From NCBI GenBank assembly GCA_004563715.1, contig ML214234.1, positions 2,888 through 54,799 on the forward strand: a DNA stretch of 51,912 nt, read 5' to 3'. Under the pieces are notes generated by a model. It did no database searches, was not told the DNA's origin, and saw only the letters and a program-made list of their open reading frames with translations. Origin of the DNA: Actinomycetota bacterium (GTDB taxonomy: Bacteria; Actinomycetota; Rubrobacteria; Rubrobacterales; Rubrobacteraceae). Of this stretch, positions 1 through 51,912 are shown piece by piece (the first letter of the stretch is position 1; each line of letters opens with the position of its first letter). Position numbers and translations under genes: made by a program.

Positions 1-721
1 AGATGATAAAGGGATCCTTCCCGCCCAGCTCGAGGTTCGCCCGGATCAGGCGCTCCGCGGCGGCGACCCCGACCTTGCGCCCCGTCTCCTGGCTGCCGGT
101 AAAGGCGACCAGGTCTACGCCGGGGTGACGCACGAGCATCTCGCCCACGTCGCCCGCGCCGTAGACGACCTGCAGGAGCCCTTCCGGCAGCCCCTCCATA
201 AGCTCCGCCATCCGGCGGGTAGCCAGGGGTGTTTCTTCGGAAGGCTTGAGGATCACGGCGTTCCCGGCGGCGAGCGCGGGGGCCACCTTCCAGGCCGCGA
301 GCAGCAGCGGGAAGTTCCAGGGCACGATGCAGGCGACGGTGCCCACAGGCTCCTTTATGACGAGGGCCAGTTGCTGCGGCTCGATGGGGGCGGGCAGGTA
401 GCCCACGGAGTCGCGGGCGATCTCGCCGTAGTAGTCGAAGCAGGCCGCTGTCCAGCCGACTTCGTCGTGGTTCTCGATGTAGGGCTTGCCGCCCTCCAGG
501 GTCATGGTCTCGGCCAGCTCGTCCGCGTGGTCGCGCAGGTTGCGGGCGAGGTCGTGGAACAGCTCCGCCCGGTCGAGCCCGGCGAAACCCTGCCACTCCT
601 CGAAGCCGGCGCGGGCCTTCTCCGCGGCGGCGTCAAGCTCCCCGCGGGATGTGGTCTCTATCTCCTCTATCGGCTCCCCGGTCGCCGGGTTGACGACCGG
701 GAGAGAATTGCCTTCAGTCAA
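1..721 (-). CDS. Aldehyde dehydrogenase, NAD-dependent (partial, C-terminus beyond left edge)
   Basis: The first 240 residues of an aldehyde dehydrogenase are visible; the rest lies outside the window. Family landmarks are PWNFP (134-138), KPSE for the cofactor (159-162), FTGS (207-210) and ELGGK with the general-base Glu (about 231). The catalytic Cys is not in view. The start is TTG at 721, seven bases after an AGGAGG-like site, and it overlaps the stop of the upstream PotC gene, so the two are translationally coupled. As the last visible gene of a polyamine uptake and oxidation operon it probably oxidises 4-aminobutanal or 3-aminopropanal to the amino acid. Family certain; substrate inferred from context. 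Confidence 0.93.
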   Translation of the reverse strand, partial: MTEGNSLPVVNPATGEPIEEIETTSRGELDAAAEKARAGFEEWQGFAGLDRAELFHDLARNLRDHADELAETMTLEGGKPYIENHDEVGWTAACFDYYGEIARDSVGYLPAPIEPQQLALVIKEPVGTVACIVPWNFPLLLAAWKVAPALAAGNAVILKPSEETPLATRRMAELMEGLPEGLLQVVYGAGDVGEMLVRHPGVDLVAFTGSQETGRKVGVAAAERLIRANLELGGKDPFII

Positions 722-1539
722 CGGTCCTCCTTTCCCATGAAAAAGCGGCTCCCGCCGAGGATCAGGATCATCGTCGCCACCAGGATCACGGTGGAGAGGG
801 CGTTGATGACCGGCGAGACACCGAACTTTATCATCGAGTATATCTTGAGCGGCAGCGTGCTCGACCCGACCCCGGCGACGAAGAACGTGATCACGAAATC
901 GTCGAACGAGAGCGTGAACGCGAGCAAGGCCCCGGCCATCACGCCCGGCAGTATGAGCGGCAGCGTCACCCGCAAAAAGGTGGTGACCGGGTTTGCGCCG
1001 AGGTCTTGGGCCGCTTCCTCTATGGACTCGTCCATGCCCGAGAGCCGGGCGCGCACAACGATGGTGACGAACGAGATGTTGAACGCCACGTGGGCGATGA
1101 TGATGGTCGTGAGCCCGAGCCCGAAGCCCACGGCCACAAAGAACGCCAGCAGGCTCACGCCGACCACGATCTCCGGCATGACCGTCGCGGCGTAGATGGT
1201 GGAGTCGGCGAAGCTCTTGCCCCGGAAGCGGTAGCGGGTGAGGGCCAGAGCCGTCAACGTGCCGATGGCGGTGGCGACGATTGTGGAGGTGCCGCCCACG
1301 ATGAGGGAGTTGTAGAAAGCGTCGAGGACCGACTGGTCGTTCCACAGCGCCACGTACCAGCGGGTCGAGAAGCCCTCCCAGACCTGGGTGCTGCGCGCCT
1401 CGTTGAACGAGAAGACCATCAGCACCAGGATCGGGGCGTAGAGGAAGATGTAGATCAGGGCCGCCATCAGGAGCAGCGCCCGGTCGGGCAGCCGGCTGAC
1501 GCCCTTGTGCACGAAGCCCGGGCTGTTTCTTCCGCGCAT
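718..1539 (-). CDS. potC: Spermidine/putrescine ABC transporter permease (PotC-like)
   Basis: This 273-residue inner-membrane permease has about six hydrophobic segments, an N-terminal cytoplasmic stretch and the EAA loop (EAAQDLGANP...) that contacts the ATPase. It belongs to the polyamine/opine class of ABC permeases and pairs with the PotB-like gene just upstream. I take ATG at 1539, two bases after the PotB stop; the longer open frame upstream only runs antisense to nothing useful and through PotB. The stop at 718 overlaps the aldehyde dehydrogenase start. Neighbours PotA, PotD, PotB and polyamine-oxidising enzymes support a putrescine or spermidine substrate. Confidence 0.92.
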   Translation of the reverse strand: MRGRNSPGFVHKGVSRLPDRALLLMAALIYIFLYAPILVLMVFSFNEARSTQVWEGFSTRWYVALWNDQSVLDAFYNSLIVGGTSTIVATAIGTLTALALTRYRFRGKSFADSTIYAATVMPEIVVGVSLLAFFVAVGFGLGLTTIIIAHVAFNISFVTIVVRARLSGMDESIEEAAQDLGANPVTTFLRVTLPLILPGVMAGALLAFTLSFDDFVITFFVAGVGSSTLPLKIYSMIKFGVSPVINALSTVILVATMILILGGSRFFMGKEDR

Positions 1540-1541
1540 GG

Positions 1542-2405
1542 CTAGACACCCCCCAGCTTCTCGGTGCCGATCCTGCGGACGTAGAACATAATCGCCCCGA
1601 GGAGCAGCACGGCGAGCATGACCGCCAGGGCGCTGCCGAAGGCCCAGTCGCGGGCGTTGAGGAACTGCTGCTGGATCAGGTTCCCCAGCAACACCGTCTG
1701 GGAGCCGCCGAGCAGGTTGGGGATCACGAACTCCCCGGCCGACGGGATAAAGACCAGGATGCTGCCCGCGATGACGCCCGGCATGCTCAAGGGGAACGTC
1801 ACCCGCCAGAAGGCGTGCCACCGCCCGGCCCCCAGGTCGTGGGCCGCCTCCTTGAGGCTCGTGTCGAAGCGCTCCAGGGTGGCGTAGAGCGGCAGGATCA
1901 TGAACGGCAGGTAGGAGTAGACCATCCCCATCAACACCGCCTGGGGCGTGAAGATCAGGCTTATAGGGCCGTCGGTGATGCCGAGGAACTGCAGCGTGCG
2001 GTTGGCGATGCCGTTGCCGCCCAGTATGACGACCCAGGCGTAAGCCCGGATGAGCAGGCTCGTCCAGAACGGGACCATCACCAGTATGAGGAGCGCGGTC
2101 TTCCAGCGCCCGCCCCGCAGCGCGATAAAGTACGCCAGAGGGTAGCCCAGGGCTAGGCACAGCAGCGTGTTGATAAACGCGATAACGAGGGTGCGGACCG
2201 TTATCTCCAGGTACAGCGGGTCGAAGACCTTGAGGTAGTTGGAGGGGTTGAATCCGAGGGTGAGGCCGCCGTAGATCCCGCTGGTCCCGAAGGAGTAGGC
2301 CAGGATCAGGAGCAGCGGCAACAGGAAGAAGACCCCGAGCCAGAACGCGGCCGGCCCGAGCAGGGCCGCGAGCCCCAGGCTCCAGCCCTTTCCTTTCTCT
2401 CCCAA
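1542..2405 (-). CDS. potB: Spermidine/putrescine ABC transporter permease (PotB-like)
   Basis: A 287-residue permease with six predicted membrane helices and the EAA loop (EAAHDLGAGRWHAFWRV) followed by the typical LPxxxPGVIAG segment. It would form the channel with the PotC-like subunit. The start is TTG at 2405, one base after the stop of the binding protein gene; no strong ribosome site precedes it, so translation probably depends on coupling from PotD. The order A-D-B-C differs from the E. coli A-B-C-D order. Family assignment is firm; exact polyamine specificity is inferred. Confidence 0.92.
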   Translation of the reverse strand: MGEKGKGWSLGLAALLGPAAFWLGVFFLLPLLLILAYSFGTSGIYGGLTLGFNPSNYLKVFDPLYLEITVRTLVIAFINTLLCLALGYPLAYFIALRGGRWKTALLILVMVPFWTSLLIRAYAWVVILGGNGIANRTLQFLGITDGPISLIFTPQAVLMGMVYSYLPFMILPLYATLERFDTSLKEAAHDLGAGRWHAFWRVTFPLSMPGVIAGSILVFIPSAGEFVIPNLLGGSQTVLLGNLIQQQFLNARDWAFGSALAVMLAVLLLGAIMFYVRRIGTEKLGGV

Positions 2406-2406
2406 T

Positions 2407-3543
2407 TTACGAGCTCTTTACTTCGGTGAAGATGCGCTCGTAGTCGCGGGTCGCCTCGCCGACGTCTTCTATGACCTCCAGCCGCTCGAAGACCTCGTCC
2501 GGAGGGTTCCACTCCGGGATCTCTTGCAGCTCCTCGTCTATGAGCGGGAGCGCGGCCTCGTTGGGGGTGCCGTAGTAGGTGTAGTTGGTGAGCTCCGCGC
2601 CGGGCTCTTCGGCGAGGATGTAGTTTATAAACTCGTGGGCGAGCTCCGGGTTGCGCGCCCCGTTGGGGATGCACATGTTGTCCGTCCAGCGGGTCGCGGC
2701 GGGCGAGGGGATCACGTAGGCGAGGCCCTCGTTCTCTAGGGCCGTGAGGATCCCCTCACCAGAGAAGACGTGGCCGAGGAGGATGTCGCCGTTGGCTACT
2801 TGCGGGCTGATCTCCGTGGAGTCGAAGTACCCGCGCAGGAGGGGCTTCTGCTCTATGAGCATCTGCTTGGCCTCTTCCAACTGGCCCGGGTCGGTGGCGT
2901 TGACGGAGTAGCCCAGCCGGTAGAGCGCAACCCCGAGCGTCTCGCGCACGTCGTCTATCATGGCGATCTGGACGGAGTACTGCTCGTCGAACATAAGGTC
3001 CCAGCTATTTATCTCCCCGAGCTCGGCCTGGTTGTAGAGGATGCCGGTGGTGCCCCACTGGTAGGGCACGCTGAAGCGGTTCTCCGGGTCGTAGGAGAGG
3101 CCCCGGAAGTTCTCCCCGACGTTCTCGAAGTTGGGGATCTTCTCGAAGTCCAGCTCCTGGATCACGTCGCTCTTGGCCATGATGGCGACCATGTAGTCCG
3201 AGGGCACGATGACGTCGTAGCCCGTGCCGCCGGCCTGCAGCTTGGCGAGCAGCTCCTCGTTGGAGGCGTAGGTGTCCTGGGTGACCGTGGCCCCGGTCTC
3301 CTCCTCGAAGCCCGGGATGGTGCTCTCGGCCACGTAGTCCGACCAGTTGTAGAAGTTGAGCCGGCCGTTGCCGCCGCCATCGCCGCCGTTGCCTCCCTCT
3401 TCACCACCGTTCCCGCTCTGGGCGGTGGTGTCCGGCTGGCAGGCGGCGAGTATCGAGAGGGTCGAGCCAGCGAAGGCCCCCGCTCCCGCGACCTTGAGGA
3501 ACCTGCGGCGCGTGATCCGCTTTGCGTCTGTATTCCGGTGCAC
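2407..3543 (-). CDS. potD: Polyamine-binding lipoprotein, Tat-exported (PotD-like)
   Basis: A 378-residue solute-binding protein. The N-terminus has a twin-arginine motif (RRRFLK, 12-17), a hydrophobic core and a lipobox LAAC (Cys about 35), so it should be Tat-exported folded and lipid-anchored outside the membrane. A Gly/Asn-rich linker follows, then a PotD-type fold beginning NFYNWSDYV. I choose GTG at 3543 rather than the in-frame TTG at 3549, because the AGGAGG site ends directly at that TTG and lies six bases before the GTG. That ribosome site is inside the end of potA. Extracytoplasmic capture of putrescine or spermidine is inferred from family and operon. Confidence 0.92.
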   Translation of the reverse strand: MHRNTDAKRITRRRFLKVAGAGAFAGSTLSILAACQPDTTAQSGNGGEEGGNGGDGGGNGRLNFYNWSDYVAESTIPGFEEETGATVTQDTYASNEELLAKLQAGGTGYDVIVPSDYMVAIMAKSDVIQELDFEKIPNFENVGENFRGLSYDPENRFSVPYQWGTTGILYNQAELGEINSWDLMFDEQYSVQIAMIDDVRETLGVALYRLGYSVNATDPGQLEEAKQMLIEQKPLLRGYFDSTEISPQVANGDILLGHVFSGEGILTALENEGLAYVIPSPAATRWTDNMCIPNGARNPELAHEFINYILAEEPGAELTNYTYYGTPNEAALPLIDEELQEIPEWNPPDEVFERLEVIEDVGEATRDYERIFTEVKSS

Positions 3544-3545
3544 GT

Positions 3546-4670
3546 TCAACCTCCTAACACGAGACAGTTGCGGGCGTCCCAGGATACGGTGACCTCGTCT
3601 CCGACATCGTAGCCGCCCGCGTCCTGAATGTTCTGCTGGTAGAGGGCCAGCTTTCTACCGTCGGGTAGCCAGGTTATGTACTGCGTGCTGACCCCAAGGT
3701 AGACGATCTGCCGCACTTCGGCCGTGCAGACGTTGTCGCCCGCGGCCCCGAACCGGACCTTCTCGGGCCGGACGGCGACGTGGACCTCGGAGCCGGGCTC
3801 GGGCTCCGCTCCGTCCTGGGCTACCGCCTCGACCTTAGCCCCGTCCGGGACGACGAGCGTCACCTTCTCCCCGTTTACGGACTCCACCGTGCCGGAGAAC
3901 AGGTTGGTCTGGCCGATAAAGTTGGCGACGAAGCGGTTGCGCGGTCTTTCGTAGAGGGTGGCGGGGTCTGCGACCTGCTGGACCACGCCCTCGTTCATCA
4001 CCGCGATCCGGTCGCTCATCGTGAGCGCCTCTTCCTGGTCGTGGGTGACGTAGATGAAGGTGATGCCGACCTCGTGCTGGAGGTTCTTGAGCTCCAGCTG
4101 CATCTCCTTGCGGAGCTTGAGGTCGAGCGCCCCGAGCGGCTCGTCGAGGAGCAGCACCTTCGGACGGTTGACGAGCGCCCGGGCGAGCGCCACCCGCTGC
4201 TGCTGGCCGCCGGAGAGCATGCGGGGCTTGCGCTTCTCGAAACCCTGTAGCTGCACCATCTTGCAGGCCCGCGTTACCCGCTGCCGCAGCTCCTCGCCCT
4301 TGACACCCGCCCGGCGCAGGCCGAAGGCGACGTTGTCGAAGACGTTGAGGTGGGGGAAGATGGCGTAGGACTGGAAGACGGTGTTGACGGGCCGCCTGTA
4401 GGGCGGGACGCCCTGAACCGGTTGCCCGGCCACGGAGATTTCACCCTCGCCGGGCTCCTCGAAGCCGGCGATCATGCGCAGCGTGGTGGTCTTGCCGCAC
4501 CCGGAAGGTCCCAGCAGGGAGAAGAACTCGCCCTCGTAGATGTCTAAATTCAGGTCGTCGACCGCCACGAAGTCCCCAAACCTCTTCGTGATGCCCGAGA
4601 GCGCGACGGCCACTTTCCTGTCTACCGGCGGCGCGTCCGGCGGCCGCTCCTGGATGCGTCTGTCCTCCAA
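3546..4670 (-). CDS. potA: Spermidine/putrescine ABC transporter ATPase (PotA-like)
   Basis: A 374-residue ATPase. Walker A is GPSGCGKTT (54-62), the signature is LSGGQQQRVALARAL, Walker B is VLLLDEPLGALD, and the His-switch is YVTHDQEEA. The C-terminal third is a TOBE domain, as in PotA and MalK. The start is TTG at 4670 with an AAGGAG site seven bases upstream. It energises the PotB/PotC channel downstream. It follows the amine oxidase after 34 bases, so uptake and catabolism are co-transcribed. Confidence 0.94.
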   Translation of the reverse strand: MEDRRIQERPPDAPPVDRKVAVALSGITKRFGDFVAVDDLNLDIYEGEFFSLLGPSGCGKTTTLRMIAGFEEPGEGEISVAGQPVQGVPPYRRPVNTVFQSYAIFPHLNVFDNVAFGLRRAGVKGEELRQRVTRACKMVQLQGFEKRKPRMLSGGQQQRVALARALVNRPKVLLLDEPLGALDLKLRKEMQLELKNLQHEVGITFIYVTHDQEEALTMSDRIAVMNEGVVQQVADPATLYERPRNRFVANFIGQTNLFSGTVESVNGEKVTLVVPDGAKVEAVAQDGAEPEPGSEVHVAVRPEKVRFGAAGDNVCTAEVRQIVYLGVSTQYITWLPDGRKLALYQQNIQDAGGYDVGDEVTVSWDARNCLVLGG

Positions 4671-4704
4671 CGTCTGTCTCCTTTTTGCTCTTTCCTGCCC
4701 GGCC

Positions 4705-6051
4705 TTACCCCTGCACCGGGACGAACGTCGATGCTCTTGCCTCCAGCTCGTCAGCGACGGCCCGGGCGGCCTGTATCCCGCCTTTTACCGCGCTGTTCAT
4801 AAAGCTCGGGGCCGCCGGCACGGCCTCGGCGCCCGCGAGCCGGACGTGGCCGAAGGCGCCGCCCATCGCTTTCCCGAACAGTGCCAGGTCTCCCGGCGCC
4901 AGGATCATGTAGCTCCCCCGCGTCCAGTAGTCGTGGGCCCAGGCTTTCTCGACGACCCGCGCCGGCTCCGGCACGTCGTAGAGCCGCCGCAGCAGCCCCA
5001 CCGCCCGCTCCTTGCGCTTCTCTGCCGGCAGCCCCAACTCCGCCAGCAGCGGCCGGCCGCTGGCGAAAGATATTATCCCCCGGCTACCTTCCGCTGTCTC
5101 CGGGTCCTGGGCCGCGCTGAGGTAGCCGAGCGGGGTGTCGGTGAGGGTGAAGCGGGAGGCGTCCACCACCTCGTCGAAGACGAACGCCATCTTGCGCACC
5201 ACGCCGTAGGTCGCGCCGGAGAACATGCGCCGGAAGGTCGGCGGCGGTTCGGGGTGGAACCGGATGGTGGGGTAGACGGTGAACGGCACCGCCATCACGA
5301 CCCGCCGCGCCCGCGCCAGGCGCGGCCCGGCCTCCGTCATAAACCGCACCTCGATGCCGCCCCGGTCCTGCGCGACGTCCGTGACCGGTGCGGCGTAGCG
5401 CACCCGGTCTCCGAGCTCCCGCGCCGCGGTCCGGGCGATGCCGCCCGCTCCGCCCCGGACGCGGTACTCGTTGCCCCGTCCCGGGCCGCCGCGGGTGGCG
5501 ACCTTGGCGGCGTAGGCGTAGAACGACATCCGCTCGGGCGGCACGGTGGAGCCGCAAGTGGAGATGAGCGTCTCGACGGCGTGGACCCCCTCCTCGCCCA
5601 TCCCGGCCCCGCGCAGCCACGCCGCGACGCTGACGTCGTCCTCGGGCGCGTCTCTCCAGTACGTCTGCGGGTCGTGGCCCGCGGCCGCTTCAAGGAGGGC
5701 CTCGTTCATGCGCCCGTAGACCCGCGCGTCCTTCTCGGAGAGCGGCATCTCGCCCGTCGTCTCGCCGTGAAGGTGCCAGCGGGCGTCCGCCTTGCGGCGC
5801 CCGTGGGGGTAGATTTCTATGCCGAGGTCGGAGATAAAAGACCGGAGTTCCTCGTGGGCCGCGTCCACCCACTCGCCGCCGGTGTCGAAGACGAGGCCGT
5901 CCAGGTCCACGACCCCGGTGCGGCCGCCGGGGCGGTCCCGGGCCTCCAGGACGAGGACCTCGAGCCCGGCGCGGACCAGCTCGCGGGCGGCGGCGAGGCC
6001 GGAGAGGCCGGCCCCGACGACGACCACGTCGGGGTCTCGCGCGCCGCCCAC
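4705..6051 (-). CDS. Flavin-dependent amine oxidase (putrescine/monoamine oxidase family)
   Basis: A 448-residue protein of the MAO/polyamine oxidase family. The FAD-binding GAGLSGLAAARE motif is at 13-24, followed by the second nucleotide contact (ARDRPGGRTG) and the family block DTGGEWV. The C-terminal FAD contact includes AGAEAVPAAPSFMNSAVKGGIQAA. There is no signal peptide, so it is cytoplasmic. GTG at 6051 lies four bases past the aminotransferase stop. It likely oxidises putrescine or a related diamine to an aminoaldehyde, which the operon's aldehyde dehydrogenase would take on. Another primary amine remains possible. Confidence 0.9.
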   Translation of the reverse strand: MGGARDPDVVVVGAGLSGLAAARELVRAGLEVLVLEARDRPGGRTGVVDLDGLVFDTGGEWVDAAHEELRSFISDLGIEIYPHGRRKADARWHLHGETTGEMPLSEKDARVYGRMNEALLEAAAGHDPQTYWRDAPEDDVSVAAWLRGAGMGEEGVHAVETLISTCGSTVPPERMSFYAYAAKVATRGGPGRGNEYRVRGGAGGIARTAARELGDRVRYAAPVTDVAQDRGGIEVRFMTEAGPRLARARRVVMAVPFTVYPTIRFHPEPPPTFRRMFSGATYGVVRKMAFVFDEVVDASRFTLTDTPLGYLSAAQDPETAEGSRGIISFASGRPLLAELGLPAEKRKERAVGLLRRLYDVPEPARVVEKAWAHDYWTRGSYMILAPGDLALFGKAMGGAFGHVRLAGAEAVPAAPSFMNSAVKGGIQAARAVADELEARASTFVPVQG

Positions 6052-6054
6052 GCT

Positions 6055-7419
6055 CTAGCTCCGGTAGCCGAGCTCGCGCTCCAGCTCACCGATGGCGTCG
6101 TCGGTAATGTCGGCGATCTTCGAGAGCACCTCCTTGTCGGAGATGAGCGCCGGGGAGTACTGGATCACGGGCTCGTCTTTGTCGTCGAAGCGGCAGAGCA
6201 GGCCGTTTTCTACGAGCTTCCTGGTCAGCACGCCCTTGAAGTACTTCTGGTACTCGTCGCCTTCGAGCGGCGTGCCGTCGGCTTTCTCGGGCTTGACCTC
6301 GACCGCCCAGAAAAAGCCCATGCCGCGTACCTCCTCGACGATGGGATGTCCCTCGGCCATCCGCCGCAGCTCGCCCTCGAAGTGCCCTTCCAGGTCGTAG
6401 ACGTTCTGCAGCAGGTTCTCCCGCTCGATGATGTTTATGTTCTCCAGGGCAACCGCCGCGCTGACCGGGTGGCCTCCGAAGGTGGAGCCGTGCATGAACA
6501 TCGGCGCTTTTTCCCGGAGCGTGTCGGCTATCTTGTCGTTGACCACCACGCCGCCCATCGGGCAGTAGCCGCTGGTTATGCCCTTCGCAAACGAGGTCAT
6601 GTCCGGGACCACGTCGAAGCGCTCGATGCCGAACCACTCACCCAAACGCCCGAAGGCGCAGATCACGGCGTCCGAGACGAGCAAGACCCCGTGCCGGTCG
6701 CAGATCTCACGCACCTTGCGCCAGTAGTCCGGCGGCGGCACGAGACACCCGCCCGCATTCTGCACCGGCTCTAGCACCACCGCCGCCACCGTATCCGGCG
6801 GCCCGAACTCGATGGCCTCCTCGATGGCCTCTGCCGCGCCCTCCGGGTCCTGCTGGGTGTTGGAGACGTGCATAAAGCCCGCCGGCAAGGGCTCGAACGG
6901 GGCCTTGAAAGCGGGGAGCCCCGTCACCGAGAGCGCGCCCATCGTGGTGCCGTGGTAGGCGATCTTGCGGCTGATCGTCTTGTAGCGCTCGGCCTCGCCG
7001 TTGGCCTTGTGGTACTGGCGTGCCAGCTTTATGACGGTCTCGACCGCCTCCGAACCCGAGGAGACGAAGAACGACGAGTTCAGATCCCCCGGGGCTATCC
7101 CGGAGAGCCGGGCCGCCAGCTCCAGCGAGCGGGGGTGGTGCATGCTCCAGTTGGGGAAAAAGCCCAGCTCCTTCATCTGGGTGGCCGCGGCTTCGGCTAG
7201 CTCCGTCCGGCCGTGGCCGACCTGGGTGGTGAACAGACCAGCGAGGCCGTCCACGTACCTCTTGCCCCTCTCGTCGGTGACGTAGGAGCCCTCCCCGGAG
7301 ACGATCACTGGCAGCTTCGACCAGTCCTCCGCGTACGGCGTGAAGTGCAGCATCAGGTTGTCTACGCCCGGTAACGACGTACCGGGCCCGCCCTCCCCGA
7401 GCCCCCGCATTACTTCCAT
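6055..7419 (-). CDS. Class III omega-aminotransferase (putrescine/beta-alanine:pyruvate type)
   Basis: A 454-residue PLP enzyme. GSEA phosphate-binding residues lie at 122-125, YHGTT near 155, the PLP-ring Asp at about 250 (SDAVICAFGR) and the Schiff-base Lys at about 279 (SFAKGITSGY). It resembles SpuC-type putrescine-pyruvate and beta-alanine-pyruvate transaminases. I take ATG at 7419, which has AGGAGG seven bases upstream; an upstream in-frame extension lacks a site. It is the first gene of the polyamine operon, with a good promoter 57 bases upstream. It and the amine oxidase give two ways to produce the aminoaldehyde. Confidence 0.91.
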   Translation of the reverse strand: MEVMRGLGEGGPGTSLPGVDNLMLHFTPYAEDWSKLPVIVSGEGSYVTDERGKRYVDGLAGLFTTQVGHGRTELAEAAATQMKELGFFPNWSMHHPRSLELAARLSGIAPGDLNSSFFVSSGSEAVETVIKLARQYHKANGEAERYKTISRKIAYHGTTMGALSVTGLPAFKAPFEPLPAGFMHVSNTQQDPEGAAEAIEEAIEFGPPDTVAAVVLEPVQNAGGCLVPPPDYWRKVREICDRHGVLLVSDAVICAFGRLGEWFGIERFDVVPDMTSFAKGITSGYCPMGGVVVNDKIADTLREKAPMFMHGSTFGGHPVSAAVALENINIIERENLLQNVYDLEGHFEGELRRMAEGHPIVEEVRGMGFFWAVEVKPEKADGTPLEGDEYQKYFKGVLTRKLVENGLLCRFDDKDEPVIQYSPALISDKEVLSKIADITDDAIGELERELGYRS

Positions 7420-7475
7420 AGCCCTACCTCCTTCGTCCCCAGACCCCGGATAAACAGTAGTTAATGGTTTCACAA

Positions 7476-7504
7476 ATCCTACACAGTTACTGGAACAAGG
7501 TCAA
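7476..7504 (-). promoter_or_regulatory. Promoter of the polyamine operon
   Basis: On the minus strand TTGACC (7504-7499) is followed after 17 bases by TAGGAT (7481-7476), a good housekeeping-sigma promoter. It is placed to transcribe the aminotransferase gene starting at 7419 and the six genes behind it. The surrounding 190-base gap is AT-richer than its neighbours and holds no gene. Confidence 0.6.
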
Positions 7505-7608
7505 GGTTTCTGGAGCATATAGGCGGGGGTCTCCGCGTTTAATATACGGGTGGCTAATAATATTGGGGCATCGGTTGTCCGGGTGGCCAACGCGGGGGCC
7601 GCCGGGCT

Positions 7609-9441
7609 CTACCTTTTGGAGAAAACGTCCTCGAAGAAATCCGCCATCCGGGAATAGAGCTTCTTCAGGTTCTCGGGCCGGACGATACCGTGGCCCTCGT
7701 CCTCGAAGGTGAGCAGCTCGTAGGAGACCTCGTGGCGCTCGAGCTCCTTGACGACGGCGTGGACGTTGTCGGTGGTGACGTTCGGGTCTTTGAGGCCCTG
7801 CACGATCAGGAGCTCTCCCCGGATGTTCTCCACGAAGTTTATCGGGGAGCGGTCGTGGTAGGCATCCGGCACTTCGTCCGGGGAGCCGCCCATCATCTCC
7901 TCGCTGTAGGGGCGGAGGTCGGGACGGGTGGCGTAATAGTCTACGATCAGGTCGGTCATGCCGCAGATGGGGACGGCGGCCGCGACGAGCTCTGGCGGAT
8001 GGTGCGTGATCGCCCACCACGCCGAGTAGCCGCCGTAGGAGGTGCCGGTGACGCCGACCCGGCCCGGCTTCGCGATGCCGGCCCGGATCAACGCCTCTAT
8101 GCCGGTGCGGATGTCCTCCTGCTCCCGGCCGCCCCAGCCGTCCTCCTTGATCTTCTCCTGGAACCCGACCCCGAAGCCGGTGCTGCCCCGGTAGTTCGGC
8201 GCGAGCACGTCGAATCCCCGGCGGACGAAATACTGGACCTGGGCGTTGAAACGGTCCTCGCTGTGGCTCGTGGGGCCGCCGTGCACCAGCACGACGGTAC
8301 CGCTGCTCTGGCGTGCCCGGTAGAGCCAGCCCTGTATCCCCAGTCCATCAACTGAGCGCCAGCGGAAGTCCTCCGCCGGCGTCAGGCCCTCCAGGTCCAG
8401 CGGCGTGCGGCCCCGCAGGCCGGTAATGCTCTCCGGCGGGCCCGGCTCCGGGCCGAGCCGCGCCAGGTCCGGCGGCTGCCGGGCGCTGTAGTAGAAGCCC
8501 AGCCACCCCCCGGTCTGCAAGGGTGCCAGCGGGACTAGGTTACCGGAGGGTACGGAGAGCCGGGTTTCGCTGCCATCCCCGGCGTCCAGCAGGGAGGCCC
8601 GGACGCCGGCGTCCACGACCTCCACCGCGACGGCCGGGCCGCGGTCTCCCGCGTTGGGCGGGACGAAGGCATACTCCAGGTTGCGGCCGGGGTCGTCTAT
8701 CAGCCATCGTGTGGACCCGTCGTCCAGGTTCCGAACCCCGAGCCGGCGGTGGCTCTCGTTCTCGACGACGAACAGCACGCGGCGGCCGTCCGGAAACCAG
8801 GAGGCCGAGACCTTGGAGCGCGGGCCGAAGTCCAGGAACGCGCGGTCCTCCCGGCCCTCGACGTCCACCAGCCACGTCTGCCGGCCCGCCGGGTTTCGGT
8901 CGTTGCGGAAGTACAGGACGTGGGTGCCCGGGGCGTTGAGCCGGGGCCGGTGATAGCTGGCCCGTTGGGGGCGGGCCAGCACCCGGCGCTCGCCGGTCTC
9001 CAGGTCGTGGCGCAGGAGCCAGGTGGCCTCGATCTCTGCTCCCGTTCCGGGGTCTACGTTCGCCCCGTACACGAGCCACCGGCCGTTCGGGTGCAGCTCC
9101 CCGCCCCGGATGTAGTAGTTCGGTGATTCCCCGGTCAGCGGCTCCATCATCCCCGGACGGTCCAGGTCTATCCGGAACAGCCGCGTCCGCTCGTCGCCGT
9201 CGCGGTCCTGGCCCACGATCACCGCCCGTCCGTCCGGCGTCCAGGAGACCACCTGCGCGTCGTCCGGGGTCTCCGTCAGCCGCACCGGAGGCTCCGAGCC
9301 GTCCGTGGGGGCCGCGAACACGTCGGCGGCGGGGCCGAGCCGCGACCAACTCCACGCCACCCGGCCTCCGTCGGGCGAGACCATAGGCCCCGAGAGGAGC
9401 GGCACGGAGAGCAGCCTGTCCAGGTAATTGGTGTCCTGCAC
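7609..9441 (-). CDS. S9-family serine peptidase (acylaminoacyl-peptidase/dipeptidyl-peptidase type)
   Basis: A 610-residue prolyl-oligopeptidase-family protein. The N-terminal half is a beta-propeller of WD/TolB-like blades (SPDGGRVAW, TPDGRAVIV, FPDGRRVLF). The C-terminal alpha/beta-hydrolase has nucleophile Ser in GTSYGG, Asp in GLKDPNV and His in DEGHGIV. It lacks a signal peptide and is probably a cytoplasmic peptidase for short peptides. GTG at 9441 starts five bases after the stop of the regulator upstream, so the two are likely co-transcribed. Its link to polyamine metabolism is not evident. Confidence 0.9.
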   Translation of the reverse strand: MQDTNYLDRLLSVPLLSGPMVSPDGGRVAWSWSRLGPAADVFAAPTDGSEPPVRLTETPDDAQVVSWTPDGRAVIVGQDRDGDERTRLFRIDLDRPGMMEPLTGESPNYYIRGGELHPNGRWLVYGANVDPGTGAEIEATWLLRHDLETGERRVLARPQRASYHRPRLNAPGTHVLYFRNDRNPAGRQTWLVDVEGREDRAFLDFGPRSKVSASWFPDGRRVLFVVENESHRRLGVRNLDDGSTRWLIDDPGRNLEYAFVPPNAGDRGPAVAVEVVDAGVRASLLDAGDGSETRLSVPSGNLVPLAPLQTGGWLGFYYSARQPPDLARLGPEPGPPESITGLRGRTPLDLEGLTPAEDFRWRSVDGLGIQGWLYRARQSSGTVVLVHGGPTSHSEDRFNAQVQYFVRRGFDVLAPNYRGSTGFGVGFQEKIKEDGWGGREQEDIRTGIEALIRAGIAKPGRVGVTGTSYGGYSAWWAITHHPPELVAAAVPICGMTDLIVDYYATRPDLRPYSEEMMGGSPDEVPDAYHDRSPINFVENIRGELLIVQGLKDPNVTTDNVHAVVKELERHEVSYELLTFEDEGHGIVRPENLKKLYSRMADFFEDVFSKR

Positions 9442-9446
9442 GCCGC

Positions 9447-10256
9447 TCAGAACGTCGGCGGGGTGTTGACGTAGATGCCCTCCACGGGCTCGTCTCCAGC
9501 CCACCAGCGGTGCGGGACCGTGGAGTGGAAGTAGAGCGTGTCGCCCGGCTCGACGGAGTAGACTTCCTGGTCCTTCAACTCGACGTGGAGGGTGCCGGAG
9601 ATCACGTAGATAAACTCCTCGCCGCTGTGGGAGTAGAAACCCTCGCTGCCGGCGCCGGGCGGGATCCGGATGTAAGAGGGGTCCATTACCTTCTCGCCGG
9701 TCGCCATCTCCTCGAAGCGGACGTCGTTGTCCCAGCTCATTACCGGACGCTCCTCCCGCCGCACCAGCGGAGAGCTCTGGTCCAGGTCGGCCCCGAAGAC
9801 CTCCCGCATGTTCACGCCGTAGGTCTCCGCCAGCAGCCGCAGGGAGGCCACCGACGCCCCCGAGCCTCCGCGTTCCAGCGCCGAGATAAAAGAGATGGAG
9901 AGGCCGGTCGTCTCGGAGACGTCCTTGAGCGTCTTGTGCGCCTTCAGCCGGAGCCGCCGGAGCCGCTCGCCGGTGGTGTTGGAGAGATCGGGGGCGCCGG
10001 CGATCTCCGGCTCCCCGTCGGCGGCCCCGATCTGCTTGCGGATGGCGGCGAAGTTTAGGCCCTCGGACTTTCGCAGGCGCTTTATCTTGCGCAGCCGGTC
10101 CACGTCGGGCTCAGTGTAAACCCGGTAGCCCCGTTCGGTTCGACCGGGCCTTATGAGGCGCTCTTTCTCCCACAAACGCAGGGTCTGCGGCGCGAGCCCC
10201 AGGGCCTGCGAGACCTCACCTATAGAAAACCCTACCACGCCACCCTTTGCCGCCAA
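9447..10256 (-). CDS. MerR-XRE-cupin fusion transcriptional regulator
   Basis: A 269-residue regulator with three domains in order. Residues 9-75 are a MerR-type winged helix (FSIGEVSQALGLAPQTLRLWE). Residues 96-150 are an XRE/Cro helix-turn-helix (TLKDVSETTGLSISFISALERG). Residues 190-265 are a cupin (HSGEEFIYVISG, then PHRWW). XRE-cupin proteins such as PuuR often control polyamine or amino-acid catabolism; the extra MerR domain is unusual. TTG at 10256 has GGAGG four bases upstream. The location between the polyamine operon and the agmatine/GABA genes suggests it regulates them, probably sensing a small metabolite through the cupin. The target is inferred. Confidence 0.85.
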   Translation of the reverse strand: MAAKGGVVGFSIGEVSQALGLAPQTLRLWEKERLIRPGRTERGYRVYTEPDVDRLRKIKRLRKSEGLNFAAIRKQIGAADGEPEIAGAPDLSNTTGERLRRLRLKAHKTLKDVSETTGLSISFISALERGGSGASVASLRLLAETYGVNMREVFGADLDQSSPLVRREERPVMSWDNDVRFEEMATGEKVMDPSYIRIPPGAGSEGFYSHSGEEFIYVISGTLHVELKDQEVYSVEPGDTLYFHSTVPHRWWAGDEPVEGIYVNTPPTF

Positions 10257-10294
10257 CTCGCCTCCCGTGCCTGCGAACAGAGATCAGCCTTCCC

Positions 10295-10318
10295 AGTATA
10301 CTTGCTAAGTTATTGCAA
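10295..10318 (-). promoter_or_regulatory. Minus-10 box and dyad operator upstream of the MerR-XRE-cupin gene
   Basis: On the minus strand a TATACT box (10300-10295) lies 38 bases before the regulator start. Directly upstream, within the expected spacer, is the dyad TTGC-N9-GCAA (10302-10318), which has a symmetric core. This placement fits an autoregulatory operator. No convincing minus-35 box is visible. Confidence 0.4.
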
Positions 10319-10437
10319 CCACGAGGACCCGGACGCCAGAGACCAGGGAGCTTCTCTCGGTTCGCCGGGCTTGGCCTCTTTCTTCCTTTGCACCGGGGGC
10401 TCGGCTGGTGCCCGGGCAATGCCCGGTCTCGACCCTG

Positions 10438-10443
10438 TAGACT
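10438..10443 (+). promoter_or_regulatory. Minus-10 box giving a probably leaderless sulfotransferase mRNA
   Basis: TAGACT is followed by six bases and then the ATG at 10450, with no Shine-Dalgarno sequence. Transcription would therefore start at or within a base or two of the start codon. The minus-35 region is poor. Confidence 0.4.
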
Positions 10444-10449
10444 GTCCGC

Positions 10450-11193
10450 ATGCGGGTTATAGGGGCCGGCTTCGGCCGCACGGGCACGACGTCGCTCAAG
10501 GCAGCGCTCAAAGAGCTGGGCTTCGGCCCGGCCTACAGCCTGACGGAGGCCTTCGCCCATCCGGAGCACGTCGAACTTTGGGAGGCAGCGCGTCACAACG
10601 ACGTAGACTGGCAAAGCTTTCTCGCGGACTACGATGTCGCCGTGGACTGGCCGGCGTGCGCTTTCTACGAGCAGATCATGGAGGCGTTCCCCGGAGCCTC
10701 CGTGATACTGACCCTGAGAGACCCGGAGCGCTGGTACGAGAGCATGCGCTCGACCATCTACCAGATACGCCGGCTGACCAGAGGCCCATCCCCGGTGAGG
10801 GCGGCCTTCGCCTTTGCCGGCGTGTTCGCCCCGAGCGTAACAGGCGTAGTTCGGCTGGCCGACCGTCTCGTGTGGGAGGATACCTTCGAGGGCCGCTTTG
10901 AAGACCGCAACTACGCCAAGGAGGTCTTCGGACGCCACAACGAGGCGGTTCGTCACCGGGTCCCACCAGAAAGGTTGCTGGTCTTTGAGGTTCGGGAGGG
11001 TTGGGCCCCGCTGTGCGAGTTCCTCGGCGTCGAAGTGCCCGAGGCGCCCTTTCCGCACCTGAACGAGGCGCGGGAGATGCGTCGCAGGCTCTTGGGCCTC
11101 GCCGTGCCCGCGGCCGCCGCGCCGGCAATCGCCGGGGCCGGGATCATAGCCGCGGCGGTGCTTGTCGTCCGGCGCGCCTTGAGGTCTCGTTGA
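10450..11193 (+). CDS. Sulfotransferase-family P-loop protein with C-terminal membrane anchor
   Basis: A 247-residue protein. The N-terminal 5'-PAPS-type loop is GFGRTGTTSLKAAL (7-20), followed by DWPACAFYEQ and the LRDPERWYESM block (about 95-107) that recurs in this sulfotransferase subfamily. The last 35 residues form a hydrophobic Ala-rich segment (GLAVPAAAAPAIAGAGIIAA) ending in VVRRALRSR, probably a tail anchor. Substrate unknown; members are common in actinobacteria and many are biochemically uncharacterised. It stands alone between divergent and convergent neighbours and appears leaderless. Confidence 0.75.
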   Translation: MRVIGAGFGRTGTTSLKAALKELGFGPAYSLTEAFAHPEHVELWEAARHNDVDWQSFLADYDVAVDWPACAFYEQIMEAFPGASVILTLRDPERWYESMRSTIYQIRRLTRGPSPVRAAFAFAGVFAPSVTGVVRLADRLVWEDTFEGRFEDRNYAKEVFGRHNEAVRHRVPPERLLVFEVREGWAPLCEFLGVEVPEAPFPHLNEAREMRRRLLGLAVPAAAAPAIAGAGIIAAAVLVVRRALRSR

Positions 11194-11397
11194 CGTTACG
11201 GCTCACAGCTGCTCGGGAGAGCACCCTATCCCGCAGGGTTGTTGGCCGGGGTCTCCCACCTACGGCGGATATTGTTCACGATTGCAGGGTCCGTGGGCGT
11301 CCTATGCGGCCCTGGTTCTGTAGGGGCTGGCGGGCGTGTACGTCTCTGGTAGAGCCGGTTCCGTCGGAGGGCCTCCCGAAGCCGCCGCGGCCCGCCG

Positions 11398-12918
11398 CTA
11401 CCGCCCGGGGTCAATAAGGCCGGCGGCTTTTCCCGCGCGCAGGGCGAGCCAGAGTCCGGCCACATCCTGTGTACTAGAGAGGCTCCGGCCGGTCAGTTCT
11501 TCGACCCGGCGCATGCGGTAGATCAGGGTCTGCTTGTGGACGTGCAGGTCACCGGCAGCGGAGCCCCAGGAGCGGTTGTGTTCGAGGAAGACTTGCAGGG
11601 AAGCTACCAGGCGCGTGTCGTGGGCCTCGTCGTAGCGGATCAGACGCCCCAGATATTCCTCCACCGCCCGCTCGGCCTCGCTCAGGCTGCGGGGCAGGAA
11701 GGGGTCCGGCGCAGCCTCCCGCCCGTAGCGCACGAGCGGCTCCCCGGAGGCCCGGGCGCTCTCCAGCGCCCAGACCGCTTCGCGCCGGGCGTCAGGAGCA
11801 CGGTCGAGACGGCCGAGCGGGGCGCTGACGCCTATCTGGTAGCGTCGTTCTATCTCTTTCCGGAAGCCGGCGAGGGCCTCCGGGGTGTCGGGCAGCAGGG
11901 CCGTCAGCAGCGGGGTCCGGCGCAGGAGCAGGTGCGGGGTCCGGCGGTCCTCCAGCCGCAGGTGCAAATCTGTGTTCTCTCCCACGCCGCCGTCGCCGCC
12001 GCAGACGGCCAGCACGCGCGGCTCTTCTTCCAGCCCCCACTCGGCCAGCGACCGGGCGGCGCTCTCCGGTGAGATCCGGGTGTCGAGCAGCCCGGCCAGC
12101 ACCTCCGAGCCCAGCCGCCGCTTGCGCTCGTGCTCGGCCTTCTCCCGCTCCAGCTCCAGGGCCGCTACGGCTGTTATGTGCCGCAGCACGGGGAGGTCCG
12201 GCCGCCCGTCTCCCAGGCTCTCTACCACCATCGAGGCCGGCCGCGAGGCGGGGACCGCCATCGCCAGCACCTCCCGGCCCTCGACCGCCAGGCGCAGCGA
12301 GGCCGGCAGCGGCTCGGCCCGCTCGGCGCGCGCAGCTACCAGCGCCCGCGAGACCTCCGGCGGGGCGGGAGCGTCGTGGGTGAGGAGCGGCAGCCCGCGG
12401 TCCGGATCCAGAACGTAGAGCCGGCAGCCGACGATCTCGCTCAGCCGGGCTACCAGCTCGGAACCCGCCAGGCTCCCCGCCGCCAGCCGCACCGTCTCGT
12501 AGACCCGCAACGTCCGGACCAGCCGCATCCGCTCCTCGCTCCGGCCCGCCTCCGCCACGGCGCGAGCGACCGCCGTGAACGGGACCTCGTAAGAGGTAAA
12601 GAGCACCGGGAAGGAGAGCCGGTCGGCCGCCTCCGAGAGCTCCCCGGCAAGCTCGGGAGCCTTCATCCGGTGCCCGATGGCGAGCCCGCTCAGCCCGGCC
12701 GCTGCCAGCCGCTCGACGTAGGCCCGCTGCTCCTCCGCCGCTTCCGGTATCCCCAGCCCCGTGGTCATCAGCAACTCCCCCGCGCCGAGCCACTCCGTCG
12801 GGTCCGCCAGCTCCGAGACGTGGGCCCAGGAGATCTCGCGCTCCAGCCCTCCGGACCCGGCTACCACCCAGGTCCTCAGGTCCGGTATCTCCAGCAGCTC
12901 GCGCACGGTGAGGCCCAC
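11398..12918 (-). CDS. PucR-family transcriptional regulator
   Basis: A 506-residue regulator. Residues 1-120 are the PucR N-terminal ligand-binding domain, beginning LTVRELLEIPDL and containing GELLMTTGLGIP. A middle region follows, and the C-terminal 75 residues hold the PucR helix-turn-helix (AGDLHVHKQTLIYRMRRVEEL). I choose GTG at 12918, where the family normally starts; a longer in-frame extension upstream reads through the intergenic region and into the divergent gene. It is divergent from the FAD oxidoreductase/symporter/alanine dehydrogenase/agmatinase run, which is its likely target. The effector is unknown, possibly a guanidino or amino compound. Confidence 0.9.
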   Translation of the reverse strand: MGLTVRELLEIPDLRTWVVAGSGGLEREISWAHVSELADPTEWLGAGELLMTTGLGIPEAAEEQRAYVERLAAAGLSGLAIGHRMKAPELAGELSEAADRLSFPVLFTSYEVPFTAVARAVAEAGRSEERMRLVRTLRVYETVRLAAGSLAGSELVARLSEIVGCRLYVLDPDRGLPLLTHDAPAPPEVSRALVAARAERAEPLPASLRLAVEGREVLAMAVPASRPASMVVESLGDGRPDLPVLRHITAVAALELEREKAEHERKRRLGSEVLAGLLDTRISPESAARSLAEWGLEEEPRVLAVCGGDGGVGENTDLHLRLEDRRTPHLLLRRTPLLTALLPDTPEALAGFRKEIERRYQIGVSAPLGRLDRAPDARREAVWALESARASGEPLVRYGREAAPDPFLPRSLSEAERAVEEYLGRLIRYDEAHDTRLVASLQVFLEHNRSWGSAAGDLHVHKQTLIYRMRRVEELTGRSLSSTQDVAGLWLALRAGKAAGLIDPGR

Positions 12919-12924
12919 ACGAGA

Positions 12925-12930
12925 TTTATA
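12925..12930 (-). promoter_or_regulatory. Minus-10 box giving a probably leaderless pucR mRNA
   Basis: On the minus strand TATAAA is followed by six bases and then the GTG start at 12918. No Shine-Dalgarno sequence precedes it. The geometry matches the other leaderless candidates in this window. Confidence 0.4.
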
Positions 12931-13053
12931 CCAGGATATGAACGCGTAATGCGATTCTATAAGCCCGTAGTATGGCGGGGCTCTTGTAGCGGAGCTTACT
13001 ATGCTCGTAGAAAGGCAAGCGCTATCCGAGGGTGCCGGAGAAAGGAGTGGAGC

Positions 13054-14238
13054 GTGGAACGCGAGGCTTACGACGTGCTGGTCGTTGGCGGGGGGAACCT
13101 GGGGTTGTGGACGGCCTACGAGCTGTCGCGCCGGGGGGCCGGCCGGGTGGCGGTCTGCGAGCGGGGCTGGTGCGGCGGAGGGGCGACGATCCGCTCGGCC
13201 GGGGTGGTGCGCCAGCAGGGGGGCTCGGAGACGGCCGTAAAGCTGGGGCGGCTCTCGCGCGAGCTGTACCTGCGGTTGGGTGAGGAGTTGGAGCTCGACT
13301 CCGGGTTCGTGCAGACCGGCTACTACATCCTGGCCGAGACGGAGGAGGAGCGGGAAGGCTTCCGGCGGCTCGTCGAGCTGCGACGGGAGGCCGGTATCGA
13401 GAACGATTGGGTGGAGCCGGGGGAGGGCCGGCGGCGCTTCCCGGGCCTGGACTGGGACCGCTACCTCGGGGCGACCTACACTGCCGATGACGGCTACGTT
13501 CATCCCCCGGTCGCCGCCCGGAACGCGGCGTACGCGGTCCTATCTGCGGACGATGTGGATCTCTTCGAGATGTGCCGCGTCGAGGCGGTGGAGGAGGCCG
13601 GGTCCGGCTGGCGGGTGCTGACCGGCCGGGGGATATTCGAGGCTGAGCGGGTGGTCGATGCCGGGGGGCCGCGCGGCGCGCGGGAGGTGGCCGGAATGGT
13701 GGACGTGGAGGTCCCGGTCATGGCGACCCGGCACCAGATCGTGACGTTTCCCCGGTTGCCGGAGGGGGCGGAGCACCCGTTCCCGCTCCTCTTCGTGGTC
13801 GGCAAGGGCTACTACGTGCGGCCCGAGGAGCGGGGGGCGCTCGTGGGCATGAGCAACCCGCTGGAGGCCGCCGACCGGAGCGGAGATTACCAGCTCGCCT
13901 TCGACCGAGAGTACTACGAGTCGCTGCGGCCGGACTGGGAGGCGGCCTTCCCGGCGCTGGCGGGTTTGCCGGTCTCCCGGTCGTGGGCCGCTTCCATAGA
14001 CTACACGCCGGACCACCTGCCGATCATCGACGAGGCGCGCGAGGGATTCTACGTGCTCGCGGCCGGCGGCCACGGCATGATGTGGGGTCCGGCGCTCGGG
14101 TACAAGATGGCCGAGCTGGTGGTCGAGGGGAGGGTCGGTGACCTGCCGCCGGACGAGATAGACCTGGGGCGCTTCTCGCGCGAGCCGGACCCGGATAGGG
14201 TGCCGGACACCATCGCCCTGCCGTTCCCGAAAGACTAG
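13054..14238 (+). CDS. FAD-dependent oxidoreductase, D-amino acid/sarcosine oxidase (DAO) family
   Basis: A 394-residue DAO-family enzyme. The FAD-binding motif VVGGGNLGLWTAYELSRRG is near residues 9-27, CGGGATIRSAGVVRQQGG follows, and the C-terminal FAD contact is DYTPDHLPIIDEA...AAGGHGMMWGPALG. It resembles the beta subunit of sarcosine oxidase and glycine oxidases. GTG at 13054 has AAAGGAG six bases upstream. It is the first gene of a run with a symporter, alanine dehydrogenase and agmatinase, so it probably oxidises an imported amino acid or N-methyl/guanidino amino acid. No partner subunit is present. Exact substrate unknown. Confidence 0.85.
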   Translation: MEREAYDVLVVGGGNLGLWTAYELSRRGAGRVAVCERGWCGGGATIRSAGVVRQQGGSETAVKLGRLSRELYLRLGEELELDSGFVQTGYYILAETEEEREGFRRLVELRREAGIENDWVEPGEGRRRFPGLDWDRYLGATYTADDGYVHPPVAARNAAYAVLSADDVDLFEMCRVEAVEEAGSGWRVLTGRGIFEAERVVDAGGPRGAREVAGMVDVEVPVMATRHQIVTFPRLPEGAEHPFPLLFVVGKGYYVRPEERGALVGMSNPLEAADRSGDYQLAFDREYYESLRPDWEAAFPALAGLPVSRSWAASIDYTPDHLPIIDEAREGFYVLAAGGHGMMWGPALGYKMAELVVEGRVGDLPPDEIDLGRFSREPDPDRVPDTIALPFPKD

Positions 14239-14249
14239 GAGGCCGAACA

Positions 14250-14360
14250 GTGGATGCCGCTCTCGTCTTCGTCCTCTACTACGGGCTCGTTCCGCTCGCG
14301 GTCACCGCTCTGGCGTACTTCGTGATCCGCCGTAGCTACCGGGTGGGTGAGGGGCGATGA
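14250..14360 (+). CDS. Small membrane protein coupled to the downstream symporter
   Basis: A 36-residue protein, one hydrophobic helix (about 5-26) followed by a basic tail (IRRSYRVGEGR). GTG at 14250 has AGGAGG seven bases upstream, and its stop overlaps the symporter start as ATGA. This arrangement matches small accessory subunits that accompany some sodium:solute symporters and NSS transporters. Its role in assembly or activity of the symporter is inferred from position only. It is short enough to be missed by automated annotation. Confidence 0.75.
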   Translation: MDAALVFVLYYGLVPLAVTALAYFVIRRSYRVGEGR

Positions 14361-15967
14361 TCTTCGCCGTCGCGGTGATCGCGAGCTTCGTGATCTACCT
14401 CGCTATCGGGCTCGTCGCCGGCCGGTACGTCCGAAACCAGGCCGACTACTACGTCGCCGGGCGCAACGCGCCGACCCTGCTCATAACCGGCTCCCTGGTC
14501 GCCTCGTTCCTCAGCACGGTCGCGTTCATGGGCGAGCTGGGCTTCTCCTACGATGGGTACCCGATCCTGCTGCTCATCCTGGTGGCCATCAACGTCACCG
14601 GCTACGTGCTCGGCGTGCTCTTCTTCGGCCGCTACCTCCGTCGTTCGGAGGCCCTGACCGTCCCGGAGTTCTTCGGGCGGCGCTTTGGGTCCCGGCGGTT
14701 GCAGGCCGTGGCCGGGATCACGGTGATCGTCGGGATCGGGGCGTACCTCATAGCCGTGACCCAGGGGCTGAGCCTCGTGATCTCCGACCTCTTGGGAGTG
14801 GACTTCCTGCTGGCGTTGCTGCTGGTTTGGGCCGGTTACACCATCTTCACCTTCTTCTCCGGCTCGCCGGGCGTGCTGCTCACCGACACGGTGATGTTCT
14901 TCGTCTTCATGGTCGCCGGCGTGGTCGGGATGTCGTACCTGATCGGGGCCGCCGGCGGCCCGGCGGAGGCCGTCTCGGGCCTCGCGCAGTTGGAGGCCAA
15001 GCCCGACGTGCTCGCCTGGCACGGCCTGAGCGGGGAGAACGCCTACATGGGGACCCCGGCCGAGGCCCTGGTGTGGGCGGTGCTGCTCGGTGTGGTCTGG
15101 GCCACCATCGTGGCCATAAGCCCCTGGCAGAGCAGCCGCTACCTCATGGCGAAGAACGAGCACGTCTGCCTACGCAGCGGCTTCGTCGCCATGGGGGCCG
15201 TGATCTTCCTCTACGTCTTCCTGGCCCTCGGTGGAGCCGCCATAAACCTGTTCGACCCGGAGATCTCGCCGTCCGAGATCGCCTTTATCTGGGCCGCCCG
15301 GAACGTGCTGCCGGTCGGGCTCGGCGTGGTCATCGTGACCGGCATCGTCGCCGCCGGGCTCTCTTCGGCCTCCACCTTCCTCTCGCTCATCGGGTTCTCC
15401 GCCGCCCACGACGTCGCGCCTGGGCTCCTCGGGGGGCGAGAGGACACCTCCGTGCGTTTCAGCCGGCTCGTGATGCTCGTCGCCGGGCTGGTGGTCCTGG
15501 GGGCTACCTACCTGGCCCCGCCGGCCGTGCTCGCCATCGGGTACTTCGCCGCGACGCTCTTCGCCGCCTCCTGGGGTCCGGTCGCCATAATGAGCATCTA
15601 CAGCGAGCGCATCACCGCCCGCGGAGCCACCTGCGGTATGGTCGCCGGGTTCGTGACCGTGTTCGCGCTCCAGGGCCTGAGCGAGTTCGCCGGGCTCTCG
15701 CTCCCCATCTGGGCGCACCCGGTCATCCTCGGCTTCGCGGCTGGCCTCGCCGGTATCCTCCTCGGCAACCTGGGCCAGCAGCCGTACGCCGGGGGCCTGG
15801 AGTTCCGCAAGTCCCTGATGGCGGTCCCGGCGGCCGACCTTGAACCCGGCCGGCTGGCGGTCACCCTGCGCTTCGCGGCTGCAACCGCCGCCGTGTGCCT
15901 CCTGGTAATCGTCGTTCTCGCCCTCGTCTACTACATGCCATTCGCCGCGATGCCGGTGTCCGGCTAG
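14357..15967 (+). CDS. Sodium:solute symporter family (SSS) transporter
   Basis: A 536-residue integral membrane protein with about 13 hydrophobic segments. It carries the family features GRNAPTLLITGSLVASFLSTVAFMG near residue 35 and a glycine-rich AAGLSSASTFLSLIGF block near residue 332. It starts at ATG 14357 within the stop of the small membrane protein. It probably couples sodium influx to uptake of an amino acid, guanidino compound or carboxylate used by the neighbouring oxidase, alanine dehydrogenase and agmatinase. The substrate cannot be read from the sequence. Confidence 0.88.
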   Translation: MIFAVAVIASFVIYLAIGLVAGRYVRNQADYYVAGRNAPTLLITGSLVASFLSTVAFMGELGFSYDGYPILLLILVAINVTGYVLGVLFFGRYLRRSEALTVPEFFGRRFGSRRLQAVAGITVIVGIGAYLIAVTQGLSLVISDLLGVDFLLALLLVWAGYTIFTFFSGSPGVLLTDTVMFFVFMVAGVVGMSYLIGAAGGPAEAVSGLAQLEAKPDVLAWHGLSGENAYMGTPAEALVWAVLLGVVWATIVAISPWQSSRYLMAKNEHVCLRSGFVAMGAVIFLYVFLALGGAAINLFDPEISPSEIAFIWAARNVLPVGLGVVIVTGIVAAGLSSASTFLSLIGFSAAHDVAPGLLGGREDTSVRFSRLVMLVAGLVVLGATYLAPPAVLAIGYFAATLFAASWGPVAIMSIYSERITARGATCGMVAGFVTVFALQGLSEFAGLSLPIWAHPVILGFAAGLAGILLGNLGQQPYAGGLEFRKSLMAVPAADLEPGRLAVTLRFAAATAAVCLLVIVVLALVYYMPFAAMPVSG

Positions 15968-16022
15968 CGGCGAAGAGGTGTTCCTGTGAGGTCGAACGCC
16001 GTGATGGACGCCCACCCTAGCC

Positions 16023-16050
16023 TTGCACGCTTGTTGAGGCCTGGTATATG
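16023..16050 (+). promoter_or_regulatory. Candidate promoter of alanine dehydrogenase
   Basis: TTGCAC (16023-16028) and TATATG (16045-16050) are separated by 16 bases, and the gene starts 36 bases further on. The 119-base gap suggests alanine dehydrogenase and agmatinase can be expressed separately from the symporter. Confidence 0.45.
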
Positions 16051-16086
16051 GTACCGGCAGGTTTATTCGGAGCGAGAGGAGTCTCC

Positions 16087-17208
16087 ATGTCGAGGGTGAT
16101 CGGGGTCCCGAAGGAGATAAAGGACCAGGAAAGCCGCGTCTCGCTGCAGCCGGACGGGGTGGGGGAGCTCGTCCACCACGACCACGAGGTGATAGTCCAG
16201 TCGGGGGCCGGAAAGGGCGCGGGCTTCTCCGACGCGGAGTACGAGGCTGCCGGGGCCCGGCTCGTTGCCGACGCCGGGGAGGTCTTCGCCTCGGCGGACC
16301 TGATCGTGAAGGTCAAAGAACCCGTCCCCGAGGAGTACGACCACTTCCGGGAGGGCCAGGAGCTCTTCACGTACCTGCACCTGGCTGCCGACAAGGAGCT
16401 AACCGAGTTCCTGATGGAGCGGAAGATCAACGCCATCGCCTACGAGACCGTGGAGCTCGACGACGGCTCCCTGCCCTTGCTCGCCCCCATGAGCGAGGTA
16501 GCCGGGAGGATGAGCATCCAGGCCGCGGCCCACTGCCTGGAGAGCCCGCAGGGCGGGGCGGGGCTGCTGCTCGGGGGCGTCCCCGGCACACCCGCCGCCA
16601 AGGTGACGATCATCGGCGGCGGGGTGGTCGGTACGGAGGCCGCCAAGATCGCCGTCGGCATGCGGGCCATCGTGCGGGTTCTGGACATCAACCCCCGGCG
16701 GCTGGCCTACCTCTCGGACATCTTCGAGGGCCGGGTGGACCTGGTCGTCCCCAACCGCGCCCGCACCGCCGCCTACGTGGAGGAGTCCGACGTGGTGGTC
16801 GGGGCGGTGCTCGTCCACGGGGCCGAGGCGCCCAAGCTCGTCAGCCGCGACATGATCCGGAGCATGCGCGACGGCTCCGTGGCGGTGGACGTGGCCATAG
16901 ACCAGGGCGGGTGCATGGAGACGAGCCGGCCCACCACCCACTCGGACCCGACGTACGTGGAGGAGGGCGTGGTCCACTACTGCGTGGCGAACATCCCCGG
17001 CGCGGTAGCCCGCACCTCGACGCTGGCGCTGACCAGCGCGACCCTGCCGTACCTGGTGAAGATCGCCGGCAAGGGCGTAAAGAACGCCGCCCAGCAGGAC
17101 CTGGCCCTGGAGAAAGGCCTCTCCACCCTCGACGGGGAGCTGACCTCCGGCCCGGTGGCCGAGGCCCACGACCTGCCGCACACCGAGGCCGGCAAGCTCC
17201 TGGCCTGA
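16087..17208 (+). CDS. ald: Alanine dehydrogenase
   Basis: A 373-residue enzyme, matching the 370-residue length of bacterial Ald. N-terminal block: IGVPKEIKDQESRVSLQP. The pyruvate-binding region includes VKVKEP, and the NAD-binding loop is IIGGGVVGTEAA near 176. The VDVAIDQGGCMETSRPTTH block is diagnostic. It interconverts L-alanine and pyruvate plus ammonia with NAD(H). ATG at 16087 has AGGAG five bases upstream; an upstream in-frame ATG lacks a site. Together with pyruvate-linked aminotransferases it could recycle the alanine they form. Agmatinase follows after nine bases. Confidence 0.95.
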   Translation: MSRVIGVPKEIKDQESRVSLQPDGVGELVHHDHEVIVQSGAGKGAGFSDAEYEAAGARLVADAGEVFASADLIVKVKEPVPEEYDHFREGQELFTYLHLAADKELTEFLMERKINAIAYETVELDDGSLPLLAPMSEVAGRMSIQAAAHCLESPQGGAGLLLGGVPGTPAAKVTIIGGGVVGTEAAKIAVGMRAIVRVLDINPRRLAYLSDIFEGRVDLVVPNRARTAAYVEESDVVVGAVLVHGAEAPKLVSRDMIRSMRDGSVAVDVAIDQGGCMETSRPTTHSDPTYVEEGVVHYCVANIPGAVARTSTLALTSATLPYLVKIAGKGVKNAAQQDLALEKGLSTLDGELTSGPVAEAHDLPHTEAGKLLA

Positions 17209-17217
17209 GCGCCGCCG

Positions 17218-18192
17218 GTGCCCCGTTACCGGCCGGCCGACTCGTTCGAGACGCCGCGCTTCTCCGGCGTGCGCACCTTTATGCGCCTGCCCCACGTCCG
17301 CGACCTCGACAACGCCGACGCCGCCATCGTCGGAGCGCCGTTCGACACGGGCTCCTCTTTCCGGGTGGGGGCCCGCTTCGGCCCGGAGGCTATCCGCTCG
17401 GCCTCGCACCTGCTCCGGCCGTACAACCCATCCCAGGACGTCTCCCTCTTCGACCACCTCTCGGTCATAGACTACGGCGACGTATTCGTGGTGCCGGGGT
17501 TTATCGAGGAGAGCTACGAGAAGATCCAGGAAGGGCTGGAGACCATACACCGGGCCGGAGTGGTCCCCATAGTGCTGGGCGGGGACCACTCGATAGCCCT
17601 GCCGGAGTTGCGGGCGGCCGCGGCGGCCCGCGGGCCGCTCGCGCTCGCGCACTTCGACGCCCACGCCGACACCTGGGATGCCTATTTCGGCAAGAAGCAC
17701 AACCACGGCACGGTCTTCCGGCGGGCGGTGGAGGAGGGGCTTCTGAAGCCAGAGCGCTCCATCCAGGTGGGGATGCGCGGCCCGCTCTACGAGGCGGGGG
17801 ACCTGCGGGCGTCGCTGGAGCTCGGCTTCGAGCTCATCACCACCGACGAGGTCAGAGAAACAGGTGTAAAGGAGACGGTCGCCCGGGTCCGGGAGCGGGT
17901 GGGGGAGGAGAAGGTCTACGTCTCATTCGACGTGGACTTCGTGGATCCGGCCTTCGCGCCGGGCACCGGGACGCCGGAGGTCGGGGGCTTTACGAGCCGC
18001 GAGGCGCAGGAGTTCCTGAGAGGGCTCGCCGGCCTGGAGGTCGTGGGGGCCGACGTGGTGGAGGTGTACCCGGCCTACGACCCGGCGGGGGTTACGGCTG
18101 TTCTGGCGGCCAACGCCGCCTACGAAATCCTCACCCTGGTCGCGCTCTACCGGAAACGCAATCCGGCGTCCCGAGGCCTTTTCCGGTGGTGA
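17218..18192 (+). CDS. speB: Agmatinase / ureohydrolase family
   Basis: A 324-residue manganese ureohydrolase. Metal-binding motifs are GGDHSI (about 122), FDAHADTWD (about 146) and SFDVDFVDPAFAPGTGTPE (about 237), all intact. The family hydrolyses agmatine, or sometimes guanidinobutyrate or guanidinopropionate, to the amine or amino acid plus urea. GTG at 17218 follows the ald stop by nine bases. Its product putrescine would feed the oxidising operon at the left of the window, or its GABA product would feed gabT. The exact guanidino substrate is not certain. Confidence 0.88.
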   Translation: MPRYRPADSFETPRFSGVRTFMRLPHVRDLDNADAAIVGAPFDTGSSFRVGARFGPEAIRSASHLLRPYNPSQDVSLFDHLSVIDYGDVFVVPGFIEESYEKIQEGLETIHRAGVVPIVLGGDHSIALPELRAAAAARGPLALAHFDAHADTWDAYFGKKHNHGTVFRRAVEEGLLKPERSIQVGMRGPLYEAGDLRASLELGFELITTDEVRETGVKETVARVRERVGEEKVYVSFDVDFVDPAFAPGTGTPEVGGFTSREAQEFLRGLAGLEVVGADVVEVYPAYDPAGVTAVLAANAAYEILTLVALYRKRNPASRGLFRW

Positions 18193-18269
18193 AGCGCGTC
18201 ACTGACGGTTCCGGTGCGGCGGAGTCAACTCCCGTTACGCATGTTAGGGTTTTGGATGTAGGCAACGTG

Positions 18270-18292
18270 GTCCGCGATCCTTTCTCGCGGAC
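18270..18292 (+). promoter_or_regulatory. Hairpin in the leader of the next gene
   Basis: GTCCGCGA (18270-18277) and TCGCGGAC (18285-18292) form a perfect 8-bp stem with a 7-base loop. The hairpin ends immediately before the GAGAGGAGG ribosome site of the gene at 18311. It could be a terminator-like element after agmatinase or could affect translation; no T-tract follows. Confidence 0.4.
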
Positions 18293-18310
18293 GAGAGGAG
18301 GTTTTCGAGC

Positions 18311-18676
18311 ATGTCGCCCAAAGCCTCGCCGGGACGCCAGCAGCAGACCGACAGCGTCCTCATGAGTTGGGTCGGACACCGGGTGGTCGTCAAGTACCTC
18401 TCTGGCCCCGACGAGCCCGCAGACCCCGGGGACGAGAAGGGCCTCGTCCGCGGCGAGCCGGAAGCCCGCTCCGGGGTGTTCCAGTTGCGCCGCTTCGGAC
18501 AGATAGGCATAGAGGTCGCGAACACCCTGGAGGACTCCGCCAACGACCGGGTCACCCTCATACCGTGGAGCGCGATCCTCTCGCTCCGGGGCACTACACC
18601 CGCAGAGCGGGGAGGAGCCGACAGCCGGCTCTCCAGAGAGCAAGTGGCGGATCTGTCCCGCAACGACCCTACCTAG
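18311..18676 (+). CDS. Hypothetical protein
   Basis: A 121-residue soluble protein that I do not recognise. It has a polar N-terminus (SPGRQQQTDSV), then a core with alternating hydrophobic residues (GHRVVVKYL, GVFQLRRFGQIGIEV, RVTLIPWSAILSLRG) suggestive of a small beta-barrel. The core resembles Sm/LSm-like spacing, but I cannot claim homology. Its tail is polar. ATG at 18311 has a strong GAGAGGAGG site nine bases upstream, which supports it being real. No signal peptide, no cysteines. Confidence 0.65.
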   Translation: MSPKASPGRQQQTDSVLMSWVGHRVVVKYLSGPDEPADPGDEKGLVRGEPEARSGVFQLRRFGQIGIEVANTLEDSANDRVTLIPWSAILSLRGTTPAERGGADSRLSREQVADLSRNDPT

Positions 18677-18809
18677 ACCGGAACCAGAAAATCCAACGTT
18701 CTTCCGTTCTTCTCCCCGAACCGCTCCTGCCTGTTGCTTGAGCCTGAGGCCGCGGCTTCCGGCAGAATGTAGGGGGTTTCGTCCGTGCGGCTCGAAAGAG
18801 AGGTGTGGC

Positions 18810-19112
18810 GTGGAGAGCGGTGACAGGTTCGTCCGGGTGCTGGGGCAGCGGGACGTCATAGCCCTGGCTTTCGGGGCCACGATCGGGTTCGGCCGGGTCC
18901 CGCTGGTCGGAACCTGGTTGACGGAGGCCGGGCGTGGGCCGCTTATCGGGTTTATCGCCGTGGTCCTGAGCGCCGGGCTCGCCATCCAGTACCTGCCGGG
19001 CATGCCCTCCGGCCTCGGTGTGCCAGAGTGGGTCGTCATAGGGGTCTGGACGGCCGCCGGAGTGGTCTTCGCGCTCCGGATGGACGTGCCCGAGTACAAC
19101 CCCGAGCTGTAG
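18810..19112 (+). pseudogene. Internally deleted APC-family amino acid permease remnant
   Basis: The 100-residue frame begins like an APC permease N-terminus (VLGQRDVIALAFGATIGFG, first helix), then passes directly into what looks like the last two helices (PLIGFIAVVLSAGLAIQYL and PEWVVIGVWTAAGVVFAL). Intact APC permeases have about 450 residues and 12 helices, so roughly eight or more helices are missing in frame. GTG at 18810 has a weak GAGAGG site. It sits just before gabT and could be what is left of a GABA permease. A functional three-helix protein is possible but unlikely. Confidence 0.6.
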
Positions 19113-19117
19113 CCCGG

Positions 19118-19123
19118 TATACT
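19118..19123 (+). promoter_or_regulatory. Minus-10 box upstream of gabT
   Basis: TATACT lies 36 bases before the gabT start, just after the permease remnant. The minus-35 region (TACAAC with a 17-base spacer) is weak. It would let gabT be transcribed independently. Confidence 0.35.
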
Positions 19124-19159
19124 GGAAAGGATCAGACCGACGGGAAGGAGCTTGGCCGC

Positions 19160-20497
19160 ATGTTGGACTCCACGAGGATAAAGACCGAGATACCGGGGCC
19201 GAAGAGCCGGGCTCTGATGGACCGGCGTAAAAAGGCTGTCTCAGCCGGGATCAAGACCGGGACCCCGGTCTTTGTCCGGGAGGCCAGGGGCGCCACGATC
19301 ACCGACGTCGACGGCAACACGTTTATAGACTTCGGTGGCGGCATCGGCACTATGAACGTCGGGCACTCCGACCCGCGGGTGGTCGAAGCCATAAAAGAGC
19401 AGGCGGACCGCTTTACCCACACCTGCTTTTTCGTCAACCACTACGAGCCCTACGTCGAGCTGGCCGAGCGGCTGAACGCTATGGTCCCCGGCTCTTCGGA
19501 GAAGCGGACGGCGTTCTTCAACTCCGGGGCCGAGGCGGTGGAGAACGCGATCAAGGTCGCCCGATACCACACGGGCCGCAACGCGGTGCTGGCCTTCGAG
19601 AACGCCTTCCACGGCCGCACCCTGCTCACCATGACGCTCACCAGCGCGGTGGACCCGTATAAGAAAGGCTTCGGCCCGTTCGCCCCGGAGGTCTACCGGG
19701 TGCCGGCCCCGTATGCCTACCGCTGTCCGGCCAACCGGAACTGCTCCGGCGGCTGCCAGGGCGACTGCTTCGGGGCCATCGAGAAGGCCATGAGCGTAGG
19801 CTTCGACCGGGATTCCCTGGCGGCGGTGATCGTCGAGCCGGTGTTGGGCGAGGGCGGCTTTATCCCCGTGCCGGACTTCTACATGCGGCGGCTGCGGGAG
19901 CTGTGCGACGAGGTCGGGGCGCTCCTCATCGCCGACGAGGTACAGAGCGGCTACGGGCGGACGGGTACGTTGCTCGCCATCGAGCACTCCGGGGTCGAGC
20001 CGGACCTGGTGACCACGGCCAAGAGCATGGCCGCCGGGATGCCGCTCGGCGGCGTCACGGGCAAGGCGGAGATCATGGACGGAGTCCATCCGGGCGGCCT
20101 GGGCACCACCTACGGCGGCAACCCGCTGGCCTGTGCCGCCGCCCTCGCCGTCCTCGACGCCTTCGAGGAGGACGACCTGCTCTCCCGCGCCGAGGTCGTG
20201 GGCGGGCGGGTCATGGCCGCGATGCGCGAAATCCAGGATAAGCACCCGGACTTCGTCGGCGACGTGCGGGGCCGGGGCGCGATGGTGGCGATGGAGCTGG
20301 TACAGGACCCCGAGACCCGCGAGCCGGATGCCGGGCGGGCGACCCGGATTATCCAGAACGCCCTGCAGGAGGGGCTCATACTCCTGTCGGCCGGCCCGCT
20401 GGGCAACGTGATCCGGGTTCTGGTCCCCTTCGCGGTCACCGACGAGCAACTGGAGGAGGGGCTGGAGATACTGGCCCGCGCCGTGGACGCCGCCTAG
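19160..20497 (+). CDS. gabT: 4-aminobutyrate aminotransferase
   Basis: A 445-residue class III PLP aminotransferase. It has NSGAEAVENA (about 120), FHGRT (about 151), ADEVQSGYGRTG (about 263) and the PLP Lys in TTAKSMAAGMPLGG (about 292). A Cys-rich insert (RCPANRNCSGGCQGDC) lies near 195. It converts GABA and 2-oxoglutarate to succinate semialdehyde and glutamate. ATG at 19160 has GGAAGGAG nine bases upstream. It would take over the GABA produced by the polyamine operon. Other omega-amino acids may also be substrates. Confidence 0.9.
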   Translation: MLDSTRIKTEIPGPKSRALMDRRKKAVSAGIKTGTPVFVREARGATITDVDGNTFIDFGGGIGTMNVGHSDPRVVEAIKEQADRFTHTCFFVNHYEPYVELAERLNAMVPGSSEKRTAFFNSGAEAVENAIKVARYHTGRNAVLAFENAFHGRTLLTMTLTSAVDPYKKGFGPFAPEVYRVPAPYAYRCPANRNCSGGCQGDCFGAIEKAMSVGFDRDSLAAVIVEPVLGEGGFIPVPDFYMRRLRELCDEVGALLIADEVQSGYGRTGTLLAIEHSGVEPDLVTTAKSMAAGMPLGGVTGKAEIMDGVHPGGLGTTYGGNPLACAAALAVLDAFEEDDLLSRAEVVGGRVMAAMREIQDKHPDFVGDVRGRGAMVAMELVQDPETREPDAGRATRIIQNALQEGLILLSAGPLGNVIRVLVPFAVTDEQLEEGLEILARAVDAA

Positions 20498-20523
20498 CCG
20501 TCGCCTAGCCGCAGCCGGCGGGC

Positions 20524-21033
20524 CTAGTTGAGCAGCCAGATGCCCGCGTTCAGGGCGGTCGCGAACGTGACCCAGGCGAGGTAGGGGACCAGCAGCAGCG
20601 CCGCCGGGCGGCTTATCCGCCGGAAGGCGAGGATGGTCGCCAGGATCGCCGCCCACAGGACGAGTATCTCTACGAGCCCCAACCCCGGCGCCTGCAACCC
20701 GAAAAATACGGCGGACCACAGCAAGTTGAGCACGAGCTGCGCGACAAACAGGCCCATCGCCACCGGAGCCCCGAAAAATCCCCGGCGGCGCCACACCAGC
20801 CAGCCGGAGACGGCTATCATCAGGTAGAGAACGCTCCACACCGGCCCGAAGAGCCAGTCCGGCGGGGTGAAAAAGGGCTTGTTCAGGGTGTCGTACCAGC
20901 CACCGTCGGCGGTCTGGGGCGTGGTGAGCAGCGAGCCGAGCCCGGCCACCGCGAAGCAGACCACCACGAACACGGCTAGTCCCAGCACCGAGCGGGCGGG
21001 ACCCGCGGACCGCCGGCCAATAGCTCCTTGCAT
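20524..21033 (-). CDS. TspO/MBR family membrane protein
   Basis: A 169-residue protein with five hydrophobic helices. Family motifs are WYDTLNKPFFTPPDWLFGPVW in the first loop, NLLWSAVFFG in helix 3 and the C-terminal YLAWVTFATALNAGIWLLN. TspO proteins bind porphyrins and cholesterol-like molecules and act in tetrapyrrole handling or stress responses; the bacterial role varies. ATG at 21033 has AGGAGG six bases upstream. It follows the Uma2-family gene by 17 bases and is convergent with gabT. Confidence 0.9.
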   Translation of the reverse strand: MQGAIGRRSAGPARSVLGLAVFVVVCFAVAGLGSLLTTPQTADGGWYDTLNKPFFTPPDWLFGPVWSVLYLMIAVSGWLVWRRRGFFGAPVAMGLFVAQLVLNLLWSAVFFGLQAPGLGLVEILVLWAAILATILAFRRISRPAALLLVPYLAWVTFATALNAGIWLLN

Positions 21034-21050
21034 CGTTTTCCTCCTGACGC

Positions 21051-21614
21051 TCAGCCGAGAATAGCGTTTGTGACCACAGCAAGACCGGGTAGTGCCGCGG
21101 AGCTTATCTCTTGTCCACGCCGCACCTTCTCGACGTGCCGGTAGATGTCACCGGAAGGATTGGTGTGGCGCTCGACTACCCCGTTGCTGAGGTCCACGAT
21201 CCAGCCCTCCGGTATACCGGCGCGGGCGTAGAGCGGCAGCTTCACGTCGCGGTCGTAGGCGAGCGTGGTGTCGGAGACCTCGATCAGGAGCAGCACGTCT
21301 TCGGGGCCGGGTAGCGAGCGCCGGTAGTCCCGCGCCCGGATGATAGCCAGGTCCGTCTGCGGCTCGGTCTGACCGTCCAGCCTCACCGGATTCTGGACGC
21401 TGACGATGGCCTCGTTGCCCGCCAAACTTACCAGTAGACGGGTTAGCGTATTCACGCAGGTAAAGTGTCTAGTGCCTATGGCGGTCATCTCGACGATCTC
21501 ACCCTCGATCAGCTCCACCCGGTCGTCCTCGTGGAGTATCCCGGCCTCGGCCATGCGGTGGTAGTCGTAGACGGTGAAGCGCCGCCGCGTGATCTCTGGC
21601 GTCTTCGTCTGCAC
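21051..21614 (-). CDS. Uma2 family (DUF820) restriction-endonuclease-like protein
   Basis: A 187-residue DUF820 protein. The PD-(D/E)XK-like core is visible as EPQTDLAII (about 92) followed by VLLLIEVSDTT (about 111) and DRDVKLPLYARAGIPEGWIVDL. The N-terminus DYHRMAEAGIL is typical. The cellular role of Uma2 proteins is unknown, and they are often solitary. GTG at 21614 has GGAGGG before it, and a palindrome with a TATACT box lies about 35 bases upstream. Metal-binding residues look intact. Confidence 0.85.
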   Translation of the reverse strand: MQTKTPEITRRRFTVYDYHRMAEAGILHEDDRVELIEGEIVEMTAIGTRHFTCVNTLTRLLVSLAGNEAIVSVQNPVRLDGQTEPQTDLAIIRARDYRRSLPGPEDVLLLIEVSDTTLAYDRDVKLPLYARAGIPEGWIVDLSNGVVERHTNPSGDIYRHVEKVRRGQEISSAALPGLAVVTNAILG

Positions 21615-21645
21615 GGAAAGCCCTCCGAAGTCTGGTCGCTTACGA

Positions 21646-21659
21646 GGGAGTATACTCCC
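21646..21659. promoter_or_regulatory. 14-bp palindrome with embedded TATACT upstream of the Uma2 gene
   Basis: GGGAGTATACTCCC is a perfect palindrome and therefore reads TATACT on both strands. On the minus strand that box is correctly placed to be the minus-10 of the Uma2 gene. A repressor site overlapping the promoter is possible. Confidence 0.35.
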
Positions 21660-21687
21660 GGAGCCGGAGACCTCGTACTACTCGCTC

Positions 21688-23031
21688 TTACTTCTCGCCC
21701 AGGAGTTTTTCCAGGTAGCCCGTGTGGTAGCCGCCGGAGCGGAAGGCCTCGTCCTCCAGGAGCCGCAGGTGGAGTGGTATGGTGGTCTTGATGCCTTCCA
21801 GGCGGTACTCGCGCAGGGCGCGGCGGGCGCGGTTTATAGCCTCCTCGCGGGTCAGCGCCCAGACGATGAGCTTGCCCACCAGCGAGTCGTAGAACGGCGG
21901 TATTCCGTACCCCTGGTAGATGGCCGAGTCCACCCGGACGCCGGGGCCGCCGGGCACGTCGAGGAAGGTCACCTCTCCGGGCGAGGGCATGAAGTCCTGG
22001 TCGGGGTCTTCGGCGTTGATGCGGAACTCCATCGCCCAGCCCTCGAACGGCACGTCCTCCTGTTCCAGGCTCAGGGGCTCGCCGGCGGAGGCCCGGATCT
22101 GCTCTTTCACCAGGTCCACGCCCGTGAGCATCTCCGTCACCGGGTGTTCGACCTGGATGCGGGTGTTCATCTCGATAAAGTAGAAGTTCTGTTCCTCGTC
22201 CACCAGGAACTCTACCGTCCCCGCGTTGGTGTACCCGGCCTCCCGTCCCAGCCGGACGGCGGCCTCGCACATCGCCTCCCGGGTCTCGGGGCTTATGCCG
22301 GGCGACGGGGCTTCCTCCAGGACCTTCTGGCGGCGGCGCTGCATGGAGCACTCCCGCTCGTAGAGGTGTATGAAGTTGCCGTGGTGGTCGCCGAGCACCT
22401 GCACCTCCACGTGGCGCGGGCCGACCAGCAGCTTCTCCAGGTACAGGGAGCCGTCGCCGAAGGCTTTCTGCGCCTCCTGCTTCGCCACCTGCACGGCCTG
22501 GCGCAGCTCCTCTTTGTTCTCTGCTACCCGGATGCCCCGTCCGCCGCCCCCGGCCGCCGCCTTGACCATGACCGGGTAGCCGATCTTATCCGCCGTTTTC
22601 ACCGCTTCGTCCGCCGAAGCCGTCTGCTCGGAGCCGGGGACGACCGGCACGGCGGCCTCCTTCGCCAGCCTCCGCGCCGCCGACTTGTCGCCCATCTTCT
22701 CTATGGCCCCTGACGACGGCCCGATAAACGTAATCTCCGCGTCCTCGCAGGCCGCCGCGAAGGCGGCGTTCTCGGCCAGAAAGCCGTAGCCGGGGTGGAT
22801 GGCGTCCGCCCCGGTCTCCCGCGCGGCCTCGATTATGGCCTCGATGTTCAGGTAACTCTTGCCGGCCGGAGGCGGGCCGATGTTGACGGCTTCGTCGGCG
22901 TGGCGCACGTGGAGGGCCTCGGCGTCGGCGTCCGAGTAGACGGCGACGGACGGTATGTTCAACTCCTGGCAGGCCCGGATGACGCGCAAGGCGATCTCGC
23001 TCCGGTTGGCCACAAGAACCTTGTCGAACAC
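21688..23031 (-). CDS. accC: Biotin carboxylase subunit
   Basis: A 447-residue biotin carboxylase. N-terminus FDKVLVANRSEIALRVIRACQ, ATP-grasp glycine loop KAAAGGGGRGIR (about 158), bicarbonate/biotin block EMNTRIQVEHPVTEM (about 285). It carboxylates the biotin on a carrier protein using ATP and bicarbonate. I choose GTG at 23031, five bases after GGGAGG; the longer frame upstream is not family-like. The window has no acetyl-CoA carboxyltransferase (AccA/AccD). The nearest carrier and transferase-like genes are the divergent PxpB/PxpC-like pair and the carrier at 26552, so its acceptor may not be acetyl-CoA. BioY lies upstream. Confidence 0.93.
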   Translation of the reverse strand: MFDKVLVANRSEIALRVIRACQELNIPSVAVYSDADAEALHVRHADEAVNIGPPPAGKSYLNIEAIIEAARETGADAIHPGYGFLAENAAFAAACEDAEITFIGPSSGAIEKMGDKSAARRLAKEAAVPVVPGSEQTASADEAVKTADKIGYPVMVKAAAGGGGRGIRVAENKEELRQAVQVAKQEAQKAFGDGSLYLEKLLVGPRHVEVQVLGDHHGNFIHLYERECSMQRRRQKVLEEAPSPGISPETREAMCEAAVRLGREAGYTNAGTVEFLVDEEQNFYFIEMNTRIQVEHPVTEMLTGVDLVKEQIRASAGEPLSLEQEDVPFEGWAMEFRINAEDPDQDFMPSPGEVTFLDVPGGPGVRVDSAIYQGYGIPPFYDSLVGKLIVWALTREEAINRARRALREYRLEGIKTTIPLHLRLLEDEAFRSGGYHTGYLEKLLGEK

Positions 23032-23117
23032 CGCAACCTCCCGTCTGTCAGCCTGCGTCCCAGCGCCGCAATGATACCTACCCCGTGCGTCCCGCGCCCG
23101 TAACGGGCCGTGGGGGC

Positions 23118-23663
23118 TCAGGTGCGCGAGGCCGCAGCTATGGCGGGGGCGGCGGCGACGGCCACGAGCGCGGCGAGGCCGATCTTGATCAGGTCGAAGG
23201 CGACGAACGGCAGCACGCCCTGGACAAAGGCCACCGCCAGGGGCAGCTGGGCGACGAACATGAGCCAGGTCATGCCGAGGGCGTAGATTACGGCGAGGGC
23301 CGCGGTGCCCGCCAGGGAGCTTACCCACAGCGCCCGGCGGCGGACGGCGCCCGCGGCGGCCGGGGCGGCGAGGCCCGCGACGGCGGCGGCTATCGGGTAG
23401 GAGACGAGGTAACCCCCGGTGGGGCCGAGGAGAATCCCGAGCCCGCCCCGGAAACCGGCGAAGACCGGCACCCCCACCGCCCCGACCAGCAGGTAGACCG
23501 CCATCGCGAGCGCCCCGTAGCGGGGCCCGAGGATAAAACCGGCGAGGACGACCGCGAAGACCTGGAAGGTAAACGGTACGGGGAAGAGCGGGATGGTGAT
23601 CTGGGCCGCCACGGCTGTTATGGCCGCCACCAGCGCCACCCGGGTCATCATGGCTACGTTCAA
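23118..23663 (-). CDS. bioY: Biotin transporter BioY (S component)
   Basis: A 181-residue membrane protein with about six helices. It contains the BioY signatures TIPLFPVPFTFQVFAVVLAG (15-34) and GGLGILLGPTGGYLVSYP (72-89). BioY is the biotin-binding unit of an ECF-type transporter; the energising AT-module genes are not in the window, and it may act alone or share them. TTG at 23663 has AAGGGG six bases upstream; ATG at 23651 is the alternative. The position next to biotin carboxylase, divergent from the biotin-carrier cluster, links biotin supply to biotin use. Confidence 0.92.
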   Translation of the reverse strand: MNVAMMTRVALVAAITAVAAQITIPLFPVPFTFQVFAVVLAGFILGPRYGALAMAVYLLVGAVGVPVFAGFRGGLGILLGPTGGYLVSYPIAAAVAGLAAPAAAGAVRRRALWVSSLAGTAALAVIYALGMTWLMFVAQLPLAVAFVQGVLPFVAFDLIKIGLAALVAVAAAPAIAAASRT

Positions 23664-23716
23664 GTCACACCCCTTTACGCCTGGCTTGCTGCTACTCGCG
23701 TCTCTTTTAGCATCTA

Positions 23717-23745
23717 TTGACCGGTATTTCCCGCGCTAGTAGTAT
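23717..23745 (+). promoter_or_regulatory. Promoter of the PxpB-like gene cluster
   Basis: TTGACC (23717-23722) and TAGTAT (23740-23745) are separated by 17 bases, a good housekeeping promoter. The expected start near 23752 gives a leader of about 48 bases before the ATG at 23800. Confidence 0.6.
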
Positions 23746-23780
23746 TCCAGCGTCGTAGAAGGTTTCTAGCGCAGGGAAAT
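23726..23780. repeat. Long imperfect inverted repeat spanning the promoter (candidate operator)
   Basis: ATTTCCCGCGCTAG (23726-23739) is repeated in reverse complement as CTAGCGCAGGGAAAT (23766-23780), differing by one inserted base. The arms bracket the minus-10 box and expected transcription start. The left arm would not be in the transcript, so a DNA operator for a dimeric or looping repressor is more likely than an RNA hairpin. It also lies between the divergent bioY and PxpB-like genes and could control both. Confidence 0.55.
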
Positions 23781-23799
23781 AGGGAGCGAGGGTGAGACC

Positions 23800-24708
23800 A
23801 TGGGCGGCGTAGAGACCGAACTGCCTCAGGCACGCTACAGCTACGGCGGGGACGAGTTCGTCTTCGTCGAGCTATCCGAGGCGATGAGCCTGAAGGTCAA
23901 CTTCCGGGCGATGGCGATCACGAACAAGCTCAAGGAAGAGGCTATCGAGGGCATCATGGACATCTGCCCGTCGAACGCCTCGTACATGGTCCGCATAGAC
24001 CCGGACGTGCTGCACCCGGACGACCTGATCTCGCGCCTCAAAGAGCTGGACGAGGAGGTCGGCGACATCGAGGGCTTTACGCTGGAGTCGCGGGTCGTGG
24101 ACGTGCCGGTCATGATCGAGGACCCCTGGACCCACGAGACCCTGATGCGCTTCCGCGACCGCCACCAGGACCCGGACGCCACGGACCTGGAGTACGCCGC
24201 CCGCATCAACGGCTACGACACCAAGGAAGATTTCATAGACGCCCTTCTGGGCTCGCCGTGGCTGGTGACCATGATCGGCTTCGTGCCTGGCCTCCCCTGG
24301 TGCTACCAGCTCGTCCCGCCCGAGGAGCAGATAGAGGTCCCCAAGTACGTGCGGCCCCGCACCTACACCCCCGAGCGGGCCTTCGGCTTTGGCGGCGGGT
24401 TCGCGGTGGTCTACTCGGTAGAGGGCGCCGGCGGCTACCAGCTCTTCGGCGTGGCCCCCGCCCCGGTCTTGGACGTGAAGCAGGAGCTAAAGGACTTCCA
24501 GGACTCCATCGTCTTCCCCCGACCCGGCGACGTCTTCAACTACCGCCGCGTGGACCGGGAGGAGTTCGACGAGGTCCGGGCGCGGGTCGAGGACAAGACC
24601 TTCGAGTACCGCAAAAAAGAGTTCACCTTCCACCCGGACCGCTCGCTGGAAGACCCGCACGCGTACAACAAGGAGATCCTGGAGGTGCTCTATGGCGATC
24701 AGGGTTAA
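23800..24708 (+). CDS. Carboxyltransferase subunit (AHS1 / CT_C_D), PxpB or urea-carboxylase type
   Basis: A 302-residue AHS1-domain protein (KipI/PxpB family). It is longer than PxpB (about 220-240). From memory it looks closer to the C-terminal carboxyltransferase of urea carboxylase: an EDPWTHETL block near 107, ARINGYDTKEDF near 129, then PRTYTPERAFGFGGG (about 186) and EGAGGYQLFGVAP (about 208). Its tail (EEFDEVRARVEDKTFEYRKKE) also has a counterpart there. ATG at 23800, GAGGGTG upstream. It overlaps the AHS2 gene, so the two form one complex. Either half of an ATP-dependent 5-oxoprolinase or a split biotin-dependent carboxyltransferase. Confidence 0.8.
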   Translation: MGGVETELPQARYSYGGDEFVFVELSEAMSLKVNFRAMAITNKLKEEAIEGIMDICPSNASYMVRIDPDVLHPDDLISRLKELDEEVGDIEGFTLESRVVDVPVMIEDPWTHETLMRFRDRHQDPDATDLEYAARINGYDTKEDFIDALLGSPWLVTMIGFVPGLPWCYQLVPPEEQIEVPKYVRPRTYTPERAFGFGGGFAVVYSVEGAGGYQLFGVAPAPVLDVKQELKDFQDSIVFPRPGDVFNYRRVDREEFDEVRARVEDKTFEYRKKEFTFHPDRSLEDPHAYNKEILEVLYGDQG

Positions 24709-25666
24709 GCAGCCGGGGCTGCTCACCACCGTCCAGGACACGGGCCGGTTCGGGGAGTACGCCATCGGGATGCCGCCGAGCGGGGCGATGGACGTGTTCT
24801 CCTACCAGGTCGGCAACTACCTGGTGGGCAACGAGGAGGGCGCGGCGGGGTTGGAGATCACCTACTTCGGCCCGGAACTGGAGTTTACCGAGAGCGCCGT
24901 CATCGCCGTCACCGGGGCGGAGCTGCCGCCGAAGATAAACGGCGAGGAAGCCCCGACCTGGGAGACGCTGGCCGTGCAGGAGGGCGACGTGCTCTCCTTC
25001 GACTACCTCAAGAGCGGCGCCCGGTCGTACCTCGCTGTCGCGGGCGGCATAGACGTGCCCGTCTTCATGCACAGCCGCTCGACGTACACCCTCATAGGGC
25101 TCGGCGGCCACGAGGGCCGCGCCCTGCAGGAAGGCGACGAGTTGAAGGTCGGCGAGAGCGGGGACCGCTCGGACCGGGTCGGAAAAAGGGTGGACGACGA
25201 CCACGTCCCGGCGTACAGCGACGCGCCGGAGCTGCGCGTGATCATCGGCCTCGCCTCCTACCGGCTTACGGAGGAGAGCATGCAGACGTTCCTGAACACC
25301 GAGTGGACGGTTACTCCCGACGCGGACCGCATCGGCTACCGCTACCGGGGCGGCGAGCTGGAGTTCGTCGAGCGGGAGCAGCCCGCGGGCGCGGGCGCGG
25401 ACCAGGCCAACGTCGTGGACTTCGGCTACCCGATAGGCTCCATCCAGGTGCCCGGCGGCGTCGAGCCCATCGTGCTCAACAACGACGCCGTGACTGGCGG
25501 CGGCTACGCCACCATCGGTACCGTCATCAGCGTGGACCGCGACACCCTCGCCCAGACCAAGACCAACGACAAGACCCGGTTCCGCTCCGTGGGCCTCGAC
25601 GAGGCGCTGGAGGCCCGCAAGAAGCGGCGGCGGCAGATGGCGGAGATCAAGGAAGCGCTTGCTTAG
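24692..25666 (+). CDS. Carboxyltransferase subunit (AHS2 / CT_A_B), PxpC or urea-carboxylase type
   Basis: A 324-residue AHS2-domain protein (KipA/PxpC family). N-terminus KQPGLLTTVQDTGR, then MPPSGAMD (about 27), EGAAGLEIT, SRSTYTLIGLGGHEGR (about 130), and PGGVEPIVLNNDAVTGGGY (about 257). The PPSGAMD form and the SRSTYTL-GGHEGR block remind me more of urea carboxylase than of ordinary PxpC. It starts inside the end of the AHS1 gene with GGAGG seven bases upstream, so the two are translationally coupled. With AHS1 it should form the transferase or lactamase catalytic unit. Substrate not known. Confidence 0.8.
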   Translation: MAIRVKQPGLLTTVQDTGRFGEYAIGMPPSGAMDVFSYQVGNYLVGNEEGAAGLEITYFGPELEFTESAVIAVTGAELPPKINGEEAPTWETLAVQEGDVLSFDYLKSGARSYLAVAGGIDVPVFMHSRSTYTLIGLGGHEGRALQEGDELKVGESGDRSDRVGKRVDDDHVPAYSDAPELRVIIGLASYRLTEESMQTFLNTEWTVTPDADRIGYRYRGGELEFVEREQPAGAGADQANVVDFGYPIGSIQVPGGVEPIVLNNDAVTGGGYATIGTVISVDRDTLAQTKTNDKTRFRSVGLDEALEARKKRRRQMAEIKEALA

Positions 25667-25671
25667 AGGTC

Positions 25672-25737
25672 TGTCAGTCGATCAGACCGTCAGTCAGGAA
25701 AAGCCGAAAGACTGAAAGACTGAGAGACTGACATACT
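25672..25737 (+). repeat. 8-bp tandem repeats and hairpin between the AHS2 and pxpA genes
   Basis: GAAAGACT (25706-25713) is repeated as GAAAGACT, GAGAGACT and GACATACT through 25737, an array with a period of eight. TGTCAGTC (25672-25679) is the exact reverse complement of GACTGACA (25726-25733), so the 100-base gap can fold into a hairpin. No T-tract follows. It may modulate the ratio of PxpBC-like to downstream products. Confidence 0.5.
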
Positions 25738-25766
25738 AGAAAGACGCCGACCGGAGGGAGGCACAC

Positions 25767-26537
25767 ATGCACATAGACCTCAACTGCGACATGGGCGAGA
25801 GCTTCGGTCCGTACACGATGGGCCACGACGCGGAGATGATGCGCTACATCTCCTCGGCCAACGTGGCGGGCGGCTTTCACGCCGGGGACCCGCACGTGAT
25901 GCGCGAGACCGTGCGGCTGGCGAAGGAGCACGGGGTCGCGGTCGGGGTCCACTCCGGGTACCGGGACCTGGTCGGGTTCGGGCGGCGCGAGATACAGATG
26001 CCGCCCGAGGAGATCCACGACGAGCTGATCTACCAGCTCGGGGCGCTGCGGGAGTTCGCCCGGTACTACGGCATGGAGGTCCAGCACGTAAAGCCCCACG
26101 GCGCCCTGTACATGGCCGCCGCCCGCGACGAGGAGCTGTCGCGCGCGATCATCGAGGCGATCCAGAGGGTGGACCCCGGCCTGCTCCTGTTCTGCATGGA
26201 GGCGTCCGTTACCTACGAGTTGGCGAAAAGGATGGACCAGCCGGTCGTGGGCGAGTTCTTCGCCGACCGGGGCTACAACGACGACGGCCAGATCGTCTTT
26301 ACCCGCGCCGTCACCGAGGAGCTGGAGCCCGAGGAGGTGGGCGACCGGGTGGTGCGGGCCGTCAAGGAGGGCAAGGTCGTCGCCGACAGCGGCAACGAGA
26401 TAGACGTGGTCTGCGACTCGGTGTGCGTCCACGGCGACACGCCGGGGGCTGTGAGGCTCGCGGAGGCCATAGCCCGCAAGCTGCGGGAGAACGACATCGA
26501 GATCCGCCCGCTCGGGCGCGCCAGTCAAACAGTCTAG
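25767..26537 (+). CDS. pxpA: 5-oxoprolinase subunit A (LamB/YcsF family)
   Basis: A 256-residue LamB/YcsF protein. The opening DLNCDMGESFG is diagnostic, followed by SANVAGGFHAGDP (about 30), HSGYRD, VKPHGALY (about 110), EFFADRGYNDDG (about 165) and VCVHGDTPGA near the end. With PxpB and PxpC, PxpA forms an ATP-dependent enzyme opening 5-oxoproline to glutamate. ATG at 25767 has GGAGGGAGG upstream. Here it is embedded with a biotin carrier, so lactam hydrolysis in this cluster may differ from the classical enzyme. Confidence 0.9.
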   Translation: MHIDLNCDMGESFGPYTMGHDAEMMRYISSANVAGGFHAGDPHVMRETVRLAKEHGVAVGVHSGYRDLVGFGRREIQMPPEEIHDELIYQLGALREFARYYGMEVQHVKPHGALYMAAARDEELSRAIIEAIQRVDPGLLLFCMEASVTYELAKRMDQPVVGEFFADRGYNDDGQIVFTRAVTEELEPEEVGDRVVRAVKEGKVVADSGNEIDVVCDSVCVHGDTPGAVRLAEAIARKLRENDIEIRPLGRASQTV

Positions 26538-26551
26538 AGAAGGAGCACGCG

Positions 26552-26791
26552 TTGGCCGAAAAGACCGTCAAAGCCCCGATGCCCGGCACTTTCTACCGCC
26601 GGCCCGACCCGGAGAGCGGCCCCTACGTCGAGGAGGGCGGCAGCGTCTCGGCGGGCGATACCATCGGGCTCGTCGAGGTGATGAAGTCGTTCCACGAGAT
26701 CAAGGCCGAGGAAGACGGCACGGTCTCGAAGTTCCTGGTCGGGGACGAGGAGGCCGTCAGCGCGGGGCAGGACCTCGTGGAGCTGGAGTAA
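26552..26791 (+). CDS. Small biotin carboxyl carrier protein (BCCP-like)
   Basis: A 79-residue biotinyl/lipoyl domain, without the N-terminal extension of AccB. The biotinylated Lys is in GLVEVMKSFHEI (Lys about 46), with valine in place of the usual EAMKM. The other half, AEEDGTVSKFLVGDEEAVSAGQDLVEL, is complete, and the opening VKAPMPGTF is standard. TTG at 26552 has AGGAG six bases upstream and follows pxpA by 14 bases. It would shuttle carboxyl groups from the biotin carboxylase to a transferase, most likely the AHS1/AHS2 pair. Confidence 0.88.
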   Translation: MAEKTVKAPMPGTFYRRPDPESGPYVEEGGSVSAGDTIGLVEVMKSFHEIKAEEDGTVSKFLVGDEEAVSAGQDLVELE

Positions 26792-26844
26792 CGGGCTTTG
26801 GGCTGACCCGACCCCAAAACAAACGGCTACGATAGGAGCTGGCC

Positions 26845-28359
26845 TTGCCTTCCGAACCTTTCCGCCTGGAAGAAGCGACGATCGACGACATCCACTCCGC
26901 TTTCCGGTCGGGGGAGTTGACCTGCCGCCGGCTGGTCGAGCTGTACCTGGCCCGCATCGAGTCCTACGATAAGAACGGGCCGAGCCTCAACTCGATCATC
27001 ACGGTAAACCCGAACGTGCTGGAGGAAGCGGAGGCGCTCGACCGCTCGTTCCAGCAGACCGGGGAGCTGTCCGGCCCGCTGCACGGCGTGCCGGTGCTGG
27101 TCAAGGACCAGGCGGAGACCGCCGGCATCCGCACGACGTTCGGCTCTACCGCCTTCGAGGACTACACGCCGGAGAAAGACGCGACCGCGGTGAGGAGGCT
27201 CAAGGACGCGGGGGCGCTGATCCTGGCGAAGACCAACCTGCCGGACTTCGCCACCTCCTGGTTCGCCTACTCCTCCGCGGGTGGCGAGACGAAGAACCCG
27301 TACGCTCTGGACCGTGACCCCGGAGGTTCCAGCAGCGGCACGGGGGCGGCGGTAGCGGCGAACCTCGGGGCGGTGGGGATAGGCGAGGACACCGGAGGGT
27401 CCATCCGGGTCCCCTCGTCCTTCGACAACCTCGTCGGCGTCCGGGTAACCACCGGCCTCGTAAGCCGCGCCGGCCTGTCGCCGCTCGTGGTCTTCCAGGA
27501 CACCGCCGGGCCCATGACCCGGACCGTGAAGGACGCCGCGATGCTCCTGGACGCGCTCGTGGGCTACGACCCCGAGGACCCGTTTACGGCGGCTGCCGCG
27601 CTCGCCCACGACGCCGGCAGCTATGCGCAGGGCCTGGCCGAAGGCGGCTTGAGCGGCAAGAGGATAGGCGTCTTGCGGGAGGCTTTCGGGCCGGAAGACG
27701 ACCCTGACTGCGGACAGGTCAACGAGGTGGTCGAGGGCGCGCTCGGGGCCTTGCGGGAGGCGGGGGCGGAGGTAGTGGACCCGGTCGTCGTCCCCGACCT
27801 GCTGCACTACATCGGTGTCACCTCCCTGTACCTCTCGCAGTCCCGCTACGACATAGACAAGTTCCTCTCGCAGAGGCCGGGGGCCCACACGGTGGGGGAA
27901 CTCTACGACGCCAAACGCTTCCACCCGCGCCTTGACCTGTTTATAGCGATAGCGGAAGAGGCGCCGGAAGATCCCGAAGAAGACCCCAACTACTACAGGG
28001 GTCTCGCCGCGCGGGAGGAGTTCCGCCGGGCCATCCTAGGTACGATGGCCGCGCACGACCTCGACGCGATCGTCTACCCGAACTCGCAGGTGCTGCCGCC
28101 GACGAGGCAGGAGCTCGACGACTGGAAGTGGACCGTGCTCACCTTCCCGACCAACGCGCTCATAGCGGCCCAGGCCGACCTGCCGTCTATCTCGCTGCCC
28201 GCCGGTTTCGCTGAAGGCGGCGTTCCCGTGGGGTTCGAGCTCGTCGGCAAACCCTACGGCGAGGCCGACCTGCTGAGGCTGGCCCACGCCTACGAGACGC
28301 GGGCAACCCCGCGCAGACCTCCGGAGAGCGCGCCGCCGCTCCCCGACGAACCTCAGTAG
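26845..28359 (+). CDS. Amidase signature family enzyme
   Basis: A 504-residue amidase. The Ser-Ser-Lys triad is intact: Lys87 (VLVKDQAETAG), cis-Ser near 163 in GGSSSGTGAAVAA, nucleophile Ser186 (GEDTGGSIRVPS). It hydrolyses an amide to acid and ammonia; the family includes allophanate hydrolase, GatA and many broad amidases. It lacks the extra C-terminal domain of allophanate hydrolase, so that identity is only a possibility. TTG at 26845 has AGGAG six bases upstream. It lies 53 bases after the biotin carrier, in the same run. Confidence 0.9.
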   Translation: MPSEPFRLEEATIDDIHSAFRSGELTCRRLVELYLARIESYDKNGPSLNSIITVNPNVLEEAEALDRSFQQTGELSGPLHGVPVLVKDQAETAGIRTTFGSTAFEDYTPEKDATAVRRLKDAGALILAKTNLPDFATSWFAYSSAGGETKNPYALDRDPGGSSSGTGAAVAANLGAVGIGEDTGGSIRVPSSFDNLVGVRVTTGLVSRAGLSPLVVFQDTAGPMTRTVKDAAMLLDALVGYDPEDPFTAAAALAHDAGSYAQGLAEGGLSGKRIGVLREAFGPEDDPDCGQVNEVVEGALGALREAGAEVVDPVVVPDLLHYIGVTSLYLSQSRYDIDKFLSQRPGAHTVGELYDAKRFHPRLDLFIAIAEEAPEDPEEDPNYYRGLAAREEFRRAILGTMAAHDLDAIVYPNSQVLPPTRQELDDWKWTVLTFPTNALIAAQADLPSISLPAGFAEGGVPVGFELVGKPYGEADLLRLAHAYETRATPRRPPESAPPLPDEPQ

Positions 28360-28413
28360 GTTGCCTGCAACCTGCGCTGCCGGACGAGCCTTCCGGGGAA
28401 AGGAGAGCCTGTC

Positions 28414-30786
28414 ATGACCGAGACAGCCGGACGTTACACGGGAACGAGCGTACCGCGCAAGGAGGACCCGGACCTGATCACGGGCCGGGGTAACTTCACC
28501 GACGACATCAAGCTGCCGGGGATGCTGCACATGGCCGTGCTGCGCAGCCCCTTCGCCCACGCGAAGATAACGAACATAGACGTCTCGGGTGCCCTGGAAC
28601 AGCCAGGCGTGGTGGCGGCCTTTACCGGCGACGACCTGGCCGGGGAGTGGGTCGTCGGCATCCCCTGCGGATGGCCGGTGACCGAGGACATCAAGATGCC
28701 CGACCACTACCCCCTGGCCCGCGGCGAGGTGAACCACATGGGCGAGGCGGTTGCCGTGGTGCTGGCCGACGGGCGCTACACGGCCCAGGACGCCCTGGAG
28801 CACATCGAGGTGGACTACGAGCCGCTGGAGGCGGTCGTGGACGTGGAGGCCGCCCTGGAGGACGGCTCGCCGCTCGTGCACGAAGAGTTCGGCACCAACG
28901 AGTGCTACGTCTGGCCGCTGGAAGTGGGCGACGTGGACGGCGCCTTCGAGCAGGCGGACGTGGTGGTCAGCGAGCGCTACATCCAGCAGCGCCTGATCCC
29001 GAGCGCCATCGAGCCGCGGGCCACGGTGGTGACGCGGGAGCCGGGCCAAGGCGGCTCTTTTACCGTCTACACTTCGACCCAGGTTCCCCACTTCACCCGG
29101 GAGATCCTCTCCGCGGTCTGTGGCGTACCCCAGCACAAGCTCCGGGTCGTGGCGCCGGACGTGGGCGGGGGCTTCGGCTCCAAACTGAACGTCTACGCCG
29201 AGGAGGCGCTGGCGTTGGCGCTCTGCCGCCGGCTCGGGTCGCCGGTCAAGTGGGTCGAGGACCGCTCGGAGAACCACCTGGCGACGATCCACGGCCGCGG
29301 CCAGGTCCAGTACATAGAGCTCGCCGCCACCAGCGAAGGCGAGATCCTGGGCATGAAGGTGAAGCTCCTGGCGGACATGGGTGCCTACCTGCAGCTCCTC
29401 ACCCCCGGCATCGCCATCTTCGGCTCGTTCACCTACCCCGGTCTCTACGCCTTCGACGCCTACTCCTTCGAGTGCACCGGGGTGTTCACGAACCTCACCC
29501 CGACCGACGCCTACCGCGGGGCCGGGCGCTCCGAAGCAGCCTACGCCCACGAGCGGATCATGGACGCCCTCGCCCGCGAGCTGGACATGGACCCGGCGGA
29601 GCTGCGCCTGAAGAACCTGATGCCGCCCTTCGACGAGCCGACCACCAACCCCGCCGGCGTCCAGTACGACTCCGGCGACTACGAGACCTGCATGCGCAAG
29701 GCCCTGGATCTCGTGGACTACGCGGGCGTGCGCGACGAGCAGCGCCGCCGCCGGGAGGCGGGGGACGTAAAGCAGCTCGGCGTGGGCATCGGCAACTTCA
29801 CCGAGAGCGGCGGCCTCTCGCCCTCGAAGGTCGCGGCGGCCGTGCGCCTCCAGAGCGGCGGGTGGGAGGCGGCCAACGTTCGGTTTACCTCCGCCGGCAC
29901 CGTGGAGGTCGTGACCGGCACCTCACCCCACGGCCAGGGCCACGTAACGAGCTGGTCCCAGATCACCGCCGACGCCCTGGGCGTCTCGCCGGACGACGTG
30001 GAGGTGCTGCACGGCGACACCGCCGTAGCCCCGATGGGCCGGGACACCTACGGCTCCCGGAGCCTCGCCGTGGGCGGGGTCGCGGTACACCTCGCGTGCG
30101 ACAAGGTGATCGAGAAGGGCAAGAAGATAGCGGCCCACCTCCTCGAAGCCTCCGAGGACGACCTGGAGTTCGAGGCCGGCAAGTTCAGCGTCGCCGGCTC
30201 GCCCGACCAGAGCCTGACCATCCAGGAGGTGGCGGGTAAGGCGCTGCTCGCGGACGACCTGCCGGAAGGGATGGAGCCGGGCCTCAACGAGAACTCCGTC
30301 TTCGACCCGCCCAACTTTACCTGGCCCTTCGGGACCCACATCTGCGTGGTCGAGGTGGACACCGAGACCGGCAAGACGGAGATCGTCAACTACGTAGCAG
30401 TGGACGACTGCGGCCCCGTGGTGAACCCCCAGATCCTGAACGGCCAGCTCCACGGCGGCATCGCCCAGGGCATCGCCCAGGCCCTCTACGAAGAGGCCGT
30501 CTACGACGAGGACGGCACCCTCATCACCGGCTCGATGGTGGACTACATGATCCCCGGCGCGCCCGAGATCCCCGCCATGACCCTCGACCAGACCGTTACC
30601 CTTTCCCCGACGAACCCCCTGGGCGTAAAAGGCATCGGGGAGTCCGGGGCTATCGGCTCCTCCCCGGCGGTCGTCAACGCGGTGATAGACGCCCTGGAGT
30701 CTCTAGGAGTCAAGCACATAGACATGCCGGCCTCCCCGATGAGGGTGTGGCGGGCTATCCAGGATGCCCGCGAAGCCCCGGTTTAG
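28414..30786 (+). CDS. Molybdenum hydroxylase large subunit (xanthine dehydrogenase/CoxL-like, form II)
   Basis: A 790-residue molybdopterin-cytosine-dinucleotide-binding subunit. N-terminal block RKEDPDLITGRGNFTDDI, VGGGFGSK near 252, active-site loop AYRGAGR near 366, and the catalytic Glu in GIGESGAIGSSP near 740. AYRGAGR marks form II; true aerobic CO dehydrogenase has AYRCSFR. The family hydroxylates purines, aldehydes or N-heterocycles. No 2Fe-2S or FAD subunit gene adjoins it, so partners must lie elsewhere. ATG at 28414 has AAAGGAG seven or eight bases upstream. It could hydroxylate a ring precursor feeding the amidase/lactam genes; that is inference. Confidence 0.9.
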   Translation: MTETAGRYTGTSVPRKEDPDLITGRGNFTDDIKLPGMLHMAVLRSPFAHAKITNIDVSGALEQPGVVAAFTGDDLAGEWVVGIPCGWPVTEDIKMPDHYPLARGEVNHMGEAVAVVLADGRYTAQDALEHIEVDYEPLEAVVDVEAALEDGSPLVHEEFGTNECYVWPLEVGDVDGAFEQADVVVSERYIQQRLIPSAIEPRATVVTREPGQGGSFTVYTSTQVPHFTREILSAVCGVPQHKLRVVAPDVGGGFGSKLNVYAEEALALALCRRLGSPVKWVEDRSENHLATIHGRGQVQYIELAATSEGEILGMKVKLLADMGAYLQLLTPGIAIFGSFTYPGLYAFDAYSFECTGVFTNLTPTDAYRGAGRSEAAYAHERIMDALARELDMDPAELRLKNLMPPFDEPTTNPAGVQYDSGDYETCMRKALDLVDYAGVRDEQRRRREAGDVKQLGVGIGNFTESGGLSPSKVAAAVRLQSGGWEAANVRFTSAGTVEVVTGTSPHGQGHVTSWSQITADALGVSPDDVEVLHGDTAVAPMGRDTYGSRSLAVGGVAVHLACDKVIEKGKKIAAHLLEASEDDLEFEAGKFSVAGSPDQSLTIQEVAGKALLADDLPEGMEPGLNENSVFDPPNFTWPFGTHICVVEVDTETGKTEIVNYVAVDDCGPVVNPQILNGQLHGGIAQGIAQALYEEAVYDEDGTLITGSMVDYMIPGAPEIPAMTLDQTVTLSPTNPLGVKGIGESGAIGSSPAVVNAVIDALESLGVKHIDMPASPMRVWRAIQDAREAPV

Positions 30787-30806
30787 GAACGGACCGGGCA
30801 GGGTAT
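30781..30806 (+). promoter_or_regulatory. Sigma-B/SigF-type stress promoter of csbD
   Basis: GTTTAG (30781-30786, the last codon and stop of the preceding gene) is followed after 14 bases by GGGTAT (30801-30806). This closely matches the GTTTAA-N12-15-GGGTAT consensus of general-stress sigma factors. The gene it precedes, CsbD family, is a classical general-stress gene in Bacillus. Confidence 0.7.
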
Positions 30807-30847
30807 GTGAGAAGAATAACAACCGCAGGAGAGCGAGGAGAACGCGG

Positions 30848-31039
30848 ATGGGCCAGGACAAAAAGAGGAGCAGCCGGCAGGACAAGACCGAAGGGGCCAT
30901 GGACAAAGCCAAAGGCCGCCTGAAAGAAGCCGCCGGGGCGTTGAGCGGCGACGAGAGAAAAAAGTCCGAGGGAAAGGCAGACCAGCGCTCGGGCACCATC
31001 AAGGAGAAGAAAGGCCACCTCAAGGACCTGCTGGACTAA
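30848..31039 (+). CDS. CsbD-family general stress protein
   Basis: A 63-residue, highly charged, Lys/Glu/Asp-rich protein with the family pattern MDKAKGRLKEAAGALSGDE...SEGKADQRSGTIKEK. CsbD proteins are abundant, probably disordered or helical stress proteins of unknown biochemical role. ATG at 30848 has GCGAGGAG six bases upstream. The gene has its own stress-sigma-like promoter overlapping the end of the molybdenum hydroxylase gene. It is convergent with the phasin-like gene, with a hairpin terminator between. Confidence 0.9.
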   Translation: MGQDKKRSSRQDKTEGAMDKAKGRLKEAAGALSGDERKKSEGKADQRSGTIKEKKGHLKDLLD

Positions 31040-31063
31040 CCTTCGAGTAAAAGTACAGAAAAA

Positions 31064-31091
31064 ACCAGGGCCGGGAATTCCCGGCCCTGGT
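31064..31091 (-). terminator. Intrinsic terminator of the phasin-like gene
   Basis: A 28-base perfect palindrome, with CCAGGGCCGGGAATT as its left half. On the minus strand the stem is followed by TTTTTT and further Ts, a classical intrinsic terminator. On the plus strand it lacks a T-tract but could still slow transcripts from csbD. Confidence 0.85.
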
Positions 31092-31114
31092 CCTGTTACG
31101 CGCTGTAGAAAGAG

Positions 31115-31618
31115 CTACGAGGCGGGCTTGAGCTTGCGGTCGATCTGCCCGATCACGGTCTCGCGGTTCTTGTTCTGCTTCTCGTACTCGCGGACCACAC
31201 GCAGCTCCTGGGCGGAGAGGCCGTCGAGCTGCTTGTTGATCTCGCCGACGTTCAGGTCGTCGTAGTTGCTTATGGGGAAGCCGCCCTCGGTGACCTCGCG
31301 CTCGACGAGCCGCAGGCCCCGCTTGTAGTAGCCGAGCGGCTTGTACGCCAGGTTCGTGTAGGCGTCAACCGACTCCCCGAACAGGTTCTGGAAAGCCTCC
31401 CGCTGCCGGACGGCCCGCTCGACGAGCTCCCGGACGAGAGCCCGGTTGCTCTCGGCCTGCTGGCGAAGTTCCCGGACGCCGCCGTCGAACAGACCGCTCA
31501 CGAACTTGGCGTTGCGCTCCTGCAGCGCCACCGCGTGATCGACAACCGTCTTGTACGAGTCAGCCGTGCTTTTCGCGAGCGCCTCCGCAGCCTTGTTGGC
31601 CTTGTCTACGTTAGCCAT
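31115..31618 (-). CDS. Phasin-like coiled-coil protein
   Basis: A 167-residue protein. The N-terminal 110 residues are strongly helical with heptad spacing (AEALAKSTADSYKTVVDHAVALQER...), like phasins or granule-associated proteins. The C-terminal 45 residues form a separate unit (YDDLNVGEINKQLDGLSAQELRVVREYE, then KQNKNRETVIGQI). I recognise this unit as a small module in actinobacterial hypothetical proteins, but I cannot name it. No polyhydroxyalkanoate synthase gene is in the window. ATG at 31618; an AGGAGG lies 12 bases upstream. A strong TTGACA promoter precedes it, suggesting high expression. Confidence 0.7.
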   Translation of the reverse strand: MANVDKANKAAEALAKSTADSYKTVVDHAVALQERNAKFVSGLFDGGVRELRQQAESNRALVRELVERAVRQREAFQNLFGESVDAYTNLAYKPLGYYKRGLRLVEREVTEGGFPISNYDDLNVGEINKQLDGLSAQELRVVREYEKQNKNRETVIGQIDRKLKPAS

Positions 31619-31671
31619 ACCTCAGTCAAACCTCCTGAACAGATCTTATCTACCGTTCGTTTACTCTATGC

Positions 31672-31699
31672 AGTTTACACATATATTCTGGAATGTCAA
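31672..31699 (-). promoter_or_regulatory. Promoter of the phasin-like gene
   Basis: On the minus strand a perfect TTGACA (31699-31694) is followed after 16 bases by TAAACT (31677-31672). The expected leader is about 45 bases. ACCTCAGT (31619-31626) and ACTGAGGT (31702-31709) also form an 8-bp inverted repeat around the promoter and leader. Confidence 0.65.
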
Positions 31700-31714
31700 A
31701 TACTGAGGTCATGA

Positions 31715-31773
31715 AGCCCGGGCAAAGTCCACGGCCGCCTTTACGTTAGAGGCGGGCGTGTTGTGCCCGGGCT
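31715..31773. repeat. Nested inverted repeat in the intergenic region
   Basis: AGCCCGGGCA (31715-31724) is the exact reverse complement of TGCCCGGGCT (31764-31773). Inside, CCGCCT and AGGCGG form a second stem. Read as RNA this is a long two-part hairpin without a T-tract. It may be a structured small RNA, a binding site or a decayed terminator. Confidence 0.45.
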
Positions 31774-31960
31774 GAGGTAGTGTGTGGTGTAGTCGCGGCC
31801 TCTGTTCGTGGTGCTGGGGCGGGATCGGTTGTAACAAACGTTGATCTAGATGTATCCTTCTTGTTATCTCGAAGCGGTAAGCTGAGGACGATGGACGACC
31901 ACGCAGGCTTGCAAACGGCCGGTGGTGCAGGGTATATCAGAGATCGAGAGAGGTGGAGAG

Positions 31961-32593
31961 ATGCGATTGAGAAAGCTCGTTTTGCTGGTTGCAGCGCTGG
32001 CTATGGTCGTGGCGCTGGCGGCCTGCGGCGCTGACGAGCCGGCCGAGTCCGGCCAGGGTGAACAGACGGCGCAGCAAGAGCAGCAGACGGCCCCCGACGA
32101 GCAGGTCGCGCCGGACGCGGGCAACGAGCAGAACGAGGAGTCGGCGGAAGCCCCCGACGACGAGACCCTGTGGCTCACCGTGCCGGGGATGGAGCGGGTA
32201 GACAACGCGGAGATCCCGAGCGGGCCGGGCAACCGGGAGGCGCTGTTCCGGGAGAACACTGCTGTGCACGTCAAGGGTACCGGCTTCCCCTGGGAGGAAG
32301 AGGCCAACGTCTACATCGCCGGACACCGGCTCGGCTACCCGGGCACCGACAGCTACCTGGCGTTCAACGACATCGAAGAGCTGCAGAACGGGGACGAGAT
32401 CTTCCTCGAAGACGCTAACGGCACCCGCTACACTTACGAGGTCTTCAACACGCTGGTCGTGGAGCCTACCAACCTCTCCGTGCTCGATCCCCTGGAAGGA
32501 AAGAATATAGTCAGCCTCCAGAGCTGCACGCTGCCGGACTACAGCGACCGGATCATCGTGCAGGCCGAGCTCACGAACACCGAACAGGCTTAG
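31961..32593 (+). CDS. Sortase-like lipoprotein (class E type)
   Basis: A 210-residue exported protein. It has a signal peptide with lipobox LAAC (Cys22), a Gln/Glu/Asp-rich linker (25-68), then a sortase domain. Catalytic residues line up: His122 (IAGHRLGYPG), Cys189 (VSLQSCTLPD) and Arg197 (SDRIIVQAEL). Sortases normally carry a membrane helix; lipid anchoring is unusual. They cleave LPXTG or LAXTG signals and attach proteins to the wall. No substrate with a sorting signal is in the window. ATG at 31961 has GGTGGAG three bases upstream. Confidence 0.8.
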   Translation: MRLRKLVLLVAALAMVVALAACGADEPAESGQGEQTAQQEQQTAPDEQVAPDAGNEQNEESAEAPDDETLWLTVPGMERVDNAEIPSGPGNREALFRENTAVHVKGTGFPWEEEANVYIAGHRLGYPGTDSYLAFNDIEELQNGDEIFLEDANGTRYTYEVFNTLVVEPTNLSVLDPLEGKNIVSLQSCTLPDYSDRIIVQAELTNTEQA

Positions 32594-32620
32594 CCGGCGG
32601 GAACACCCGGGGCGCGGGTG

Positions 32621-32649
32621 AGGCCGGACGCCAACGTGGCGTCCGGCCT
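32621..32649 (+). terminator. Hairpin terminator after the sortase-like gene
   Basis: AGGCCGGACGCCA (32621-32633) pairs perfectly with TGGCGTCCGGCCT (32637-32649) across a 3-base loop, beginning 28 bases after the stop. Only a poor pyrimidine-rich tail (CTCTCGTTCG) follows, so efficiency is uncertain. Confidence 0.55.
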
Positions 32650-32653
32650 CTCG

Positions 32654-32682
32654 TTCGTGTCGGACTATACCCGCTGTAATAT
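32654..32682 (+). promoter_or_regulatory. Candidate promoter of xylulokinase
   Basis: TTCGTG (32654-32659) and TAATAT (32677-32682) are 17 bases apart. The minus-10 is good and the minus-35 weak. It would give a leader of about 98 bases before the GTG at 32787. Confidence 0.35.
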
Positions 32683-32786
32683 GCTGGTGGGGCTGGTGGG
32701 TTGCGGAGGTTCGTCTGGGAGTAGAGAAAGGCGTGGAGCCGCCCGAAGCCTCCGGCGGGTTTTGTCGTAAAGCAGGGGAGGTTCGG

Positions 32787-34232
32787 GTGTTTCTGGGGTT
32801 GGATCTCGGAACGGGCTCCGTAAAGGCGCTGTTGCTTGCCGAGGACGGAACGGTCCACGGCGAGAGCAGCGCCTCTTACGCCGTAGAGTCCCCTAGCGGC
32901 GGCTGGGCCGAGACAAACCCGGAGGACTGGTGGTCTGCCGCCGGGACCGCTACCCGGGCCGCCGTGAAAGACCGCGGGACCGGGGTATCCGCCGTCGGGC
33001 TCTCCGGCCAGATGCACGGCGTCGTAATGGCTGATGCCGACGGCCGGCCTCTGAGGCCCGCCGTGCTCTGGGCCGACACCCGCTCCACCGGGCAGCTGGC
33101 CGCGTACCGCGAGCTCGACGGGCGGCTCCGGCAGCAACTCGCCAACCCGCCCGCCACCGGCATGGCAGGACCCACGCTGCTCTGGCTCCGCGACCACGAG
33201 CCCGAAACCTACCGGGCCGCCCGGTGGGCGCTACAGCCCAAAGACTGGCTGCGGCTGCGGCTCACAGGCGAGGCAGCCTCCGAGCCATCCGACGCCTCCG
33301 CGACGCTGCTCTACGATCTCTCCGCCGACGACTGGGCTCGGGAGGTCGTCGAGACGCTGGGGCTGAGGCGGGAGCTGCTGGCCCCGCTCGTCGGCTCCGG
33401 GGAGCGGGCGGGGAGCCTGACGGAGCCCGCCGCCCGATACCTCGGGCTGCAGCCGGGCGTGCCGGTCGCGGCGGGCGCGGGCGATACGGCGGCGGCGATG
33501 CTCGGTAGCGGGCTGTCAGACCCCGGCGACGCCCAGATAACCGTGGGGACCGGCGGCCAGGTCGTGGTCCTCAAAGAGAGCCCCGAGCCTGACCCCCACG
33601 GGCGCACCCAGCTCTACCGGGCCGCCTCGGACCTCTACTACGCGATGGCCGCCATGCAGAACGCCGGGCTCGCCCTCGAGTGGGCGCGGCGGGTCCTGGG
33701 CGCCTCGTGGGAGGAGGTATACGACGAGGCGTTCGCCGTGCCGCCCGGTGCTGGGGGCGTGACTTTTCTTCCGTACCTGAGCGGGGAGCGGACGCCGCAC
33801 TTCGACCCTGCCGCCCGGGGAGCCTGGACCGGCCTCGGGCTCGGCCACGACCGGGGCCATCTGCTGCGGGCCGCCCTGGAAGGCGTGGCCTTCTCGTTGC
33901 GCGAGGGTCTGGAGGCGCTGGAGGCCGCCGGTACCCCCGCCTCCGAGCCGCGCCTGGCCGGCGGCGGAACCGCCAGAGAGCCCTGGCGCAGGCTCCTCGC
34001 CGACGTGCTGGGCCGCCCGCTGCGGCTGCTCCCCGAAGGGGTAGCCGCCACGGCTTCGGCCCGGGGCGCGGCCCTCCTGGCCGGCGTCGCTGCGGGGAAC
34101 TACGATTCGGCCGGGACGACGCTCGCGCTCGCGCCGGGGCCCGTGGGGACCATCGAACCCGGCGGGCGGGGTGGGGAGTACGAGCACGCCTACCGCCGCT
34201 ACCGGGAGCTCTACCCGCGCCTGCGGCCATGA
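32787..34232 (+). CDS. xylB: Xylulokinase (FGGY family)
   Basis: A 481-residue sugar kinase. N-terminal ATPase loop LGLDLGTGSVKALL (3-16), substrate block GLSGQMHGVV with DGRPLRPAVLWADTR (about 78-108), second ATP block ITVGTGGQVVV (about 250), and C-terminal LAGGGTAREPW. It phosphorylates D-xylulose to xylulose 5-phosphate. I choose GTG at 32787 with GGGGAGG five bases upstream; an upstream in-frame extension is not family-like. No xylose isomerase or transporter is adjacent, so another ketopentose or pentitol product is possible. Confidence 0.88.
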   Translation: MFLGLDLGTGSVKALLLAEDGTVHGESSASYAVESPSGGWAETNPEDWWSAAGTATRAAVKDRGTGVSAVGLSGQMHGVVMADADGRPLRPAVLWADTRSTGQLAAYRELDGRLRQQLANPPATGMAGPTLLWLRDHEPETYRAARWALQPKDWLRLRLTGEAASEPSDASATLLYDLSADDWAREVVETLGLRRELLAPLVGSGERAGSLTEPAARYLGLQPGVPVAAGAGDTAAAMLGSGLSDPGDAQITVGTGGQVVVLKESPEPDPHGRTQLYRAASDLYYAMAAMQNAGLALEWARRVLGASWEEVYDEAFAVPPGAGGVTFLPYLSGERTPHFDPAARGAWTGLGLGHDRGHLLRAALEGVAFSLREGLEALEAAGTPASEPRLAGGGTAREPWRRLLADVLGRPLRLLPEGVAATASARGAALLAGVAAGNYDSAGTTLALAPGPVGTIEPGGRGGEYEHAYRRYRELYPRLRP

Positions 34233-34308
34233 TCGCGCCCTCCCAGGACGACGAACAACGAGAATTGTGAGAGGAAACGCTCGGCAAGGTTTCACACCTT
34301 GATACACT

Positions 34309-35778
34309 ATGTTCCGAATAGACCTGGGAGTTGATCGGCGAGCTTTGTTGAGCAGAGATCGGAGAAGCCTCATACCTGACGGAGACATCGGCCTCGCGGG
34401 GGAGACCCCCGAGCGCGCCCGCTGGGTGCTGGCGGACCTGGCCAGCCGGGTCCTGTCGAAGGGCTCCGGCCTCCGGGAGGCGGGGTTGCAGACCGTGCGC
34501 CTGGAGCTTCCCGTGGCGCCGCTCGACCCGCTCGCGTGGCTCGGCGAGCAGGCCGGAGGGCCGAAGTTCTACTGGTCCGGGCGTGAAGACGATGCCGAAG
34601 TGGCGGCCCTCGGCGCGGCGGACCTGCACGAGGGCGAGGCTCCCGAAGACCCCGCCGCCCTCAGAAAACGGCTGGCGCCGCTGCTGGCCACCGGCGACCC
34701 GCGGGTACGCTACTACGGAGGCCTGCGGTTCGACCCGGAACAGGACCCGTCCGGCGAGTGGGCGGCCTTCGGGGCCTTCCGCTTTCAGCTACCCCGCTTC
34801 GAGCTGGGCGTCCGGCAGGGGAGAGCGACTCTCGCCTGCAACCTGGTGCTGCCCCGGGACGCCGGACGGGCGGACGAGGTACTGGGCGAGATCGAGGGCC
34901 TTTCTTTCGGGCGGGCCGCCACGGTTCCCGGGTTACCCCGGGCGGTTTTGCGGGACGACTCTCCCGAATATCCGGAGTGGCGGCGAAACATAGACCGGTC
35001 GCTGTCGGCCTTCGGTGAGCGTCGGCTGGACAAGGTGGTGCTCGCCCGCCGGGCGGCGTTCCTCTTCGACGGCGAACTGGACCCGGTGCTGCTCGCCCGG
35101 GACTTGAAAAAGGCCACGCCGGGTTGTTTCCATTTCTACGTGGAGCCCGAGAAAGGCGCGGCGTTCGTCGGGGCTTCGCCAGAACGGTTGTTCCGGCGCA
35201 GCGGCAGGAGCATCGCGAGCGAGGCTATCGCCGGGACCCGGCCCCGCGGAGACTCCGAGGCGGACGACGACGGCTTCCGCGACGAGTTGCTCCGCAGCGA
35301 CAAGGACCTGGCCGAGCATTCTTACGTCCGGACCAGCATCCGCGAAGCCCTCGCGCCGCTGTGCGAGGAGCTGGAGGTCGAGCAGAGCACCTCGGAGATG
35401 AAGCTGACCAGCCGCCGGCACCTGGTCTCCGGGGTCAGCGGGACCTTGCGCCCGGGCGTCTCGGACGCCGAGTTGCTGGCGGCGCTGCACCCCACACCCG
35501 CCGTCGGCGGCTACCCCAAAGAAGAGGCCCTGGCGGAAATCCGGGCCCTGGAGGCCTTCGACCGCGGCTGGTACGCCGGGCCGGTAGGCTGGATCGGCGC
35601 GGACGCCGCCGAGTTCGCCGTGGGCATCCGGTCCGGGCTCGTCTCGGGGCGGAACCTGGCGCTGTTCTCCGGGGCCGGCATCGTCTCCGGCTCCATCCCC
35701 GAGGAGGAGTGGGCGGAGATCGAGCAGAAAATCGGCGACTTCACCAGGGTTCTCGGGCTTGACCCCGGATACTGCTAG
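34309..35778 (+). CDS. menF: Isochorismate synthase (menaquinone pathway)
   Basis: A 489-residue chorismate-utilising enzyme. The C-terminal chorismate-binding domain includes KVVLARR, FVGASPERLFRR (about 285), SEAIAGTRPRGDS (about 305), EMKLTSRRHLVSGVSG and the final GAGIVSGSIPEEEWAEIEQK. It converts chorismate to isochorismate, the first menaquinone step. ATG at 34309 has no ribosome site and directly abuts a TACACT box; in-frame TTG codons at 34345 and 34348 are alternatives. Salicylate synthesis is a less likely role given menD immediately downstream, overlapping by 20 bases. Confidence 0.92.
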   Translation: MFRIDLGVDRRALLSRDRRSLIPDGDIGLAGETPERARWVLADLASRVLSKGSGLREAGLQTVRLELPVAPLDPLAWLGEQAGGPKFYWSGREDDAEVAALGAADLHEGEAPEDPAALRKRLAPLLATGDPRVRYYGGLRFDPEQDPSGEWAAFGAFRFQLPRFELGVRQGRATLACNLVLPRDAGRADEVLGEIEGLSFGRAATVPGLPRAVLRDDSPEYPEWRRNIDRSLSAFGERRLDKVVLARRAAFLFDGELDPVLLARDLKKATPGCFHFYVEPEKGAAFVGASPERLFRRSGRSIASEAIAGTRPRGDSEADDDGFRDELLRSDKDLAEHSYVRTSIREALAPLCEELEVEQSTSEMKLTSRRHLVSGVSGTLRPGVSDAELLAALHPTPAVGGYPKEEALAEIRALEAFDRGWYAGPVGWIGADAAEFAVGIRSGLVSGRNLALFSGAGIVSGSIPEEEWAEIEQKIGDFTRVLGLDPGYC

Positions 35779-37507
35779 GGCCAACCGCCTCTGGGCCTAC
35801 CTCATCGTCGAGGAGCTGGTCCGCAACGGCGTAGACTTTTTCTGCGTCGCCCCCGGCTCCCGCTCGACGCCGCTGGTCGCTGCGCTCGCCGGGAACCTCC
35901 GCGCTGAGAACCTCGTCCACTTCGACGAGCGGGGAACGGCCTTCGCCGCTTTGGGCTACGCCCGCGCCACGGGCCGGCCGGCGGCCTGGATCACGACCTC
36001 CGGCACGGCCGTCGCCAACGGCCTGCCCGCCGTGGCCGAGGCCGCCACGGACGGCGTGCCCATGATCCTGCTCACCGCCGACCGCCCCCCCGAGCTGCGG
36101 CAGACCGGCGCCAACCAGACCATCGACCAGCCGGATATCTTCGGCGACTTTGTTCGCTGGAGCTTCGACCTGCCCGCCCCCGACCTTTCCGTAGACCCCA
36201 CCTCCGTACTGACCACCGTGGACCAGGCCGTCTACCGCGCCCGCCGCGCCCCCAAGGGACCGGTACACCTAAACCTCATGTTCCGTGAGCCTTTTCTCCC
36301 CAATACAGAGGACGAAGGTGAGAGAGAGCTTGCCCCGGGTAAGTGGCGCGAGAGCGGCATCCCCTACACGCGGTACGCGGTTACGGAGCCCGAGGTGGGC
36401 GAGGGAGAAGCCGAGCGTCTGTGGGACGAGCTACGTCCTGTGAAACGCGGCCTGGTTGTTGCGGGCCGCCTTGAGTCTGAGCTTCAAGGTAAGGCCGTGT
36501 TGCGGCTCGCGGAGGCGCTCGGCTGGCCGCTGCTACCGGACGTGGGCTCCCAGGTCCGGCTCGGTGCGGGATCCCGGAAGGCCGCCGCGTTCTACGACGC
36601 CCTGCTGGCGGACGGGGGCTTCCGGGAAGAGCACGCGCCGGAGGCGGTGCTCCACTTCGGAAGCCGGGCTCTCTCGAAGCGGCTGGAGCGGTTCCTGGCG
36701 GTCGCCGCCCCCGACCCCTACGTCGTCGTGCGCGAGAACCCGTTCCGCCTCGACCCCGCCCACCGGGTAACGCACAGCGTCGAGGCCGCCATCCCGCGCT
36801 TCTGCTCCGCGCTCGTCCGGGCGGCGGGCCGGAACCCCGCGGCCGCTGATGTAGCCTGGCGGGGGGGCTGGCTGAAGGCTTCGGCGGGGCTGGAGGAGCG
36901 GCTGGACCGGATCTTCGCCGGCCCGCGGGAGCTGGGCGAGCCGCTCGTCGCGCGGCTCGTCTCGCGCCACATACCGGAGGACCACGGCCTGGTGCTCGCG
37001 AGCAGCATGCCGGTGCGGGACGCGGACACGTTCGCCGCGACGGACGGACCGCCGGTCCCGGTCGCCGCCAACCGGGGCGCGAGCGGCATAGACGGCACCG
37101 TCGCCACCGCCGCCGGGTTCGCCCGGGGCTCCGGCCGGGGCGTCACCATGCTCATAGGGGACCTCGCGCTCCTGCACGACCTGAACTCGCTGGCGATGCT
37201 GAGAGACCTGCCGGTGGTCGTGGTGGTGCTCAACAACGACGGCGGCGGCATCTTCTCTTTCCTGCCCGTCTCCCGGCATCAGGGGTTCTTCGAGCCGTAC
37301 TTCGGCACGCCGCACGGCCTGGGCTTCGAGGGCGCGGCGGCCATGTTCGGACTGCGGTACGACAACCCGCGCTCGGCGGCGGAGTTCGTGGAGGTCTACG
37401 AGGCGGCCTGCGGAGGGGGCAGACCGGCCCTGGTCGAGATCCGCACCCGGAGAGACGAGAACGTCGCGCAGCATCACGACCTACTCGGGCGGCTCGTCTC
37501 CGGCTAG
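35759..37507 (+). CDS. menD: 2-succinyl-5-enolpyruvyl-6-hydroxy-3-cyclohexene-1-carboxylate synthase
   Basis: A 582-residue thiamine-diphosphate enzyme. Catalytic Glu in FDERGTAFAALGYA (about 57-70), GSRSTPLV near 36, ThDP/Mg motif GDLALLHDLNSL to LNNDGGG (about 465-497). It joins isochorismate and 2-oxoglutarate with loss of CO2 and pyruvate. The TTG start at 35759 lies inside the end of menF, so translation is coupled. Length matches MenD (about 550-580). Confidence 0.94.
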   Translation: MTPDTARANRLWAYLIVEELVRNGVDFFCVAPGSRSTPLVAALAGNLRAENLVHFDERGTAFAALGYARATGRPAAWITTSGTAVANGLPAVAEAATDGVPMILLTADRPPELRQTGANQTIDQPDIFGDFVRWSFDLPAPDLSVDPTSVLTTVDQAVYRARRAPKGPVHLNLMFREPFLPNTEDEGERELAPGKWRESGIPYTRYAVTEPEVGEGEAERLWDELRPVKRGLVVAGRLESELQGKAVLRLAEALGWPLLPDVGSQVRLGAGSRKAAAFYDALLADGGFREEHAPEAVLHFGSRALSKRLERFLAVAAPDPYVVVRENPFRLDPAHRVTHSVEAAIPRFCSALVRAAGRNPAAADVAWRGGWLKASAGLEERLDRIFAGPRELGEPLVARLVSRHIPEDHGLVLASSMPVRDADTFAATDGPPVPVAANRGASGIDGTVATAAGFARGSGRGVTMLIGDLALLHDLNSLAMLRDLPVVVVVLNNDGGGIFSFLPVSRHQGFFEPYFGTPHGLGFEGAAAMFGLRYDNPRSAAEFVEVYEAACGGGRPALVEIRTRRDENVAQHHDLLGRLVSG

Positions 37508-37546
37508 AGAAGCCTCTCGAACCCAAGGTCCAGGCGGGCGGCGTAT

Positions 37547-37575
37547 TTGCATTGCGCAAGCATAACTGCTAGCAT
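37547..37575 (+). promoter_or_regulatory. Promoter upstream of the methyltransferase gene
   Basis: TTGCAT (37547-37552) and TAGCAT (37570-37575) are separated by exactly 17 bases, in an AT-richer patch. The next gene starts 48 bases downstream. This splits the men locus into at least two transcription units. Confidence 0.5.
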
Positions 37576-37623
37576 AAACAACATGTATTGAAGAGAATCG
37601 AATACGAGCCCGGAGGTTCTGGT

Positions 37624-38538
37624 ATGACGGATGGCCGGTCCTTGCATCACCAGAAGTCCGGGAAGGTGAGCTTCGCCCACGTCTACGATCTCCGGGACCC
37701 CCGGGGCTACTTCAACACCCTCGGGAAGTTCGACTACAGCATAGCTGGCGACGGCCAGAGGCTCTTCAGGATGCTCCTGGAGACCAGAAAAAACGGCACA
37801 GACGACAGTCCGGCGTGCGTCGTGGACGTCTGTTGCTCGTACGGCATAAACGCGGCCCTGCTCAAGCACCACGTAACGCTGGACGACCTCTACGAGCGTT
37901 ACGGGTCGGAGGAGTTGAGGACGCTCTCGGACGAGGAGCTGGCGGTCGCCGACGCGGAGTACTACGGTAGCCGGCGCCGGGAGAACGCGTCCAGGGTCGT
38001 TGGCGTAGACGTCGCCTCCAACGCGGTCTCTTACGGCCTGCGGGCCGGGTTGCTAGACGCCGGGGCCGCCGAGAACCTGGAGGATGGAGACCCTTCGGAG
38101 GCGCTCCGCCGCGAGGTCTCGCGGGCGGACCTGATGGTCGTTACCGGCGGGGTGGGGTACATCTCGGGGCGCACCTTCGGGCGCTTGCTCGACTGCTGCG
38201 CGGGGCGTCCCACACCCTGGGTTGCGGCCTTCGCGCTGCGCTGGGTCCGATACGAGGAGATCTCGTCCGCCCTCTCGGGGTACGGGCTGGTGACGGAGAG
38301 CCTGGGCGGCCACACTTTCCGCCAGCGGCGCTTCGTAAACGACGCCGAGCGCGAGTACGCCCTGACAGAGCTGGCCGCGATGGGGATAGACCCCGAAGGC
38401 AAAGAGTCCGAGGGCTACTATCACGCCAACTTCTACCTCTCCCGGCCGCGGGAGCAGGTCCTGGAGAAGCCGGTACACGAGCTGCTAGAGCCGGTGTTGG
38501 AGGCCGGTGAACCATCGGACCGGGACGGCTGCCGGTAG
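37624..38538 (+). CDS. SAM-dependent methyltransferase-like protein
   Basis: A 304-residue class I methyltransferase-like protein. The SAM loop is VVDVCCSYGINAALL (about 66-80), with an acidic VVGVDVASNAV later and VTGGVGYISGRTF near 177. It is not MenG/UbiE, which has a different motif set. Related proteins are common in actinobacteria, with unknown substrate. ATG at 37624 has GGAGG seven bases upstream. Placement inside the men locus invites a quinone-related role, but the separate promoter and family difference argue for caution. Confidence 0.75.
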   Translation: MTDGRSLHHQKSGKVSFAHVYDLRDPRGYFNTLGKFDYSIAGDGQRLFRMLLETRKNGTDDSPACVVDVCCSYGINAALLKHHVTLDDLYERYGSEELRTLSDEELAVADAEYYGSRRRENASRVVGVDVASNAVSYGLRAGLLDAGAAENLEDGDPSEALRREVSRADLMVVTGGVGYISGRTFGRLLDCCAGRPTPWVAAFALRWVRYEEISSALSGYGLVTESLGGHTFRQRRFVNDAEREYALTELAAMGIDPEGKESEGYYHANFYLSRPREQVLEKPVHELLEPVLEAGEPSDRDGCR

Positions 38539-38604
38539 CCGGAACCCCTTGCGCTCCCTGGTCCGGGCGTCTAATCTCCGGCTGAGAGCTGGAGAAGGCG
38601 GGAC

Positions 38605-39255
38605 ATGGCCACCATATACGCGATCTTCGTGGGACAGCCGCGGACCATCACCGACGAGAACGGCACCTGGCGCTCGTCCATCTTCCGCGAGCCCGTAGAG
38701 AAAGAGGTAGCGGTCAGTACGCGGGGGCTGGCGGGCGACCGGGTGGCCGACACGAAGAACCACGGCACCCCGGACCAGGCGGTCTGCTGCCACGCCTTGG
38801 AGCACTACGCCCACTGGAACGCCGTGTACGGCCTCACCGGCGAGCAGGCCCTCGGTCCCGGGGGCGTGGGCGAGAACTTTACCCTCGCCGGTATCTCGGA
38901 AGACGAGGTCTGCGTCGGCGACGTGTACGCCGCGGGCACGGCCCGGGTGCAGGTGAGCGGCCCGCGCGTCCCCTGCCGCAAGCAGGACCGCAAGCTCGGG
39001 CTCTCGGGCTTCCGGGAGCGCACGCTGGAAACGCTGCGGACGGGGTTCTACGCCCACGTCCTGGAGCCGGGGGTCGTGAGACCGGGGGACGAATGGCGGC
39101 TCGAAGAGCGGCCCCGGCCACGACTGACGCAGCGCAGGATCAACGCGTGCGCCCACCACCGCTTCGACGTGGAATTGGCCGGGGAGCTGCTGGAGACCCC
39201 CGAGCTGGCCGAGGGGTGGAAGAAGATCCTGGGCCACCTGCTCTCTCGCCGGTAG
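38605..39255 (+). CDS. MOSC domain protein (YiiM-like)
   Basis: A 216-residue MOSC-domain protein. Characteristic blocks are GLAGDRVADTKNHGTPDQAVCCH (about 41-63), GPGGVGENFTLAG (about 84-96) and VSGPRVPCRKQD with the conserved Cys (about 123-134). MOSC proteins handle molybdenum-cofactor-bound sulfur or reduce N-hydroxylated bases, as YiiM does. ATG at 38605 has a weak GAAGGCGGG before it. A link to the molybdenum hydroxylase 8 kb upstream is possible but unproven; it lies between the methyltransferase and menH. Confidence 0.88.
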   Translation: MATIYAIFVGQPRTITDENGTWRSSIFREPVEKEVAVSTRGLAGDRVADTKNHGTPDQAVCCHALEHYAHWNAVYGLTGEQALGPGGVGENFTLAGISEDEVCVGDVYAAGTARVQVSGPRVPCRKQDRKLGLSGFRERTLETLRTGFYAHVLEPGVVRPGDEWRLEERPRPRLTQRRINACAHHRFDVELAGELLETPELAEGWKKILGHLLSRR

Positions 39256-39280
39256 GCTGACTGATGGAGCTCGTTTTCGA

Positions 39281-40105
39281 TTGAACGCCTTGAACCACAC
39301 CGTTTCAGGCCTCACGGGTCGCCGGTCAGTCCTCTTTCTGCACGGCTTTATGGGCGCGGCCACGGACTGGGAACCCGTTATTGACGCCCTCGGCGACCGG
39401 TTCTTCTGTATCGCCGCCGACCTGCCGGGGCACGGGGGCTCGCTGCGGCTGCCGGACGACGCCTACACCATCGAGGGGGCGGGCCGGGCGGTGATCGGGC
39501 TGCTCGACGGGCTGGGGGTGGAGCGCGCGGTGCTCGCCGGGTACTCGATGGGCGGCCGGCTGGCGCTGTACGTGGCGCTCCGCCACCCGGGGCGGTGCGC
39601 CGGGCTCGTCCTGGAGTCGGCCTCGCCGGGACTGGAAGACGCGGCGGCACGGGCAGACCGGCGCCGCGCCGACGAGGAGAAGGCCGCGCGCCTGGAGTCG
39701 GGAGATTTCGAGGAGTTCCTGCGTGACTGGTACCGGCAGCCGCTCTTCGCGCCGCTGGCCCGGGACGAGGACCTGCTCCGGCGCACCGTAGAGGCCCGGC
39801 GCGCTAACGTCCCCCGGGAGCTGGCCCGCTCGCTGCGGGGGATGGGGACCGGCAGCCAGCCTTCGCTTTGGGAGGAGCTTGCCGGGCTCCGGCTGCCGGC
39901 GCTCGCGCTGGCCGGGGAGCTGGACGAAAAGTACGTCGCCCTCGCGCGCCGGATGGCTGGATTGAGCCGGAACCTGCGCGCGGATATCGTCCCCGAAGCT
40001 GGGCACAATGTCCACGCGGAGTCGCCCCGAGAGCACCTCGAAGCTCTGGAGCGTTTCATGCGGGCTGATGAGCCAGGGTTAGACTCCGTAACGCCCGGTC
40101 TCTAG
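39281..40105 (+). CDS. menH: 2-succinyl-6-hydroxy-2,4-cyclohexadiene-1-carboxylate synthase (alpha/beta hydrolase)
   Basis: A 274-residue alpha/beta-hydrolase. Oxyanion block [14 protein letters not shown] (about 19-32), nucleophile Ser in [10 protein letters not shown] (about 88), and His in [10 protein letters not shown] near 245. The DWE and GYSMGGR patterns are typical of MenH. It eliminates pyruvate from the MenD product. The start is TTG at 39281 or 39290; ribosome site weak (GGAG 11 bases upstream). The next gene menB has its own minus-10 box. Confidence 0.85.
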
Positions 40106-40141
40106 CGTAGATGGCTTTACGGCAGCGAGTCTCCGGATCTC

Positions 40142-40147
40142 TATAAT
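40142..40147 (+). promoter_or_regulatory. Perfect minus-10 box giving a probably leaderless menB mRNA
   Basis: A consensus TATAAT lies seven bases before the menB ATG, and no Shine-Dalgarno sequence is present. Transcription would start at or beside the ATG. The minus-35 region lacks a good TTGACA. Confidence 0.55.
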
Positions 40148-40154
40148 CCCCACC

Positions 40155-41006
40155 ATGACCGATATCGTATGGGAAACAGCCGGGAAGTTCACAGACATCA
40201 GGTACGAGAAGGCGGAGGGGATCGCCAGGATCACCATAGACCGCCCCGAAGTGCGCAACGCCTTCCGACCGCTGACGGTCATCGAGATGAGCCAGGCGCT
40301 GGAGGACGCCCGCGAGGACCAGGAGGTCGGCGTGATCATCCTCACCGGCGAGGGGCCGGACGCGTTCTGCTCTGGCGGGGACCAGAAGGTGCGCGGCGAC
40401 GCGGGCTACCTCGAAGACCCGGATGACCCCCAGCGTACGCCCGGCGGCGCGTCGGTCGGACGCTTCCACGTCACGGACCTGCACGTCCAGATCCGGCGCT
40501 GCCCCAAGCCCGTCGTGGCGATGGTCGCCGGATGGGCTATCGGGGGCGGCCACGTGCTGCACGTGGTCTGCGACCTGACCATCGCCGCGGACAACGCGAA
40601 GTTCGGCCAGGTCGGCCCGAGGGTCGGCTCCTTCGACGGCGGCTTCGGCGCCTCGGTCCTCTCCAGCCTGGTGGGGCCGAAGAAAGCCAAGGAGATGTGG
40701 TTCCTCTGCCGCACGTACCCGGCCGATGAAGCCCTGCGGATGGGCCTGGTGAACGCGGTGGTGCCGCTCGCGGAGCTTGAGGCCGAGACCGTCCGCTGGT
40801 GCCGGGAGATGCTGGAGCGCTCGCCGTTCGCCCTGCGGATGCTGAAAGCCAGCTTCCACGCCCACGAGGACGGCTTCGCCGGCATCCAGCAGCTCGCCCA
40901 CGACGCGAACCTCCTCTTCTACGGGAGCGAGGAGGCCCAGGAGGGCCGCGATGCCTTCAAGGAGAAGCGCAAACCGGACTTCTCCAAGTTCCCGCGCCGC
41001 CCCTGA
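40155..41006 (+). CDS. menB: 1,4-dihydroxy-2-naphthoyl-CoA synthase
   Basis: A 283-residue crotonase-fold enzyme. It carries the MenB signatures [10 protein letters not shown] (about 74), [20 protein letters not shown] (about 126) and [14 protein letters not shown] (about 155), with the Asp typical of MenB in SFDGG. It closes the second ring from o-succinylbenzoyl-CoA. ATG at 40155 without a ribosome site, seven bases after TATAAT. The stop overlaps the menC frame. The order menH-B-C-E follows the other men genes on the same strand. Confidence 0.95.
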
Positions 41007-42082
41007 AGCTCGCCGGCTTCAACCTCTACCGCTACAGGCTCCCCCTAACCGTGCCCCTCACCCTGAAGGGCGCGACGCTTCACCACCGCGAGGGCCTGCT
41101 CGTCGAACTGCGCCGTGAGGACGGCGCGACCGGCTGGGGCGAAGCCTCCCCGCTCCCGGGATTTAGCCGCGAGAGCCTGGATGACGCCGCCCGCCGGCTG
41201 CACGGGCTGGCTGCTGCGGCCGTGGGCCGCGAGACCTTGGAGATCCCCCCGGGCGTAGAGCTCACTCGCGGCGCGTCGGCACCCTCGGCAGATTTCGGCT
41301 TCGAGCTGGCCACGAGGAACCTTTACGCCAAAGTGCAAGGTAAAAGTCTGTCAGAGGTGCTGTCGCCCCGTCTCCGGGACCGGGTGCCGGTCAACGGGTT
41401 GCTTTCGGGGCCGGCGGAGCGGGTGCTGGAGGATGCCGCCCGGATGCGGCGGGCCGGGTACGAGGCCGTGAAGCTCAAGGTCGGCGGCCGGGGGGTGGGG
41501 GAGGACGCGGAGCTGGTCCGGGCCGTAAAGAGAGAACTGGGGGCCGTGCGGCTCCGGCTCGACGCGAACCGGGCCTGGGGCTTTGAGGAGGCAAAGGAGT
41601 TCGCCCGGCTGGTGGGGGGTGTGGGGTACGAGTACGTAGAGGAGCCGCTCTCGGACCCGGCGGGGCTGGCCCGGCTCGCGCGGGAGCACGGGGTTCCGGT
41701 GGCGCTGGACGAGTCGCTCGTCGGGATGGAGGTTGTAGAGTTGGAGCGGTACCGGTACGCGCGGGCGGTGGTGATAAAGCCGACGCTCCTCGGCGGTATC
41801 TCGCACGCGCTGCGCCTCGCGGGCCGGGCTACGGAGCTGGGGATAACGTCGGTCGTCAGCGCAACCTACGAGACCGGCGTGGGGATGCTGGCGCTGGTCG
41901 CCCTCGCGGCCAGCGTCGGGGGGTCGGAGGTGCCAGCGGGCCTGGATACTTACCGCCGGCTCGCAGCGGACGTGCTGCGTCCGCCCCTGGACCTCTCGAC
42001 GCCGGTGCTCGATGTTCGACGGTTGACGGACGTCTGGCGCGAGGTCGTCCGGGACTACCTGAGCCCCTACCGGATAACATAG
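41003..42082 (+). CDS. menC: o-Succinylbenzoate synthase
   Basis: An enolase-superfamily enzyme of about 359 residues. Catalytic KxK is in EAVKLKVGG (about 150), metal ligands are in RLDANRAW (Asp), YVEEPL (Glu) and ALDESL (Asp), and the second Lys in [10 protein letters not shown] (about 254). The family N-terminus, [18 protein letters not shown], directly follows the menB stop. There is no ATG, GTG or TTG at the right place; a CTG overlapping the menB stop (CTGA) is the likely start, or GTG at 41051 with loss of the first strand. It dehydrates the MenH product. Confidence 0.88.
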
Positions 42083-42086
42083 GCTC

Positions 42087-43550
42087 GTGCCGAACTCCGG
42101 AGCAAGAGCCGTGCCCTGTCCCCTGCGGGTGGCGGCTATTGCTGATCCGCAAGCGCCGGCAATAACCGGTTCCGGCTGGACGGTGGGCTACGCGGAGCTG
42201 GACCGCCGGGCGTCGGCCGTAGCGGAGCGATTGCGGAAGTCGGGTTTCAAGGCCGGTGATCGGGTAGCGCTCTACCTGCCGCGGGACGAACGGTACGTCG
42301 TGCTGTTGCTCGCCCTTATCCGGGCCGGCTTCGTGGCCTGTCCTCTCAGCGACCGCCGGCCGCCGGGGAGCCTGGGACCGTTGTTGGAGCAGGTCGGCTG
42401 CCGGGCCCTGATCCCGGACGAGGACATCCCGGATAGCTCGTTGCCCGCCGGCGTGCGGAGGCTGCACCCGGAAGAGCTGGAGAGGTCGCCGGGAGGTGAC
42501 GCCGGAGACAACCTGCAGCCCATCCTGCGGCCGCTCGACCGGCATGCCACGGTGGTCTTCACCTCCGGCAGCTCGGGCGGCCCGAAGGCCGCGCTGCACA
42601 CGTTCGGCAACCACTACTACAGCGCCCGCGGCTCCAGCGCGAACGTCGCGCTCGCCCCCGGCGACCGCTGGCTGCTCTCGCTGCCGCTTTACCACGTCGG
42701 GGGTCTCTCCATCCTGTTCCGATGCCTCCTCGCCGGGGCTACGATAGCCCTGTCGGAGCCCGGCGTACCGCTGGCGGAAGCTATCCGGGCGACGGGTGCG
42801 ACACACGTCTCGCTCGTCGCCACCCAACTCCGGCGCTTGCTGGAGGAGGGTGGTGGGCTTCCCGGGCTCAAGGCCGCCCTGCTGGGTGGTGGCCCAGTCC
42901 CGGAACCCCTGCTGGACGAGGCCCTGAGCCGCGGTCTGCCGGTCCACACGAGCTACGGGCTCACCGAGATGGCTTCCCAGGTCACAACTACCCCACCCGG
43001 GGCGACCCTGGATAAGCTTCGCACCGCCGGGCGGACGTTGCCGCACCGGGAGGTAAGGACCTCCGTTTCCGGCGAGATCCTGGTGCGGGGCGAGACGCTG
43101 TTCGCCGGTTACGTGGAGGGGGAGGAGTTGGACCGGCCGCTCGACGAGGACGGCTGGTTCCACACCCGCGACCTCGGCGAGCTGGACGGCGAGGGCTACC
43201 TCCGGGTCCTGGGCCGGAGCGACAACCTGTTTATCTCCGGCGGCGAGAACATCCAGCCCGAGGAGATAGAGGAGGTGCTCTGCCGCCTGGAGGGCGTCGA
43301 GCGGACCGTCGTGACGCCCGTGCCCGACGAGGAGTTCGGCGAGCGGCCGGTGGCGTTCGTGCGGATGGAGGACGGTTCCGGGCCGCCCGGCTACCTGTCC
43401 GCGGAGCTGGGAGAGACGCTGCCCCGGTTTATGGTGCCCCTCGCCTTCTACCGGTGGCCGGAGGAAGCCGACCCGGAGCGGGTGAAGGTAGACCGGATGT
43501 TTTTCCAGGAGCGGGCCCTGAAGCTCTACGGGGGGCGCAGCGGCAGCTAG
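42087..43550 (+). CDS. menE: o-Succinylbenzoate-CoA ligase
   Basis: A 487-residue adenylate-forming enzyme. AMP-binding loop TSGSSGGPKAALHT (about 155), LPLYHVGGLS (about 197), YGLTEMASQVTT (about 290), and hinge/C-terminal GRSDNLFISGGENIQPEEIE (about 381). It activates o-succinylbenzoate with CoA for MenB. GTG at 42087 follows the menC stop by four bases. Its stop codon overlaps that of the convergent FAD enzyme gene in the shared bases CTAG. Confidence 0.93.
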   Translation: MPNSGARAVPCPLRVAAIADPQAPAITGSGWTVGYAELDRRASAVAERLRKSGFKAGDRVALYLPRDERYVVLLLALIRAGFVACPLSDRRPPGSLGPLLEQVGCRALIPDEDIPDSSLPAGVRRLHPEELERSPGGDAGDNLQPILRPLDRHATVVFTSGSSGGPKAALHTFGNHYYSARGSSANVALAPGDRWLLSLPLYHVGGLSILFRCLLAGATIALSEPGVPLAEAIRATGATHVSLVATQLRRLLEEGGGLPGLKAALLGGGPVPEPLLDEALSRGLPVHTSYGLTEMASQVTTTPPGATLDKLRTAGRTLPHREVRTSVSGEILVRGETLFAGYVEGEELDRPLDEDGWFHTRDLGELDGEGYLRVLGRSDNLFISGGENIQPEEIEEVLCRLEGVERTVVTPVPDEEFGERPVAFVRMEDGSGPPGYLSAELGETLPRFMVPLAFYRWPEEADPERVKVDRMFFQERALKLYGGRSGS

Positions 43551-44707
43551 TGGGGGCTCCTCTGTAGGGGTTCGTACGCGCCGAAGATCAGTTCCCCCCT
43601 GCGGAACCGGTCCGGGGCGTAGGCCGCGAGGTCTTTTCTGCGAGGCTGGCCTTCGCACACCCAGCGCGCCACCTCGGCCCCGACGGCGGGAGCCTTCTTG
43701 AAGCCGGTACCGCTCCACCCCGCCGCCAGGTACAGGCCGTCCGGTCCTGCGGGGCCGAGCACGGGACGGGTGTCGGGGGTCATGTCCAGCACCCCGGCCC
43801 GTCCGGCCCGGTAGGCTGCGCCTGACAGGGCCGGCATGCGCTTGCCGAGCAGCGCGCCCGTCTCCCCGGGAAAGTCCGGGTCGGGCTCCCTCCGCCAGTC
43901 CTCCGCGTCGTCCAGCCACTCAAAACGGTCCCGCAGGCCGGCCAGGGTGGCCTGCTCGGCCGCGGGCCGGGCGTAGAACCCGAGCACCGAGTCTATGATC
44001 GTCAAATGTGTCGCGAGGGAGTAGGGACGCTCGAACACGGCCACCTGCACCCGCGACGGACGCAGGTGCAGGTCCAGGCCCACGTCCTCCGCCAGCGGCG
44101 CCGACCCGTTGCCCGCCGCCAGCACCACGACCCCGGCGGACACCGGCCCGGAGTCCGTCTCGATGCCGGTTAGTAGATCCCTCTCGACCCGAAGTCCCAT
44201 TACCCGCCGCCGTTCGAACCTCGCCCCGAGCTGCTTCGCCGCCCGCAAAAAACCGGCGGCGGTCGCCGCGGGGTCCGCATACCCCCCGCGGGGCTCGTAG
44301 GCGGCGAGGGCCACGCCGCCGAGGTCGAGCGAGGGATCCAGCTCCCGGAGCTCGTCCGGCGTGACCAGCTCCGTCTCCACGTTGACGCTGAGCTGGAGGT
44401 TTACGTTGTGGCGGAGGGCTTCGACGCGGTCCTCACCGGCGAGGTAGGCGAACCCGGTGCGGGTAAAGCCGCAGCCGCCGCCGACCCGTTCGTGCCAGCG
44501 CTCGAAGTAACCGGTGAGGCTCTCGCGGGCCAGGTCGGCCTCCAGGGCGGTGGGGTAGTGGCACCGGATCAGGGCCCCCGAGCGGCCCGTGGAGCCCGCC
44601 GCCGGGCCTTCCCGGTCCAGCACCAGCGTCTCGACGCCCCGCTCGGCCAGGTGGAAGGCGACGCTCGCGCCGACCACCCCGGCACCGACTACTACGGCTT
44701 CCGGCAC
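43547..44707 (-). CDS. FAD-dependent oxidoreductase, sarcosine/glycine oxidase-like (DAO family)
   Basis: A 386-residue DAO-family enzyme. FAD loop AVVVGAGVVGASVAFHLAERG (4-24), RSGALIRCHYPT near 47, and C-terminal DMTPDTRPVLGPAGPDGLYLAAGWSGTG. I choose GTG at 44707, just before the FAD loop and four bases after the malic enzyme stop; the longer frame reads back into that gene. It is a second DAO-type enzyme in the window, distinct from the one at 13054. Likely an amino-acid or N-methyl-amine oxidase; the substrate is not evident. Confidence 0.85.
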   Translation of the reverse strand: MPEAVVVGAGVVGASVAFHLAERGVETLVLDREGPAAGSTGRSGALIRCHYPTALEADLARESLTGYFERWHERVGGGCGFTRTGFAYLAGEDRVEALRHNVNLQLSVNVETELVTPDELRELDPSLDLGGVALAAYEPRGGYADPAATAAGFLRAAKQLGARFERRRVMGLRVERDLLTGIETDSGPVSAGVVVLAAGNGSAPLAEDVGLDLHLRPSRVQVAVFERPYSLATHLTIIDSVLGFYARPAAEQATLAGLRDRFEWLDDAEDWRREPDPDFPGETGALLGKRMPALSGAAYRAGRAGVLDMTPDTRPVLGPAGPDGLYLAAGWSGTGFKKAPAVGAEVARWVCEGQPRRKDLAAYAPDRFRRGELIFGAYEPLQRSPH

Positions 44708-44711
44708 GGGG

Positions 44712-46046
44712 CTAGAGCCCCGCGGGCGTGTTCTCCGGGTGGGCGACGCCGCTCGCAACGGCGGCCTCCCGGACGGCGTCGGACACCCGGCCGTGGACCT
44801 CCGGGTCCAGGGCGTCGGGGACGAGGTCCGACTCGGCGGTCAGGTCCGCGATGGTCTCTGCGGCGGCAATCTTCATCTGGTGGTTGATCGTGCGCGCCCC
44901 CGCCAGCAGCGCCCCCCGGAAAATGCCGGGGTAGCCGAGCACGTTGTTCACGCTGGTCCCGTCCGCGGCGAACGCCGCGCCCGCAGCGCGGGCGTCTTCG
45001 GGCTCGATCTCCGGGTAAGGGTTGGAGAGCGCCAACACCACCTGGCCCTCGCGCACCAGCTCCGGCTTTATGAGGCCCGGGACGCCGGTGCTCGCCACCA
45101 CGACCTTCGCCTCCCGCATAAGGTCTTCCAGGCTGGTGATCTCGATGCCCTTCTCGCGGGCGCGGGGGTGGCTCGACGCGTTGGGGTCGGAGGAGATCAC
45201 GTGCTGGGCTCCGGCGTCCACCATCAGGGAGGCGATGCCGAACCCGGCGGCGCCGAGCCCGATCTGGCCGACCACCTCTTCGTTGAGGTCGAGCCCGGCG
45301 TTGCGGCAGGCGACAAGGGCGGCGGCGAGGGTGACCACCGCCGTCCCGTGCACGTCGTCGTGCATCACGGGCTGGGCAAGAAGCTCCTTGAGGCGCGCCT
45401 CGATCTCGAAGCACTCCGGGGCGGAGATGTCCTCCAGGTGTATGCCGCCGAAGGTCGGCGCGATGCGTACCACGGTCTCCACGAACTCGTCCGGGTCCTT
45501 CGTGTCTATGAGGATCGGCATGGCCGAGATGCCGACGAGCTGGTGGTAGAAGACCGCCTTGCCCTCCATAACCGGCATAGAGGCCACGGGGCCGATATCC
45601 CCGAGCCCCAGTACGCGGGTGCCGTTGGTGCAGATGGCGACGCTGCGGCCGATCATGGTCAGCCGGCCCGCGAGCGCCGGGTCCTCGGCGATAGCCGTGC
45701 ACGCCCGGGCCACCCCGGGGGTGTAGACGTCGCGCATGTCCTGGACCGTGCGGACCGGGCGGCGGGCCCGGACGTCCAGCTTGCCCCCGTCGTGCTTTAG
45801 CAGCGCCCGGTCCCGGAACCACAGGATCTTCACGTCCTCCAGCGCGCAGACCAGGTCCGCCACCCGGGCGGCGTGGTCGTGGTCCGAGACCTCCAGCGTG
45901 ATCTCGCGTATCGAGGCGTCCCGGCCGACGTTGATGGTGTTTACGTCCCCAATGAGGCCGTTGCCCTCCGCGATGGCCCCGGTCACGCGGGCGAGCGACC
46001 CGGGCCGGTGCGGAAGCTGGATGCGATACGTGTAGTCGAGCGACAA
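44712..46046 (-). CDS. Malic enzyme with N-terminal ACT domain
   Basis: A 444-residue protein. Residues 1-80 are an ACT regulatory domain (IQLPHRPGSLARVTGAIAEG). The remainder is a malic enzyme: VYTPGVARACTAI (about 106), GLGDIGPVASMPVMEGKAVF (about 147), DDVHGTAVVTLAAA (about 229), NAD(P) loop GLGAAGFGIA (about 265), and ALSNPYPEIEPEDA. It decarboxylates malate to pyruvate with NAD(P). The ACT domain suggests amino-acid control. TTG at 46046 has GGAGGAG six bases upstream, and a good promoter lies 41 bases further upstream. Confidence 0.93.
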   Translation of the reverse strand: MSLDYTYRIQLPHRPGSLARVTGAIAEGNGLIGDVNTINVGRDASIREITLEVSDHDHAARVADLVCALEDVKILWFRDRALLKHDGGKLDVRARRPVRTVQDMRDVYTPGVARACTAIAEDPALAGRLTMIGRSVAICTNGTRVLGLGDIGPVASMPVMEGKAVFYHQLVGISAMPILIDTKDPDEFVETVVRIAPTFGGIHLEDISAPECFEIEARLKELLAQPVMHDDVHGTAVVTLAAALVACRNAGLDLNEEVVGQIGLGAAGFGIASLMVDAGAQHVISSDPNASSHPRAREKGIEITSLEDLMREAKVVVASTGVPGLIKPELVREGQVVLALSNPYPEIEPEDARAAGAAFAADGTSVNNVLGYPGIFRGALLAGARTINHQMKIAAAETIADLTAESDLVPDALDPEVHGRVSDAVREAAVASGVAHPENTPAGL

Positions 46047-46086
46047 AGCGGTCTCCTCCCGATTGCTTGATCAACCCCTGCACGCA

Positions 46087-46115
46087 ATTCTATATACGCT
46101 CCGCAAAAGGCACAA
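46087..46115 (-). promoter_or_regulatory. Promoter of the malic enzyme gene
   Basis: On the minus strand TTGTGC (46115-46110) and TAGAAT (46092-46087) are separated by 17 bases. The TTG start at 46046 follows with a leader of about 35 bases. Confidence 0.55.
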
Positions 46116-46258
46116 TCTCCGCGGCGCCCGGGCGGCATCGACGCGGTTCCGCCGCCGGGCCTAACCGGCGTCCCGGAACTTTCGCCTCCGGGCCAAAGAC
46201 CTGACGGGCCCGGCGGCGCTAGATTTCCTGGGCAGGCTCGCGAATACAGGAGGGCACC

Positions 46259-46498
46259 TTGGAGGCTTCGAACCGCAGGCTCTACTACACCGAGTACGAC
46301 CGCATCCCGATCCCGGCGGACATCCCCGAGCTCGGGGTGCAAAAGGGGGAAGAAGGCGTGGTCCGCTCGCTGCGCAACGGCGGTGACGAAGTCCACGCCG
46401 CCGTGCAGGTCACCTACTCCACGAACCAGCCGAAGGGTTGGGTGGATATGCAGGTGGTCCCCGAGGAAAAAATCTCCTCCTACACGGTGGACGGCTGA
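46259..46498 (+). CDS. Small hypothetical protein
   Basis: A 79-residue soluble protein. The pattern YDRIPIPADIPELGVQKGEEGVVRSL with alternating strands (AAVQVTY, GWVDMQVV) recalls short SH3-like barrels such as DUF4926, but the match is only by shape. TTG at 46259 has a strong AGGAGG five bases upstream, which supports it being a real gene. It precedes the cold-shock gene on the same strand, separated by a hairpin terminator. Confidence 0.6.
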   Translation: MEASNRRLYYTEYDRIPIPADIPELGVQKGEEGVVRSLRNGGDEVHAAVQVTYSTNQPKGWVDMQVVPEEKISSYTVDG

Positions 46499-46583
46499 GC
46501 CGCCGCGAACCCGGCGCGCACCGGCGAGCAGGCTGTGGTACACTGCTCGCGGCAAAGTAAGGTGGGTCTACACTAGATGAAGC

Positions 46584-46613
46584 GCCACCCTCTAACGGCA
46601 GGGTGGCTTTTTT
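46584..46613 (+). terminator. Intrinsic terminator / possible attenuator in the cold-shock leader
   Basis: GCCACCCT (46584-46591) pairs with AGGGTGGC (46600-46607) and is followed by TTTTTT (46608-46613), a textbook intrinsic terminator. Only 41 bases separate it from the cold-shock ATG, with no promoter visible in between. TACACT boxes lie upstream at 46539 and 46569. A second hairpin, GAGCCC/GGGCTC, follows just before the ATG. It may terminate the upstream gene or act as a regulated attenuator of csp. Confidence 0.75.
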
Positions 46614-46654
46614 ATTTGGTCGAGCCCATGAACAAGAAAGGCGGGCTCCAGTAT

Positions 46655-46858
46655 ATGGCCCAGGGAACGGTGAAGTGGTTCAGTGACGAGAAGGGCTACG
46701 GCTTTATCTCCCCCGACGACGGAGGCGAGGACCTCTTCGTACACCACACGGGAATAGAAGGCAGCGGGTTCAAGACCCTCGACGAGGGCTCCAAGGTCAC
46801 CTACGAGGCGACCCAGGGCCGCAAGGGGATGCAGGCGGAGAAAGTCTCCCCCGTCTAG
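46655..46858 (+). CDS. Cold-shock protein (CspA family)
   Basis: A 67-residue OB-fold protein. RNP1 motif [10 protein letters not shown] and RNP2 motif DLFVHHTGI are intact, and it begins [13 protein letters not shown]. It binds single-stranded RNA and DNA as a chaperone or antiterminator. ATG at 46655; an in-frame extension to 46577 would run through the terminator hairpin and is not family-like. Ribosome site weak (AAAGGCGGG). A perfect terminator palindrome follows the stop. Confidence 0.95.
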
Positions 46859-46883
46859 AGACCCGAAAAAAGCAAAGAGGAGC

Positions 46884-46911
46884 AAGGGCCGGGGTACGTA
46901 CCCCGGCCTTT
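46884..46911 (+). terminator. Terminator after the cold-shock gene
   Basis: A perfect 22-base palindrome (46887-46908, GGCCGGGGTAC and its complement) is preceded by an A-rich patch and followed by TTTCC. It begins 28 bases after the csp stop and can act in both directions. Confidence 0.7.
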
Positions 46912-46973
46912 CCTGTATCTACCGGAAAACCTGCCGCTGCACCGGACCTTTGCGGCGCGTCTGGAGGTGACCT

Positions 46974-47774
46974 TTGGAATACGTAGTAGCCGTGGCCGTG
47001 GGGCTCGTGCTGGCGGAGGTGGCGACCCTGGTCACCACCATCTACCTGCACCGGGTCCTCTCGCACAAGTCCATCCGGCTGCACCCGGCCGTGACGATGT
47101 TCATGCGCTTCGCCACCTGGATGCTCACGAGCATCTCGCCGCGCGAGTGGGTGGCCGTCCACCGCAAGCACCACAACTTCAGCGACGTCGAGGGCGACCC
47201 GCACAGCCCCCACATCGAGGGCTACTGGCAGATCATGATCGGCAACGTCTACTACTACCGCCGCGAGGCCAACAACGACAACACCCTGGAGAAGTACGCC
47301 GCCGACCTGCCCTTCGACCGGCTGGACAAGATGTTCCTGCGGCGTGGGACGCTCGGCTTCAGCCTGACCGGCGTGGTCCTGGTGCTCATCATGGGCCTCG
47401 GCCCCGGCCTCGTCGCGCTCGCGACGCTCGCGGTCGTCTACCTGCTGCTCAACGCCGCCATCAACGGCGCGGGCCACACCTTCGGCGAGAAGAACTTCGA
47501 CAACGACGCCACCAACCTGAAGCTGCTGGCGCTCATCACCTTCGGCGAGGGCCTGCACAACAACCACCACGCCCGTCCGGCCTCCGCCAAGCTCTCCGCC
47601 TTCAAGGGCGAGTTCGACCCCGCGTGGCCCGTGATACGGCTAATGGAGAAGCTCCGCCTCGCGAAGGTCCTCACCAAAGTAGACGAGGGCTGGGAGTACC
47701 ACCGCCGCCGCATCCCGACGACCACGGTGAGCCCCCTCGGCGCCACCACCGTCAAGGCCGCGGCGAAGGACTAA
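46974..47774 (+). CDS. Acyl-CoA/acyl-lipid fatty acid desaturase
   Basis: A 266-residue membrane di-iron desaturase. The three His boxes are HRVLSH (26-31), HRKHH (63-67) and HNNHH (195-199), plus GAGHTFG near 168. Four hydrophobic stretches (about 2-22, 40-55, 128-145, 150-165). It introduces a double bond, probably delta-9, into membrane acyl chains and adjusts fluidity. TTG at 46974 has GGAGG six bases upstream. Being next to a cold-shock gene is suggestive of a cold response, though each has its own terminator. Confidence 0.92.
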   Translation: MEYVVAVAVGLVLAEVATLVTTIYLHRVLSHKSIRLHPAVTMFMRFATWMLTSISPREWVAVHRKHHNFSDVEGDPHSPHIEGYWQIMIGNVYYYRREANNDNTLEKYAADLPFDRLDKMFLRRGTLGFSLTGVVLVLIMGLGPGLVALATLAVVYLLLNAAINGAGHTFGEKNFDNDATNLKLLALITFGEGLHNNHHARPASAKLSAFKGEFDPAWPVIRLMEKLRLAKVLTKVDEGWEYHRRRIPTTTVSPLGATTVKAAAKD

Positions 47775-47802
47775 CCTGACAGCAGATAAATCAGGCGCGC
47801 AA

Positions 47803-47826
47803 GCGGCCTCGGGCAACCGGGGCCGC
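47803..47826 (+). terminator. Stable hairpin after the desaturase gene
   Basis: GCGGCCTCGG (47803-47812) and CCGGGGCCGC (47817-47826) form a 10-bp stem with one G-U pair and a GCAA tetraloop. It begins 28 bases after the stop and has no T-tract. It is probably a transcript-end hairpin, though an RNA structural element is possible. Confidence 0.5.
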
Positions 47827-47908
47827 CTGCGGGCGTTGATCTACACGCTTTCTCGAACCCGCTGACAGAGAGTCCGCACCAGTTTCACCAGCCTCACCTG
47901 CGATTTGC

Positions 47909-47914
47909 TAAACT
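47909..47914 (+). promoter_or_regulatory. Minus-10 box giving a probably leaderless vapB mRNA
   Basis: TAAACT is followed by six bases and the ATG at 47921, without a Shine-Dalgarno sequence. The same minus-10 is used by the phasin-like gene promoter. Minus-35 region poor. Confidence 0.4.
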
Positions 47915-47920
47915 AAAAGT

Positions 47921-48175
47921 ATGAAACGCGCTACTATCACGCTGCCCGACGACCTGGAGAAGAGCCTGGAGTCTTACCAACGGTCCCAGGACGTGCCGTT
48001 GCCCCTGACCGCTGTGGCCCAGGCCGCCCTGAGGGAGTACCTGGCAAAGCGGGGGTTTCTCACGTCTTCTTCCCCAGGGCAGCCTTTCGCTATAACGCCC
48101 GCGAGAGAGGGTAGTGGGAAGAGGGACGTCAGTTCGGAGCACGACAGGTACTTCGCGGAGGCCGCTGAAGAGTGA
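47921..48175 (+). CDS. vapB: Antitoxin of a VapBC-type pair (ribbon-helix-helix)
   Basis: An 84-residue protein. The N-terminus KRATITLPDDLEKSLESYQRSQ is a ribbon-helix-helix DNA-binding motif, and the C-terminal half is polar and probably disordered until bound to toxin. It should bind and neutralise the PIN toxin encoded by the next gene, which overlaps it as GTGA, and repress its own promoter. ATG at 47921 lies six bases after a TAAACT box. Confidence 0.8.
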   Translation: MKRATITLPDDLEKSLESYQRSQDVPLPLTAVAQAALREYLAKRGFLTSSSPGQPFAITPAREGSGKRDVSSEHDRYFAEAAEE

Positions 48176-48576
48176 GGGTGGTGCTGGCCGATACCGGTCC
48201 GCTCTACGCCGCCCTGGACCCCGACGACGACAACCACGAGCGTGCCCGGGAGGACATCGAGCGGCTGAACCTGGAAGGGTTCGGGGTGATGGTGGCGTAC
48301 CCAACGCTGTGTGAGAGCTACTCCCTGATCCTGTACAGAATGGGTGTCGCCGTAGCGCACGGCTGGTTGGAAGAACTGCGGGAGCGGGCTACCCTGCTCA
48401 ATCCCACGCCGGAAGACTACGGGAAAGCTTCGGACCTGCTGCTCGGATATCTGGATCAGGGTTTCAGCCTGTTCGACGCCGTGGCCGCCGTTCTGGCCGG
48501 ACGGATGGAACTGCCGGTATGGACCTACGACCACCACTTCGACGTTATGCGGGTCGAGGTGTGGCGTGGTACGTAG
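48172..48576 (+). CDS. vapC: PIN-domain toxin (VapC-like)
   Basis: A 134-residue PIN-domain protein. The acidic residues of the metal site are visible: Asp in VLADTGPLYAALD (about 6), Glu in YPTLCESY (about 46), Asp in FSLFDAVAAVLA (about 103) and Asp in VWTYDHHFD (about 121). PIN toxins are Mg-dependent ribonucleases that cut tRNA or rRNA. GTG at 48172 overlaps the antitoxin stop. Residues look intact, so it is likely active. Confidence 0.82.
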   Translation: MRVVLADTGPLYAALDPDDDNHERAREDIERLNLEGFGVMVAYPTLCESYSLILYRMGVAVAHGWLEELRERATLLNPTPEDYGKASDLLLGYLDQGFSLFDAVAAVLAGRMELPVWTYDHHFDVMRVEVWRGT

Positions 48577-48609
48577 CACGGGACGGTAGAGGGGTTCGGG
48601 CTGAGAGTC

Positions 48610-48615
48610 TAGAAT
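48610..48615 (+). promoter_or_regulatory. Minus-10 box for the second antitoxin gene
   Basis: TAGAAT lies 29 bases before the ATG at 48645. With a 17-base spacer the minus-35 would be TAGAGG, which is weak. Confidence 0.3.
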
Positions 48616-48644
48616 CTGCAGAAGGCGGCGTCAGGAGCCAGAAC

Positions 48645-48866
48645 ATGGAAGCCCGTTACATAACCGACGCGTCCGGCAAGCGCCGGGGCGTAATCCTGAG
48701 TCTGGAGGAGTACCAGAAGCTGCTCGAAGATTTCGAAGACCTGGAGGATCTGCGGGCCGCGGATGAGGCGCTGCGCGAGATAGAACGTGGCGAGGAGGAG
48801 CCAGTCCCCTGGGAGCAGGTCAGGGATGAGATCGGTTCGGAGTACGAGGGGCCAAAGGGTTCTTGA
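48645..48866 (+). CDS. Antitoxin, Phd/RelB-like
   Basis: A 73-residue protein. MEARYITDASGKRRGVILSLEEYQKLLEDFEDLEDL is typical of small Phd/YefM or RelB-like antitoxins, followed by an acidic tail (ALREIERGEEEPVPWEQVRDEI). ATG at 48645 has AGGAG seven bases upstream. Its stop overlaps the start of a RelE-like frame as TTGA, the standard arrangement of a toxin-antitoxin pair. Confidence 0.75.
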   Translation: MEARYITDASGKRRGVILSLEEYQKLLEDFEDLEDLRAADEALREIERGEEEPVPWEQVRDEIGSEYEGPKGS

Positions 48867-49027
48867 ATTACCGCATCGTCGCCGGGCGTGCGGCTGAGAG
48901 CCTCGCCGGCGACCCAAAACCCCGTGGCGCGGTTGAAATGCGCGATACGGGGGAGAAGGAAGAGTGGCGCGCAAGGGTGGGAGGCTACCGTATCGTCTGC
49001 GCGCAGACGATGAAACTCGACGGATGA
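48863..49027 (+). pseudogene. Shortened RelE/ParE-like toxin
   Basis: A 54-residue frame: NYRIVAGRAAESLAGDPKPRGAVEMR and WRARVGGYRIVCAQ correspond to the N-terminal strand, the DPRPxG turn and the WRxRVGxYRxxY core of RelE/ParE toxins. Compared with the usual 85-95 residues, the two helices after the first strand and the C-terminal strand (normally ending near HR) are missing. Probably a decayed toxin that still follows its antitoxin. TTG at 48863 overlaps the antitoxin stop. Confidence 0.55.
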
Positions 49028-49055
49028 AGGCACCGAATCGGGATTGGAGGGTCAG

Positions 49056-49223
49056 ATGAGCGACGCTTTTACCAGGTTGCAGGGGTTGCTTCGCCAGCTC
49101 TTCCAGTTCGTCAGCGCCGACCTGGACTTCGGTGTCTACCGCATCATGAACCACCGAGGGAATGGGGTGGAGAGGAATCCGTGTCCCGCTCCTGGTGTTT
49201 TGTATGATGCCGTGCGACCATGA
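49056..49223 (+). pseudogene. Remnant copy of a type III-like methyltransferase 5' end
   Basis: A 55-residue frame whose first 34 residues match the start of the full gene at 49748: both read DAF-x-x-LQ-x-LLRQLFQF, then DLDFG and YR-x-MNH, with roughly 25 of 34 residues shared. After MNHR the similarity stops and unrelated sequence leads to a stop overlapping the DUF4258 start. It keeps a GGAGG ribosome site. It is the truncated end of a diverged paralogue or of an earlier copy. Confidence 0.7.
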
Positions 49224-49474
49224 GGTTCAGTGAGCATTTCGAGGGAGATCGCAGGGATCAGCCGGATCGGGAGCGGATATCGCTCTCGATGTGTGAACGA
49301 GTCGTAAGGAACCCGGTGGTTTCGGAGCCGAATCGAAGAGGCCGGATCGCTTGCTGGGGATACGTGGAGAGCGAGGACCGTTACTTGAAGGTTATAGTAG
49401 AGGCGGACGGCGTGGAGATAGTCACGGCCCATTTCGACCGGGGCTTCAAGCGGAAGATGAGGAGTCGGCGATGA
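49220..49474 (+). CDS. DUF4258-like protein, probable toxin
   Basis: An 84-residue protein with RISLSMCERVVRNPVVSEPNRRGRIACWGYV and YLKVIVEADGVEIVTAHFDR, the pattern of DUF4258, a small RelE/BrnT-like fold often paired with DUF2283. It is probably the toxin of a two-gene module. Evidence of activity is only by family. ATG at 49220 overlaps the stop of the methyltransferase remnant, and a TATGAT box lies 11 bases upstream. Its stop overlaps the next gene as ATGA. Confidence 0.6.
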   Translation: MRFSEHFEGDRRDQPDRERISLSMCERVVRNPVVSEPNRRGRIACWGYVESEDRYLKVIVEADGVEIVTAHFDRGFKRKMRSRR

Positions 49475-49698
49475 GGATCGTTTACAGGAGAGAGCACGAT
49501 ACCATGCGGATCACGCTCAAGCCGGACGCCCGCTACGCGGAGTCGGAGGAGGTGGCTCCCGGCGTGGTTGTGGACTTCGACGAGGCGGGCAACGCCATCT
49601 CGCTGGAGGTCTACGACGCGGCGAGCGAGAAGGTGGATCTCTCGAAGCTGGAGATCGAGGGCCTCCTGGAGCACCCGAAGGCCGAAGCGCCGTCGTAG
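49471..49698 (+). CDS. DUF2283 protein, probable antitoxin partner
   Basis: A 75-residue DUF2283 protein: MRIVYRREHDTMRITLKP, then ESEEVAPGVVVDFDEAGNAISLEVYDAS. These short beta-rich proteins commonly follow a DUF4258 or BrnT-like gene and are thought to be antitoxins. ATG at 49471 overlaps the DUF4258 stop and has GGAG about six bases upstream. It is followed after 49 bases by the methyltransferase. Confidence 0.7.
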   Translation: MRIVYRREHDTMRITLKPDARYAESEEVAPGVVVDFDEAGNAISLEVYDAASEKVDLSKLEIEGLLEHPKAEAPS

Positions 49699-49747
49699 GG
49701 CGGCCCCAGACACGAGGGAGGCTCGTTTCTAGAGAGGAGCGGACCGC

Positions 49748-51912
49748 ATGACGACGGATGCTTTCGCAAAATTGCAGGAGTTGCTGCGCCAGCTCTTCCA
49801 GTTCGACAGCAAGGATCTGGACTTCGGCATCTACCGCGTCATGAACCACAAGCGCGACGCGATCGAGGACTTTATACAGAACGGCCTCGCCGAAGCGGTG
49901 GACGAAGCCCTGAGAGGCGGCGCGGTGGCGCGTCAGGCGGCGCAGGCGGAAGAGGTGCGCCGGAAGACGGACCAGGTAAAGGAGACTTTCGGCGAGTACG
50001 CCGTTGACTCTAAGGGCGAACTGAAGGAGCCTTTCCGCGAGACGCCGCTCGGCAGGGAGTATCTGGAGGCGCGTTACGCAGCGGGCGAGCCCGTGGACCT
50101 CGAAGAGCTGAAGGCCACGGTCTTCAACCACGTCTACACTTTCTTTTCCCGGTACTACGACAACGGGGACTTCATCTCTAAACGGCGCTACTCGAAGCGG
50201 CAGAAGTACGCCATCCCGTACAACGGCGAAGAAGTCTACCTGCACTGGGCGAACGCCGACCAGTACTACATCAAGACCGCCGAGCATTTCTTCGATTACA
50301 CCTACAACGCCAGGGGCGGCGTTACCGTGCGCTTCGAGGTGACCGCCGCCGAGGTCGAGCACAACGACGTCAAGGGCGAGAAGCGTTTCTTCGTCCCCCG
50401 TCTCGAAGACGCGAACTTCGACGGGGAGACGCGGACCCTGACCATCCCCTTTGAGTGGCGTCCGTTGACCGCCGGGGAGCAGGAGAGCTACGGCAAGAAG
50501 CAAGAGGACATCAACAAGTGGGCGGCGGGGGAGATACCGGCCCGTTTAGCGGGCGAGCCTGTCGCAGCCGGAGCACTGGACGAAGAGAGCCTGGAGATCC
50601 ACCTGCGCCGGTACACCCGGCGCAACACCTCAGACTTCTTCATCCACAAGGACCTGAAAGGCTTTTTGGAGCGGGAGCTGGACTTCTACCTCAAGAACGA
50701 GGTGCTGGACGTGGACGACCTGGAGAGCTGGGGGCCGGAGCTCTCCGAGAGCTGGTTCGAGGTGATGCGGACCGTCAGAGTTATCGGGCGGGAGATCGTC
50801 GCCTTCCTCGCCCAGATCGAGGACTTCCAGAAGAAGCTCTTCGAGAAGAAGAAGTTCGTGGTGTCCTGCGAATACTGCATTACACTGGACCGTGTGCCGG
50901 AAGAGCTGTACCCTGAGATCGCCGCCAGCGCCGCCCAGCGCCAGGAGTGGGTGCGGCTGTTCGCCATAGACGCGATCGAGGAGAACATCACGCAGCCCGG
51001 CTACTCCGAGCCGCTTACGACCGACTTCCTGAAAGCCAACCCGCACCTGGTGCTGGACACGAAGTTTTTCGGCAAGGACTTTAAGGACCGGCTGCTGGCG
51101 GGCATCGAGGACCTCGACGAGCAGACCGACGGGCTCCTCGTCGACAGCGAGAACTTCCAGGCCCTCAACCTGCTACAGGAGCGTTACCGCGAGCAGGTCA
51201 AGTGCATCTACATAGACCCGCCGTACAACACGGGTGGCGATGGATTTATCTACAAGGATAATTACCAGCACGCAAGCTGGATGAGCATGATGGAGGATCG
51301 TCTACGGTCAGGGAGAGAGGCATTGACCAAAGACGGGGTAATGTTCGTCAGCATCGACGATCATGAAGTAGAAAAGTTGCGCCTGCTGATGAACAGGGTG
51401 TTCGGTGAGGAGAATTTCATAGCGGAGTTGGTGTGGGAGAAGGGCAGAAAGAACGACGCCAAGCTGTTCTCCGTGGGGCATGAATACATGCTCGTGTATG
51501 CGAGCTCTCTTGCTACCTTGCGAGAGCGTGGAGTAGTTTGGCGGGAGTCCAAGCCCGGAGCGCAGGAGATCTGGGAAGAGTATAGCCGCTTGCGCGAGAA
51601 GTACGGCGACGACCATAAAGCTGTTCAAAATGCTCTCCGTGAATGGTACCGGCAGCTTCCGAATAGCCACCCGTCGAAGTCATTGAGCCGCTACAAACAC
51701 GTAGATGAGCACGGACCGTGGAGGGACAGAGACATATCCTGGCCCGGTGGCGGAGGTCCCAGGTACGAGGTAATACATCCGGTTACCAAGCAGGCATGCA
51801 AGGTCCCAGATGCCGGGTGGAGGTTCTCCACTTCCGAGGCAATGCAGGAGCAGATCAGGCTGGGACTGGTGGTGTTCGGGGAGGATGAGATATGCTCAGA
51901 AGTTGTGGATAG
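49748..51912 (+). CDS. Type III-like site-specific DNA adenine methyltransferase (Mod), partial at right edge
   Basis: 721 codons are open to the window end. The N-terminal 480 residues form a long extension (LLRQLFQFDSKDLDFGIYRVMNH at 11-33). Then comes LLVDSENFQALNLLQERY and motif IV DPPYNTG (490-496), followed by DGVMFVSIDDHEVEKLR. Motif order is that of beta-class methyltransferases, so the SAM loop should lie C-terminal, out of view. Canonical Mod subunits have DPPY near 120, so this is an enlarged form, probably with a helicase/nuclease partner beyond the edge. After about 51,240 the sequence becomes less GC-rich with different codons. ATG at 49748 has AGGAG eight bases upstream. Confidence 0.85.
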   Translation, partial: MTTDAFAKLQELLRQLFQFDSKDLDFGIYRVMNHKRDAIEDFIQNGLAEAVDEALRGGAVARQAAQAEEVRRKTDQVKETFGEYAVDSKGELKEPFRETPLGREYLEARYAAGEPVDLEELKATVFNHVYTFFSRYYDNGDFISKRRYSKRQKYAIPYNGEEVYLHWANADQYYIKTAEHFFDYTYNARGGVTVRFEVTAAEVEHNDVKGEKRFFVPRLEDANFDGETRTLTIPFEWRPLTAGEQESYGKKQEDINKWAAGEIPARLAGEPVAAGALDEESLEIHLRRYTRRNTSDFFIHKDLKGFLERELDFYLKNEVLDVDDLESWGPELSESWFEVMRTVRVIGREIVAFLAQIEDFQKKLFEKKKFVVSCEYCITLDRVPEELYPEIAASAAQRQEWVRLFAIDAIEENITQPGYSEPLTTDFLKANPHLVLDTKFFGKDFKDRLLAGIEDLDEQTDGLLVDSENFQALNLLQERYREQVKCIYIDPPYNTGGDGFIYKDNYQHASWMSMMEDRLRSGREALTKDGVMFVSIDDHEVEKLRLLMNRVFGEENFIAELVWEKGRKNDAKLFSVGHEYMLVYASSLATLRERGVVWRESKPGAQEIWEEYSRLREKYGDDHKAVQNALREWYRQLPNSHPSKSLSRYKHVDEHGPWRDRDISWPGGGGPRYEVIHPVTKQACKVPDAGWRFSTSEAMQEQIRLGLVVFGEDEICSEVVD

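What the first reader, a model, noticed from the sequence alone, without database searches (positions are those of the whole stretch)
21688..28359. Split biotin-dependent carboxylase/lactamase module
Seen: biotin carboxylase, BioY, AHS1 and AHS2 subunits, PxpA, a 79-residue biotin carrier and an amidase lie in two divergent units around one promoter region. No AccA/AccD is present. Known: urea carboxylase is a single chain containing biotin carboxylase, AHS2+AHS1 carboxyltransferase and carrier, and its partner allophanate hydrolase is an amidase-signature enzyme. PxpABC is a 5-oxoprolinase. Here AHS1 is long (302 residues) and, from memory, both AHS subunits look more like urea carboxylase than ordinary PxpB/PxpC. 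Inference: a multi-subunit carboxylase that carboxylates an amide, lactam or urea before hydrolysis. Agmatinase nearby would supply urea; GABA-derived pyrrolidone or 5-oxoproline are other substrates.
Basis: partly seen in the sequence, partly recalled or inferred. Interest (0 to 1): 0.7.

Follow-up and report, generated by a model that had tools for sequence, protein, structure and literature searches.

The report
Split biotin-dependent lactam-opening enzyme
Five neighbouring genes appear to build an unrecognised enzyme that uses ATP, bicarbonate and the vitamin biotin to open a stable ring amide such as 2-pyrrolidinone into GABA; the same gene set occurs in other bacteria and in salt-loving archaea under misleading fatty-acid and 5-oxoprolinase names.

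Summary
The genes are as described. AccC, a biotin carrier, AHS1, AHS2 and PxpA form a five-gene module in Rubrobacteraceae, haloarchaea and Proteobacteria: all five lie together in 22 of 25 loci read outside Rubrobacteraceae. AHS1 and AHS2 each form one clade apart from urea carboxylase and from PxpB/PxpC. Nesting inside the Pxp rows is rejected for AHS1, not for AHS2. All 35 carriers examined keep the biotinyl-lysine, in a V-M-K rather than A-M-K setting. AHS2 keeps urea-carboxylase-type residues, but where urea carboxylase has Asn and guanidine carboxylase Asp it has Gln, as PxpC does. The partner is the lactam-type PxpA/LamB, not allophanate hydrolase, and GABA-transaminase-type genes sit by several copies. 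Best reading: biotin carries CO2 to a lactam, PxpA opens the ring, giving an omega-amino acid; 2-pyrrolidinone to GABA is likeliest. This would be a split counterpart of Aspergillus LamA/LamB (that LamA is the urea-carboxylase-like protein is recalled). Shown: sequence, synteny, clades. Inferred: reaction, complex, substrate. The amidase is not core; urea is unlikely.

The parts
21688..23037 (-). AccC-type biotin carboxylase subunit (start inferred)
   Evidence: motifs intact, e.g. GGGGRGI, HVEVQ, ERECS, EMNTRIQVEHPVTE (that these are the catalytic motifs is recalled). One of four biotin carboxylases of the genome; the other three have a carrier domain beside them or in the same frame.
23118..23663 (-). 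BioY, biotin-uptake substrate-binding component, between AccC and AHS1
   Evidence: Pfam BioY 139.8 bits; in the same place in 9 of 17 other Rubrobacteraceae genomes read
23717..23745 (+). promoter-like site TTGACC-N17-TAGTAT upstream of AHS1
   Evidence: similar block in 10 of 15 Rubrobacteraceae rows, window included; consensus match only
23800..24708 (+). AHS1 carboxyltransferase subunit (CT_C_D), 302 aa, urea-carboxylase-like
   Evidence: TIGR02712 urea carboxylase 117 bits against TIGR00370 PxpB 59.6 (cut-off 145.55 not met); tree, tests
24692..25666 (+). AHS2 carboxyltransferase subunit (CT_A_B); Gln252 at the specificity position
   Evidence: TIGR00724 263.6 bits over cut-off 230.2; PxpC equivalog cut-off not met; tree, tests; residues
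25767..26537 (+). PxpA/LamB/YcsF-family ring-opening subunit
   Evidence: Pfam LamB_YcsF 318 bits; module PxpAs one side of a branch, support 91 (quick tree)
26552..26791 (+). biotin carboxyl carrier protein, 79 aa, biotinyl-Lys45 in EVMKSF
   Evidence: NF005457 116.6 bits, cut-off 87; VMK in all 35 module carriers examined elsewhere
26845..28359 (+). amidase-signature hydrolase, accessory and not core
   Evidence: Pfam Amidase; allophanate hydrolase TIGR02713 169 bits, cut-off 511 not met; among loci read, close relatives only by the G163 (76%) and Halomarina (58%) modules, remote ones (30-32%) in R. indicoceani and Haladaptatus QDMS2
19163..20497 (+). GabT, 4-aminobutyrate transaminase (start inferred)
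   Evidence: TIGR00700 561.5 bits, cut-off 506.65; recurs near the module
28414..30786 (+). molybdenum-hydroxylase large subunit, recurrent neighbour in Rubrobacteraceae
17218..18192 (+). agmatinase-family enzyme, possible source of putrescine and so of GABA
   Evidence: TIGR01230 222 bits, cut-off 174.3

Best explanation
The module is a split, biotin-dependent lactam carboxylase/hydrolase. AccC uses ATP and bicarbonate to carboxylate biotin on Lys45 of the small carrier. AHS1 and AHS2 together form the carboxyltransferase, which moves the carboxyl group to the amide of a small lactam. PxpA then opens the activated ring; the N-carboxy group leaves as CO2 and frees an omega-amino acid. Net reaction: lactam + ATP + 2 H2O -> omega-amino acid + ADP + Pi, with bicarbonate recycled. 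The likeliest substrate is 2-pyrrolidinone (gamma-butyrolactam), giving GABA for the neighbouring GabT. BioY supplies biotin. Shown: composition, conservation, separate clades, intact biotin and carboxylase motifs, the residue at the specificity site. Inferred: complex formation, order of steps, substrate.
For: (1) Conserved set: PxpA, BCCP, AccC, AHS1 and AHS2 together in 22 of 25 non-Rubrobacteraceae loci read; exceptions Natribaculum, Natrononativus, Halomonas. (2) Biotin chemistry: biotin-carboxylase motifs intact; VMK lysine in 35 of 35 carriers examined (30, where 4 of 34 module loci had no carrier in the stretch; 5); BioY beside AccC in many Rubrobacteraceae, BioB after the module in Acidiphilium; the genome's other three biotin carboxylases have their own carrier domains. 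(3) Carboxyltransferase: AHS1 and AHS2 each one clade (100/99*); AHS1 kept out of either half of the Pxp rows (p 0.0037, 0.0065); AHS1 scores 117 bits to urea carboxylase and 59.6 to PxpB, likewise in Ruegeria and Natribaculum; AHS1 domain median 292 aa, urea carboxylase 297, PxpB 215; Asn240, Asp243 and Tyr246 of AHS2 shared with urea carboxylase, not PxpC. (4) Lactam: AHS2 Gln252 aligns with KlUA Asn1330; Gln in 34 of 34 module rows plus 5 of 5 extra, 14 of 14 and 9 of 9 PxpC-type rows; urea-carboxylase rows Asn 3, Asp 3, Ile 1, Ala 1 of 8; a review says Asn in urea and Asp in guanidine carboxylase (PMC12186494, passages). (5) GABA context: GabT near the module in 8 of 18 Rubrobacteraceae genomes including the window; GABA-T and SSADH in Ruegeria and Aestuarium, SSADH and an aminotransferase in Halomonas, class-III aminotransferase in Halomarina, Halostagnicola and Haladaptatus QDMS2 (6 of 25). 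(6) Precedent: A. nidulans lamA/lamB serve lactam catabolism with omega-amino-acid genes (PMC8016842, passages); lamB relates to ycsF and 2-pyrrolidinone use (PMC3412718, passages); a bicarbonate-dependent lactamase of another family exists (PMC8453981, section 14 read).
Against: No activity or complex is shown. For AHS2, nesting in either half of the PxpC-type rows is not rejected (p 0.087, 0.29), and without a root the trees do not say whether the module is nearer urea carboxylase or Pxp. GABA-type genes are absent from most non-Rubrobacteraceae loci (19 of 25), where HyuA/HyuB, allantoin/cytosine-type permeases or ABC transporters often sit instead; class-III aminotransferases are common and no background rate was computed. 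Rubrobacteraceae copies share ancestry. The haloarchaeal transaminases do not reach the GABA-T cut-off, and the Haladaptatus one scores higher against diaminobutyrate transaminase models. PxpABC opens 5-oxoproline without biotin (recalled), so PxpA alone does not fix the chemistry. The fungal LamA sequence could not be compared. Structure models failed. Module AccCs are not one clade: haloarchaeal ones lie elsewhere, so AccC may be exchanged or shared.
Confidence: 0.6

Rival explanations
1. A biotin-dependent 5-oxoprolinase: same chemistry, but the substrate is 5-oxoproline and the product glutamate.
For: PxpA partner; Gln at the specificity position shared with PxpC; AHS2 not firmly separable from PxpC; the genome has a single AHS2 gene and so no separate PxpC.
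Against: No pyroglutamyl peptidase in the genome; two hydantoinase-B-type genes could serve 5-oxoproline (function untested); neighbours include GABA-transaminase-type genes in several lineages.
Confidence: 0.2
2. A split urea or guanidine carboxylase: agmatinase makes urea, the module carboxylates it, the amidase splits allophanate.
For: AHS1 scores best against urea carboxylase; shared AHS2 loop residues; agmatinase nearby; no urease in the genome.
Against: Gln at the Asn/Asp specificity site in 39 of 39 module rows; the amidase fails the allophanate hydrolase cut-off and is missing from most loci read; PxpA is conserved instead, whereas no PxpA was found by the 8 urea-carboxylase loci, 4 of which have AtzF.
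Confidence: 0.07
3. The subunits act on another cyclic amide (hydantoin- or dihydropyrimidine-like, N-substituted or larger lactam), with different substrates in different hosts.
For: HyuA/HyuB or allantoin/cytosine-permease-type neighbours in Roseateles, Shinella, Methylobacterium, Phyllobacterium and Halomonas; a molybdenum hydroxylase near the module in Rubrobacteraceae and Diaphorobacter could make lactams from other N-heterocycles.
Against: GABA-type neighbours in Rubrobacteraceae, two Rhodobacterales, one Halomonas and three haloarchaeal loci point to a simple omega-amino acid product.
Confidence: 0.25
4. AHS1/AHS2/PxpA work without biotin like PxpABC, and AccC/BCCP/BioY only serve acetyl-CoA carboxylase.
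For: AccC and BCCP score as acetyl-CoA carboxylase parts; AccC stands in a separate divergent unit in the window; AHS2 not firmly separable from PxpC.
Against: The genome's other three biotin carboxylases already have carrier domains; BCCP and AccC lie inside the same close run of genes as PxpA, AHS1 and AHS2 in Proteobacteria; distinctive carrier motif.
Confidence: 0.08

Closest known systems
Aspergillus nidulans LamA/LamB (2-pyrrolidinone utilisation)
   Same: LamB is of the PxpA/YcsF family; lamA/lamB serve lactam catabolism alongside omega-amino-acid genes (PMC8016842, PMC3412718, passages). Strope et al. (PMC3073912, passages) use A. nidulans P38095 (1241 aa) as fungal urea carboxylase, list the four sub-domains of that protein type, and find urease but no allophanate amidase in A. 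nidulans; that P38095 is LamA is recalled.
   Different: LamA would be one polypeptide; here four separate subunits in bacteria and archaea. Sequence kinship to LamA could not be tested.
Urea carboxylase / guanidine carboxylase
   Same: Biotin carboxylase, AHS2+AHS1 carboxyltransferase and biotin carrier; AHS1 length and best model score; conserved AHS2 loop residues.
   Different: Split into four genes; Gln instead of Asn/Asp at the specificity site; separate clade; PxpA instead of allophanate hydrolase.
PxpABC 5-oxoprolinase (KipI/KipA, YbgJKL)
   Same: PxpA plus AHS1- and AHS2-family proteins as separate genes; Gln at the specificity site.
   Different: PxpB/PxpC cut-offs not met, separate clade (for AHS2 not firmly so), AHS1 domain about 77 residues longer in the median; biotin carboxylase and carrier beside it in 22 of 25 loci outside Rubrobacteraceae.
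ATP- and bicarbonate-dependent lactamases CapAB/OplAB
   Same: Open lactams with ATP; bicarbonate needed by CapAB; carboxylation of the lactim is one of three proposed mechanisms (PMC8453981, section 14 read; PMC11033972, passages).
   Different: Reported not similar to PxpABC (PMC8453981, passage); no biotin; OplAB barely acts on gamma-butyrolactam.

Membership tests
PxpABC 5-oxoprolinase | AHS1 meets PxpB model TIGR00370 | tested here: not met
   59.6 bits, cut-off 145.55; 76.2 and 73.7 in Ruegeria and Natribaculum
PxpABC 5-oxoprolinase | AHS2 meets PxpC equivalog NF045499 | tested here: not met
   209.4 bits, cut-off 500; caution: the sampled PxpC-like rows were not run against it
PxpABC 5-oxoprolinase | AHS1 nests among PxpB | tested here: not met
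   PxpB-type rows one side of a branch 100/99*; nesting rejected, p 0.0037 and 0.0065
PxpABC 5-oxoprolinase | AHS2 nests among PxpC | tested here: inconclusive
   best tree keeps it out (95/92*), AU p 0.087 and 0.29
PxpABC 5-oxoprolinase | PxpA (LamB/YcsF) subunit | tested here: met
   Pfam 318 bits; NF003814 332 bits, cut-off 226
PxpABC 5-oxoprolinase | ATP-dependent activity on 5-oxoproline | not testable with these tools
   needs assay
Urea carboxylase | BC, AHS2, AHS1 and BCCP in one chain (TIGR02712) | tested here: not met
   four separate ORFs; best piece 536.9 bits, cut-off 1303.85
Urea carboxylase | Asn (urea) or Asp (guanidine) at the specificity position | tested here: not met
   Gln252 opposite KlUA Asn1330; rule from PMC12186494; that it is residue 1330 is recalled
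Urea carboxylase | allophanate hydrolase partner | tested here: not met
   amidase 169 bits, TIGR02713 cut-off 511; not conserved
Biotin-dependent carboxylases (broad) | intact biotin carboxylase | tested here: met
   TIGR00514 over cut-off; motifs
Biotin-dependent carboxylases (broad) | carrier with biotinylatable Met-Lys | tested here: met
   EVMKSF; 35 of 35 other module carriers examined
Biotin-dependent carboxylases (broad) | carboxyltransferase with an identified acceptor | not testable with these tools
   AHS1/AHS2 of the CT_C_D and CT_A_B families; acceptor unknown
LamA/LamB lactam utilisation | same domain set (BC, AHS2, AHS1, BCCP) plus LamB | tested here: met
   domain set here; that LamA has this set rests on PMC3073912 plus recall of P38095
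LamA/LamB lactam utilisation | sequence kinship with fungal LamA | not testable with these tools
   no fungal collection available
Acetyl-CoA carboxylase | AccA/AccD carboxyltransferase partner | tested here: inconclusive
   none named among the ORFs scanned; genome not searched for AccA/AccD

The most novel reading that the evidence does not exclude
A widespread five-subunit biotin-dependent gamma-lactamase, in bacteria and archaea, that hydrolyses 2-pyrrolidinone by temporary carboxylation. It would give a strong enzymatic route for the nylon-4 monomer and explain the urea-carboxylase-like fungal LamA. A second biotin-linked, PxpB-type lineage would suggest that the PxpABC family arose from, or repeatedly recruits, carboxyltransferase chemistry.
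Probability: 0.4. Interest if true: 0.78.

Novelty: new variant of a known kind. Interest (0 to 1): 0.6.

Why it matters
Five- and six-membered lactams are very stable, and PMC11033972 (passages) states that, to its authors' knowledge, no enzymatic approach for mild cleavage of gamma-butyrolactam had been identified; OplAB gave only traces. If right, a whole clade now annotated as acetyl-CoA carboxylase and 5-oxoprolinase pieces is a distinct biotin enzyme for that job, found on chromosomes and plasmids of bacteria and on haloarchaeal plasmids. It would also put a mechanism behind the classical lamA/lamB genetics of Aspergillus, and suggest how one carboxyltransferase fold serves urea, guanidine and lactams with changes at one pocket residue.

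Tried and rejected
Rejected or disfavoured: urea or guanidine carboxylase plus allophanate hydrolase (specificity residue, amidase not conserved); AccC/BCCP as plain acetyl-CoA carboxylase (the other biotin carboxylases have their own carriers; close gene linkage in Proteobacteria); ordinary PxpABC (model cut-offs; AHS1 tests; only weakly for AHS2).

A test I withdraw: the AU tests of M+P and M+BP (p 1.2e-7, 6.7e-7, 6e-55) reject strongly, but P and BP are my own labels (BP = Pxp-type locus with AccC) and neither is a clade, so those p-values largely reflect that. I repeated the question with the two real halves of the Pxp rows: rejected for AHS1, not for AHS2. With three groups and no root, 'nearest to urea carboxylase' is not a tree result either; it rests on model scores, length and shared residues.

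Led nowhere: AlphaFold2 of AHS1 and AHS2 with only 11 and 12 close rows gave mean pLDDT 47 and 39, so no fold search was run. The single genome-contig scan found only Rubrobacteraceae or unnamed actinobacterial MAG contigs of that kind, so wider sampling rests on plasmid records and one actinobacterial phylum search; chromosomal copies in other phyla are not counted. The intergenic alignment shows no clear motif besides the promoter-like block. Rows dropped from the trees: six Rubrobacteraceae rows (L044, L046, L050, L054, L076, L081); R. marinus, L078, L080 and L082 were never in the row sets. Loci were chosen by hand from hit lists, not at random.

Literature: searches (open-licence library only; listings seen) showed no paper on this module; Niehaus 2017 and Katz and Hynes 1989 are not held, so prior mention there cannot be excluded.

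Full report
What is there. The window lies in a Rubrobacteraceae genome (its group f1 holds contigs that match R. indicoceani, R. taiwanensis and R. marinus records in length and content). The reported genes are confirmed. Leftward: AccC and BioY. Rightward: AHS1, AHS2 (overlapping by 17 bases), PxpA, a 79-residue biotin carrier, an amidase and a molybdenum-hydroxylase large subunit. One promoter-like site lies between them. Upstream are GabT and agmatinase, and further out polyamine-transport-like genes, another class-III aminotransferase, a PucR-type regulator and alanine dehydrogenase, which looks like a polyamine/GABA island.

The genome. It has four biotin carboxylases. The other three have a carrier domain beside them (C22) or in the same open frame (C35, C51), so the window's AccC and carrier look like an extra pair. 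It has a single AHS2 gene, the one in the window, no urease, no pyroglutamyl peptidase and two hydantoinase-B genes.

Conservation. A phylum search found AHS1 relatives in 57 of 296 genomes; 14 of 27 in the window's family (window included, E at or below 1.3e-125), the other 43 distant. In Rubrobacteraceae the order AccC (divergent), AHS1, AHS2, PxpA is kept where contigs allow, except that no AccC was seen near the R. taiwanensis copy, whose contig was read 7.9 kb upstream. A protein search of plasmids shows a gap in the 60 of 742 rows listed: AHS2s at about 50-74% identity, then about 36% for PxpC and urea carboxylase (best rows). The first band includes haloarchaea (Haladaptatus, Natrialba, Natronorubrum, Halomarina, Natrinema), Rhizobiales, Rhodobacterales, Azospirillum, Acidiphilium and Burkholderiales. 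Of 25 non-Rubrobacteraceae loci read by annotation or my own ORF search, 22 hold all five genes. Natribaculum lacks PxpA and AccC nearby, Natrononativus lacks the carrier nearby, and in Halomonas only AHS2 remains beside a transposase gene.

Phylogeny. I compared module rows (M) with urea carboxylase (UC) and PxpB/PxpC-type loci, 14 without (P) and 9 with AccC and carrier (BP); labels are mine. AHS2, 60 rows: M one clade 100/99*, UC one clade 100/100*, Pxp rows together on the other side of a 95/92* branch. AHS1, 59 rows: M and UC each 100/99*, Pxp rows one side 100/99*. Rows of P and BP intermix, so my tests of M+P and M+BP, though strongly rejected, say little. Tests of nesting M in either real half of the Pxp rows: rejected for AHS1 (p 0.0037, 0.0065), not rejected for AHS2 (p 0.087, 0.29). 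The trees have no root, so they do not say which group is nearest. Model scores favour urea carboxylase for AHS1 (117 against 59.6 bits) and only slightly for AHS2 (238 against 209), and AHS1 has the length of the urea-carboxylase domain. Module PxpAs are one side of a branch with support 91 (quick tree). Module AccCs are not one clade: haloarchaeal ones lie apart, as if a local biotin carboxylase had been recruited.

Residues. Biotin carboxylase motifs are intact. Module carriers read V-M-K in 35 of 35 examined, against A-M-K in all 12 UC and BP carriers. In AHS2, Asn240, Asp243 and Tyr246 are shared with UC but not PxpC; Pro28 is shared with UC and 3 of 14 PxpC; Gln252, Pro254 and Tyr272 are shared with PxpC but not UC. 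Gln252 aligns with Asn1330 of Kluyveromyces urea amidolyase. A review states that Asn marks urea and Asp guanidine carboxylases (PMC12186494); that this is residue 1330 is recalled, but the column holds 3 Asn, 3 Asp, 1 Ile and 1 Ala in the 8 UC rows and Gln in 39 of 39 module rows. So the pocket is not of the urea or guanidine type and resembles PxpC, a lactam enzyme.

Context. GabT-like genes (200 bits or more, within 10 kb) occur with the module in 8 of 18 Rubrobacteraceae genomes including the window; several contigs are cut, and these genomes share ancestry. Outside the family, 6 of 25 loci carry GABA-type genes: Ruegeria and Aestuarium (GABA transaminase and succinate-semialdehyde dehydrogenase), Halomonas (that dehydrogenase and an aminotransferase), Halomarina, Halostagnicola and Haladaptatus QDMS2 (class-III transaminases below the GABA-T cut-off). 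At the same thresholds GabT was found by 0 of 14 P, 0 of 9 BP and 0 of 8 UC loci, and SSADH by 1 UC locus; those stretches were often shorter, and no background rate was computed. Biotin supply genes recur: BioY in 10 of 18 Rubrobacteraceae genomes including the window, BioB in Acidiphilium. The amidase has close relatives only by the G163 and Halomarina modules.

Mechanism. AccC carboxylates biotin on the carrier, AHS1/AHS2 transfer the carboxyl to a lactam amide, PxpA opens the ring, CO2 leaves. This is urea carboxylase chemistry with a lactam-type pocket and a lactam-opening partner. Bicarbonate-dependent lactam opening has a precedent in CapAB, for which a carboxylated lactim is one of three proposed routes (PMC8453981). 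Aspergillus lamA/lamB are lactam-catabolism genes (PMC8016842), lamB relates to ycsF (PMC3412718), and the A. nidulans 'urea carboxylase' P38095 occurs without allophanate amidase and beside urease (PMC3073912). I recall P38095 as LamA. The module then looks like LamA cut into four genes plus LamB. A bolder step (inference only): the recurrent molybdenum hydroxylase (within 10 kb in 13 of 18 Rubrobacteraceae genomes including the window) might oxidise 1-pyrroline, from agmatine and putrescine, to 2-pyrrolidinone.

Verdict. A real, conserved and misannotated gene set. I put about 0.8 on one biotin-dependent enzyme distinct from PxpABC and urea carboxylase (0.85 before one search showed that AHS2 is not firmly separable from PxpC), about 0.7 on a lactam substrate and about 0.5 on 2-pyrrolidinone. 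Structure prediction failed. Novelty: new variant of a known kind.

Noticed in passing
L061-L063, L073, L075, L106, L119-L121: PxpB-type clusters (Lactiplantibacillus, actinobacterial family f20, Agrobacterium, G008) that also carry AccC and a carrier motif, several with a DUF1445 'putative hydro-lyase'. Biotin linkage in the PxpABC family is therefore broader than the window's clade: 9 of 23 Pxp-type loci read, not a random sample, 6 of them from one family.
   Followed up: partly
window 28414-30786; L047, L048, L050, L051, L053, L055, L065, L076, L081: A molybdenum-hydroxylase large subunit lies within 10 kb of the module in 13 of 18 Rubrobacteraceae genomes (window included), with no small or FAD subunit named among the ORFs scanned beside it in the window; it may make the lactam.
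   Followed up: partly
window 2407-17208: PotD- and PotA-like polyamine transport genes, a class-III aminotransferase, a PucR-type regulator (PmfR-like hit below cut-off), a sodium symporter and alanine dehydrogenase: a polyamine/GABA catabolic island upstream of the module.
   Followed up: no
window 18193-19150: Poorly conserved stretch between agmatinase and GabT; ORF 18738-19112 reads like a fragment of an amino-acid permease (my reading, no family search). Of six relatives compared, only L082 aligns over a longer part, L077 over 44 bases.
   Followed up: no
L056, L087 (Rubrobacter marinus): AccC, AHS1, AHS2 and XdhA are each split over more than one frame, either sequencing errors or decay of the module.
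   Followed up: no
L066, L068, L093, L104 (haloarchaeal plasmids): Module genes are partly scattered over several kilobases or missing nearby, and haloarchaeal AccC does not group with the other module AccCs, which suggests subunit replacement after transfer.
   Followed up: partly
L067 (Roseateles sp. XES5, NZ_CP084754.1): The record is marked UNVERIFIED_ORG and its module rows sit with Shinella, so it is probably a mislabelled Rhizobiaceae and no independent betaproteobacterial case.
   Followed up: no
Corynebacterium glutamicum cg1141/cg1142 (PMC3398298): pxpA and the neighbouring transporter gene changed about two-fold with biotin supply in a published table, although no biotin subunit is mentioned for that cluster in the passages seen; unexplained.
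   Followed up: no
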